From contig JAJYCJ010000007.1 of assembly GCA_021778515.1 (NCBI GenBank), forward strand, positions 10,498-58,142: a stretch of 47,645 nucleotides of DNA, given 5' to 3'. The notes below the pieces were generated by a model. That model saw only the letters and a list, made by a program, of their open reading frames with translations. It searched no databases and was not told where the DNA came from. Position 1 is the first letter of the stretch, and every line of letters starts with the position of its first letter. The stretch is from Acidobacteriota bacterium (lineage in GTDB: Bacteria; Acidobacteriota; UBA4820; DSQY01). Made by a program: the position numbers and the translations under genes. This document shows, piece after piece, positions 1 to 47,645 of this stretch.

Positions 1-197
1 AGTTCGAGGCGCTGAGGGCGGGGATCGTGGACGGGCGGCTCCTGGACGCCTTGGGGCCTGCTCGCGCGAAGGCGGTCCTCGCGCGCTTTCCTGGGGCGCT
101 GGAGGCCCTGAAGGGCGAGTACTGGCGAGCCCGAGACCGGGGGTGGAGCTTCCCGGAGCTGAGGCAGGCGCTGGTAGCCGCGTGGGCGGGGCCGTAG
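1..197 (+). CDS. C-terminal fragment of an unidentified protein, truncated by the window edge
   Basis: Open frame from base 3 (FEALRAGIVDGRLLDALGPARAKAVLARFPGALEALKGEYWRARDRGWSFPELRQALVAAWAGP*). The stop TAG at 195-197 lies inside the GTAG of a repeat. Confidence 0.45.
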   Translation, partial: FEALRAGIVDGRLLDALGPARAKAVLARFPGALEALKGEYWRARDRGWSFPELRQALVAAWAGP

Positions 198-266
198 GGG
201 AGGCCCTCCGTGGCCTCCCGCCGCCGATGCGGCACCCGGCCCCATGCTGGGCGGCGGCGGAAGAAT

Positions 267-308
267 GACGACCGACCACCGACCACGGACCACCGACGAT
301 GGACGACC
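267..308. repeat. Degenerate 7-bp tandem repeat, six heptads
   Basis: GACGACC GACCACC GACCACG GACCACC GACGATG GACGACC. Confidence 0.85.
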
Positions 309-318
309 CTCCCATTAC

Positions 319-443
319 CGTCACTGCGAGGCCCGAAGGGCCGCGGCAGTCCCGTGGTTGCAAGACCACAGGCTTAGGGTCCGGTCAAGCAGGGCCGGGA
401 TTGCTTCGCTGGGTGCCCTTCGCGGGGAGTCCTCGCAATGACG
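319..443. repeat. 125-bp TIR element (MITE-like), copy 1
   Basis: CGTCACTGCGAGG ... CCTCGCAATGACG; terminal inverted repeats with one mismatch. Confidence 0.88.
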
Positions 444-672
444 GGTTAGGCGAGGCCTTCGAAGCGGCGGGCGGGGGCGCCCGCGCCACGGGGGTGAAAA
501 CCGGGGGGATCGGCCGCGGGGATGCGGCCGCTACGAAAACGCATCGGCCAAGGATCGCGACGTAGGGGAGGCCCTCCGTGACCTCCCGCCGTCGATGCGG
601 CACCCGGCCCCATGCCGGGCGGCGACGGATGAATGACGACCGACGACCGACGGCGGACGACCCTCCCATTAC

Positions 673-797
673 CGTCACTGCGAGGCCCGAAGGGCCGCGG
701 CAGTCCCGTGGTTGCAAGACCGCAGGCTTAGGGTCCGGTCAAGCAGGGCCGGGATTGCTTCGCTGGGTGCCCTTCGCGGGGAGTCCTCGCAATGACA
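673..797. repeat. 125-bp TIR element (MITE-like), copy 2
   Basis: CGTCACTGCGAGG ... CCTCGCAATGACA; nearly identical to copy 1. Confidence 0.88.
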
Positions 798-834
798 GGC
801 GGGTGGTTTCGGCCGGGGGGTAGGGACGAACGGG

Positions 835-1989
835 ATGGACGGTGAGGCGTGGCGGGGGCTGGTGGAGGCGGTGGAGCGGCCGGCTTCGATCCTGGAGGGG
901 CCGGCGGCCGGGGATGTGGAGGGGCTGGCGGAGGCCCTCTCGGCGAATGGCCTCTTCCCGCTGGCTTACCACGCCTGGCAGGCGGCGGGGGTACTGCCGA
1001 AACTGCCGGAGGATGAGCAGGCTCTGCTTCGGGATCGCTTCATCCGGTACCTTGCGGGCTGGATGACGGCGTGGGAGGAGACGGGGCGGATTCTCGACAT
1101 CTGGCTCGCGGCGGGGCTGACGCCCATCCTGCTTAAGGGGGCCGACCTGGCGGTGCGCTATTACGCCGAGCCGCACCTGCGCCCCATGTCGGACCTGGAC
1201 GTGCTCCTTACCTCGACGGCCGAGTGTGAACGGGCCTACGATCTGTTGACGCAAAAGGGCTTCCGGACGCACGAGAGCCTTCCGCAGGAAACCTGGGCCC
1301 TCCTCCAGCACCTGCCGGCGCTCTCGGCGCCGGTTACCGGCTGGGCAGTGGAGATTCACGGGGCGCTCCTCTTGTCGCCGAGAGACTCGCGGTGGACGGG
1401 CGGGGGGGTGAGGCTGATCGAGGAGCGCCGCACCTACGCGTGGCAGGGGCGCCGGGTGGAGGGGCTGGCACCGGAGGCCCTGGCAGCCTTCCTCTGCGGA
1501 CACATGTGGTTTCAGCACGCGGGCGACGTACCGAGGGCCATGGTCCTCTACGATCTCAAGGCGATTCTCGACAGGGAGGGGAGCGCCTTCCGCTGGCCGC
1601 TCCTTCTGGAACTGGCGGAGGCGGCGGGCGTGACGGGGGCCGTGGGGCGGGGCTTCGGTCTGCTGGACGCCTTGCTGGGCGTGGCTCCTCCTCCGGAGGT
1701 GAGGAAGGAGATCCAGGCCCGCGGTCGCGAGGCGGAACTCGCCCTCTCGCCGGGCGGGGCGGCCGTGGAACAGCTCGTGGGGCGCCTGCGCCACGAGGGG
1801 CTCGGGGCGGCGGTCAGGACCGCATGGCGGATCGCCTTTCCGCCCTTCGGCTACATGCGCTGGCGCTACCGGGACAGGCGGAAGTGGCCCGTGGCGGCTC
1901 TCTATCCCTACCGCTGGGCCGGACAGGCGGTGCGGATCGTGCGATGGGCGATGGAGCGCGCGCGGCTGGCCGTGGGGGGGAGGAGATAG
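835..1989 (+). CDS. Nucleotidyltransferase family protein (NTP_transf_5-like)
   Basis: 384 aa ORF with ILLKGADLAVRYYAEPHLRPMSDLDVLL (KG..L...Y.....R...DLD), typical of the uncharacterised nucleotidyltransferases found in polysaccharide loci. Confidence 0.8.
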   Translation: MDGEAWRGLVEAVERPASILEGPAAGDVEGLAEALSANGLFPLAYHAWQAAGVLPKLPEDEQALLRDRFIRYLAGWMTAWEETGRILDIWLAAGLTPILLKGADLAVRYYAEPHLRPMSDLDVLLTSTAECERAYDLLTQKGFRTHESLPQETWALLQHLPALSAPVTGWAVEIHGALLLSPRDSRWTGGGVRLIEERRTYAWQGRRVEGLAPEALAAFLCGHMWFQHAGDVPRAMVLYDLKAILDREGSAFRWPLLLELAEAAGVTGAVGRGFGLLDALLGVAPPPEVRKEIQARGREAELALSPGGAAVEQLVGRLRHEGLGAAVRTAWRIAFPPFGYMRWRYRDRRKWPVAALYPYRWAGQAVRIVRWAMERARLAVGGRR

Positions 1990-2061
1990 GCCGACGGCGG
2001 ACGGCGGACGGCGGCGGAAGAATGACGACCGACGACGGCCGATGGACGACCCTCCCATTGC

Positions 2062-2186
2062 CGTCACTGCGAGGCCCGAAGGGCCGCGGCAGTCCCGTGG
2101 TTGAAAGACCGCAGGCCTTGGGTCCGGTCGTGCAGGGCCGGGATTGCTTCGCTGGGTGCCCTTCGCGGGGAGTCCTCGCAATGACG
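2062..2186. repeat. 125-bp TIR element (MITE-like), copy 3
   Basis: CGTCACTGCGAGG ... CCTCGCAATGACG; nearly identical to copy 1. Confidence 0.88.
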
Positions 2187-2464
2187 GGTTAGGCGAGGCC
2201 TTCGAAGCGGCGGGCGGGGGCGCCCGCGCCACGGGGTGGAAAAGGGGGGATCGGCCGCAGGGATGCGGCGGGTACGAAAACGCACCGGCCATGGATCGCG
2301 ACGTAGGGGAGGCCCTCCGTGGCCTCCCGCCGCGGATGGGGAACCGGCTCCACTCCGGGCGGCCAGGGACGGCCGCCCCTACGGAGATGGAACAGCGACG
2401 GGCGGGGGCTCCCGCGCGACGGGGGGAACGGGGGCGATGCCCACATCTTGTGCAAGCAATCTGC

Positions 2465-2493
2465 TTGACACGGCAAGGGGTTGGCACTACAAT
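2465..2493 (+). promoter_or_regulatory. Sigma70-type promoter upstream of the beta-barrel gene
   Basis: TTGACA (2465-2470), 17-nt spacer, TACAAT (2488-2493); gene start at 2548. Confidence 0.7.
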
Positions 2494-2547
2494 TCAGGGA
2501 AACCGCTTGAAGAGGCGGAAGCTCCTGATGAATTAGGGGGGCCGCAC

Positions 2548-3840
2548 ATGATTGGGAAGCGAAGTTGGTTGGCAGTGGCTGCTTTGGTGGTTTCCGCCGC
2601 GGTGTGGGCGGGGGATGGTATTCCCATCGGCAATGCGGTCTTCTACCCTTCGGTGGAGGCCGTGTACACTCATACGGACAACCTGTTCCTGCAAGATCCC
2701 TCCATGCCGAACGGCAACGTGAGCGATTCCCTCTGGGAGATCCGGCCCGCGCTGGGTATCGAATTCCCTTTCAAGGAAAGCTCCATCCGCTTGGATTTCG
2801 GCTACCAGTACAAGGATTACAGGACCTACCAACTGAGCAGCCATAACACCTATTACGGTGATTTCAAAGGGAATTTCAAGTTCGCCAACGGCATGGCCCT
2901 GGATCTGGAGAACCACTACATCCGCGGCGTGCAGGAGGTCCTGGAGTTCGACCCCGGCTACGAGCAGTACTTCAGCAACTCTCCCTTCGACCGGGACGCC
3001 GTTCAGGCCGGGCTCACCATGCCCGTGAGCCCATTGAACACCCTCACCGTGTACGGAACCTACAACTACGTCCACTTCACCGGGGACAACCGCCAGCAGC
3101 AGCCCTTCTACGACTACGACCAGTCCGCGGGAGGGCTCACCTGGAAGTATCACTACAGCCCCGTATCGGACTTTTTGGTGGACGCGGAATACCTCAGCAG
3201 CCGGCCGACCAACACGGCGCAGGACGTCAACCTCTACATCAACTCCAACCGCAAGTACGACCAGCAGACCTACCTGGTGGGGTGGGAGGGCGCCTTCGGC
3301 AAGGAGCTGACGGGCTTCGCCAAGGCGGGCTATTCGAAAACGAACTTCAAGGACAACCCCTTCTCCAACTTCAGCGGTTTTGTCACGGAGGTGGGGCTCG
3401 GACTGCAGGCCTCGCAGAGCACCCACTTCGACCTGAAGCTGTCGAGGGAGCCCTACCAGTCCGTCTACAACGTCAACAACTACTATACGGCCACGGGCGG
3501 CACGCTGCAGGTTCAGCAGCAGGTGTCGAAGATCTTCTTCTGGACGCTCGGCTATTACTACCAGGAGAACCGCTACCCCGACGCCGTCGTGGCGAACCCG
3601 GCGGTACTGGGGTTCTTTCCCCCGCTGGAGTTCCAGTTGACGCAGGGGATGGTGCGGAAGGACGATATCGGCCGGGCCTTTGCCGAGATCGGCCTTCACC
3701 CCACCAAGAAGTTGAGCCTGCGGTTCAACTACCAGCACGAGAACCGCCACAGCAACATCAACTATTGGGACACGCAGCTCAGGAAGCCCTACTCTTACGC
3801 CGAGAACCTCTTCAGCTTCCAGGTCCAGCTCGGCTGGTAA
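2548..3840 (+). CDS. Outer-membrane beta-barrel protein of an exopolysaccharide locus
   Basis: ATG 2548 with signal peptide MIGKRSWLAVAALVVSAAVWAG. Repeated alternating aromatic/polar strands (DFGYQYKDYRTYQ, LTVYGTYNYVHFTG, LSLRFNYQHENR) and C-terminal FSFQVQLGW ending in an aromatic residue. The longer ORF from 2236 runs through repeats and is not needed. Confidence 0.75.
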   Translation: MIGKRSWLAVAALVVSAAVWAGDGIPIGNAVFYPSVEAVYTHTDNLFLQDPSMPNGNVSDSLWEIRPALGIEFPFKESSIRLDFGYQYKDYRTYQLSSHNTYYGDFKGNFKFANGMALDLENHYIRGVQEVLEFDPGYEQYFSNSPFDRDAVQAGLTMPVSPLNTLTVYGTYNYVHFTGDNRQQQPFYDYDQSAGGLTWKYHYSPVSDFLVDAEYLSSRPTNTAQDVNLYINSNRKYDQQTYLVGWEGAFGKELTGFAKAGYSKTNFKDNPFSNFSGFVTEVGLGLQASQSTHFDLKLSREPYQSVYNVNNYYTATGGTLQVQQQVSKIFFWTLGYYYQENRYPDAVVANPAVLGFFPPLEFQLTQGMVRKDDIGRAFAEIGLHPTKKLSLRFNYQHENRHSNINYWDTQLRKPYSYAENLFSFQVQLGW

Positions 3841-3884
3841 GGCCTGGTTTCTCCGCGCAGCGGCGCCCCCGGAGCCGAACGGTG

Positions 3885-3904
3885 CGGCCGACTTCGGTCG
3901 GCCG
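3885..3904. other. Perfect 8-bp hairpin with TTCG loop after the beta-barrel gene
   Basis: CGGCCGAC-TTCG-GTCGGCCG. Confidence 0.6.
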
Positions 3905-3971
3905 AAAGGGGGGCGGCCGTCGTCGGCCGGTCTGAAACGCCCGCCGCGCGAGCCGGCGGCCTTGCCGCCTC

Positions 3972-4006
3972 GCGTTTCCCGTCTCATCTCTTGCGTCTCG
4001 CGTCTC
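3972..4006. repeat. Degenerate 7-bp tandem repeat, five heptads
   Basis: GCGTTTC CCGTCTC ATCTCTT GCGTCTC GCGTCTC. Confidence 0.75.
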
Positions 4007-4018
4007 CCTCGCAAAGGA

Positions 4019-4047
4019 TTGCCTGGAGGGGGTTGGTATCATATGCT
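4019..4047 (+). promoter_or_regulatory. Possible sigma70 promoter for the export protein
   Basis: TTGCCT - 17 nt - TATGCT. Confidence 0.4.
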
Positions 4048-4089
4048 CAACGGCCGGGGCTTAAGCTGGCCGTTTGAAGGAGGGTTCCT

Positions 4090-5244
4090 ATGCCGTGTGT
4101 CGGGTTCTTCTGGCGCGGGAGAAGATTCGGATGGGCCATCGTGACGCTGGCTGCGCTGGCGCTCTGTGGCCTTCCGCTCCTCGCCAAGGGGGAGAAGAGC
4201 GGGCAGGTGCGAGTCGAGGGCCGGCCCGGGGCCATTCGGTGCGTGATGGAGGGGGCGTGCCCCGTGCACGACGAGATCGCGGGCCAGACGGTGCGCTGGG
4301 TGATCGGATGCTCCGGCACTCCCACCGTGGCTTCCGGCCTGGAGGCTTACGTGACGGCGGTCCCCGGCGGGATCGCAGTGGATCTGCCCGCCGCTTCCAG
4401 CCCGTCGGTGACCTGGGAGCCGGGAGAGATGACCTTTCGCTGGAAGGCTCCCGGAGCGAAGGGCTCAACGGGGACCGGGCTCTTCGATACCTTCACCCCG
4501 CCGGCCTATCCCCTGGGCCCCGGCGACAAGCTGCTCATCACCGTCTACAACGTGCCCGACATGAGCCAGACGGTGGTGGTAGACCCCAACTCCATGATCA
4601 CCTTCCCCGTTCTGGACAAGGTGTCGGTGAAGGGTCTCACGGTGAACGACCTCCAGCACAAGATGGAGGAGCTGCTGAAACAGTACGTCAAGGAGCCGCA
4701 GGTCAACATCCAGCTCCTGGAGTACGGCAGCCGCTACGTCAACGTGCTGGGCGAGGTGGCCACGCCGGGGCGCATCCCGCTGAAGGGGGCGCTGAAGGTG
4801 CTGGACGCCATCACCCAGGCGGGAGGCTTCACGAACAAGGCGGGCGACGTGGAGATTCAGCGGGCGGATGCGAGCGGACAGCTCGAAAGCAAGACCTTCA
4901 CGCAGGAACAACTGCTCGCCGGAGGGGGCCACGACAGCAACATCTACGTGCTCGACCAGGACGTCATCAACGTCCTGCCTGTCAAGTCGATCTACGTCTC
5001 GGGCGAGGTGAAGAGCCCCGGCTCCTTCCCCTATACGAAGGACATCACCCTCTTGCGCGCCGTGGCCCTCGCCGGCGGGTTCACCCAGTGGGCCAAGAAA
5101 GACCGGGTGGACATCCTTCGCGAGAAGAACGGCCGGCCGCTCGTGGTTCACGTCAACGCCTCCAAGATCGAAAGGGGCAAGATCGACGACGTCCCGCTTC
5201 TGCCCGACGACCACATCGTCGTCCACGCCAGGAAATTCTTCTAA
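4090..5244 (+). CDS. Polysaccharide export protein (Wza/SLBB family)
   Basis: YPLGPGDKLLITVYNVPDMSQTVVVDPNSMITFPVLDKVSVKGLTVNDLQHKMEELLKQYVKEPQVNIQLLEYGSRYVNVLGEVATPG: Poly_export domain followed by SLBB repeats. Confidence 0.9.
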   Translation: MPCVGFFWRGRRFGWAIVTLAALALCGLPLLAKGEKSGQVRVEGRPGAIRCVMEGACPVHDEIAGQTVRWVIGCSGTPTVASGLEAYVTAVPGGIAVDLPAASSPSVTWEPGEMTFRWKAPGAKGSTGTGLFDTFTPPAYPLGPGDKLLITVYNVPDMSQTVVVDPNSMITFPVLDKVSVKGLTVNDLQHKMEELLKQYVKEPQVNIQLLEYGSRYVNVLGEVATPGRIPLKGALKVLDAITQAGGFTNKAGDVEIQRADASGQLESKTFTQEQLLAGGGHDSNIYVLDQDVINVLPVKSIYVSGEVKSPGSFPYTKDITLLRAVALAGGFTQWAKKDRVDILREKNGRPLVVHVNASKIERGKIDDVPLLPDDHIVVHARKFF

Positions 5245-5250
5245 TCGGCC

Positions 5251-5541
5251 GTAGGGGAGGGCCTCCGCGCCCTCCCGCGGTGGGAGTCGGGAGGCGGGCG
5301 GCCAGAGACGGCCGCCCGTACGGGGGAAGAGCCGTAGGGGAGGGCCTCCGCGCCCTCCCGCGGTGGGAGATGGGAACCGGGCGGCCAGGGACGGCCGCCC
5401 GTACGGTGGAAGAGCCGTAGGGGAGGGCCTCCGTGCCCTCCCGCGGTGGGAGATGGGAGGCGGGCGGCCAGGGACGGCCGCCCGTATGGGGGTAATGGTG
5501 GGGAATGGTAACCGGGCGGCCAGAGACGGCCGCCCGTACGG
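5251..5541. repeat. Array of GTAG-led palindromic (REP-like) units 5' of the RAYT gene
   Basis: GTAGGGGAGGGCCTCCGCGCCCTCCCGCGG plus GGGCGGCCAGRGACGGCCGCCC units starting at 5251, 5334 and 5417; a lone second palindrome near 5514-5541. Confidence 0.9.
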
Positions 5542-6053
5542 GGGTGGCGGTGGAAAATGGGAGGGGGTCGGGAGGAGGAGCGCTGGATGGGGGAGCCGAT
5601 AGGCCCACAACGCGCAAACGGATTCGATTGCCTTCTGAGGTGTACCGAACGCCCGGCCTAGTGTGCTTTGTGACCATCTGCTGCCACGATATGCGCCCAC
5701 TGTTTAAGGAAGAGGCCTGCGCAAGAGCGGTGGAAGAAACGCTGCAAGGTCGGGCCTTCAAAAAAGGTTGTTCGCTCCTTGCCTATGCTTTGATGCCCGA
5801 CCACGTCCATCTTCTGCTCCAAAACGGAGGCGGCGATTTGGTGCGCGCCGTAGCCGAATGGAAGTCTTATACGACAAAGTTGCTGTGGCAATTTGGTCAC
5901 GAAGGGCAGATCTGGAAAAGGTCCTTCTACGATCACTTTCTGCGGGACGAGGAAAGCGTCTTTCAAACGGCATGCTACATCACCGAGAATCCCTTGCGAG
6001 CTGGTATTGAACACGATCACTGGCATGTATGGCACCGCTGGATGCGGCCGTAG
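5505..6053 (+). CDS. REP-associated tyrosine transposase (RAYT, Y1_Tnp family)
   Basis: YALMPDHVHLLLQ (HUH-type HxH motif) and CYITENPLRAGI (catalytic Tyr motif). The true start is probably near 5600-5690; the ORF start lies in repeats. The stop codon is the TAG of a repeat. Confidence 0.88.
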   Translation: MVTGRPETAARTGVAVENGRGSGGGALDGGADRPTTRKRIRLPSEVYRTPGLVCFVTICCHDMRPLFKEEACARAVEETLQGRAFKKGCSLLAYALMPDHVHLLLQNGGGDLVRAVAEWKSYTTKLLWQFGHEGQIWKRSFYDHFLRDEESVFQTACYITENPLRAGIEHDHWHVWHRWMRP

Positions 6054-6222
6054 GGGAGGGCCTCCGCGCCCTCCCGCGGTGGGGAATGGGAGGCGGGCGG
6101 CCAGGGACGGCCGCCCGTACGGGGGTAATGGCGGGGAATGGGAACCGGGCGGCCAGAGACGGCCGCTCGTACGGGGGAATAGCGGGGAATGGGAACCGGG
6201 CGGCCAGGGACGGCCGCCGGTA
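6050..6222. repeat. GTAG-led palindromic repeats 3' of the RAYT gene
   Basis: One full unit at 6050-6122 and two further GGGCGGCCAG-GGCCGCC palindromes near 6147-6172 and 6199-6222. Confidence 0.9.
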
Positions 6223-6256
6223 TGGGGTATACTTTAGGTTTTAGGAAGGGGCATGC

Positions 6257-8392
6257 ATGCCCGGGAACGATGCCTCCATTCCACTGAGTCCCCAGGCCGG
6301 CGAACCGCAGGAGCTGGACCTCCTGAAGTGGTTGCACGTGCTGGCCGAGCACCGGTGGTTCATTGCCGGCGTGACGGGCGCCGTCGTGATCGTGGCGGCG
6401 CTGTACGTCTTTCTGGCGACCCCCCTCTATTCAGCCACCGCCACGGTCTACGTGCAGAGCCAGGGGCGCCAGCCGCTGGGCTACAACCCGACGGGCAGCG
6501 GAAGCTGGATGGAGGAGCAGAAGTTCTACAACTCCCAAGAGGCCATCATCAGGAGCGAGGAGGTAATGCAGGAGGTAGTGGACCGGTTGGGGCTGCAGAA
6601 CCACCCCGGCTTCATCGGCGCCAAGGATCCGGCGCAGGTGCTCATGGGCATGGTGAAGGTCGAGAACGTGCGGGACAGCGCCCTTTACAAGATCACCGTC
6701 ACGGCACCCTATCGGAAGGACGTGGCCAGGTGGGCCAATGCCGTGGCGGAGGCCTACCGGGATAAGACGCTGCGGGATGCCGTGGAATACCTGGGGAAGG
6801 CCAATGAGCTCATGCTGGCCGAGGCCCGCAGGATGCAAGAGGAATATATCCAGCAGCAGGCCAAAATGGCCAATTCCCTGCAGGCCAGCGGGTCGTACTT
6901 TCCCCAGAACCAGAAGGACATTCTCGACAAGCGCATCGAGGCGCTGGAGCTCAAGCTCAATGAAGTGACCGTGAAGGAGAGCGAGGTGGGCGCCCTCGTG
7001 AACCAGCTCCGCTCGGCCAGCGCGGTCAGCGGCCAGCTGGTGGACATACCCGGAGGCCCGGAAGATCCCTCTCTTCAGGCAATGGTCACCCAGTACAACC
7101 AGCTTCGCCAGGAGCTGGCCAAGCTCTCCGTCAGGTTTACGCCCAAGTACCCGGAGGTTCAGGACCTTCGGGCGCGGGTTCAGAAGCAGGCCCAGCTCAT
7201 CTTGGGCACCTACGAGAATCAACTGGCCGCCCTGCGGGCCGAGGAGCAGGACCTCCGGGACCAGCTCGCGCAGGTCAAGAAGCAGGGGCTGGCTTTCGTG
7301 GAGGGGGCCTCCCGCGAGGAGGCGCTGAGCTCCTCCGGCAGCGCCATCAAGAAGTACATGGACCTGCTCTACGACAAGATGCGGGAGCTGAACGTCTCCT
7401 CTTCGCTCCTCTCCAGCAACGTCCGGATCGTGGATCACGCCCTGCCCCCCGGCGGGCCGATCAAGCCCAACAAGAGGATGACGCTGCTGATGGCCCTCAT
7501 GCTGGGCCTCATGCTGTCAGTCGGCAGCGTGGTGGGCTATCAGTACCTCGATACCTCCGTGAAATCAGTGGAGGACATCGAGGAGCGATTGGGGCTCAAC
7601 CTGCTCAGCATGGTGCCCGCGCTCACGGAGGAGACGCTGCGCCCGGGAACGGAGGCCTTCCAGACTCTCCGGACGGCCCTCATCTACGCCAGCCAGAACC
7701 AGCAGAACAACGTGATCCTGGTGACGTCCGCGGCGCCGAGAGAGGGCAAGACGACCGTCGTAGCGAATCTGGCCAAGGTGCTGGCCGCCACGGGCGACCG
7801 CGTCATCGCCCTGGACTGCGACCTGCGCCGGCCGGCCCTGGCCCGGGCGATCAAACCCTCCGACGACGGACGCTCCAAGGGGCTCACCAACTACCTGGCC
7901 ACCCGGGAGAGCCGAATCGAGGACTTTATCCAGAACGGACCGCACCCGAACCTCTTTTTCATCGCGTCGGGGCCTCTTCCCCCGAATCCGCCCGAACTCT
8001 TCTCCATGAAGCGGTTTCAAGGGCTGATCCAGGAGCTGCGCAAGGCCTACCAGTGGGTGTTGCTGGATTCTCCCCCCTGCCTTTCCATCACCGATGCCCA
8101 GATCCTGGCGGGCATGGCCGAGTTGGTGGTGCTCACGGCAAAGTACAGGAAGACCAAGATGCCCCTCTTGGAGCGAGCCACCCTGAACCTGACCCGGCTC
8201 GGCGCCAAGGTGGCTGGCGTGGTTCTCAACGGGGTTGAAACCCATTCGTCCTACTATTACGACTATTACTCCTCCCACCATTACTACACCACCGGCACGG
8301 AGCCGAAGCGTTTTTCATGGCTTTTCGGCGGCGGGCGGCAATCGACAAAGGGAAAAGGCAAAGCGAAACGCCCTGCAGGCGGCGAAAACTAG
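6257..8392 (+). CDS. Wzz-type chain-length determinant fused to BY-kinase
   Basis: Wzz N-terminus, coiled coil, Walker A SAAPREGKTTVVANLAKVL, Walker A' VIALDCDLRRPALA, C-terminal Tyr cluster SSYYYDYYSSHHYYT. Confidence 0.93.
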   Translation: MPGNDASIPLSPQAGEPQELDLLKWLHVLAEHRWFIAGVTGAVVIVAALYVFLATPLYSATATVYVQSQGRQPLGYNPTGSGSWMEEQKFYNSQEAIIRSEEVMQEVVDRLGLQNHPGFIGAKDPAQVLMGMVKVENVRDSALYKITVTAPYRKDVARWANAVAEAYRDKTLRDAVEYLGKANELMLAEARRMQEEYIQQQAKMANSLQASGSYFPQNQKDILDKRIEALELKLNEVTVKESEVGALVNQLRSASAVSGQLVDIPGGPEDPSLQAMVTQYNQLRQELAKLSVRFTPKYPEVQDLRARVQKQAQLILGTYENQLAALRAEEQDLRDQLAQVKKQGLAFVEGASREEALSSSGSAIKKYMDLLYDKMRELNVSSSLLSSNVRIVDHALPPGGPIKPNKRMTLLMALMLGLMLSVGSVVGYQYLDTSVKSVEDIEERLGLNLLSMVPALTEETLRPGTEAFQTLRTALIYASQNQQNNVILVTSAAPREGKTTVVANLAKVLAATGDRVIALDCDLRRPALARAIKPSDDGRSKGLTNYLATRESRIEDFIQNGPHPNLFFIASGPLPPNPPELFSMKRFQGLIQELRKAYQWVLLDSPPCLSITDAQILAGMAELVVLTAKYRKTKMPLLERATLNLTRLGAKVAGVVLNGVETHSSYYYDYYSSHHYYTTGTEPKRFSWLFGGGRQSTKGKGKAKRPAGGEN

Positions 8393-8464
8393 GCCGCGGG
8401 CAGCCCAATCGGCGATGTGGCGGCCGACTCCCACCGGCCAACCGGGCGGAACGGGGCGCCGGAC

Positions 8465-8593
8465 GTAGGGGAGGGCCTCCGCGCCCTCCCGCGGTGGGAG
8501 ATGGGGGCAGGGCGGCCAGAGACGGCCGCCCGTACGGGGGAAATAGCGGGGAATGGGAAAGGGGGCGGCCAGGGACGGCCGCCCGTACGGGGG
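8465..8593. repeat. GTAG-led palindromic repeat unit plus an extra palindrome
   Basis: GTAGGGGAGGGCCTCCGCGCCCTCCC...GGGCGGCCAGAGACGGCCGCCC and a second GGGCGGCCAGGGACGGCCGCCC. Confidence 0.88.
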
Positions 8594-8628
8594 TAGCGGC
8601 CCATTCCCATCGGCCCGTGGCGCTCACC

Positions 8629-8657
8629 TTGACTTCGGGCGGCGGGATCATTACTAT
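8629..8657 (+). promoter_or_regulatory. Sigma70-type promoter for the small secreted protein gene
   Basis: TTGACT - 17 nt - TACTAT, 22 nt before ATG 8680; AGGAGG in between. Confidence 0.6.
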
Positions 8658-8679
8658 CCAACGATAGGAGGACACAGGG

Positions 8680-9153
8680 ATGGTCAAGCGAATGATGCTC
8701 TTAGTCGCGGCGGCGCTCTTGTGCTTGGCCACGGCGGCTTTGGCTCAGCCGTCGGAATCCACTATCACCCAGGGCCCATTCGCGGTCCTTCTGGCCTCCA
8801 ATCTGAATGCGCCGGCCCCGACGGGCGGCTGGAGCCCCGCTTCGGCGACCGCCTTCCTCCAGTCTCAAGGCCTCGTGCCCAGGTCGGGCGCGTGGTCTTC
8901 CGAGACCGATCTGACCGAGGGGGACATGGCCTTTATCTTCCGCATGATGGGGTTGAATGTCTTCACTGCGGACCCCAACACCACCGTGACCTGGGCCAAG
9001 GCGAAGGAACTGATGGGGCGCTACAGGGACTTTTTCAGGACCTATCGGTTGGTTCACCACAGCACGGATAACACCACCACGACGCACATTTATACGGGCG
9101 TTGGCGGAGAGAACGGCGCCGCACCGGCGCCCGCCTCCCCCTCGACGCCTTAG
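8680..9153 (+). CDS. Small secreted protein of unknown function
   Basis: 157 aa with signal peptide MVKRMMLLVAAALLCLATAALAQ, its own promoter and a strong terminator. No family recognised. Confidence 0.7.
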   Translation: MVKRMMLLVAAALLCLATAALAQPSESTITQGPFAVLLASNLNAPAPTGGWSPASATAFLQSQGLVPRSGAWSSETDLTEGDMAFIFRMMGLNVFTADPNTTVTWAKAKELMGRYRDFFRTYRLVHHSTDNTTTTHIYTGVGGENGAAPAPASPSTP

Positions 9154-9180
9154 CGCACTCCTCCTGTTCCACGCGGTACC

Positions 9181-9210
9181 AAGGGCCGCCGGGCAACCGG
9201 CGGCCCTTTT
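9181..9210 (+). terminator. Rho-independent terminator
   Basis: AAGGGCCGCCGG-GCAA-CCGGCGGCCCTT followed by TT. Confidence 0.9.
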
Positions 9211-9245
9211 CGCGTCTGGGGCGAAAGGGGCGCGGGGATAAGGGC

Positions 9246-9273
9246 GAGGCGCGAGGCGCGAGGCGCGAGGCGC
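9246..9273. repeat. 7-bp tandem repeat (GAGGCGC)x4
   Basis: Four perfect copies read directly. Confidence 0.9.
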
Positions 9274-9385
9274 GATGGATTCCCTATCGTGGCGGCCGGC
9301 TCCCGCCGGCCGCTCGGTGGAAATGGAAAGAATCGGCCGCGGGGACTGCGGCGGGTGCGAGAATGCGCCGGCCAGCGAACGCGGC

Positions 9386-9470
9386 GTAGGGGAAGCCCTC
9401 CGTGGCCTCCCGCCGCCGATGCGGCACCCAGTGCGACGACGGGCGGCCAGGGACGGCCGCCCCTACGGGC
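9386..9470. repeat. GTAG-led palindromic repeat unit
   Basis: GTAGGGGAAGCCCTCCGTGGCCTCCC...GGGCGGCCAGGGACGGCCGCCCC. Confidence 0.8.
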
Positions 9471-9690
9471 GCTACGAAGGCCTACCCTAGCGGTTCTCCT
9501 TTCGCTGCCGTCTGCCGTCTGCCGTCTCCTTTTGTCGGTCATTGGTCATTGCCACCCTTTCGCCGCCGTTCCTCTACTCCACTCGCTTCCGACGGCCTGC
9601 GGTTCTTGCGTCCTTGTGGCCCTCCGGGCGCCCCTGTTAGCATGGGGCCGGCACGTCCTGACGCCGAACGGCAGGGAGGGAGCCCGCACC

Positions 9691-10461
9691 GTGATCGCAG
9701 GCCAGAATCTCGTGGTGGTCATGCCGGCCTACAACGCGGAGAAGACGCTCCGCCAGACGTACGACGACCTGCCGCACGAGATCATCGACGTGGTGGTGCT
9801 CGTGGACGATTACAGCAGCGACCGGACCACGGAGCTGGCCAAGGCGCTCGGGGCGACGGTGGTCCGCCACCCGGCGAACCGCGGCTACGGCGCCAATCAG
9901 AAGACCTGCTACGAGAAGGCGCTGGAGCTGGGGGCCGACATCGTCGTCATGGTGCATCCCGACTACCAGTACTCGCCCAAGCTCTGCGGCGCCATGGCCT
10001 GGATGGTGGCCTCGGGCGAGTACGACCTCGTCCTCGCCTCACGCATCCTCGGCGGCGGCGCCCTGCGGGGCGGCATGCCCCTCTGGCGATACGTCGCCAA
10101 CCGCGGCCTGACCTTCGCGGAGAACCTGCTGACGGGCCTCAAGCTCTCCGAGTACCACACGGGCTACCGGGCCTACTCCCGCCGGGTGCTGGAGACCATC
10201 CCCTTTGAAGCCAACTCGGACGATTTCGTCTTCGACAACCAGGTCATCGCCCAGACGGCCCTTATGGGCTTCCGCATCGGCGAAATCTCCTGCCCCACGC
10301 GGTACATGGACGAGGCCTCCTCCATCAATTTCCGCCGGAGCGTGGTCTACGGCTTCGGCGTCCTCGGCACCACCCTGCGCTTGCGCCTCGCCCGCATGGG
10401 CTGGCGCGGCGGCGGGCGCTGGCGGCGGAAGGGCGATGCCGGCGAGGGCGGAGCGTGTTGA
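9691..10461 (+). CDS. Glycosyltransferase family 2 (DPM/UDP-Glc:polyprenyl-P-like)
   Basis: GTG start; VVVMPAYNAEKTLRQTY...VVLVDDYSSDRT...ANRGYGANQKTCYEKALELGADIVVMVHPDYQY. The upstream part of ORF 9289 is repeat DNA. Confidence 0.85.
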   Translation: MIAGQNLVVVMPAYNAEKTLRQTYDDLPHEIIDVVVLVDDYSSDRTTELAKALGATVVRHPANRGYGANQKTCYEKALELGADIVVMVHPDYQYSPKLCGAMAWMVASGEYDLVLASRILGGGALRGGMPLWRYVANRGLTFAENLLTGLKLSEYHTGYRAYSRRVLETIPFEANSDDFVFDNQVIAQTALMGFRIGEISCPTRYMDEASSINFRRSVVYGFGVLGTTLRLRLARMGWRGGGRWRRKGDAGEGGAC

Positions 10462-11485
10462 CGCGGCGGCTCCGCGGAGACACCGCGTGACCCCCGCCTC
10501 CGCCTCTGGCCAGGCCTGCCCGATCTGCCGGGAGACCGGGCAGGAAGGCCTCTTCGAGAGCGTGGATTACCTGACCGGCCAATCCTTCGCGGTGGCCCGA
10601 TGCGCGCGCTGCGGGACGGCGCGGACCCTCTTCCCGCACCCGGAGGAGGAGATCGGGCGCTATTACGGGGACACCTACTACGGGCGGGAGGGGCGGCGGT
10701 TCCTGGGCACGTTGGAGTGGCTGGTACGCCTCTTCAGGCGAGGGCGGGTGCGCGCGGTTCTGCGGCTTCATCCCGGGCCGGGCCGCGTCCTGGACGTGGG
10801 CTGCGGCCGCGGATTGATCCTCCGGCGCCTCCGGTCGTTGGGCTGGGACTGCTACGGCACCGAGCTCTCGGCGGATCTGGCCCAGCTCCTTCGGGAGAGC
10901 GGTGTAGAGGTCTTCGCGGGAGCGCTGGAGGAGTGGGGCCTGCCCCAGGCCTCCTTCGACGTGATCCTGCTCTGGCACTCGCTCGAACACCAGTTCGAGC
11001 CGGCCCGGGTCCTCGCGGAGGTCCGGCGCCTTCTCAAGCCGGGGGGGCGGCTGCTCCTGGAGGTCCCCAACCTCGGAAGCCGGCAGGCGCGGCTGGCAGG
11101 GAGCCGCTGGTTTCACCTGGACGTGCCGCGCCACCTCCTGCACTTCTCCCGGCCCACCCTCGCCGCTCTTCTGTGCGGACAGGGGTTCGAGATCCTGCGC
11201 TGGTCCACCTGGTCGCTGGAGCAGGGCCCCTTCGGCCTCGCCCAGAGCCTGCTGAACCGGATGTGCGCCTCTCCCAATCTCCTCTACGGCTTGATGAAGG
11301 GCCACGGTCCGGCGGAGCCGACGCGCCGGAGGATCTCCGGGCCTAGGCGCGCCTTGGACCTAGGCCTGACCATCGTGCTGGCGGCACCCGTGGTGGCCCT
11401 CGCCCTGGGCGCAGAGGCGGTTGCCGCGCTGGCGGGTCGGGGCGGCGTGCTGAGCATCGTGGCGCGTAAGGTGGAGGTGCCGTGA
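10436..11485 (+). CDS. Class I SAM-dependent methyltransferase with N-terminal Zn-ribbon-like Cys motif
   Basis: CPICRETG...CARCGTART and VLDVGCGRGLILRRLRSLGWDCYGTELS; LLKPGGRLLLEVPN. Confidence 0.85.
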   Translation: MPARAERVDAAAPRRHRVTPASASGQACPICRETGQEGLFESVDYLTGQSFAVARCARCGTARTLFPHPEEEIGRYYGDTYYGREGRRFLGTLEWLVRLFRRGRVRAVLRLHPGPGRVLDVGCGRGLILRRLRSLGWDCYGTELSADLAQLLRESGVEVFAGALEEWGLPQASFDVILLWHSLEHQFEPARVLAEVRRLLKPGGRLLLEVPNLGSRQARLAGSRWFHLDVPRHLLHFSRPTLAALLCGQGFEILRWSTWSLEQGPFGLAQSLLNRMCASPNLLYGLMKGHGPAEPTRRRISGPRRALDLGLTIVLAAPVVALALGAEAVAALAGRGGVLSIVARKVEVP

Positions 11486-13471
11486 ATGGCCAGCCTGGGC
11501 AAAGGGCCTGACCCCTCTCGAAGGCCGGCCGGGGCCGCACTGGTGGTCCTCCTGGGACTGGCCGTGGCGGCCGCCCTGCTCCTCTTCTGGCAGTATGCGT
11601 CGCACAGTCCGAAGTACACCGTGCTGCGCTCGGATGCGGGCGGGCGGTGGATACGGCTGCCCGAGCCGGCGAACCCCAATGCGAGGCCGGTGTTTCCCCG
11701 CATCGCCCACTTTCGGTGTCTCTTCGAGGCCGGGAAGGGCGAGGAGCACCTGGTGGTGCGGGTGGCGGCGCTGAGGCGCTGCCAGCTCTGGCTCAACGGC
11801 CGGCCCCTCCTGCCCCCCGGCGACGGCGCGCCGTGGTACCGCGGCTCGACCGTGGATCTTGCCCCCTTCCTGCATCCTGGAGCCAACGAGCTGGTGGCGG
11901 TGGTGGAGAACAGCACCGGGCCGCCGGTCTTTCGCCTGATCGGCGAGGGGGGCGGCGCATCGCTCTCCACGCCGGGGGAGTGGGGCGTCTCCATGAACGG
12001 GCGGGAGTGGGTCCGCCCGCAACTCGCGAGCGAGAAGCGGCCCTTCCCCGTGGCGCTCCAGTGTCCTTCGGCCTGGCGCGGACTGCTCGGCGGCTGGCCC
12101 TGGCTGGCCGGCCTCGCCGCCCTGGCCCTCGCGCTGGCGCTCGGGCTTCGAGCGGCCAGGAGCCGGGGAGGGGCGGCGGTGGAGGGGTGGCTGGCACCGT
12201 CTCGCCTTCGCTGGCTCCTGCTGGGGCTGTTCGCCGCCCTCTCTTTGAACAACCTCGTCCGGCTACCCCCTTGGATCGGCTTCGACGTGCCCGGGCACCT
12301 CAGCTACATCGCCTATCTGTTGCAGCACCACCGGCTTCCGCTGGCGACGGACGGCTGGCAGATGTTCGAATCGCCCCTCTTCTACCTTTTGGGGGCCCTC
12401 GTCGAGGTGGCGGCGCGCCTGGCGGCCTCTCCGAAAACGGCGGAAGGGCTGGTGCGCCTGATCTCCATGGCCTGTGGCGCCGGGATGATCGAGGTGTCCT
12501 ACCGCACGGGGCGGCTGCTCTTCCCCGACCGGCCCGCCCTTCAGAGGATCGCCACGGTGGCGGGCGGCCTGCTCCCCATGAACGTCTACATGAGCCAGTA
12601 CGTGGGCAACGAGCCCCTGGAGGGGCTTCTCGCGGCCTGGGCGCTGTTTTTGGGGCTGCGACTGCTGGTGAAGGAGGGGGAGCCTTCGCTCTCCGAGTGC
12701 CTCGCCCTGGGCGGCGTGCTGGGGCTGGCCCTGCTGGCCAAGGTGACGGCCCTCCTGCTGGTGGGGCCGCTGACCCTGCTGGTTGTCTGGTCGGTCCTCA
12801 CCCGCAAGGGATCTCTCCGCCGGGCCCTCGGGGCGGCCGGGGCGCTGTTGGCGTCCTGCGGGGCCGTCTCGGGCTGGTATTACCTGCGCAACTGGATCGA
12901 GCTGGGCCGGCCCTTCGTGGGCGGCTGGCAGGCCCGCCCCGGCCTCGCCTGGTGGCAGGACCCAGGCTACCGCATGGCGGGAGATCTCCTCCGGTTCGGG
13001 CATTCGCTCCAGCAGCCCGTATACGCCGTCGGGTACGGTTTCTGGGACGGCCTCTACTCCTCCCTCTGGCTCGACGGGGGCCTCGGCTCCGCCGCGGCCA
13101 GGCCCGACGGCCCTTTCTGGCAGCCCGACCTGCTGCCGGCCATGGCCCTCCTAGCGCTCCCCCTGAGTCTGTTGATCCTCTGGGGCGTCATGCGGACCCT
13201 CGGGACCGGCGAGACGCCCGCGCAAAGGGGCCTGCGCTTCCTGCTGGCGTGCGGCGTCCTCTACCTCGGCGCCATGATTACGCTTTACATCGAGGTCCCG
13301 GCCTACGCCGCCGCGAAGGCCAGCTACGCCCTGGCGCTGGCGCCGGCCCTGGGCGCGCTCGCCGCCTGCGGCGCCGAACCCCTCCTCAAGAAGGCGTGGC
13401 CGGCGACCCTGCTGAGTCTTTACCTCTTCGTGTGGGCGGGCGTCGTATACTGCACCTACTGGGCGCGCTAG
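11486..13471 (+). CDS. Multispanning GT-C-type membrane protein with N-terminal jelly-roll-like domain
   Basis: Starts directly after the upstream stop (TGAATG). N-terminal soluble region (LWLNGRPLLPPG...DLAPFLHPGANELVAVVENSTGPPVFRL) then many TM helices (GFDVPGHLSYIAYLLQHHRLPL...). Confidence 0.7.
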   Translation: MASLGKGPDPSRRPAGAALVVLLGLAVAAALLLFWQYASHSPKYTVLRSDAGGRWIRLPEPANPNARPVFPRIAHFRCLFEAGKGEEHLVVRVAALRRCQLWLNGRPLLPPGDGAPWYRGSTVDLAPFLHPGANELVAVVENSTGPPVFRLIGEGGGASLSTPGEWGVSMNGREWVRPQLASEKRPFPVALQCPSAWRGLLGGWPWLAGLAALALALALGLRAARSRGGAAVEGWLAPSRLRWLLLGLFAALSLNNLVRLPPWIGFDVPGHLSYIAYLLQHHRLPLATDGWQMFESPLFYLLGALVEVAARLAASPKTAEGLVRLISMACGAGMIEVSYRTGRLLFPDRPALQRIATVAGGLLPMNVYMSQYVGNEPLEGLLAAWALFLGLRLLVKEGEPSLSECLALGGVLGLALLAKVTALLLVGPLTLLVVWSVLTRKGSLRRALGAAGALLASCGAVSGWYYLRNWIELGRPFVGGWQARPGLAWWQDPGYRMAGDLLRFGHSLQQPVYAVGYGFWDGLYSSLWLDGGLGSAAARPDGPFWQPDLLPAMALLALPLSLLILWGVMRTLGTGETPAQRGLRFLLACGVLYLGAMITLYIEVPAYAAAKASYALALAPALGALAACGAEPLLKKAWPATLLSLYLFVWAGVVYCTYWAR

Positions 13472-13487
13472 GGAGAACGAGCCACGA

Positions 13488-15182
13488 ATGGACACGCCGG
13501 CCGAGGTCACCAGAGAGAACGGCCCGCCCGCGGGCCTCCCATCCAGGAAGCGCCTCTGGCTCGCCGCCCTGGCCCTCGCGCTGGTGACCTTCGCGCTCTT
13601 CTCGCCCCTGCTGGGGGCGCACTTCATCAATTACGACGACCAGGGCTACGTGACCGACAACCCCCACGTGCTCCATGGGCTGACCTGGGCGGACGTCCAC
13701 TGGGCCTGGACGCACCTCTACTTCGGTTTCTACTACCCGCTCACGCTCATGTCGCACCAGCTCGACTGCCAGCTCTACGGCCTCTGGGCAGGGGGGCACC
13801 ACCTGACCAATCTCTTGTTCCACATCGGCAGCGCTCTCTTGCTCTTCGCCTTCTTCTGGAAGACGACGCGCGCCTTCTGGCGGAGCCTGGCGGTGGCCCT
13901 GCTCTTCGCCATCCACCCCCTGCACGTGGAGTCGGTGGCGTGGATCTCGGAGCGGAAGGACGTGCTGAGCACCTTCTTCCTGATGGCCATGCTGGTGGCC
14001 TATGCGGACTATGCTCGGGCTCCTTCATTCAGGCGGTACCTCGCCGTGTTCGGTGCCTTTCTCCTGGGACTCCTGAGTAAGTCCATGATCGTGACGGCCC
14101 CATTCCTGCTTCTTCTTCTGGACTATTGGCCCCTGCGGCGCTTTTCCCTCGGAGGGCTGACGGTCGAAGCGCCCAGGGAGGAGGGAATCCCCTCTGCCGC
14201 GCCGCGGCTGGACCCGCGCCTGGGTTGGAGGCTCGTGGCCGAGAAACTGCCGCTTCTCGGACTGTCGGTGCTCTTTTCCGTGCTGACCTTCCTGGCGCAG
14301 AGTCATGCCGGGGCCATCGGTGGGCCACCCCTCCGATTCAGGGCCATCAACGCCATATCGTCTTACGGCGCTTACCTTAGCAAGGCATTGTTTCCGGTTA
14401 ACTTGGCGTTGTTTTATCCACTCCGCTTGGAGTCCATTCATTGGGAGCAGGGTGCTCTGGGAGGATTGCTCCTGATAGCCGTCTTTCTCTTCGGTTGGCT
14501 CCGGCGTCATAGCAATCCTTATCTCCTAGTCGGCTGGCTCTGGTATGTGGGGATGCTTGTCCCCGTCCTCGGCTTTATCCAGATTGGTAGCATGGCCATG
14601 GCGGATCGGTATACCTATGTCCCGCTTGTGGGGGTGTTTATCCTGCTAGCGTGGGGTGTACATGACATTTGGGAACACATCGAAGGCCCGAAAATAAGGG
14701 GGGCCTTGCTTGTTCTGTCTGGAATCTGGCTGCTGTTTCTGATGATCACGACCTACCGGCAGAGCCATTACTGGCACGATTCCTTAGCGATTTGGAGGCA
14801 TTCCCTTCTTGTCACTCAACACAATGATACAGCCAGCAATTCTTACGGTCGTGCTCTCATGAAAAGAGGCTACTATCGGGAGGCAGAGATCTATTTCAAG
14901 CAGGCCCTTGCGTGGAATCCAGCCCATTTCCCGGCGTGGGTGAATTTGTTTATGGTGGCTGACCTTCAGGGACAAAACCGCCTAGCTGAAGGGGCGCTCA
15001 AGGAGGCGGCTAGGCTTCGTCCCACAAACATCGCCGTACACTTAGATTTGGCGAAGTTCTATCAAAGGGCTGGGCACAAGGAAGAGGCTCGAAAAGAATG
15101 GTTAAGGGTTCTTGCATTGGATCCATCCAATCAGGTCGCCAGGCGTGCTTCGAGCAAGGCGCAGGCCCCAGAATCGGAATAG
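13488..15182 (+). CDS. TMTC-like membrane glycosyltransferase with C-terminal TPRs (paralogue 1)
   Basis: FINYDDQGYVTDNPHVLHGLTWADVHWAWT, HHLTNLLFHIGSALLLF, IHPLHVESVAWISERKDVLS, ADRYTYVPLVGVF; C-terminal TPR-like helices. Confidence 0.82.
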   Translation: MDTPAEVTRENGPPAGLPSRKRLWLAALALALVTFALFSPLLGAHFINYDDQGYVTDNPHVLHGLTWADVHWAWTHLYFGFYYPLTLMSHQLDCQLYGLWAGGHHLTNLLFHIGSALLLFAFFWKTTRAFWRSLAVALLFAIHPLHVESVAWISERKDVLSTFFLMAMLVAYADYARAPSFRRYLAVFGAFLLGLLSKSMIVTAPFLLLLLDYWPLRRFSLGGLTVEAPREEGIPSAAPRLDPRLGWRLVAEKLPLLGLSVLFSVLTFLAQSHAGAIGGPPLRFRAINAISSYGAYLSKALFPVNLALFYPLRLESIHWEQGALGGLLLIAVFLFGWLRRHSNPYLLVGWLWYVGMLVPVLGFIQIGSMAMADRYTYVPLVGVFILLAWGVHDIWEHIEGPKIRGALLVLSGIWLLFLMITTYRQSHYWHDSLAIWRHSLLVTQHNDTASNSYGRALMKRGYYREAEIYFKQALAWNPAHFPAWVNLFMVADLQGQNRLAEGALKEAARLRPTNIAVHLDLAKFYQRAGHKEEARKEWLRVLALDPSNQVARRASSKAQAPESE

Positions 15183-15245
15183 GGACGGCCAGCAAGCCGT
15201 GAATCTGGTGGGGAGGGAACATCGTCGTGGGCTCGATTGGATACA

Positions 15246-17282
15246 ATGGTAATCGAAATGGATCGTTCAGCCAAACGTAGAGTTCGCCAATCTTCCGGAG
15301 CGTTGCAAGGAACAGGCTGGGCACGCCGTCGCTGGCTTCTCGGCTCCATAGTCCTCGCGCTTGTTACCTTCGCGCTCTTCTCGCCCCTGCTGGGGGCGCA
15401 CTTCGTGGGCTACGACGACAACATGGTCGTGACGCGGAACCCGCTGGTGCAGAAGGGGCTCACGTGGGAGGGGGTCCGCTACTACTGGAGCCACATGGCG
15501 GGAGGGTTCTACGCCCCGCTGACCTATCTGTCGCACATGCTCGACTGCCAGCTCTTCGGGCTCTGGGCCGGCGGGCACCACCTGACCAATATCCTGCTGC
15601 ACATCGCGAGCACGCTGCTGCTCCTCCTCTTTCTGGTGAGGGTGACCGAAGCGCCGTGGCGGAGCCTTTTCGTGGCGGCGCTCTTTGCCCTCCATCCGCT
15701 CCACGTGGAGTCGGTGGCGTGGGTCGCCGAGCGCAAGGACGTGCTCTCGGCCCTCTTCTTCGTCCTGATGCTCCTGGCCTACCTGCACTACGTGCGCCGA
15801 CCGGGATGGGTTCGGTACGGCTGGGTCGTGGCGGCCCTGGTGATGGGCCTCTTGAGCAAGGCCATGCTGGTCACCGCGCCGTTCCTGCTCCTACTGCTCG
15901 ATTATTGGCCGTTGGGGCGCATGCCCGGCCCGCTGGCCGCGGGGCCCGAGGGATGGCCTGCGGCGGCGAGGGAGAACCCGGTCCGGAGCTGGACGATGCT
16001 GATCCTGGAGAAGCTGCCCCTGCTCGTCCTCTGCCTGTTCTTCAGTTGGCTCACGGCCCAGGACCAGCCGATCATCGGCTTCCACCGGATGCCGCTCACG
16101 TACCGGCTGATGAACTCCGCCATCGCCTACGGCCACTATACCTGGCTGACCTTCGTCCCCCACGGCCTGGCGGTCTTCTACCCGCTCGACTTCAAGACGA
16201 TCACGATCGGCAGGGCCCTGGCCTGGGGGCTGCCGGTGGCGGCGCTCACCCTCCTCGCCCTGGTTTCCTACCGGCGGAGACCCTATCTGGCGGTCGGCTG
16301 GCTCTGGTTCATCGGGATGCTCGTGCCGGTCATCGGGCTGGTCCAGATCGGCGCCCAGGCACGGGCCGACCGGTACACCTACCTGCCCTCCATCGGCCTC
16401 TTCATCGCCGTCGCCTGGGGTCTGGCGGAGGCGATCCCCGCCCGCCGGTGGGCGAGAGACGCGATCCTGGCCGCGGTGGCCTGCTGGCTCGTGGGCCTCG
16501 TGGCCCTCTCGGCCTTCCAGGTGACCACCTGGCACGACACCTACACCCTCTTCCGCCGGGACTACGCGGTGACCCACGACAACGCCAGGGCGGCGCGCTA
16601 CCTGGGACAGTACTACGCGGAGCGGGGCGAGCCGCACCGCGCCGCCGCCTACTACGAGGAGGCCCTGCGCATCGTCCCGACGCTGGACGTGGCGAGGCTG
16701 GAGCTGGCGGCCCTGTACGGGCGAATGGGCCAGATGCGAGAGGCCGCCGAGCTCCTGCTGAAGGGCATGGTGGTTTCGCCCCACGACACCGGCCTGGATG
16801 CGGCCTTTCTCGGCGCGTGCGGCCGCCTGCCGGATCCCGGCGAGCAGGCGGAACTCCTCGCCAAGGCCTGCCGCCTCCGCCCCGAGAGCACCTCCCTTCA
16901 CCTGGCCTGGGGCAGGAGCCTGCTGGCCGCGGGGCGGCTCGCAGAGGCCACGAAGGTTCTGCAAGAGGCCGCCGCGTCCCGGCCGAAGGAGCCGCAGGGC
17001 TGGTGCTACCTGGGCCACGCGCTCTTTGAGGGCGGACGCGAGCGCCCGGCGGCCGACGCCTTCGGGCGGGCCCTGACCCTCTCGCCGCGGGACCCGAGCG
17101 CCCTCGCGGGGCTGGCGTGGGTGCTGCTCAAGGCCCGCGATCCCGCGCTCAGGGACCCCGCGCGGGCCCTCCACCTCGCCCGGGAGGCCGTCCGCCTCAG
17201 CGGCGGCAGGGACCCATACGCCCAGACGGTCCTCTCGGCGGCAGAGGGGCGACCGACTCCGAAGGAGAAGGCCCATGGCTGA
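15246..17282 (+). CDS. TMTC-like membrane glycosyltransferase with TPRs (paralogue 2)
   Basis: FVGYDDNMVVTRNPLVQKGLTWEGVRYYW, HPLHVESVAWVAERKDVLSALF, ARADRYTYLPSIG; multiple C-terminal TPRs. Confidence 0.82.
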   Translation: MVIEMDRSAKRRVRQSSGALQGTGWARRRWLLGSIVLALVTFALFSPLLGAHFVGYDDNMVVTRNPLVQKGLTWEGVRYYWSHMAGGFYAPLTYLSHMLDCQLFGLWAGGHHLTNILLHIASTLLLLLFLVRVTEAPWRSLFVAALFALHPLHVESVAWVAERKDVLSALFFVLMLLAYLHYVRRPGWVRYGWVVAALVMGLLSKAMLVTAPFLLLLLDYWPLGRMPGPLAAGPEGWPAAARENPVRSWTMLILEKLPLLVLCLFFSWLTAQDQPIIGFHRMPLTYRLMNSAIAYGHYTWLTFVPHGLAVFYPLDFKTITIGRALAWGLPVAALTLLALVSYRRRPYLAVGWLWFIGMLVPVIGLVQIGAQARADRYTYLPSIGLFIAVAWGLAEAIPARRWARDAILAAVACWLVGLVALSAFQVTTWHDTYTLFRRDYAVTHDNARAARYLGQYYAERGEPHRAAAYYEEALRIVPTLDVARLELAALYGRMGQMREAAELLLKGMVVSPHDTGLDAAFLGACGRLPDPGEQAELLAKACRLRPESTSLHLAWGRSLLAAGRLAEATKVLQEAAASRPKEPQGWCYLGHALFEGGRERPAADAFGRALTLSPRDPSALAGLAWVLLKARDPALRDPARALHLAREAVRLSGGRDPYAQTVLSAAEGRPTPKEKAHG

Positions 17283-19134
17283 AGGCGCGGTGAAGCGTGA
17301 AACCACGCCCCGCTGGTGGGGCTGGTTCATGGCGGCCGGAGCGGCGGCGGCACTCGGCCTAGCCTGCTGTGCGCTCTTCCTGTCGCCCTTCGACATGGAC
17401 GAATTCGAGTTCGCCAGGGCCTCCTCCTTCGTGGCGGAAGGCCGGCTACCCTACGCGGGGTTCTGGGAGCACCACACGCCGCTGCTCTGGCTGGTGGCGG
17501 CACCCGTGGCGGGACCGGCCCTCAGCGCCGATCCCGTCCTTGGTCTGACGGTCTTGCGGGGACTCGCGGCCCTCTTCTGGCTCGCCACCGCTTGGATCGG
17601 GCTCGCCTGGTTGCGGAGGAGGGGCGTGCCCTGGCTCGTGGGAGGCCTGGCGCTGGCGCTCCTCTTCGCGCAGGACACCTTCCTCCGCACCGTGGTCCAG
17701 TTTCGCGTGGACTCGCTGATGGTCCTCCTGGTTCTTGGCGGCCTCGTGGCCTGCGACGTGGGATGCGAGACCGGATCAGCCCGCTGGCTGGGGCTCTCGG
17801 GGCTCTGCCTGGCCCTGGCCTGCCTGGCCTCGCAGAGGGCCCTCTTCTTCGCCGTGGCGGCGGTTCTGTGGGCCGTGGCGGCGGCCCTCTGGAAGCGCCA
17901 GGCGCCCTGGCGCTTCGCCCTTCCCCTGGCCGGCGCGGGAGCGGCGGTGGCGGCGGGGGTCACGGCGCTTCTTCTCGCCACGGGGACCTTCGGCCTCTTC
18001 TGGCGCGACGTGGTGACCCTCAACTGGTTGTACGAGAAGGCGGAGGGGGCGTATGGAGGGCTGAGGATCTGGTGGCCCGTCCTGCTGGAGCCGCTCCGCC
18101 AGGGATCCCCGGGGGCGCTACTCTTCTGGGGCGCCCTCCTGGCCTCTCTGGTGGCGGCCTTTCTGCCCGCGAGGCTGCGCGGGCCCCTGATCCGGCCCCT
18201 CTCGCTTGTCTGGCTCGGATGCGCGATCGCATCCAGCCTCGTGGCGGCCACCTTCGGCTACCAGTTCCTCGCGCTCTGGTGGCTCGGCGGACTGCTCGTG
18301 GCCCTGGCGGTGAGCCGGTGGGCCCTGATGAGGCAGGCCCTGGAGCGGCCGCTGGGGGCGGGCGTGGCGCTCCTGGTGGTGCTCGCCTGCCTGGGCGTGG
18401 CAGCGGCCGGACAGCCCTGGAAAGAGTGGGGGACGACCCGGGACCGCCAGGTCTGGCTCCTGGAGGAGGTCGCGGCCCGAACGAGCCCGGGCGAGGTGGT
18501 CTGGGAGGGCAGCGGCTGCGCCTTCGGAAGAAAGCCCGCCTCCACCTATTGGTTCACGCCCACTCTGGTGACCGCACTGGAAAAGCGGGGCCTTCTCTCG
18601 GCCTTCGCCCCGGCGAGGCTCAGGGCCCAACCGCCCTCCCTGGTGCTCATGGACGGCCGCTTCTCGCCCGCCCTGGACGCGGCGCCCGCTGAGGTCCGGG
18701 CCTTCCTGTACGCCCACTACCTGCCGGTCACGCGCCGCCTGGACCTGTGGGCGCCCGCCGCCGTGAAGCTTCTCGAACCGTCCTCGCCGCCCGTGGAATT
18801 CGCCCCTCTCCTGCCGGGACACTACCGGCTGGCCGTTCTCCCCCTGGAGCCCGACGAAGCCCTTTGGTTCGCTTCCGGGCTCCTGGACGGAATCGGCTCG
18901 GCGAGGCCCGTCCCTTCGCTCCCGGCGCCCCCGGGCCTCGTGCTCGCGACTTCGGCCAAGGCCGGGGCGAACGAGGGAGGGGCCCCCGCGTACGACTTCC
19001 GGCGGGGCGATTGGGTGCGTGCCTCCTGGCTCGGCAGCCACCCCGCGATCCTTCTGCTGGTGCCGACGGGGTATGACTCCGTCTATGTCCCCGTGTGGGG
19101 CGCCGAGGCGAAAGGGAGCAATGGCCCACCCTAG
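17275..19134 (+). CDS. GT39/ArnT-like membrane glycosyltransferase
   Basis: SPFDMDEFEFARASSFVAEGRLPYAGFWEHHTPLLWLVAAP (acidic loop-1 motif plus multiple TMs). Start overlaps the previous stop. Confidence 0.75.
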   Translation: MAEGAVKRETTPRWWGWFMAAGAAAALGLACCALFLSPFDMDEFEFARASSFVAEGRLPYAGFWEHHTPLLWLVAAPVAGPALSADPVLGLTVLRGLAALFWLATAWIGLAWLRRRGVPWLVGGLALALLFAQDTFLRTVVQFRVDSLMVLLVLGGLVACDVGCETGSARWLGLSGLCLALACLASQRALFFAVAAVLWAVAAALWKRQAPWRFALPLAGAGAAVAAGVTALLLATGTFGLFWRDVVTLNWLYEKAEGAYGGLRIWWPVLLEPLRQGSPGALLFWGALLASLVAAFLPARLRGPLIRPLSLVWLGCAIASSLVAATFGYQFLALWWLGGLLVALAVSRWALMRQALERPLGAGVALLVVLACLGVAAAGQPWKEWGTTRDRQVWLLEEVAARTSPGEVVWEGSGCAFGRKPASTYWFTPTLVTALEKRGLLSAFAPARLRAQPPSLVLMDGRFSPALDAAPAEVRAFLYAHYLPVTRRLDLWAPAAVKLLEPSSPPVEFAPLLPGHYRLAVLPLEPDEALWFASGLLDGIGSARPVPSLPAPPGLVLATSAKAGANEGGAPAYDFRRGDWVRASWLGSHPAILLLVPTGYDSVYVPVWGAEAKGSNGPP

Positions 19135-19136
19135 CC

Positions 19137-19260
19137 TGTCATTGCGAGGGCTCCTCGCAAAGGGCAGCCAGCGAAGCAATCCCGGCCCTGCATGACCGGC
19201 CCTAAGCCGGTGGTTTTCCATCCATGGGGCTGCCGCGGCCCTTCGGGCCTCGCAGTGACG
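19137..19260. repeat. ~124-bp TIR element (MITE-like), copy 4
   Basis: TGTCATTGCGAGG ... CCTCGCAGTGACG; high identity to the reverse complement of copies at 319, 673 and 2062. Confidence 0.85.
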
Positions 19261-19495
19261 GTAACGGGAGAGTCGTCCGCCATCCGCCGCGATGGGCTTT
19301 TGCTCCTCACTCCTCACTGCCCACTGTCCTTCCAGGGAGTCCTGAGTCCCGCCCTTCACCCACTGCCGGCGCGATCCTGGACGCGCTTCGCTGGCCAGTA
19401 TGACCGCAGGAAAAAGCGCCATCGCCCCACGGAGTACAATGGCGGTGGGGCGATCCCGGGTCGCCCGGCCCTGCGACGGGAGGTGAGAGGCGGCC

Positions 19496-21094
19496 ATGAG
19501 CTCAGGAGGACAGGACGCGGTCGCGGTGGCGGGCGCGCCGCGGCGGAGGCTCTCGGGCTGGATCGGCGGCGTCCTCCTTGCCCTGGTCGTGGGCGCGGTG
19601 CTCCTCAGCCTGATCAGCCCCGTCTTCAACCCGCCCAAGTGGGACGAGTGCATCGTCGACTACGACGCCCGCCGTGTGGCGGCGGGGGAGGTGCCCTACC
19701 GGGATTTCTTCAACTTCACCCCGCCGGGCGTTTTCCTGTGGCTGGCGCCGATCGTGGGTGCGGGGGGCGACCATCCGCTGACGCGGGGGCGTTACGCGAG
19801 CCTCGTGCTGATCCTCCTCTCCTGGTGGCTGGCCGCCCTGCTTCTGAAGCGCAGCGGCTGGAGCGCCCGCAACGCCTGGCTGCTGGCCGCCCTCTACCCC
19901 GTGGCCCTCTACGCCTTCTGGCCCATTCCCTCCCACCAGTGGCTCGCCAACGCCTTCCTGATCGGCGCGTGGGCGCTCCTCTGCAAGCCGGGCGGCCTCG
20001 GCACCCGAGGCTGGGCGGCGGAGGGGCTTCTCGCGGGGTTGGCGGCCTTCACCCTCCAGCCCCAGGGAGTCCTGGCCCTCCTCTCGGCGGGCATCCTGTG
20101 GGCCCTGGAGCCCGAGGCCAGGGTGCGCAAGGGGGCGGCCTTCGCGGCGGGCTTTTCGCTCCTCTGGCTTCCCTTCCTCGGCGCGATGGCCTGGCTGGGC
20201 GGCCTTGGGGCCTTCTGGCGCGACGTGGTGCGCTGGCCCATGCACAACTACAGCCGCCTGGGCAACGAGAACGCCCACTTCCCCTTTCAGGACGTGCCCT
20301 GGCGCCTGGGGGACCTGTGGAGCCACTGGCTCCAGAGGCCCAGCGTGGGCCAGGCGGTGACGAGCCTGGCCGGGTTCCTTCTCTACGGCATCCTCCTGGC
20401 GGCCTTCGCCGCCCTCGTCGCGTGGGCCTTCGCCCGGTTCGCGGCATGGCTCCGCCGGCACCGCATGGGGAGCCCCTGGGAAGCCGCGGCCGTCGCCGTG
20501 ACCTTCCTCGCGCTGGGGCTTTTGTTGAGGGGCAACGCGAACTGGCTGCACCTGGTCTTCGCCCTCGGTCCCCTCGGCCTGCTCTGGCTGGCGTGGATCG
20601 GGCGGGAGGGGCCTTCGCCCAGGGCGCGCGGGGCGGTCGCCGCCGCCGCGGTCGTGCTCCTGGCGGCCGGGGCGGCCTATGCGCTGAGGGGGTGGTGGTT
20701 CTACAGGCCCGCGGCCTGGGAGTTCACGGACGCCGACCGGACCCTGCGGGAATCGCCCATCAACCGGTACCTGCGGGCACCCGGCGTCCTGCACCCGGGG
20801 GACACGCTGGTGGCCCTCCCCGAGGGCGGGGAGGTTTACCTCTACACGGCTCCCGCCGCCATCGGCTACACCTACTTCCAGCCGCTCGACAGGCACTACA
20901 ACGACCTGCGCGACCACGAGATCGCGGCGGCGCAGATGACCAAGGAGCGGCCGCGATTCGTGCTGATGCCCGAGGCCCTGGAGAAGGACTATCTGGATCC
21001 GCGCTCCCCCGTGGCGGCTCTCCTTCGGCGCGAATACGTTCGCGCGGGCGAAGTGGGTTCGGCAGTTCTTTACCAGCGGAGGGAGGGACCATGA
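19496..21094 (+). CDS. GT39/ArnT-like membrane glycosyltransferase
   Basis: FNPPKWDECIVDYDARRVAAGEVPYRDFFNFTPPGVFLWLAP and many TM segments. Confidence 0.75.
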   Translation: MSSGGQDAVAVAGAPRRRLSGWIGGVLLALVVGAVLLSLISPVFNPPKWDECIVDYDARRVAAGEVPYRDFFNFTPPGVFLWLAPIVGAGGDHPLTRGRYASLVLILLSWWLAALLLKRSGWSARNAWLLAALYPVALYAFWPIPSHQWLANAFLIGAWALLCKPGGLGTRGWAAEGLLAGLAAFTLQPQGVLALLSAGILWALEPEARVRKGAAFAAGFSLLWLPFLGAMAWLGGLGAFWRDVVRWPMHNYSRLGNENAHFPFQDVPWRLGDLWSHWLQRPSVGQAVTSLAGFLLYGILLAAFAALVAWAFARFAAWLRRHRMGSPWEAAAVAVTFLALGLLLRGNANWLHLVFALGPLGLLWLAWIGREGPSPRARGAVAAAAVVLLAAGAAYALRGWWFYRPAAWEFTDADRTLRESPINRYLRAPGVLHPGDTLVALPEGGEVYLYTAPAAIGYTYFQPLDRHYNDLRDHEIAAAQMTKERPRFVLMPEALEKDYLDPRSPVAALLRREYVRAGEVGSAVLYQRREGP

Positions 21095-21257
21095 AGGGCG
21101 TCGGGGTCGCTTTGGGAACGGCTGGCTTCCGCGGGCGGCGATTCGTACACCGGCAGCGCGGTGGTTGTGGGAGCGATTGTCCGATCGCGAAGGGTGGAAG
21201 CGAATGGATGTCGGCCTTTGGAGGGCCCTCTTGCAACCATAGGCGAGGAGCTGAGGC

Positions 21258-23384
21258 ATGAGGGAGTGGTCGTGGGGCCGCTGGAGGGAGGCGGGATGGC
21301 TCGCGTTCATCCTCCTGCTGACGCTCGCCGCTTACGGTCAGGTGGTCCGCTTCCCCTTCACCGGCTACGACGACGCCTACTACGTCGGTCCCGATACGGC
21401 CATGAGCCACGGCCTCTCCTGGGCAAACCTCCGCTACGCCTTCACGCATCTGCACTTCCATCTCTACTATCCTCTTACGCTTCTTTCCCACATGTTCGAT
21501 TGCCAGCTCTACGGCCAATGGGCGGGCGGCCATCACCTCACTAACCTGATCCTGCACCTCATCTGTATCGTCCTCGTTTATCTCTTGTTCCGCTTGGCAA
21601 CGAATGAGCCGGGACGGAGTGCCGCCGTGGCGGCCCTCTTCGCTCTCCACCCGCTGCACGTGGAGGCCGTGGTCTGGATCGCCGAGCGCAAGGAGCTGCT
21701 CTGCACGCTCTTCACCCTGCTGGCTCTTCTGGCCTACGGCGCGTACGCGCGCCGACGGAGACCGGGAGGGTACTTGGCTGTGAGCCTCCTCTTCGTGTGC
21801 GCCCTCTTGGCTAAGCCGATGGCCGTGACTCTTCCGGTGGTGTTCTTGCTGGCGGATGTCTGGCCCCTGGAACGCCGGAAGTGGGGAGGCGCGGGGAACG
21901 GTGCATCCCAAGTGGCTCGCTCCCCATGGGCTTCCCACTGGACGTCGGTTTGGCCGCTTCTGAAGGAGAAGCTCCCGTGGTTCGGGGTGAGCCTCGCCTT
22001 TTCCGTCTTAACCGTGGTGGCCAACCGCGAAGGCGGCGCTCTCACGTCGCTTGCGGCTCTGCCTCTGCCTTGGCGGATCGGCAATGCCTGTGATGCTTAC
22101 GGCCAGTATCTGGCTAAGACCTTTGTGCCGGCGGGGCTTTCCGTCTATTACCCTTACCCCGGCAGTGTACCGTGGGGTTTGGCGGCCATTTCGGCGCTCC
22201 TGCTGATCCTCCTGCTCTGGCTGGGGGTCCGGTTGCGAGCGCGGGCCCCTTACCTGCTCATCGGCACCCTGTTCTTCGTGGTGACCCTCCTGCCCGTCAT
22301 CGGGCTCCTCCAGGTGGGCTCCCTCCAGGCCTACGCCGACCGGTATACCTATTTCACTCTGTTGGGCCCCTTCGCCGCCCTCGTTTGGGGTATATCCGAC
22401 GGGGCGGAGCATTTTCACCTCAACCCTTCGTGGCTGAAGGGCGCCTTCATGGCGCTGCTGCTCCTTCTGACCGTTATTACCTGGTACCAAGTGCGGAACT
22501 GGCGGAGCGACGAGGAGCTCTTCGGGCGATCGCTGGCCCTCTACCCGAAGGGCAACTATGTGGCCTGGGCCGTGCTAGGCCATACTTACATGGAGAAGGA
22601 CCAGCTCACCCTGGCGCAGAAGGCCCTCGAAAATGCGGTGGCGATCGCGCCGGGTATCGGCTACACGAGGGTGAATTTGGGCGACGTCCTGGTGCGGGAG
22701 GGGGAGTACGGTCCAGCCGAGGCCTGTTATCGCGAGGCCCTCCACATCGGCGGCGCCAGTGAGAGTCTAGCTCTCTATGGATTAGGGCGGCTCTTGGCCG
22801 TGGAGCACCGCTCCGCTGAAGCCGTGCCCTATCTGCGGAGGGCCTGGGAGCGTCAGCCCTACATGGTGGAGGCGCCCATCACGCTGGCGAGCGCCCTGCG
22901 GAACGGCGGTCAACCGGAGCAGGCCCTAGCGGTTCTTCGCAAAGCGGAAGTCCTCTTTTCCGGGGACTGGCTGGTGCAGGCCAATCTGGGCCTCACGCTG
23001 GAGGTGCTCGGCCGCCCGGAGCAGGCCCTGGCGGTCTTCGACCGAGCCCTTCACCTGGGTGGCCCTGCCGTGTGGCGGGAGGTGGCGGCTCTGATGCTGG
23101 CGCCTCCTGGCATTCCTAGGCCCATTGCCGAGAAGGCGCTCACCGTGGTGGAAAGCGTGATTCGGGCCGAGCCGGGAAGCTGGCCGGCTTTCTCCACCCT
23201 CGCCGCCGCATGGTGCGCACTGCGACAGCGCGAGGAAGCGATAAAGGCCCAAGCTCAGGCGGAGCGGCTCGCGATGGTCCAGGGAGGGAAGGCGGCCCAG
23301 CAGGCTGCCTCCCGCTTGGCCCCGCCCTGTTTGAAGGCGCGGGGAACACCACCCCCCGCTGCGGTCCCGGGCGCGAATCCCTAG
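21258..23384 (+). CDS. TMTC-like membrane glycosyltransferase with TPRs (paralogue 3)
   Basis: FTGYDDAYYVGPDTAMSHGLSWANLRYAFTHLHFHLYYPLTLLSHMFDCQLYG, HPLHVEAVVWIAERKELLCTLF, YADRYTYFTLLGPF; C-terminal TPRs. Confidence 0.83.
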   Translation: MREWSWGRWREAGWLAFILLLTLAAYGQVVRFPFTGYDDAYYVGPDTAMSHGLSWANLRYAFTHLHFHLYYPLTLLSHMFDCQLYGQWAGGHHLTNLILHLICIVLVYLLFRLATNEPGRSAAVAALFALHPLHVEAVVWIAERKELLCTLFTLLALLAYGAYARRRRPGGYLAVSLLFVCALLAKPMAVTLPVVFLLADVWPLERRKWGGAGNGASQVARSPWASHWTSVWPLLKEKLPWFGVSLAFSVLTVVANREGGALTSLAALPLPWRIGNACDAYGQYLAKTFVPAGLSVYYPYPGSVPWGLAAISALLLILLLWLGVRLRARAPYLLIGTLFFVVTLLPVIGLLQVGSLQAYADRYTYFTLLGPFAALVWGISDGAEHFHLNPSWLKGAFMALLLLLTVITWYQVRNWRSDEELFGRSLALYPKGNYVAWAVLGHTYMEKDQLTLAQKALENAVAIAPGIGYTRVNLGDVLVREGEYGPAEACYREALHIGGASESLALYGLGRLLAVEHRSAEAVPYLRRAWERQPYMVEAPITLASALRNGGQPEQALAVLRKAEVLFSGDWLVQANLGLTLEVLGRPEQALAVFDRALHLGGPAVWREVAALMLAPPGIPRPIAEKALTVVESVIRAEPGSWPAFSTLAAAWCALRQREEAIKAQAQAERLAMVQGGKAAQQAASRLAPPCLKARGTPPPAAVPGANP

Positions 23385-23450
23385 CGGCCGCGTTCACCTC
23401 TACCGGTTGCCGCGAGCCCGAGTCTGCACAGTGCTGCGGGTTCAGCGTAG

Positions 23451-23456
23451 TATAAT
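23451..23456 (+). promoter_or_regulatory. Possible -10 element (TATAAT) upstream of paralogue 4
   Basis: TATAAT in a GC-rich context; no convincing -35. Confidence 0.35.
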
Positions 23457-23517
23457 AAAGGCGTTGGCCTCCAGCGGGATAGGCGCCTGCCGGAAGAAAC
23501 GACCTTGGGAGGGGTGA

Positions 23518-25713
23518 GTGGTGAGCGTTCCCCAACGGTGGCGCAGAATTCCCCGCGAGGGGTGGATGGCCCTTTCACTGGTCGCGATGACCGCGGCGGC
23601 CTACTTCTACGTGGTCCACTGCGGCTTCGTCAATTATGACGACCCGGCTTATGTGACCGCTAACCCGGTGGTCCAGGCGGGGCTGACCTGGAGGGGGTTC
23701 CTTTACGCCTTCACCCACACGCCGTTATACCTCTATACACCGCTCACGCTCCTCTCCCACATGCTGGATTGCCAGCTCTTCGGGATGAACCCCGGCGGCG
23801 CCCACGCTATGAGCCTGCTCTACCACCTCATCAGCACACTTCTGCTCTTTTGGGCCCTCACCAAGATGACGAAGGAGCCCTGGCCGAGCTGGGCGGTGGC
23901 GGCCCTCTTTGGCCTCCACCCCATGCACGTGGAGGCCGTGGCCTGGATCGCCGAGCGCAAGGAGGTGCTCTCCACGCTCTTCGGCCTGCTGGCGCTTCTG
24001 GCGTACGCCTACTACGTCGAGAGCCGGAGCAGGCGAGCCTACTGGACGATTTTCGTCTGCCTCCTCCTGAGCCTGCTCGCCAAGCCCATGCTCGTGACCC
24101 TGCCCTTTCTTCTCCTGCTGCTGGACCTCTGGCCGCTGGGGCGGTTGGACCCCTTCGAGCCGTGGCCGCCCCGTGAAGAGGGCAAGGTCCCGCCGTGGCC
24201 CTATCGGCTGAAGCCAGGTTGGCTGCGCCAGATCTGGCCCCTCGTTCGCGAAAAGATCCCCCTCTTTCTGCTGGTCTTCGGCTTCAGCGTGGGGACCTAC
24301 CTGACCAATGCGCTCGGCGGATCTTTGCCGAGCACGAGGGCCTTTCCCATCGGCCTGCGCCTGGAGACGGTTCTTTACGCCTACGGGCAATACATCGCCA
24401 AGCTCTTCTTTCCCGTGGGGCTCAGCTTTTTCTACCCCGTCACACTTCTCGGCCTGACGGTGGTAAGCGTCCTCCCGCCGCTCCTCTTGCTGATGGCCGT
24501 CACCCTGCTCGCTCTGCGCCTGGCGCAGAGGGCTCCGTTCCTGCTCGTGGGCTGGCTGTGGTTCCTCGGTACGCTGGTGCCCGTCATCGGCCTCATCCGC
24601 GTGGGCTCCCCGCAGGCCTATGCCGATCGCTACACCTACTTCACCTACACGGGGCTCTTCGTCATTCTCGTCTGGACCGTCTACCGATGGGTGAAAGGGA
24701 GGGGGCTGGGAACCCGCATCGCCCTCTATCTGTTCTGCGGCTTGCTTCTCACCCTGGGGCTCCAGACGGCCTTTCAGGTCACGGTCTGGAGGGACAGCGA
24801 ATCGCTCTTCACCCATTCGCTCGAGGTAGCTCCCAAGGGCAATTACGTGGCCATGGGCGGGCTGGGCATGGTCTATTACGACAAGTACAAGAACATCGAG
24901 GGGGCCAAGACCCTGCTCAAGAAGGCCATTTCCCTGGGCCCCGTCTACCCCAATTGGTACAACCTGGGTGGCATCCTCGTGCGGGAGGGGGAATTCAAGG
25001 AGGGCGAGGCCTGCCTGCGCCAGGCCCTGGCCGCGAGCCAATGGAAGGATCAGAAGGCGAACGCGCTCTCCGCCCTGGCCTACGCCTGCGTGAGGCAGGC
25101 CCAGTACGCGCAAGCCCTGGAGTTCTCCAGGCGCGCCCTGACCCTCGCACCCGGCCAGGAGAGTGCCATCGAGAGCGAGGCCGAGGCTTTGCTGGGGCTC
25201 GGCCGGTGCCGCGAGGCGGAGCAGGTGGCCCGGGCCGGTCTGGCCGAACATTCCAAGAGCAGCGGGATCGCCGTCCGCTTGGCGGTGGCCCTCCTCGGGC
25301 AGGGGCAAGCCCAGGAGGGGGCGCCCTACATGGAGCGGGCACTAAAGATGCGCCGCGGCAACCCCGCGCTCTTCTTCGAGGCGGCTACCGATCTGCTCCT
25401 GATCCCTCACCCCGCCCCTGTCGTCCGCCAGGAGGCGCTCAGCATGGCCCTGCGGGCGGTCCGGGCTGCGCACGGCGGTCAGCCCTGGTACCTGCTCGTC
25501 TATGGCCAGGCGCTGGCGGCCAACGGGCAGAAGCTAGAGGCTCAACAGGTGCTGGAAGACTGCCTCGCCAAGGCCAAGGCGAAGGATATCAAGGGGCTGG
25601 AGCGGATGGCCCGGCGGGCGCTGGACGGCCTGGCCTCCACTGGGGCCGTGGTGCCGGCTGAGGCGGTGATGAGTGGAGAGGCCAGAGGTGAGACGCCAAG
25701 CGCTAGACGCTAG
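23518..25713 (+). CDS. TMTC-like membrane glycosyltransferase with TPRs (paralogue 4)
   Basis: FVNYDDPAYVTANPVVQAGLTWRGFLYAFTHTPLYLYTPLTLLSHMLDCQLFG, HPMHVEAVAWIAERKEVLSTLF, YADRYTYFTYTGLF; C-terminal TPRs. Confidence 0.83.
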   Translation: MVSVPQRWRRIPREGWMALSLVAMTAAAYFYVVHCGFVNYDDPAYVTANPVVQAGLTWRGFLYAFTHTPLYLYTPLTLLSHMLDCQLFGMNPGGAHAMSLLYHLISTLLLFWALTKMTKEPWPSWAVAALFGLHPMHVEAVAWIAERKEVLSTLFGLLALLAYAYYVESRSRRAYWTIFVCLLLSLLAKPMLVTLPFLLLLLDLWPLGRLDPFEPWPPREEGKVPPWPYRLKPGWLRQIWPLVREKIPLFLLVFGFSVGTYLTNALGGSLPSTRAFPIGLRLETVLYAYGQYIAKLFFPVGLSFFYPVTLLGLTVVSVLPPLLLLMAVTLLALRLAQRAPFLLVGWLWFLGTLVPVIGLIRVGSPQAYADRYTYFTYTGLFVILVWTVYRWVKGRGLGTRIALYLFCGLLLTLGLQTAFQVTVWRDSESLFTHSLEVAPKGNYVAMGGLGMVYYDKYKNIEGAKTLLKKAISLGPVYPNWYNLGGILVREGEFKEGEACLRQALAASQWKDQKANALSALAYACVRQAQYAQALEFSRRALTLAPGQESAIESEAEALLGLGRCREAEQVARAGLAEHSKSSGIAVRLAVALLGQGQAQEGAPYMERALKMRRGNPALFFEAATDLLLIPHPAPVVRQEALSMALRAVRAAHGGQPWYLLVYGQALAANGQKLEAQQVLEDCLAKAKAKDIKGLERMARRALDGLASTGAVVPAEAVMSGEARGETPSARR

Positions 25714-25836
25714 ACTCCAAGAAGGCTATTGAGCGAATCGCTGTTGGGCGAAGAAGCGAGCGGATCGTTCACCCGGATTTCCCCCACCAAGCCCCCAATC
25801 CACTTTGCAGGCGGCTTCGCGGCGAATCGCTACCCC

Positions 25837-25878
25837 ACAAGAAAAGGCCCCGGTCAGGTCACCGGGGCCCTTTCTTGT
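25837..25878. terminator. Bidirectional intrinsic terminator between the convergent TMTC-like and pilin genes
   Basis: ACAAGAAAAGGCCCCGGT-CAGGTC-ACCGGGGCCCTTTCTTGT, 18-bp stem with one mismatch and A/T flanks. Confidence 0.85.
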
Positions 25879-25902
25879 CCCTGTGAAGGAATGACTACGA
25901 AA

Positions 25903-26388
25903 TCACTGGCAGGTGTGCTGCGGGCCGTTGGGTAGGACCGCAAAGGTATCGCCCTGCCAGGCGATATCGCACTCGAAGCACGTGGTGGAGACTACCGTGG
26001 AGTAGTTGGCGGTGCCATATACACCGGGCCAAAGGTCCGGTGAACCGTCCTTCCCAAGGGAGGCTACGTCAAATTGGTTCGAGGTGCCGGAATACTGGTA
26101 CGCCACGTTCCAGGGATCGGGGTTGGGAACCACCTTGATGTAATCGGGGGTCAACAAGGATCCAGCGCCACCACTGAGCGCGCCCGCAGTCTGGGTGGGA
26201 TACTGGTTCGTGTCCGTAGCGTAGGACTGCACGGCCGTGGCGATGGAGCGGACCTCGCTCATGGCCCTCTTCTGCTTGGCGCGCTGGATGGCGGAGAGCA
26301 GGTTGGGGATGGCGATGGCGGCAATGATGCCGATGATCGCCACGACGATGAGGAGCTCGATCAGCGTAAAACCTTTCTGTTTCTTCAT
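25903..26388 (-). CDS. Type IV pilin / GspG-like pseudopilin
   Basis: MKKQKGFTLIELLIVVAIIGIIAAIAIPNLLSAIQRAKQKRAMSEVRSI (class III prepilin signal); GspG-like NPDPWNVAYQYSG...SLGKDGSPDL; C-terminal Cys residues. SD AGGAGGTG before the ATG. Confidence 0.92.
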   Translation of the reverse strand: MKKQKGFTLIELLIVVAIIGIIAAIAIPNLLSAIQRAKQKRAMSEVRSIATAVQSYATDTNQYPTQTAGALSGGAGSLLTPDYIKVVPNPDPWNVAYQYSGTSNQFDVASLGKDGSPDLWPGVYGTANYSTVVSTTCFECDIAWQGDTFAVLPNGPQHTCQ

Positions 26389-26414
26389 GCACACCTCCTG
26401 TGAGCCCAGTGTAA

Positions 26415-26431
26415 AGCAATCCCGGTGCCAG
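26415..26431 (-). promoter_or_regulatory. Sigma-54 (-24/-12) promoter for the pilin gene
   Basis: Minus strand CTGGCACCGGGATTGCT: GG-N10-GC, near the consensus TGGCAC-N5-TTGC, ~27 nt before the start codon. Confidence 0.75.
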
Positions 26432-26678
26432 AGGCAAAGGGCGGAGAATCCAAAGGGCCGCCGCGCCGGGTGACACGGGGTGTCACTCCCCGGAGACAAG
26501 GAGTGGCGGGGGAGGGGGAAGAAGAACCACCCCGAAGCCCTTGTTGCCCGTGGGGCGGGCGCCCCCGCCCGCCTGTTCGCGGCTGGGGGCAGCCGCGCCA
26601 CAAAAGAAAAAGAGGATGGTGGGTTGGCGCCTGTGGAGCGGCGCGCCCTCGCCCGCCATCCGCCCCTCACCTCACCTC

Positions 26679-26705
26679 GTAGGAGCGCTCTCCAGAGCGC
26701 GACGG
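26679..26705. repeat. Pseudomonas-REP-like hairpin
   Basis: GTAGGAGCGCTCTCCAGAGCGCGACGG. Confidence 0.6.
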
Positions 26706-26765
26706 GTGGGAAGGGAACGGCGGATCGGCCTCTGGAGGGGCCTCCTGCGGCGAGATTTCACCCGT

Positions 26766-28967
26766 TCACCCGGCGCCTGCCCCTCGGGCGAGGGAGGCAC
26801 CTCCCGAAGATTCTCGGAGCCGCCTGTTGAACCACGCGGTGAGGAGGAGGCCGAGCAAGGCCAGCAGGCCACCGTTGAGCAGCCCCTTCAGCCAGCCTGG
26901 ATCGAAGCGGATGGCGAGGTTGCGGGCCGGTTTGGACAGCTCCACCTGGATTCGGCCCCACTGGTCGGGATGGCAGGGGACGGCTTGGCCGTCGGCCGTG
27001 GCGTGCATCTGGCGGTACCAGAGAAAGTTGACCGTCACCGGGCCGGGCCCCATGCCGTTGAGGGCCACGTTGATGCCACGGCTAGGGAAGCGGATTGGCA
27101 GGGAGTGGCCGGGATCGCCCGTGGGGAAGGCCAGCGGGTCTGCGCCTTTGAGCGTCCAGACGTCGTCGGGGGAGGCGACGGTATGCGAGGCCACGTCAAG
27201 CCTGGGCAGGTACAAGAGGACCGGCCGCAGGGCCGAGATGCCCTCCATCCCCCGCTCGACTGGGTTGGGCGAGAAGAGGGGGTGAACGGCCGCCTCGTTG
27301 AGCACGAGGTAGCGCACGCCGTAGGCCTTGAGGGCGGCGGGGGTGTCCTGCCGGAGCCTGTCGTAAGCAAGGCGGAAGGGAGGCAGGGATTGGACCAGCG
27401 GGTCGTAGCCGAAGAAGGAGTAGAGGCCGTAGACGACAGGAAGGCCGTGCATCATCGAGAGGCCGTAGCCGGGCAGGAGGGAGCGCATGGGGGCGATGGG
27501 GATGAGGCGCCCCTGGGGCGGCGAACCGGCGTCCAGGGCCTTGGCGAGAGGCGGGGGCAACGCCGGATAGGGCTTAAAGCCATAGGAGTAAAAGGCCGGC
27601 CGGGCGATGGAGGCGTGATAGAGCAGGAGCGAACAGCCGAGCAGTCCCACCGCCAGGGGCGCCCACCGGCGCGGGGTCAGCGGCCTGAGGAGGCGGTCCA
27701 GAACCGCCCCTCCCGCCAGGGCCACGAAGAGGACCATGAAGGGCAGGGCCCGGAAGGGGTTGTTGTTCACGAGAGAGAGGAAGGGCAGGTGGCTCAGGAT
27801 CTGCCAGAGCCCTCCCTGTTCGCCCAAGGCCAGCAGGAAGGCTACCACGGCTAGAAAGAACCAGAGCCGCCGCTGACCCCAGTCCCGCCTCCAGCGCGAG
27901 GTGAGCCACGCCACCAGACCCAGCACGAAGGTGACGGCCAGAATGGTCCCGAAGTAGTAGAACTCGCTCATGTAGCGAAGATCGGTGCTGCCCCAGAAGT
28001 TGGGATGGGGGCAGTGGACCAGCGGGGCCGGGAGGAAGAGTGCCGCGAGGCCCGGTAGGATGCCGCGGCCGTAAGAGGGCGGGCGCACCATGTTGCGGGC
28101 GAAGCTCATCTGGCACCAGAGCAGGGGCGCCGCCAGGGCCGCTGCCCAGGTCAGGGCCGGCAGGCTCCAAAGGGCCCGGCGCCAGGTGATCTCCTCCCAG
28201 AGCACGAGCCAGAGCACCCCCAGGCCGAAGAAGAGCGCTGCGTAAGCCCACTCCTGAGGAAATCCCACCTGGTAGTAGACGCCGAGGACGAGCCCCGTCA
28301 CGAGGGCCCAGCGCCAGCCGATGGGCTTCTCCTTCAGCCAGAGCAGGCAGAGGGCGATGGCCGGTCCCGCCACCACCGTGGGAAGGATCATGTGCCAGCA
28401 CCGGCCCATGATGAGCACACCGCCCGAGAGGACGAGAGCCAGCGACGCGAGCGTGGCGGCCATGGGAGAGAGGCGCAGGCGGCGCGCCAGCCACCACATC
28501 AGGAGGAAGCCCGCCAGCAGGTGCAGGGCCGCGAAGACCTCCAGCAGGGCGTACTCGTCGTGCAGGCCGTATCGGGCGATGGCGTAGGCGAGCCAAGTGG
28601 GGGGGTAGGTCAGAGAGCCCCCGCCGGAGGAGGCCACGGGGCCGCCCAAAAGGCAGTTTGGACTGTAGTCGGGGAACTCGCCCCGCCACAGCGCCCGGCA
28701 ACCATAGAGCATGCCCGGCAGCTCCGTCACCAGCGCGTCGTCCTGCGTAAAGTAATAGGGCTGGTTGACCTCCAGGATGGTGAAGGCCAGGCCAAGTACC
28801 ACGAGGCCCAGCGCGAGCCAGCCCCAGGGACGCTTCGATGCCTGATCTTCTTCCGGCGGGGGTTCCAGCAGGCCGCCGAACCACCGGTCCACGCCCGGCC
28901 AGCGCCGCCTCGCAACCCACGCCGCCAGGCACAGGAGCATAAAGGAAACGAGCCACATCATGAGCAA
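26766..28967 (-). CDS. Large multispanning membrane protein, YfhO-like
   Basis: 733 aa with ~12 hydrophobic segments; GEFPDYSPNCLLGGPVASSGGGSLTYPPTWLAY and PFRALPFMVLFVALAGG resemble YfhO-family proteins. Confidence 0.65.
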   Translation of the reverse strand: MLMMWLVSFMLLCLAAWVARRRWPGVDRWFGGLLEPPPEEDQASKRPWGWLALGLVVLGLAFTILEVNQPYYFTQDDALVTELPGMLYGCRALWRGEFPDYSPNCLLGGPVASSGGGSLTYPPTWLAYAIARYGLHDEYALLEVFAALHLLAGFLLMWWLARRLRLSPMAATLASLALVLSGGVLIMGRCWHMILPTVVAGPAIALCLLWLKEKPIGWRWALVTGLVLGVYYQVGFPQEWAYAALFFGLGVLWLVLWEEITWRRALWSLPALTWAAALAAPLLWCQMSFARNMVRPPSYGRGILPGLAALFLPAPLVHCPHPNFWGSTDLRYMSEFYYFGTILAVTFVLGLVAWLTSRWRRDWGQRRLWFFLAVVAFLLALGEQGGLWQILSHLPFLSLVNNNPFRALPFMVLFVALAGGAVLDRLLRPLTPRRWAPLAVGLLGCSLLLYHASIARPAFYSYGFKPYPALPPPLAKALDAGSPPQGRLIPIAPMRSLLPGYGLSMMHGLPVVYGLYSFFGYDPLVQSLPPFRLAYDRLRQDTPAALKAYGVRYLVLNEAAVHPLFSPNPVERGMEGISALRPVLLYLPRLDVASHTVASPDDVWTLKGADPLAFPTGDPGHSLPIRFPSRGINVALNGMGPGPVTVNFLWYRQMHATADGQAVPCHPDQWGRIQVELSKPARNLAIRFDPGWLKGLLNGGLLALLGLLLTAWFNRRLRESSGGASLARGAGAG

Positions 28968-29123
28968 CGCCCAGCCATGCCGCCGAACCCTCCGTAGGCA
29001 AGGGGATCAGAGCCCGCCCGGCCATCATACCCCAGGAGCGGACGAGGCCGAAGGCGGTGAAGGGTGGAGAGGTCGGCCGCAAGGATGCGACCGCTACGAA
29101 AGAGCACCGGCCATCGAACCCGG

Positions 29124-29275
29124 CGTAGGGGAGGCCCTCCGTGGCCTCCCGCCACCGATGCGGCACCCGGCGAGGATCCGGGCGGCCAGGGACGGCCGCC
29201 CGTACGGACACGAAACAACGGCACCGGGCCCGATCCCGGGTAGCCAGGGACGGCCGCCCGTACGGGCGGCCGTGG
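29124..29275. repeat. GTAG-led palindromic repeat unit plus an extra palindrome
   Basis: GTAGGGGAGGCCCTCCGTGGCCTCCC...GGGCGGCCAGGGACGGCCGCCC, then AGCCAGGGACGGCCGCCCGTACGGGCGG. Confidence 0.85.
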
Positions 29276-29358
29276 GGCGGGCGCCCCCGCCCGCCGCTTC
29301 GAAGGCCATCGTTCACCGGCCGATCAGCGATCGGCCGCTGCATGGGCCACCCCTAGCC

Positions 29359-29481
29359 CGTCATTGCGAGGGCTCTCTCCAGCGGGCTTCAAGCGAAGCA
29401 ATCCCTAGCTTGTAAGACTGGATGCTCAGCCCTCAGTCTCGGAGGAGGGACTGCCACGGCCCTTCGGGCCTCGCAGTGACG
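29359..29481. repeat. ~123-bp TIR element (MITE-like), copy 5
   Basis: CGTCATTGCGAGG ... CCTCGCAGTGACG. Confidence 0.82.
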
Positions 29482-29992
29482 GCCAATCAACGGCCGGACA
29501 CAGATGGTGGTTCCAGCCCCGTGGTCCGGCCGGCGGGAGTCGGCCGCTACGGGAGATCGCGGGACGGCCTTTGTATCGGCCCCATCCTTGCGGCCGATAG
29601 TCCTGACCAAGTCGCCGTCGGGCGACGGCTCCCACGGTGTGCCCACGGGGTTTCGCAGCCGGGGGCGGCCGCGCCACGGCATCTCCCCGTGGGGCGGGCG
29701 CCCCCCTTGCGAAGCACCACCCCCCATGGTGGAGGCGCCTCCAGGCGGCGACCCTGATCCATCGGGACCAGGAGGTCCCTCCTACGGCACCGCGCGTCCA
29801 CCGTCGGGCATCGGTGGTCGGTCTTATGCCGTTGGCCGCGGTGGGCTTTTTCTCCTCATTCCTCACTCCTCACTGCCTTTCGCACGAGCGACCTTCAGGT
29901 CGCGATGGCTCTCCTTTTACTTTTCACCCTTTACTTGACTCCCCCCGGGCCGGGTGCAAAACTGACGCCGCGGAAGGGAGGCTCATGGCGCC

Positions 29993-30784
29993 ATGAAGAC
30001 CGTCATCCTCGCGGGTGGATTGGGGACGCGGCTCCAGGAGGAGACCACCCTGAAGCCCAAGCCGATGGTGGAGATCGGCGGCCGCCCCATGCTGTGGCAC
30101 ATCATGAGCCTCTATGCCTGCCAGGGCTTCAAGGAGTTCGTCGTGGCGCTGGGCTACAAGGGCGAACTCATCAAGAACTACTTCCTCAATTACTACTACC
30201 TGCGCGGCAGCCTGAGCATCGACCTGGGCAAGGGTCAGGTGGAGGTCAAGGACGGCGAGCGAGAGGATTGGCTCGTACACCTAGTGGACACGGGCCCCTC
30301 CACCGAGACGGGGGGCCGCCTCAAGCGCGTGGCCTCGTGGGTTCAGGACGGCACCTTCCTGATGACCTACGGAGACGGCGTGGCCGACGTGGACCTCGGC
30401 GCCCTCCTCGCTTTTCACCGGAGCCACGGCAAGCTGGCTACCCTCACCGCGGTCCGTCCGCCGGCGCGCTTCGGCGCCCTCAGCATGGATGGCCACTTCA
30501 TCTCCCGCTTTGCCGAAAAGCCCCAGGCGGGGGAGGGGTGGATCAGCGGCGGCTTCTTCGTGCTCGAACCGAGGGTGCTCGACTACATCGAGGGCGACGC
30601 CATGATCTGGGAGCGCCAGCCCATGGAGCGCCTCGCCGCCGAGGGCCAGCTCGTGGCTTACCGCCACGACGGTTTCTGGCAGTGCATGGACACTCTCAGG
30701 GACGTGAAGTACCTGGAATCGTTGTGGGAGAGTGGTAAGGCACCCTGGCTAGGCACCAGCGGCCGACCACTTCAGGACGGGTGA
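29993..30784 (+). CDS. rfbF: Glucose-1-phosphate cytidylyltransferase
   Basis: MKTVILAGGLGTRLQEETTLKPKPMVEIGGRPMLWHIMSLYACQGFKEFVVALGYKGELIKNYFLNY; RfbF-type length and motifs. Confidence 0.92.
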   Translation: MKTVILAGGLGTRLQEETTLKPKPMVEIGGRPMLWHIMSLYACQGFKEFVVALGYKGELIKNYFLNYYYLRGSLSIDLGKGQVEVKDGEREDWLVHLVDTGPSTETGGRLKRVASWVQDGTFLMTYGDGVADVDLGALLAFHRSHGKLATLTAVRPPARFGALSMDGHFISRFAEKPQAGEGWISGGFFVLEPRVLDYIEGDAMIWERQPMERLAAEGQLVAYRHDGFWQCMDTLRDVKYLESLWESGKAPWLGTSGRPLQDG

Positions 30785-30785
30785 C

Positions 30786-31904
30786 ATGAACCCTAGGAGC
30801 AAATCTGCGGCAACTGCCGTATTCCAGGCCAGCCCGCCCCTCTTCGAGGAGGATCTTTCCTCGGTCCTGGAGCGGACCCGGGACTTGTGGGAGGGCCTGC
30901 GCAACCAGCGGATTTTCGTGACGGGCGGCACGGGCTTTTTCGGCCGGTGGCTTCTGGAGTCGTTTCTGTACGCCAACCGCGAGCTCGGGCTTGCCTCTTG
31001 CATCACCCTCCTGACCCGCGACCCGGCCTCCTTCGTGGCGCGGGTGCCGCACGCCGCGGGTGACCCGGCCGTATCCTTGGTGCAGGGGGACGTGAAGAAC
31101 TTCGCCTTTCCGACTGGCGAGTATAGCCACATCATTCACGGGGCTGCGGAATCGTCCACCATAGGGAGCGACCGGGACCCCGAATCCATGTTTTCGACCA
31201 TTGTGGACGGAACGAGGCAGGTCCTGGACTTTGCGGCGGCCGCGGGCACCCGGCGCCTGCTCTTTGTCAGTACGGGGGCTGTCTACGGCCCCCAACCTCC
31301 CAACCTCGAGAGGCTCTCCGAGGAGTACTCCGGGGCGCCCCCTCCCACCGATGCGCGCTCTGCCTACGGCGAGGCCAAACGGGCCGGCGAGCTCCTCTGT
31401 GTGCTGCGGGCAGACGCGGGCGGGACGGAGAGCATGATCGCGCGGTGTTTCGCCTTCGTCGGACCGCACCTCCCCCTGGACGGGCACTTCGCGGTGGGCA
31501 ACTTCATCCGCGACGCCTTGGAAAAGCGGCCGGTCGAGGTGGCCGGCGACGGCACACCCTTCCGCTCCTACCTCTACGCCGCCGACTTGGCCGTATGGCT
31601 CTGGACTATCCTGTTCAAGGGCAGGGCAGGTCGCCCGTACAACGTTGGCTCGGAGGAGGCGATCAGCATTGCGGATCTGGCCGGCGCTGTAGCTAGCCTG
31701 GAGGCCCCTGCTCTCGAGGTCCGGGTAGTGCAACGGGCCAACCGCGGCGCGATCGCGCCCCGGTACGTCCCGTGCGTTCGCCGGGCCAGGGAGGAGCTGG
31801 GTCTTGGACAGACGGTCTCCCAAGAGTCGGCGTTGAGACGGACGATGGCTTGGTGGCGGGCCTGTGGCCAGGGCCGCATAGCGCATGGCCAAAACGGTGA
31901 CTGA
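30786..31904 (+). CDS. NAD-dependent epimerase/dehydratase (extended SDR)
   Basis: RIFVTGGTGFFGRWLLE (GxxGxxG), LLFVSTGAVYG, YGEAK (YxxxK). Confidence 0.85.
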   Translation: MNPRSKSAATAVFQASPPLFEEDLSSVLERTRDLWEGLRNQRIFVTGGTGFFGRWLLESFLYANRELGLASCITLLTRDPASFVARVPHAAGDPAVSLVQGDVKNFAFPTGEYSHIIHGAAESSTIGSDRDPESMFSTIVDGTRQVLDFAAAAGTRRLLFVSTGAVYGPQPPNLERLSEEYSGAPPPTDARSAYGEAKRAGELLCVLRADAGGTESMIARCFAFVGPHLPLDGHFAVGNFIRDALEKRPVEVAGDGTPFRSYLYAADLAVWLWTILFKGRAGRPYNVGSEEAISIADLAGAVASLEAPALEVRVVQRANRGAIAPRYVPCVRRAREELGLGQTVSQESALRRTMAWWRACGQGRIAHGQNGD

Positions 31905-31915
31905 GGAGGCAGCCC

Positions 31916-33418
31916 ATGCCTGACCCGATTCCTAACCCCTTCTTCGTCTTCGAGATGGCCAACAACCACATGGGGGACGTTAAGCACGGCCTCAAGATCA
32001 TCCAAAGCGTTCACGAGGCATGCCAGGGTTTCCCCTTCCGTTTCGGGTTCAAGCTCCAGTACCGCCAACTGGAATCCTTCATCCACCCGGCTTACCGCAC
32101 GCGAACGGACGTGAAGTTTGTGAAGCGCTTCATGGAGACCCGCCTATCCGAAAAAGAGTTCCGCATCCTCCTGGCGGAGATGCAGAAACGCGGCTTCCTT
32201 ACGGTCTGCACACCCTTCGATGAGCAATCCGTGGATCTCCTTGTGGCCCACGGCATCGATTACCTGAAGATCGCCAGTTGCTCCTCCACCGACTGGCCCC
32301 TGCTCGAGCGGGTGGTCCGAACGGGCAAGCCCGTCATCGTCTCCACGGCTGGGGCCACGATGGAGGAGATGGACCGAGTCGTGAGCTTCTTCGAACACAG
32401 GGCTAAGGATCTTGCGCTCATGCACTGTGTGGCTGAGTACCCCAGCCCAATCGAGCGAATGCAGCTAAACCAAATCGACCTACTGAAGGCGCGGTATCCG
32501 AAGATCCGGGTCGGATTCTCGACCCACGAACCCCCGGACGCCATCGAGCCCGTCAAGCTCGCCGTGGCCAAAGGGGCGACCCTCTTTGAGAAGCACGTGG
32601 GAGTGACCACGGACAAGTACGCGCTCAATTCCTATTCGGCCAACGCGGAGCAGATCAGGGCCTGGCTCACCGCGGCAGGCCAGGCCTTCGCCTACTGCGG
32701 CGGGGAGGGCCGGCAGGAGAGCAGCCCAGCCGAGGCAAGGAACCTACACGATTTGCGCCGTGGAGTCTTCGCGGCGGTTCCCATCCCAGCCGGGCGGAAG
32801 CTTGATCTGAAGGACCTCCTCCTCGCCATACCGACCCAGGAAGACCAGCTGACCGCCAACGACCTCTCTAAGTACGTGGACTTCTACCCGGAGGCGGACG
32901 TCCCCGCCCTGGCTCCTATCCTCTCCTCATCGGTGCGGAAGGTCGACAACCAGCAGCGTATCTATGACATCGTGGCCCGGGTCCGGGAGCTTATCCGGAG
33001 GAGCGGCGTCGCCGTTCCGCGCCAAGTTGACCTTGAGATCTCTCACCATTACGGCCTCGACCGCTTCGACGAGTTCGGACTAACCATGATCACCGTGGTA
33101 AACCGGGAATACTGCAAGAAGATTATCGCCTTGCTCGCTGGGCAGCGCCACCCCGAGCAATTCCACAAGCTAAAGGAGGAGACCTTTCACGTGCTCTACG
33201 GCGAGATTCAGCTCGAGCTCGACAGCGTAGCAGAGGTGCGGAGGGCCGGCGACGTGGTGACCGTGGAGCGGGGTGTGCGGCACGCTTTTTTCAGCCCCAT
33301 CGGGGCCATCATCGAGGAAATTTCCTCCACGCACTACAAAGACGACTCCTATTACACCGATCCAGTGATCGGGCAGAACAAGGATCGCAAGACACTCCTG
33401 ACCTACTGGTTGGAGTGA
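31916..33418 (+). CDS. NeuB-like (N-acetylneuraminate synthase family) protein fused to a C-terminal cupin
   Basis: TIM-barrel motifs FEMANNHMGD, FGFKLQYRQ, DYLKIASCS, VIVSTAGATMEEM, VGFSTHE, GATLFEKHVGV; SAF-like RRGVFAAVPIPAGRKLDLKDLL; cupin PEQFHKLKEETFHVLYGEIQLEL...GVRHAFFSP. Confidence 0.85.
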   Translation: MPDPIPNPFFVFEMANNHMGDVKHGLKIIQSVHEACQGFPFRFGFKLQYRQLESFIHPAYRTRTDVKFVKRFMETRLSEKEFRILLAEMQKRGFLTVCTPFDEQSVDLLVAHGIDYLKIASCSSTDWPLLERVVRTGKPVIVSTAGATMEEMDRVVSFFEHRAKDLALMHCVAEYPSPIERMQLNQIDLLKARYPKIRVGFSTHEPPDAIEPVKLAVAKGATLFEKHVGVTTDKYALNSYSANAEQIRAWLTAAGQAFAYCGGEGRQESSPAEARNLHDLRRGVFAAVPIPAGRKLDLKDLLLAIPTQEDQLTANDLSKYVDFYPEADVPALAPILSSSVRKVDNQQRIYDIVARVRELIRRSGVAVPRQVDLEISHHYGLDRFDEFGLTMITVVNREYCKKIIALLAGQRHPEQFHKLKEETFHVLYGEIQLELDSVAEVRRAGDVVTVERGVRHAFFSPIGAIIEEISSTHYKDDSYYTDPVIGQNKDRKTLLTYWLE

Positions 33419-33437
33419 GGCGACCGGGAGACACGGC

Positions 33438-34031
33438 GTGCGGACGATAGCCTGGGACGTGGACGACGTTCTCAACGACTTCCAGAGAGAGTGGTTTGAT
33501 AGGGCGTGGCTTCCTGGCCACCCCCACTCCCCAGTCCGGTCCTACTCCGCTCTCACGGAGAACCCTCCGGACCAGATTCTGGGCGTTGGCCGCGAGGAGT
33601 ACCTGGAGTCGGTGGACGGCTTCCGGCGGGCAGTCTTCGAGGCGCCCCTGCGTCCGTCCCCGGCTGCGCTGGCTTGGTTCGAGCGCCACGGGACCAGCTT
33701 CAGACACGTGGTGCTAACCGCGATTCCCCGCTACGCATCGGGATTTTGGGCACAATGGGTGTTGGATAACTTCGGGCGGTGGATTCAAGTCTTCGCCTGT
33801 GTGCCCTCGCCAAGGCCATCGGATGGAGGGCCACCGACGGACGCTACCAAGGGGGACCTCCTAAGGTGGATGGCGAACGTGAACGTGCTTGTGGATGATA
33901 ACCCGGGTAACATCGAGGCGGCCGAATCGCTTGGATTGAAGGGGTTTCTGTACCCCCGCCCCTGGAATGGCCAGCGGCTGTCGGCGGAGAGCCTGTTGGA
34001 ACAGGTCTCGGCCCAGGCTCTTGCCGGGTGA
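33438..34031 (+). CDS. HAD-superfamily hydrolase-like protein
   Basis: IAWDVDDVLNDF (DxD) and VNVLVDDNPGNIEAAESLGLKGFLY (HAD motif IV and downstream). GTG start. Confidence 0.75.
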   Translation: MRTIAWDVDDVLNDFQREWFDRAWLPGHPHSPVRSYSALTENPPDQILGVGREEYLESVDGFRRAVFEAPLRPSPAALAWFERHGTSFRHVVLTAIPRYASGFWAQWVLDNFGRWIQVFACVPSPRPSDGGPPTDATKGDLLRWMANVNVLVDDNPGNIEAAESLGLKGFLYPRPWNGQRLSAESLLEQVSAQALAG

Positions 34032-34041
34032 TAAGAAAGCG

Positions 34042-35814
34042 ATGATAAAGGTTTCGGACTATATTATTCAACGCATTGCCGAGGAAGGCGTCGGCCACAT
34101 CTTCATGCTGCCCGGTGGCGGATGCATGCACTTGGTTGATTCGCTTGGAAGGAATCAAAGAATCAAATACGTGTGCAATCTGCACGAACAGGCCTGCGCC
34201 ATTGCCGCGGAAGCCTATGCGCAATACACCAACGACATGGGCGTCGCGCTCGTCACCACCGGGCCAGGTGGGACCAATGCAATTACGGGCGTTGCAGCTG
34301 CGTGGCTGGATTCTACGCCCATGCTCGTTCTGTCGGGCCAAGTCAAACGGGCAGACCTGATCGGTGACCGGGGGGTCCGCCAGATGGGGTTCCAGGAGCT
34401 GGACATTGTGCGGATGGTGACCGGCATCACCAAATACGCCGTCACGGTGACCGACCCTCTATCCGTCAGGTTTCACCTGGAGAAGGCCTTTCACCTGGCG
34501 CGAACGGGAAGGCCTGGGCCCGTGTGGCTCGACATCCCCTTGGATGTTCAGGCGGCGACAATTGAGCCGGACAGTCTTCCTCGTTACTTGGCGGAGAGGA
34601 AGCCCCGGCAGATTTCCGAAGATCGTTTGGCCCAACTCGTGGACCAGGTCATGGCCCACCTCCGCGTTGCGAAGAGACCCGCAATTCTCCTCGGAAACGG
34701 TGTCAGACTGGCAGGCGCAGGTCGGATCTTTCTCGACGTGACTGAGTTGCTCAAAGTCCCGGTGCTTACCACCTGGAAGGCTCTTGATCTGCTGCCTGAT
34801 GACCACCCACTGTTTGCCGGGCGTCCTGGGGCGATCGGGCAGCGCGGCGCCAATTTTGCACTGCAGGCTGCTGATTTGTTGCTCGTCATCGGCGCACGGC
34901 TCGACTTGGGACAGACGGGTTACAACCACAAGAACTTTGCCCCAAGGGCAAAGAAGATCATCGTCGATATCGATGAGGCGGAAATCAACAAGCTAGACAT
35001 GCCCATAGAGTTGCCTGTCTGCGCTGATGCCAGGGCCTTTCTGTCCGCGCTAGCCAGTCACCTCGCGGGGCACTGTCTCAGTGATTGGTCAACCTGGATC
35101 AATCGCTGTCAGGAATGGAGAAGAAGATACCCAGTGATGCTTCCCGAGTATTCCAAGTTCGAGGATGGCATCAGCATCTACGCTCTGGTCGATGCCCTCT
35201 CCGAGCAGCTCTCGCCAGAGGACCTGATTGTTCCAGGTAGCTCCGGCGCTTGCAGCGAAGTGACAATGCAGGCCTTCCGCGTCAAAGCGGGTCAGCGAGT
35301 GTTCAACTCGGAAGGCCTAGGGCCGATGGGCTTCGGAGTCCCAGCCGCCCTGGGTGGATGCATCGCAAGCGGTGGAAGAAGAACGGTCTGCATAGACGGG
35401 GATGGCGGTTTCCACATGAACCTCCAGGAACTTGAAACAATCCGCCGGCTTGCTCTGCCCATCAAATTCTTCGTGCTGGACAATGGCGGGTACGAGTCCA
35501 TCCGGGCCACCCAGCGGAACTACTTCGACGGCCGGTTCACCGCGAGCAGCCCTGAGGGGGGCCTCACCCTGCCGCCAATCGGGCCGGTGGTGGAGGGGTA
35601 CGGGATAGCCTATGCGTCCAGCGAAAAGTCGGATGATCTCTGGGAGGGCGTCCACAGAGTCCTGTCGGCAACAGGCCCCATCATTTGCAGAGTGAAAGTC
35701 TCAAGCCGCCAGGTGACGGCGCCCCGAATCAGCTCCAAACAACTGGCAGACGGAACTATGGTGTCAACGTCCCTGGAAGACATGTGGCCTTTCCTCGATG
35801 CAGACGAGCTATGA
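34042..35814 (+). CDS. ThDP-dependent enzyme, acetohydroxyacid synthase/YerE-like
   Basis: NLHEQACAIAAEAYAQ (catalytic Glu), GPGGTNAITGVAAAWLDSTPMLVLSGQ, ThDP motif IDGDGGFHMNLQELETIRRLALPIKFFVLDNGGY. Confidence 0.88.
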   Translation: MIKVSDYIIQRIAEEGVGHIFMLPGGGCMHLVDSLGRNQRIKYVCNLHEQACAIAAEAYAQYTNDMGVALVTTGPGGTNAITGVAAAWLDSTPMLVLSGQVKRADLIGDRGVRQMGFQELDIVRMVTGITKYAVTVTDPLSVRFHLEKAFHLARTGRPGPVWLDIPLDVQAATIEPDSLPRYLAERKPRQISEDRLAQLVDQVMAHLRVAKRPAILLGNGVRLAGAGRIFLDVTELLKVPVLTTWKALDLLPDDHPLFAGRPGAIGQRGANFALQAADLLLVIGARLDLGQTGYNHKNFAPRAKKIIVDIDEAEINKLDMPIELPVCADARAFLSALASHLAGHCLSDWSTWINRCQEWRRRYPVMLPEYSKFEDGISIYALVDALSEQLSPEDLIVPGSSGACSEVTMQAFRVKAGQRVFNSEGLGPMGFGVPAALGGCIASGGRRTVCIDGDGGFHMNLQELETIRRLALPIKFFVLDNGGYESIRATQRNYFDGRFTASSPEGGLTLPPIGPVVEGYGIAYASSEKSDDLWEGVHRVLSATGPIICRVKVSSRQVTAPRISSKQLADGTMVSTSLEDMWPFLDADEL

Positions 35815-35865
35815 GCCATAATGCTGCTGGAGGCTCTTCGTTCAACAGAAGCCCGCGGAGGCCAG

Positions 35866-37134
35866 ATGTCGAATATGACTAGGCCCCCTCGCGACCTGGA
35901 CTATTATCTGGGGCGAGACTTGCGATCAGAAAGGAACCGGGCGGCAGCGCTCTTCGCCCCGCACAAATCGGAGCCGTTCGGGCAGATGGTTCTGTACGGC
36001 GCGGGAAGACTGGGGAGGCTCTTGCTTGCGGGATTGACGGAAGAGGGAGTCGACGTGGTCGCCTTTTCTGACGGGGATGAGAAGTTGTGGGGTGGCCTTA
36101 TTGAGGGGAGAGAAGTTGTCCCGCCCCAGGAGGCCGCTAGGCGGTATGGCCGGGATTCAACATTCTTGGTTGCCATCTTCAACAGTCAGCACAACTATTC
36201 CCAGACATTCGAGTACCTTTGTACCCTGGGTTGCACGAGGGTAATCTCATGCCTAGCTGCCTTCTACAGATTCCCCAAGAGATTCCTGCCGTATTGGGCC
36301 GTCGACCTTCCGTACCGACTCATTGAAAATGCGAATCGCCTGAAGATGGTCTATTCATGCCTTGCGGATCAGGAATCTCGCGAGGAATTCTCGCGGGAAC
36401 TGGACTGGCGGATGGACTTGAATTTCGGCCCCTCTCCGCCCCGGTCCGTTCGTGAGCAGTACTTTCCCGATGACCTGATCGCCTGTGAATGTGAGGAAGT
36501 CTACATCGATTGTGGCGCCTATGTAGGCGATACCCTCTCGCAGTTTCTTGCCTGGTCTAAGGGACGCTTTCGAAGATATCTCGCCTTTGAGCCCGACCCT
36601 CGCAATTTCTCTTCCCTGCAATCGCTGGTCATAAACCTCCCACGCTCTCTCCGGCGGAGGATTGAGATTCGTTGCGATGCGATCAGCTCCGACTTTGCAG
36701 ATATGAGGTTCAAGGAGGTCGGGGACATTTCTTCAAGGCTGGATGAGAGTGGGGCGGTCGAGGTGAAAGCAATTCCTCTCGATTCCCTTCAAGGGTGGCT
36801 GAAGCCGACTATCATAAAGATGGATATTGAAGGGGGAGAGTTCGATGCACTGCAGGGGGCGCGCGAGATCATCCGCGACACGATGCCGGTATTGGCCGTC
36901 TGTGTCTATCATCGCCCTGACCATTTCTGGACCATACCGGAGTTGATTAGCCGCCTCTGTCCCCAATATCGCCTATATCTTAGGAGATATGCCGAGGTGC
37001 CCTGGGAACTGGTGTGCTACGGCGTCCCGCCCCACAGAGATCGAAAGGCCTCCAACGCCCGATACGACACTGGTGATGCATCGAAAAAGCGAGAAGGTCT
37101 CGGCGGGCATGCTGGAATTCATGACGAAGGCTGA
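35866..37134 (+). CDS. FkbM-family methyltransferase with N-terminal Rossmann-like domain
   Basis: VYIDCGAYVGDTLSQFL...YLAFEPDPRNFSSL...IIKMDIEGGEFDALQGA; N-terminal VLYGAGRLGRLLLAGL. Confidence 0.82.
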   Translation: MSNMTRPPRDLDYYLGRDLRSERNRAAALFAPHKSEPFGQMVLYGAGRLGRLLLAGLTEEGVDVVAFSDGDEKLWGGLIEGREVVPPQEAARRYGRDSTFLVAIFNSQHNYSQTFEYLCTLGCTRVISCLAAFYRFPKRFLPYWAVDLPYRLIENANRLKMVYSCLADQESREEFSRELDWRMDLNFGPSPPRSVREQYFPDDLIACECEEVYIDCGAYVGDTLSQFLAWSKGRFRRYLAFEPDPRNFSSLQSLVINLPRSLRRRIEIRCDAISSDFADMRFKEVGDISSRLDESGAVEVKAIPLDSLQGWLKPTIIKMDIEGGEFDALQGAREIIRDTMPVLAVCVYHRPDHFWTIPELISRLCPQYRLYLRRYAEVPWELVCYGVPPHRDRKASNARYDTGDASKKREGLGGHAGIHDEG

Positions 37135-37154
37135 GATCTAGTGGAGGCGTCCGC

Positions 37155-38234
37155 ATGAGCGGGAACACTCATGGTGCAACCCATATTGAGGCCAGGAGCT
37201 TGCGGTGCAAGGAGCGGCAGCGCCTTCAGAGTATCATCCCTCTTTCGACGCCGTTCGCCATTTACATAGACCCCGCCAATGCATGCAACTTCCATTGCAC
37301 GTTCTGCCCGACGGCGTATCCGGATCTTCTCAAAAAGGTGGGCAGACCAAAGGGCCTCATGAAAATGGAACTCTTCAGGAAGATTGTGGAGGACCTGAAG
37401 GAGTTCGACAAAAGGCTCAAAATAGCGAACCTTTACAAAGACGGTGAGCCCCTCCTGAACAGAGACTTTCCCGAAATGGTCAGATATCTCAAGGATGCAG
37501 ACGTCGTTGATAGAATCTGGACTAAGACGAACGGGGCGCTCTTGAAGCCAGAACTGAACGAGAAACTGGCCAACTGCGGGCTAGACATGATCTGCATCTC
37601 CGTTGAAGCCGTGTCAAGCGAGGGCTATAAGCAGGTGGCCGGTGCGAATATCGACTACGTGACATTCAAGCAAAACGTGCGGGACCTCTATGAAAGGACT
37701 AAGACTACCAAGCTCTATGTCAAGATAGCCGATACAGGCCTCTCCGAACTTGAAGCGCGGCAGTTCTTCGACGATTTTCAGTCCACGTGTTCCTACATTT
37801 CCATCGAAAAGCTCATGGGATGGTCCAATTCGAGCGTTAAGGATTTTAGGCTGGGAACCAGGTCAGATACCTATGATGGTCTGCCTTTAACGCCCAAGCT
37901 GGTATGCCCTTATCCCTTCTATACCCTTGCCGTCAATTTCGACGGCTCGGTCTCTCTGTGTTGCGCAGATTGGGCCCATGATACGGTGGTAGGAAACGCA
38001 GCCACCGAATCACTTCGGCAGATCTGGGAGGGAGAGAGGTTGTATGAATTCCGCAAGATGATGCTCGAGGGGAGAAGGAATTCGAATCGTGCGTGTGGAG
38101 ACTGCCACTATATTCAGGTGGCTCCGGACAACATTGATGCTCACCGTGGGGAATTGCTGGAGAGGATTAGGAGGCAACACCAGGCATCCTCTGAGATCAC
38201 GCTGCCGGATGAGGGAAGTGGCTCAAAGGAGTGA
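37155..38234 (+). CDS. Radical SAM/SPASM protein
   Basis: CNFHCTFC (CxxxCxxC), YKDGEPLLN, C-terminal Cys clusters CCADWAHDTVVGN...CGDCHY. Confidence 0.9.
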   Translation: MSGNTHGATHIEARSLRCKERQRLQSIIPLSTPFAIYIDPANACNFHCTFCPTAYPDLLKKVGRPKGLMKMELFRKIVEDLKEFDKRLKIANLYKDGEPLLNRDFPEMVRYLKDADVVDRIWTKTNGALLKPELNEKLANCGLDMICISVEAVSSEGYKQVAGANIDYVTFKQNVRDLYERTKTTKLYVKIADTGLSELEARQFFDDFQSTCSYISIEKLMGWSNSSVKDFRLGTRSDTYDGLPLTPKLVCPYPFYTLAVNFDGSVSLCCADWAHDTVVGNAATESLRQIWEGERLYEFRKMMLEGRRNSNRACGDCHYIQVAPDNIDAHRGELLERIRRQHQASSEITLPDEGSGSKE

Positions 38235-38271
38235 ACCATAAGTGGGATCCAGGCTTATGGCCGGTCGGTCG

Positions 38272-38435
38272 ATGATGTTCAATTTAGAGGAGGATGTGCT
38301 TCGAGGTTGACGTCGTCTAGCGCAGAATTCCGGGGAGAAGGAGGCCCGTGCTGGTGTAGAGGAGAGATCAGGGAATCTGTCGATTGTGATGCCCTGCTAT
38401 CGGAGACGTGTCAAGGAAGAAGGGCGGTTTTCGGC
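38272..38435 (+). pseudogene. Possible remnant of a GT2 gene 5' end
   Basis: Non-coding gap with frame ...SGNLSIVMPCYRRRVKEEGRFSA*, matching a GT2 N-terminal beta strand (LSIVMPCYNE) that is cut short. Confidence 0.3.
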
Positions 38436-38479
38436 GTGAAAGGGTTACCGGCAGAAATCGCGTCATAGAAGGTCGAACG

Positions 38480-39676
38480 ATGGACGAACCTAAGTGGGGC
38501 CGGCGAAGATGCCCTGTCTGCGGCCATGACGGGAGGGAGATTCTATATCACCAAAAGTTCTTGGAGCCAGAAGGTCAGCAATTGCTCAGCGGCTACCTGG
38601 TCTGCACCTGCCGGGTGTGCGGGATGGCGTACGCAGATCACATCCCGTCCCAAGACAGGTTCGACGCCTATTATCGCGAACGGTCCAAATACGAGTATGC
38701 AGACAGGGAAGGAGAGCCTCCCGCCCATGATGTGGCCAGATTCATGGCAGTTGCGGAAGAGATCACCGATCTGGTACCCGATAGAAACCGGCGCATCCTG
38801 GAAGTGGGCGCCTCTACGGGGGGGATGCTTCTCACGCTAAGAGACAGGGGTTATACCAACCTTCTCGGTGTTGACCCGTCGCCGATGTGCAAAGAAATCG
38901 CAGCCAGGCGGGGGATTTGGGTGGAACCATCCCTCCCTGTGGCCGTTGGCGCCGGGTCCTTCGGCCTGATTCTCCTGCTCGCTGTTCTTGAACATATCCG
39001 TGACCTTGGCCGGTTTGTCCATTCTCTTATTCCCCTGCTCTCGTCGGAAGGTGAACTGTTGATCCAGGTGCCGGATGCAATGGGCTTCCACAGATGTCCG
39101 GATGCGCCATTTCAACAGTTCAGCGCGGAACACATAAACTATTTTTCTGCGACTTCACTAGGGAACCTCCTTCGGCCCAGTGGATTTGGAGAGGTTTCTC
39201 GGCGTCAATATCAAGTGAGCGGGGGCGAGGGATGCACCTTGCCAGTGCTCGACATGATGTTTCGTTCCCTTGGACGAGGCCTTATCGCCAAAGAATTCGT
39301 TTACGATACTGAGTCAGGGCCGGCCATTAGGCGCTACATCGGCAATTCAAGGGAGATGGATGCTCACCTGAACAGAGTGCTTGAAGATATTGGGGTATCC
39401 GGCAGGAAGATCATCGTTTGGGGTGCAGGCGCGCACACGCAACGTCTACTGGCCGAGGGGCGACTGCGAGGGATTGACGTGGTGGCCTACGTCGACTCCA
39501 ATGTCCACCTGCAGCACTCAATGCTGGACGGCACTCTCATTCTCTCTCCCCGCGAGCTGCACGACCGTTCGGAGCCCATCCTTATTTCATCGAGGGCATA
39601 CCAAGAGGATATCCGGAGACAGATTCTGATCACCCTTGGACTGAAGAACGAGGTGCTCACGTTGTACGAACTATGA
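38480..39676 (+). CDS. Sugar C-methyltransferase-like protein (Zn-binding N-term, SAM domain, C-terminal Rossmann domain)
   Basis: CPVCGHDG...CRVCGMAYAD; ILEVGASTGGMLLTL; EHINYFS; IIVWGAGAHTQRLLAEG...VAYVDSN. Confidence 0.85.
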   Translation: MDEPKWGRRRCPVCGHDGREILYHQKFLEPEGQQLLSGYLVCTCRVCGMAYADHIPSQDRFDAYYRERSKYEYADREGEPPAHDVARFMAVAEEITDLVPDRNRRILEVGASTGGMLLTLRDRGYTNLLGVDPSPMCKEIAARRGIWVEPSLPVAVGAGSFGLILLLAVLEHIRDLGRFVHSLIPLLSSEGELLIQVPDAMGFHRCPDAPFQQFSAEHINYFSATSLGNLLRPSGFGEVSRRQYQVSGGEGCTLPVLDMMFRSLGRGLIAKEFVYDTESGPAIRRYIGNSREMDAHLNRVLEDIGVSGRKIIVWGAGAHTQRLLAEGRLRGIDVVAYVDSNVHLQHSMLDGTLILSPRELHDRSEPILISSRAYQEDIRRQILITLGLKNEVLTLYEL

Positions 39677-39691
39677 CAGCTGGAGGCTCGT

Positions 39692-40624
39692 GTGAAGCTG
39701 ATCAGTGTTATGACGCCTTGCTATAACGAAGAAGCTAATCTGCTGGAACTGCGCGAGCAGGTCAGGCAAGCGTTCGAGAAGCTTCAGGACGTGGAGCATG
39801 AGCACATCTTCATCGACAATTCCTCCACGGACTCGACTCCCGAAGTGTTGCGCCGCCTCGCTGCCGATGATCGCCGGGTTCGCGTCATCCTAAATAGCAG
39901 AAACTTCGGTCCAGTCCGATCCAGCTACTACGGGCTCCTGCAATGCCGAGGAGATGCCGTCATCCCAATAGCAGCAGATTTGCAGGATCCTCCGACACTC
40001 ATCCCGGACCTCATCGAACAATGGCGCAGAGGAGCCAAGAAGGTCCTCGCAGTCAAGCGAGGAAGCGACGAAGCGATGCTGATGCGCAGAATTCGGAGAC
40101 TCTATTACAGGTTGGTAAATAGATTGTCAGAGATTCCGCTCACTGAGAACTTCCACGGATTTGGACTATACGATCGATTGGTAATTGAGACGCTAAAGCA
40201 AATGAACGACCCGTATCCATACTTTCGTGGACTGATTGCCGAAATCGGCTTGGAGCAGACCATCATTGAGTTTGAACAGCCGGCCCGCAAGCGCGGCAAG
40301 AGTTCCTACAACTTTTACCGCCTGTACGACCTGGCGATGCTAGGGATCACGAGCCACAGCCGGGTCCCGCTTCGCCTGGCCACCATGATTGGCTTCCTGA
40401 TGTCGGGCCTCAGCTTCTTAGCGGGCATGGGATATCTGGTGTACAAACTGCTCTTCTGGAACGAATTCACCCTGGGCATCGCGCCCATCCTGGTGGCGGT
40501 CTTCTTCCTGGGGTCGGTCCAGCTCTTCTTTACAGGCATTCTGGGGGAGTATATCGGTTTCATCTACACCCACGTCCAGAAGCGGCCGCTGGTTATCGAG
40601 AAGGAACGCATCAACTTCGACTAG
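39692..40624 (+). CDS. Glycosyltransferase family 2 with two C-terminal TM helices (GtrB/DPM1-like)
   Basis: SVMTPCYNEEANLLEL, FIDNSSTDSTPEVL, ADLQDPP, RGKSSYNFYRLYDLAMLGITSHSRVPLRLATMIGF. Confidence 0.9.
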   Translation: MKLISVMTPCYNEEANLLELREQVRQAFEKLQDVEHEHIFIDNSSTDSTPEVLRRLAADDRRVRVILNSRNFGPVRSSYYGLLQCRGDAVIPIAADLQDPPTLIPDLIEQWRRGAKKVLAVKRGSDEAMLMRRIRRLYYRLVNRLSEIPLTENFHGFGLYDRLVIETLKQMNDPYPYFRGLIAEIGLEQTIIEFEQPARKRGKSSYNFYRLYDLAMLGITSHSRVPLRLATMIGFLMSGLSFLAGMGYLVYKLLFWNEFTLGIAPILVAVFFLGSVQLFFTGILGEYIGFIYTHVQKRPLVIEKERINFD

Positions 40625-40687
40625 AATGGGGCCGCCGCAACGGGCGCGGTGCGGTGGGGCAGGGCGGCGGGCCCGAAGGGACAGACT

Positions 40688-41773
40688 ATGGCGAGAGTGA
40701 CCCCTACGATCCGAGAGGATGCACGACTGATCGCCGAGGAGATGGCCGGCGCGCTAGCGCCACTCCAGGGTACGCGGCTGCTCGTGACGGGGGTGGGCGG
40801 ATTTCTGTGCAGTTATCTGCTCGACACCGTCGCCGCGCTGAACGACATCGCCTTCGAGCGCCCCTGCAAGCTGGTGGCGATGGACAACTTCAAGAGCGGC
40901 CTGCCCGAACGTATCGAACACTTGGGCGGGCGGAAGGACATCCAGTTTCTTCAGCACGACGTGACCCTGCCCTTTCCCGTGGAGGGGCCCTTCGAGTGGA
41001 TCGTGCATGGGGCCGGCATCGCCTCGCCCACTTTCTATCGGCGCTTCCCGCTGGAGACCATCGACGTGAACGTTGCCGGGCTGCGGAACTGCCTGGATTT
41101 GACCCGCGAGGGCACACAGGGCGTCCTCTCCATGAGCACCAGCGAGATCTACGGCGATCCGGACCCGAAGTCCGTGCCCACCAGCGAGGACTACCGCGGA
41201 TTTGTCTCGTGTACGGGCCCCCGGGCCTGCTACGATGAGTCCAAACGGCTCGGCGAGACCCTTTGCGTGGCCTACCACCGGCTGTACGGCATACCCGTCA
41301 AGATGATCCGGCCCTTCAACGTGTACGGCCCCGGCCAGCGCCTCGACGACCGGCGTATCCTCCCCGACCTCATGGCCGGAGCGCTCGCCGGTGGGCCCCT
41401 GGTGCTCCTGAGCGACGGGAAGGCCACGCGGGCGTTCTGCTACATTCGCGACGAGATCCGCGGCATGCTCTACGCCCTGATGACGGCTCCGGCCGGCGAG
41501 GCCTACAACGTGGGAAACGACCGGACGGAGGTGACCATCCGGCAGTTGGCGGAGGTGGTTTGCAAGGTTGCCCGGCCCCAGCCGCTCACCGTCGAGCTGC
41601 GGCGGAGCGAGGAGGCCGACTACCTCACGGACAACCCTCAGCGCCGCTGTCCCGACATCACGAAGCTGACCGCATGCACGCCGTGGCGGCCCCAGGTGGA
41701 CTTGGAGGAGGGGGTGGCGCGCACCCTGCGCTCCTACCGCGAGGAGGCGGGCAAGGAGTCGGCTTGGAGGTGA
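40688..41773 (+). CDS. UDP-glucuronate decarboxylase (UXS)-like SDR
   Basis: LLVTGVGGFLCSYLL, HGAGIASPTFYRRFPLETIDVNVAGLRN, MSTSEIYGDP, CYDESKRLGETLC, RPFNVYGPGQRLDDRRILPDL; adjacent to Ugd. Confidence 0.82.
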   Translation: MARVTPTIREDARLIAEEMAGALAPLQGTRLLVTGVGGFLCSYLLDTVAALNDIAFERPCKLVAMDNFKSGLPERIEHLGGRKDIQFLQHDVTLPFPVEGPFEWIVHGAGIASPTFYRRFPLETIDVNVAGLRNCLDLTREGTQGVLSMSTSEIYGDPDPKSVPTSEDYRGFVSCTGPRACYDESKRLGETLCVAYHRLYGIPVKMIRPFNVYGPGQRLDDRRILPDLMAGALAGGPLVLLSDGKATRAFCYIRDEIRGMLYALMTAPAGEAYNVGNDRTEVTIRQLAEVVCKVARPQPLTVELRRSEEADYLTDNPQRRCPDITKLTACTPWRPQVDLEEGVARTLRSYREEAGKESAWR

Positions 41774-42204
41774 CGCGCGGCGACCGGGCCTTCACCATCC
41801 GGCGGGCCGACTACGAGGCAGCGGGGGAGGGGATGAGCCATCTCTTCCTCGTGGGGGATCTGGGCCGCGACCCGCCCCATCCCTTCGTGAGGGACCCCAG
41901 ACTGGAGCTGATCCTGACCTGCTACGAGGCGGGCGATGACGGGGAGTTCCATTGGCACCCCGAAGTCACCGAATACGAGATGGTCCTCGAGGGAGAGATC
42001 GGGACGCTCGACGTGGCCTCGGGCGAGACCTGCTGGAACACGGCGGGTGACCTCATCGTGGTGCCCGCGGGAGCCTGTGTCCGCCGGCTGGTGAGGCGTC
42101 CCGTGCGAACGCTGGCCCTCAAGGTGCCCTCCGATGCCCGGAAGGTCCACTGCGCCCGGTGTGACCGCACTTGCGCGTGTCGGGTTGCACCCTTTGGAGG
42201 CTGA
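41770..42204 (+). CDS. Cupin-domain protein with Cys-rich C-terminus
   Basis: GTG start overlapping the upstream TGA; FHWHPEVTEYEMVLEGEIGTLDV...VVPAGACVRRLV; C-terminal CARCDRTCAC. Confidence 0.72.
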   Translation: MTRGDRAFTIRRADYEAAGEGMSHLFLVGDLGRDPPHPFVRDPRLELILTCYEAGDDGEFHWHPEVTEYEMVLEGEIGTLDVASGETCWNTAGDLIVVPAGACVRRLVRRPVRTLALKVPSDARKVHCARCDRTCACRVAPFGG

Positions 42205-42207
42205 GTA

Positions 42208-43563
42208 ATGCGCGTCTGCGTGGTGGGGACTGGATACGTGGGGCTCGTGACGGGGGCCTGTCTCGCCAAGGTGGGTCACCAGGTCCAGTGTGTGGATGTG
42301 CGCCCCGAGGTGGTGGAGGCGATCAACGCGGGCCGCTCGCCCATCGTGGAGCCTGGGCTTGACGACATCCTGAAGGCCGGCGTGGCCGAGGGCCACTTCC
42401 GGGCCAGCCTCTCCTTGCAGGAGGGAATGGAGGGTGCCGAGATCGTGCTCGTTGCCGTCGGCACGCCGACGACCAAGGGCGACATCGACCTGCGCTACGT
42501 GCGCGAGGCGGCGGAAGGCATCGGCCGAACCCTGGCCGGGAGCTCCGCCTACCGAGTGGTGACGGTGAAAAGCACGGTGGTGCCAGGCACCACCGACGGT
42601 CTGGTGCGGACCAGTCTGGAGACGACGAGCGGCCGCAAAGCGGGGCAGTTCGGACTCTGCATGAATCCCGAGTTCCTCCGGGAGGGGTGCGCCGTCGAGG
42701 ACTTCCTGGAGCCGGACCGCATCGTGATCGGCCAGTGGGACGAGAGGTCGGGAGACACGCTAGCGAAGATGTACTCCCCCTTCTCCTGCCCCGTTGTGCG
42801 CACCGGACTCCGCAACGCCGAACTGATCAAGTACACGGCCAACGCGCTGCTCGCCTCGATGATCTCGTTCAGCAACCAGATCGCCATGATCTGCGAGAGC
42901 CTCGACGGGGTGGACGTGGACGAGGTGTTCACGGGTGTCCACCTGGACCGCCGACTCTCGCCCGTGGTGGACGGCCGTCGGGTCCATCCCGGCCTTTTGG
43001 CCTACCTCAAGGCGGGAGCGGGCTACGGAGGGAGCTGCTTCCCGAAGGACGTGCTCGCCCTCAGACAGTTCGCGCAGGAGTGCGGGGTGCCCGCGCCGCT
43101 CCTGGAGGCGGTGATGGCCGTCAATCGGTCCCGGGCGAGCCATCTGGCGGACCTGGTGGAGGAGCCGCTAGGAGGTGCGGAGGGAAAGAAGGTGGCCGTT
43201 CTGGGGCTGACATTCAAGCCCTTCACGGACGATCTGAGGGAGTCCCCCGCGCTGGCCGCCGTCGAAGAGCTTCTGCGGCGGGGAGCCGTGGTGCGAGCCT
43301 ACGATCCCGAGGTGCCGCCCGGCCGGACCGATCCCCACCTTCCTTCCGGACTTGAACTCTTTCCCAATGCCATAGACGCGGTGCGTGAGGCGCAGGCGGT
43401 GGTGCTCGCCACGGCCTGGCCGGAGTTTCTCGGCCTGGACTGGGGGGCCGTGTGTGCCGCCATGCCGCGCCCGGTCATCGTGGACGGTCGCAACGCTCTC
43501 AAAGAGGTGCAATGGCCCCATGGTGCCCTCTACCGGCCCATCGGGCGACGAACCGAGGTGTGA
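42208..43563 (+). CDS. ugd: UDP-glucose 6-dehydrogenase
   Basis: MRVCVVGTGYVGLVTGACLAKVGHQVQCVDV, KSTVVPGTTD, NPEFLREGCAVEDFLEPDRIVIG, GAGYGGSCFPKD. Confidence 0.95.
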   Translation: MRVCVVGTGYVGLVTGACLAKVGHQVQCVDVRPEVVEAINAGRSPIVEPGLDDILKAGVAEGHFRASLSLQEGMEGAEIVLVAVGTPTTKGDIDLRYVREAAEGIGRTLAGSSAYRVVTVKSTVVPGTTDGLVRTSLETTSGRKAGQFGLCMNPEFLREGCAVEDFLEPDRIVIGQWDERSGDTLAKMYSPFSCPVVRTGLRNAELIKYTANALLASMISFSNQIAMICESLDGVDVDEVFTGVHLDRRLSPVVDGRRVHPGLLAYLKAGAGYGGSCFPKDVLALRQFAQECGVPAPLLEAVMAVNRSRASHLADLVEEPLGGAEGKKVAVLGLTFKPFTDDLRESPALAAVEELLRRGAVVRAYDPEVPPGRTDPHLPSGLELFPNAIDAVREAQAVVLATAWPEFLGLDWGAVCAAMPRPVIVDGRNALKEVQWPHGALYRPIGRRTEV

Positions 43564-43565
43564 GG

Positions 43566-44879
43566 ATGGCGTCGAAGGAAGAGCTGAAGCAACAGATCCT
43601 GGCCCTGGTGGAAGAGTACTACCGATCCGTGCACGAGCGGCCGGCTTTCGTACCGGGCAAAACCCGCATCACCTACTCGGGCCGCGTCTTTGACGACCGG
43701 GAAATGACCCAGCTCGTGAGCTCCTCGCTGGATTTCTGGCTGACCGCCGGGCCCTATGCCCGCAAGCTCGAGGCGGGGCTGGCCCTCTTCTTCGGGAGCG
43801 ATGACTTTATTCTGGTCAACTCGGGCTCCTCCGCGAACCTGCTCATGGTCGCCACGCTCTGCGCCAAGGGGCTGGAGGGCCCCCTGCCACCCCTCCGGCC
43901 GGGGGACGAAATCCTGACGCCGGCGGTGACCTTTCCGACGACGCTTACGCCCATCCTGCACAACGGGCTCGTGCCCCTCTTCGTGGACTGCGAGGTGGGC
44001 ACCTACAACGTCGATCCCGCACTCGTCGAGGCGGCCCTTGGACCGCGGACCCGCGCCCTGATGATCCCCCACACGCTGGGCAACCCATGCGATATGGCAG
44101 CCATCGTGGATTTGGCGAGGCGGAATGATCTGTGGCTCTTGGAGGACGGCTGCGATGCCCTCGGGGCCACCTTCGACGGGCGCCTTGTGGGTACCTTCGG
44201 CGCGCTCTCTTCGGTGAGCTTTTATCCCGCACACCAGATGACCATGGGCGAGGGCGGCGGCGTAGCGGTCAACGAGCCCGCCGTCAAGAAGACGCTCGTC
44301 TCGTTGAGGGACTGGGGCCGCGACTGTTGGTGTGAGCCTGGGAAATCCAACACGTGCGGCAAGCGCTTCGCGTGGCAGTCAGGCGATCTGCCCTTTGGTT
44401 ACGACCACAAGTACATCTACAGCAACCTGGGATACAACCTGAAGATCACCGATATGCAGGCCGCCATCGGCCTGGCCCAGCTCGAGAAGCTCCCCTCCTT
44501 CGTGGATCGGCGACGCCGCAACTTCGGGCGGATGCTGGCGGGCCTGCGGCCGCTGGAGGAGCGCCTGATCCTGCCGGTGGTCCACCCGTTGGCCAACCCG
44601 TCCCCCTTCGGTTTCCCCATGACGGTGCGCCAGCAGGGGCTGAGGGCGGAGCTGATCCGCCACCTGGAAGCCGCCAAAATAGAGACGCGGCTGGTCTTCG
44701 GAGGGAACATCCTGAGGCAGCCGGGCTTCCAGGGGATCCCCTGCCGCGTGCACGGCACGCTGGCAAACTCGGACCGCATCATGAACGACACGCTCTTCGT
44801 GGGCATCTACCCGGGGATCACCGACGAGATGGTGGACTACATGGTGGAGCGCATTCATGCCTTCTTCAAAGATCGCTGA
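43566..44879 (+). CDS. rfbH: CDP-4-dehydro-6-deoxyglucose-3-dehydrase (E1)
   Basis: VSFYPAHQMTMGEGG (His replaces the PLP lysine, as in RfbH/DdhC), RDWGRDCWCEPGKSNTCGKRF (Fe-S Cys pattern), LPFGYDHKYIYSNLGYNLKITDMQAAIGLAQLE. Confidence 0.94.
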   Translation: MASKEELKQQILALVEEYYRSVHERPAFVPGKTRITYSGRVFDDREMTQLVSSSLDFWLTAGPYARKLEAGLALFFGSDDFILVNSGSSANLLMVATLCAKGLEGPLPPLRPGDEILTPAVTFPTTLTPILHNGLVPLFVDCEVGTYNVDPALVEAALGPRTRALMIPHTLGNPCDMAAIVDLARRNDLWLLEDGCDALGATFDGRLVGTFGALSSVSFYPAHQMTMGEGGGVAVNEPAVKKTLVSLRDWGRDCWCEPGKSNTCGKRFAWQSGDLPFGYDHKYIYSNLGYNLKITDMQAAIGLAQLEKLPSFVDRRRRNFGRMLAGLRPLEERLILPVVHPLANPSPFGFPMTVRQQGLRAELIRHLEAAKIETRLVFGGNILRQPGFQGIPCRVHGTLANSDRIMNDTLFVGIYPGITDEMVDYMVERIHAFFKDR

Positions 44880-45804
44880 GAGCGAGCCCCTCTCGGGTGC
44901 GCCAGAGCCCGCCGACATGCAGAACGGCCCACCGGCTGGCTCATCCCGCCACGGGCAGATCGGAGGGCTCGCTCTCCGGTTCTGGCGTGCTCGCCTCCTG
45001 CGGTTCTTGGTAGTAGGAGCGCTCAATACCGTCTTCGGTTATGCGGTGTTTGCCGCCTTCATTCTGCTCGGGCTCCACTACGCCCTGGCCGCCTTTCTGG
45101 GAACGCTGCTCGCCATCGCTTTTAATTTCACTACCACGGGCAGGCTGGTCTTCCGAAGCCACGATAACCGGCTCATTTTCAAGTTTTTCGCGGTGTACGG
45201 CGTGAACTATGTGTTAGGGGTGGCGATTCTCAAGCTCTTCAAGATGATGGGGGTGCACGTTTTGGTGACGGCCGCCGTGGGGGCTCTGCCCCTGGCGGTT
45301 CTCTCCTTTGCCCTCATGCGACGGTTCGTTTTCGAACGGTCGGAGGGGGGGCTCAAAGCGGACCTTCTCGAAGCCTATCGGGAAGGAACCGGAATCTTGC
45401 GGGAGGTGTTGGCGACACCCACGGAAAACACGGTGATTCAATTTGTTCGGTACACGGTGGTGGGTGGAGTGGCTTTCGTGGTGGACTTCGGGCTTCTCTA
45501 CGCCCTCACCCAATACGGCGGTTTCTTTTACCTGACCTCAGCCACCCTCGCCTTTGTGGTGGGCCTGGTCATCAACTACACGTTCAGCGTCCTGTGGGTT
45601 TTCAGCAAGCGTGCCGTGAGTAACCGCTGGGTGGAATTCGGACTCTTCGCACTCGTGGGTGTGCTAGGGCTAGGGCTCAACGATCTCTTTATGTGGCTCC
45701 TCACCAGCGTGGCCGGCTTGTACTACTTGTACTCCAAGCTCATCACGACGGCCCTCGTTTTTGTCTGGAACTTCGCCATCCGGAAGGTGAGCTTGTTCCG
45801 ATGA
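44857..45804 (+). CDS. GtrA-like protein with two tandem GtrA domains
   Basis: Two homologous four-TM units: [22 protein letters not shown]... and [25 protein letters not shown].... Confidence 0.85.
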
Positions 45805-47423
45805 GTCGTCCAGTGCGTAAAAAGACCGCGATCATCATCGGTGCGGGGCCGGCGGGGTTGACGGCGGCGTGGGAGCTGCTGGACCGCACCGAGGTTCAGC
45901 CCATCGTGCTAGAGGCCACGGGGGAGATCGGCGGCATCGCGCGGACGGTGGTCCACAAGGGCAACCGGATGGACATCGGCGGCCACCGCTTCTTTTCGAA
46001 GTCGGACCGTGTGATGGAGTGGTGGCAGAACGTCCTGCCCATGCAGGGGGCGCCGTCGCGGGACGACCGGCTCCTGCGCCGGGAGATCCCCCTGGCGAAG
46101 GAGGCCAGGACGCGCGCGCTCCGAGGCGAAGCGATGTCGCGGCCCGCCCCCGACCCCGAACGCGAGAACCTCGTCATGCTGGTGCGCCAGCGCCTCTCGC
46201 GGATCCTCTTCCTCCGCCGCTTCTTCAGCTACCCCATCACCCTCAGCCTGGACACGCTGCGCAAGCTCGGCCCCGTTCGGCTGGTTCGTATCGGCTTCAG
46301 CTACCTGCGGGCTTCGCTCTTCCCCATACGCGAGGAGCGCTCCCTGGAGGACTTCTTCGTCAACCGCTTCGGCCGGGAGCTCTACAACACCTTCTTTCGC
46401 GATTACACCGAAAAGGTGTGGGGCGTGCCCTGCTCCGTCATCAAGCCCGAGTGGGGCGCCCAGCGAGTGAAGGGGCTCTCGGTGTGGAGCGCCGTCCTCC
46501 ACGCGCTGGGCAAGCCCTTCCGGAGCCGCGGCGGCATCGCCCAGAAAGGAACGGAGACGAGCCTCATCGAGCGCTTCCTCTACCCCAAGCTCGGGCCGGG
46601 ACAGATATGGGAGACGGTGGCCGCCCAGGTGGCGGCGGCGGGCGGCGAGGTGCGGCTGAACCAGAAGGTGGTCGGTGTCCGGTGGTCGCCCGGACGTATC
46701 GAGGCGGTGGTCACGGAGAACGGGGTCACGGGAGAGCGGCACGAGATGTCGGGTGACCTCTTCTTCTGCACCATGGCCATCAAGGACTTGGTGGCGGCCA
46801 TGGGGGGCACCGTGCCGGCGGAAGCGGCCGAGGTGGCGGCGGGCCTGGTCTACCGCGACTTCGTCACCGTGGGGGTACTGCTGCGCAAGCTGAAGATCAA
46901 GAACGAGAGCCGGATTCCCACGGTGAACGGCATCATCCCCGACAACTGGATCTACATCCAGGAGCCCGAAGTGAAGATCGGCCGCCTCCAGCTCTTCAAC
47001 AACTGGAGCCCCTACCTGGTGGCGGACCCTTCCACCGTCTGGATGGGCGTAGAGTACTTCTGCAACGAGGGGGACGATTTCTGGGGAATGACGGACGAGG
47101 CCATCGGGGAGCTGGCCGTGAGGGAACTGGCCGCCATCGGCGTAATCGAGGCCGAGGAGGTGCTGGACAAGGTGGTCGTCCGCCAGCCCAAGACCTACCC
47201 GGCCTACTTCGGCACTTACGACCGCTTCCACGTTGTGCGGAGCTTCCTGGACGGGATCGAGAACCTCTACCCCATCGGCCGCAACGGCATGCACAAGTAC
47301 AACAACCAAGACCACTCCATGCTCTGCGCCATGACCGCCGTGGACAACATCCTCGCCGGGATCACCTCCAAGGAGAACCTCTGGGCCGTCAACACCGAGC
47401 AGGAGTACCACGAGGAGAAATGA
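45801..47423 (+). CDS. FAD-dependent oxidoreductase (UDP-galactopyranose mutase / amine-oxidase-like fold)
   Basis: [21 protein letters not shown] (GxGxxG), [50 protein letters not shown]. Overlaps the gtrA stop (ATGA). Confidence 0.85.
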
Positions 47424-47444
47424 TGAGAGATGAAAGATGAGAGA
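47424..47444. repeat. 7-bp tandem repeat (TGARAGA)x3
   Basis: TGAGAGA TGAAAGA TGAGAGA. Confidence 0.75.
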
Positions 47445-47645
47445 TGATCCCAAATCCCGCGATTGGATATTGGAGCGGCTCCGAAAGGCTCATGGATGGT
47501 AGTTTCCGTGGACGGCGATCTTCACCCGCCAAGGGATTTGGGTTGCCTCCGACCCCGGACTTGATCCGGGGGAGGAAGCCCCAAGGGTGGGGTGGGGCCC
47601 AGCGGGCTTTGCCCGTGGGGCGGGGAGGGAATGGCCCTCCCCGTC

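Follow-up and report, generated by a model that had tools for sequence, protein, structure and literature searches.

The GT-C/TPR array and its neighbours

The window, a 47,645-nucleotide stretch of DNA from an uncultured Acidobacteriota bacterium whose coordinates are used throughout, contains four paralogous genes, T1 to T4, all on the + strand and together spanning 13488-25713 (Table 1). Their products are 35-47% identical to one another, and pairwise BLASTP E values of 1e-75 to 1e-127 rule out chance or shadow ORFs and therefore establish true paralogy. Each has an acidic motif in its first loop (NYDDQGYV, GYDDNMVV, GYDDAYYV and NYDDPAYV in T1 to T4), the sequence HPxHVExVxW(I/V)(S/A)ERK(D/E)xL, ADRYTY and Pfam-identified C-terminal TPRs, which bears out a preliminary description of the locus as an array of four paralogues of like architecture. 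T1 and T2 are sisters in both trees, and orthologues of T4 were found in two genera. (The listed T2 ORF begins at TTG, with ATG starts some codons further in.) A search of the whole genome yielded no full-length copy beyond these four, the other matches being to TPRs only.

Table 1. Features in and around the array (window coordinates)
Feature	Position	Strand	Remarks
GT2 glycosyltransferase	9700..10461	+	Pfam Glycos_transf_2 1e-19
Methyltransferase (Methyltransf_23)	10475..11485	+	Pfam 1.6e-26; approximate start
g2, GT39/PMT_2-like GT-C membrane protein	11486..13471	+	661 aa; PMT_2 29.7 bits (cut-off 26.1)
T1, GT-C + TPR protein	13488-15182	+	564 aa; AF2 model; loop-1, HPxH and ADRYTY motifs
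T2, GT-C + TPR protein	15237-17282	+	681 aa; 45% identical to T1
X1, GT39-like membrane protein	17275..19134	+	619 aa; loop-1 D/E motif FDMDEFEFAR
X2, GT39-like membrane protein	19496..21094	+	532 aa; loop-1 DE motif KWDECIVDYDARR
T3, GT-C + TPR protein	21258-23384	+	708 aa; PMT_2 28.8 bits, exceeds cut-off
T4, GT-C + TPR protein	23518-25713	+	731 aa; GTG start; 40% identical to T3
Terminator-like hairpin	25846..25869	+	9-pair stem, T-rich tail; between T4 and pilin gene; chance alone predicts about one such site over the scanned stretch
Type IV pilin/GspG-like gene	25903..26390	-	N_methyl 4.9e-11, T2SSG 5.3e-14
Large membrane protein	26766..28967	-	733 aa; PTPS_related (GT-C clan) Pfam 5e-4, weak, below cut-off
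Second GT2, ArnC/PgfS type	39692..40624	+	C-terminal TM helices; NCBIfam PgfS 3e-57, ArnC 5e-36, both under equivalog cut-offs
Protein with two GtrA/DPMS-type membrane domains	44857..45804	+	PF04138 1.3e-36, two stretches

The same description placed two GT39-like proteins between the second and third paralogues. Two membrane proteins do lie there, X1 (which shares its first 8 bases with the end of T2) and X2, but the second is not the longer ORF at 19192-21261: that is a shadow frame of X2, whose coding status is supported by a GC3 of 0.92 and by conservation in a sister genome (87% identity). X1 and X2 resemble one another weakly (E 0.02). X1 alone finds no match in Pfam, and neither protein singly matches PMT_2, which is matched by 8 of the 25 members of their joint alignment; X2 also aligns with the T family (hhalign E 1.1e-3). 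Comparison of X1 and of the X1/X2 profile with solved structures returned nothing useful. A third GT39-like protein, g2, which had previously been passed over, is encoded directly upstream of T1.

Genes for Wza and Wzc lie directly upstream, and a large sugar-nucleotide operon lies downstream of the array. The first GT2 (exact start uncertain, the frame being open from 9289) resembles polyprenyl-phosphate-sugar synthases (PpgS, dolichyl-P-hexose transferase, AglJ), its best NCBIfam matches, to PpgS (1.8e-18), DPhHxTase and AglJ, all falling under the equivalog cut-offs. The second GT2 appears, from its sequence, to be undecaprenyl-P-sugar synthase-like, and the double GtrA/DPMS-type protein is a candidate polyprenyl-P-sugar flippase.

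Fold, topology and active site

AF2 models of T1 (pLDDT 91.8, pTM 0.92) and of the T3 membrane domain (pLDDT 91.1) were compared with known structures. The T3 domain was modelled alone because TPRs dominate searches with complete proteins: the best 60 matches listed for the full-length profile against solved structures were to TPR proteins only, and Foldseek with full-length T1 matched TPR proteins and Stt3, the TPRs swamping the list. For the T3 domain, the best 29 PDB matches are all GT-C enzymes, among them Stt3, PglB, AglB, ArnT, Pmt1/2/4, Emb and DPY19; the top match, 8age (E 2.8e-4), belongs to the Stt3/PglB/AglB group. At the level of predicted structure, this confirms a GT-C fold for T1 to T4.

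D50 and D51 (T1 numbering) lie between TM1 and TM2 in the models. Lys and Arg are denser in the predicted cytoplasmic loops than in the external ones (9/53 vs 5/123 in T3, 11/71 vs 6/120 in T1), which, by the positive-inside rule, places loop 1 and the C-terminus outside. The position of the acidic pair in loop 1, on which a glycosyltransferase reading of these genes had been made to depend, thus stands, and this topology would make both the pair and the TPRs periplasmic. Each T protein would cross the membrane with eleven helices, carry its catalytic Asp-Asp pair in the first loop on the periplasmic side and have its TPR superhelix in the periplasm. Seven residues, D50, D51, H143, P144, R156, K198 and R374, are invariant in 67/67 relatives from several phyla and correspond to motifs M1, M3, M4-Lys and M7 of the TMTC proteins.

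Relation to TMTC and other GT-C enzymes

The layout of the four proteins had been likened to that of the eukaryotic TMTC O-mannosyltransferases, and as a statement of homology this holds. The T family aligns with bacterial Pfam TMTC_DUF1736 proteins collinearly over its full length (hhalign 100%, E 4e-45, 372 columns), and it shares with TMTC1-4 and bacterial PF08409 proteins an N-terminal 11-helix GT-C domain, the loop-1 DD, HPxHxE..R.D/E in the second external loop, K in the third, R..Y before TM10 and C-terminal TPRs. Membership of the TMTC family is another matter. DUF1736 (PF08409) has no match in the source genome even at E 10 (within the phylum Acidobacteriota, 21 of 149 genomes do have matches). 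While M1 (DD), M3 (RxD/E), the M4 Lys and M7 (R..Y) are present, three of the seven TMTC motifs are wanting: M2 (its HKSY part), the M4 Glu and M5 (DW) have given way to NWHP or YP, K(P/S) and FYP, respectively. Put residue by residue, HKSY/YRP becomes W(H/Y)PLT, the Glu of KE becomes Pro or Ser, DW becomes FYP and ER becomes DR, and H90 and D93, invariant in the T family, are absent from TMTC/DUF1736 proteins. In a tree of bacterial sequences the T family forms a clade of its own on a long branch, apart from the DUF1736 proteins, with 100/100 support. Judged by sequence, T1 to T4 are homologous to TMTC-type proteins and distinct from the TMTC_DUF1736 family; their kinship with the human TMTC enzymes is distant.

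It is therefore very unlikely that T1 to T4 are true bacterial TMTC (GT105) O-mannosyltransferases: the collinear homology and the identity of architecture and helix count speak for that assignment, but the missing DUF1736, the unmet motifs and the separate clade speak against it, and nothing points to mannose. The Glu of KE and the Asp of DW have been proposed to bind metal or phosphate in TMTC; their replacement by Pro/Ser and Phe implies that the donor chemistry of the T family could differ. It might also be taken to mean that T1 to T4 lack catalysis and serve as GT-C-like scaffolds or bind lipids, which we regard as highly improbable, since the invariance of DD, R and K in all 67 relatives argues for retained catalysis. 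A rather doubtful further proposal is that the T family is a widespread bacterial family of its own with rewired donor binding, in which the loop-1 residues H90 and D93 stand in for the KE and DW ligands, and that the arrays are a general protein glycosylation machine, each paralogue reading its own acceptors through its TPRs, much as TMTC1-4 divide their labour.

Other GT-C enzymes share less. PMT/GT39, ArnT (GT83) and PMT_2 proteins have the fold and an acidic pair in loop 1, and PMT_2 is matched by 34/67 T-family members; the T family differs in having a TPR domain and no MIR domain, and overall similarity is low. Stt3/PglB/AglB (GT66) are closest in fold but have 13 helices instead of 11 and a WWDYG C-terminal domain in place of TPRs, and the T-family donor is, unlike theirs, likely to be a monosaccharide.

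Conservation of the cluster

A second, sister genome of the genus (L135) and another genus of the same family (L136) keep the order GT2 - GT-C - T - X1 - X2 - T. Identities in these two genomes are 84% and 51% for g2, 91% and 50% for X1 (in the same position) and 87% and 57% for X2; the first GT2 keeps its place in L135, where it is 95.6% identical, and is partial in L136. (The membrane protein at 26766..28967 is 88% identical in L135.) The notion of a dedicated multi-enzyme glycosylation system is upheld to the extent that a multi-enzyme cluster is conserved. The presence of four copies in ~12 kb, which had been read as a sign of a dedicated system, is unexceptional for the family: at least two copies occur at 26 of 78 sampled loci, with a maximum of six. 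At other loci the genes next to family members encode GT2s, PMT_2 proteins and methyltransferases. The T family, which is bacterial, large and uncharacterised, is often found in arrays. Full-length TMTC homologues in bacteria were already noted in 2021 (PMC7801869); a literature search on planctomycete TPR glycosyltransferases found nothing.

Donor, acceptor and function

Starting from the paralogy, the fold, the conserved active-site motifs and the conserved cluster, we consider T1 to T4 to be, most likely, enzymes that glycosylate surface molecules on the outer side of the cell membrane. The array is best read as a polyprenyl-P-sugar-dependent periplasmic glycosylation module inside an exopolysaccharide locus. 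The type of donor is suggested by the conserved PpgS-like GT2, the ArnC/PgfS-like GT2 and the double GtrA domain, all in one region. In the scheme that we favour (probability about 0.55), T1 to T4 are GT-C glycosyltransferases that act together with g2, X1 and X2, use a polyprenyl-P-sugar and have their acceptors, most likely proteins, chosen by the TPRs. In the cytoplasm, polyprenyl phosphate would be charged with a sugar by the GT2 that opens the cluster, by the ArnC/PgfS-like GT2 further downstream, or by both; the GtrA-like protein would help the product to cross the membrane; and T1 to T4 and the GT39-like g2, X1 and X2 would take single sugars from this donor, every enzyme being specific for an acceptor or linkage of its own. 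Choosing or scaffolding the acceptors, which are most likely proteins that are secreted or exposed at the surface, would fall to the TPRs. Precedents exist for parts of this arrangement. The Streptococcus Pgf system (PgfS-PgfM1-PgfE-PgfM2) likewise combines, at a single locus, a PgfS/ArnC-type GT2 with several PMT_2-type membrane proteins, glycosylating a known adhesin, but lacks GT-Cs with TPRs (PMC5856776); mycobacterial PpgS and Rv3779 pair a like GT2 with a GT-C of a different family and decorate arabinogalactan (PMC3485146).

Proteins as acceptors are only faintly indicated, and the Wza, Wzc and sugar-nucleotide genes nearby would suit a polysaccharide locus no less than protein glycosylation. 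A less likely alternative is that the acceptor is instead a lipid-linked glycan or exopolysaccharide, to which all seven transferases add side-branch sugars in the periplasm before export through Wza/Wzc, much as Gtr, Emb, ArnT or Rv3779-type GT-Cs do. The precedent of PpgS and Rv3779 (PMC3485146) favours this, as do the Wza and Wzc genes directly upstream, the large downstream operon and the company that the family keeps elsewhere (GT2s, PMT_2 proteins, methyltransferases). Seven GT-C-like genes would also suit the many linkages of one polymer. Against a polymer stand the TPRs, whose usual ligands are proteins, and the chance that the sugar operon is a separate unit, two genes of opposite orientation preceding it. 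Moreover, the known TPR-bearing GT-Cs, TMTC1-4, modify proteins (PMC7801869). Among proteins, the type IV pilin encoded beside T4 is a candidate only, and it is unlikely that the array is dedicated to it. Its gene is 190 bases away from T4 and adjoins the array in the sister genome as well, and at two other loci (L009 and L048) a family member has a pilin-like gene no more than about 250 bases away; but examination of the neighbours of 78 loci revealed no general association, the pilin domain falling outside the 25 commonest families among 115 neighbour genes at the sampled loci. The gene is, besides, transcribed convergently with the array and has further homologues elsewhere in the source genome.

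If the reading of T1 to T4 as polyprenyl-P-sugar-dependent GT-C glycosyltransferases is right, TMTC-type GT-Cs with TPRs extend beyond eukaryotes into a large, uncharacterised bacterial sister family that spans Acidobacteriota, Planctomycetota, Verrucomicrobiota and Thermodesulfobacteriota. Its likely donor synthase is indicated by the conserved clusters, which also offer a small set of enzymes for probing, in bacteria, what part the TPR domain plays in acceptor choice.

The GT-C gene array and its surroundings

The four membrane paralogues T1-T4, each combining a GT-C domain with C-terminal TPRs, lie in a window of 65% G+C from a 3.34 Mb Acidobacteriota genome that is 97% complete. They share 35-47% pairwise identity (BLASTP E <= 1e-75), and a search of the whole genome yielded no further full-length copy of the family. 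The motifs quoted for them in the preliminary description are all found exactly, on the + strand. The genes from the first GT2 to T4 lie on one strand, neighbours mostly overlapping or closely spaced (the widest spacing inside the array, 361 bases, is 5' of X2), and a hairpin with a T-rich tail lies 3' of T4, which suggests a single transcription unit. A longer open frame at the X2 locus was rejected as a shadow, because the X2 frame has a GC3 of 0.92 and is 87% identical in the sister genome of the same genus.

Features of the window
Feature	Position	Strand	Remarks
Palindromic repeats	2332-9486; 29053-29301		12 copies of GGGCGGCCAGRGACGGCCGCCCGTACGGGG
IS200-like transposase gene	5505-6053		Y1_Tnp
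First GT2	9700-10461		PpgS-like; start approximate
g2	11486-13471		PMT_2 protein
T1, T2, T3, T4	13488-25713	+	564, 681, 708 and 731 residues, respectively
X1	17275-19134		between T2 and T3
Rejected open frame	19192-21261		shadow of X2
X2	19496-21094		between T2 and T3
Sugar-nucleotide operon	29993-47423		
Second GT2	39692		PgfS/ArnC type
Double GtrA/DPMS protein	44857		two GtrA/DPMS membrane domains

g2 scores above the PMT_2 cut-off. The GT39-like character that had been attributed to the interleaved X1 and X2 stands as a fair but soft label: both have a loop-1 DE motif, read by eye, and PMT_2 is matched by 8 of the 25 members of their alignment. Between their profile and that of the T family (T1-T4 and confirmed bacterial relatives) there is a weak match that covers the loop-1 region (E 1.1e-3, at a probability of only 20%).

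Elsewhere in the window, palindromic repeats are dispersed through intergenic stretches with a transposase gene in their midst, and together look like a REP/RAYT system. The sugar-nucleotide operon encodes an RfbF-like nucleotidyltransferase, an RfbH dehydrase (above the NCBIfam cut-off), a TPP-dependent enzyme, and NeuB-like, FkbM and radical SAM proteins; it resembles a pathway to a branched CDP-deoxysugar, for which we infer the name yersiniose-type.

Fold, active site and topology

The AlphaFold2 model of T1, built with 66 relatives, has a mean pLDDT of 91.8 and a pTM of 0.92; the membrane domain of T3, modelled alone, reaches 91.1 and 0.92. In a Foldseek search of the PDB with the T3 domain, ranks 1-29 are all GT-C enzymes (yeast Stt3, E 2.8e-4, as well as AglB, PglB, ArnT, Pmt1/2/4, AftD, Emb proteins and DPY19) and unrelated proteins appear only thereafter, so that the proposed GT-C fold is borne out; the structural search did not give the non-GT-C fold by which the preliminary description was to be refuted. 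The TM-scores, 0.34-0.54 over the query, are moderate, as expected for a separate family.

Nine residues (D50, D51, H90, D93, H143, P144, R156, K198 and R374 in T1) are invariant in all 67 relatives compared, which span several phyla, and the DD pair sits between membrane helices 1 and 2. By our reading of its secondary structure, the T3 model has eleven membrane helices and, between TM7 and TM8, an extra one that would lie along the membrane, such as has been described for TMTCs. With the N-terminus inside, T1 and T3 obey the positive-inside rule (K/R in cytoplasmic versus external loop residues: 11 in 71 versus 6 in 120 for T1, 9 in 53 versus 5 in 123 for T3); this predicts a periplasmic location for loop 1 and for the C-terminal TPRs.

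Conservation, array size and paralogue history

The same-genus genome has the order Wzc, 157-aa gene, GT2, g2, T1, T2, X1, X2, T4. T3 is missing, and its place between X2 and T4 (L135:6316-6888) is taken by repeats and an open frame of coiled-coil-like sequence. In a second genus of the family, the order is GT2, g2, T2, X1, X2, a T4-like gene, T3. Both trees join T1 and T2 as sisters (support 95 and 99/96), and orthologues or close relatives of all four paralogues occur in other genomes, so the duplications predate the genus. The pairing of T3 with T4 (99 in the quick tree) is not resolved in the careful one.

From the 329 confirmed relatives, 78 loci were retrieved, cut 10 kb to each side so that counts are lower bounds: 52 hold one T-family member, 14 two, six three, three four, one five and two six. 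A four-member array is above average but not exceptional. Two Planctomycetota contigs (L047, L029) carry arrays of five to six; at another locus a 2643-codon open frame (L037:1983-9911) touches the T-family gene directly downstream.

Donor and acceptor

The polyprenyl-phospho-GalNAc synthase PpgS and the dolichyl-phosphate hexose transferases are the families that the first GT2 resembles most, with scores below the curated cut-offs. Comparable gene sets feed GT-C enzymes in two known systems: PgfS acts with PMT_2 proteins in adhesin glycosylation (PMC5856776) and PpgS with Rv3779 in arabinogalactan decoration (PMC3485146). These precedents differ in acceptor, a protein in the first and a glycan in the second, and either may apply here; we favour a protein, at modest odds, in view of the TPRs and of the TMTCs as a precedent. 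A pilin gene adjoins T4 here and in the sister genome. Pilins are not common T-family neighbours in the sampled loci and we therefore do not claim pilin as the target. In two Thermodesulfobacteriota loci (L009, L048) pilin-like genes directly adjoin a lone T-family gene, which is not general over the loci sampled.

Relation to the TMTCs

The cluster is a real, conserved, multi-enzyme GT-C cluster, and the T family is widespread in bacteria and uncharacterised. The surprise is limited, because the family is abundant and full-length bacterial TMTC homologues had already been reported (PMC7801869). Measured against the human motifs tabulated in the same paper, the T family has M1 (DD), M3 (RxD/E), the M4 lysine and the M7 arginine and tyrosine, but lacks the HKSY part of M2, the M4 glutamate and the DW of M5; Pfam TMTC_DUF1736 finds no match in the genome at E 10. 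In hhalign, 372 columns of the T family align with bacterial DUF1736 proteins (100%, E 4e-45), but in a tree of bacterial sequences from both groups the T family forms its own clade (100/100) on a long stem. Of the suggested TMTC relationship, homology and architecture thus stand and membership is not supported: the T proteins have a TMTC-like build, yet two defining features of the family, DUF1736 and the full motif set, are absent. They probably function like TMTCs. True TMTC_DUF1736 does occur in the phylum: 21 of 149 Acidobacteriota genomes, a minority, encode GT-C proteins (sequences L140-L154) that carry it. Their motifs resemble those of TMTCs, and TPR-like repeats are present in those whose sequence was read to a sufficient length; as bacterial models of human TMTCs, they would be preferable to the T family.
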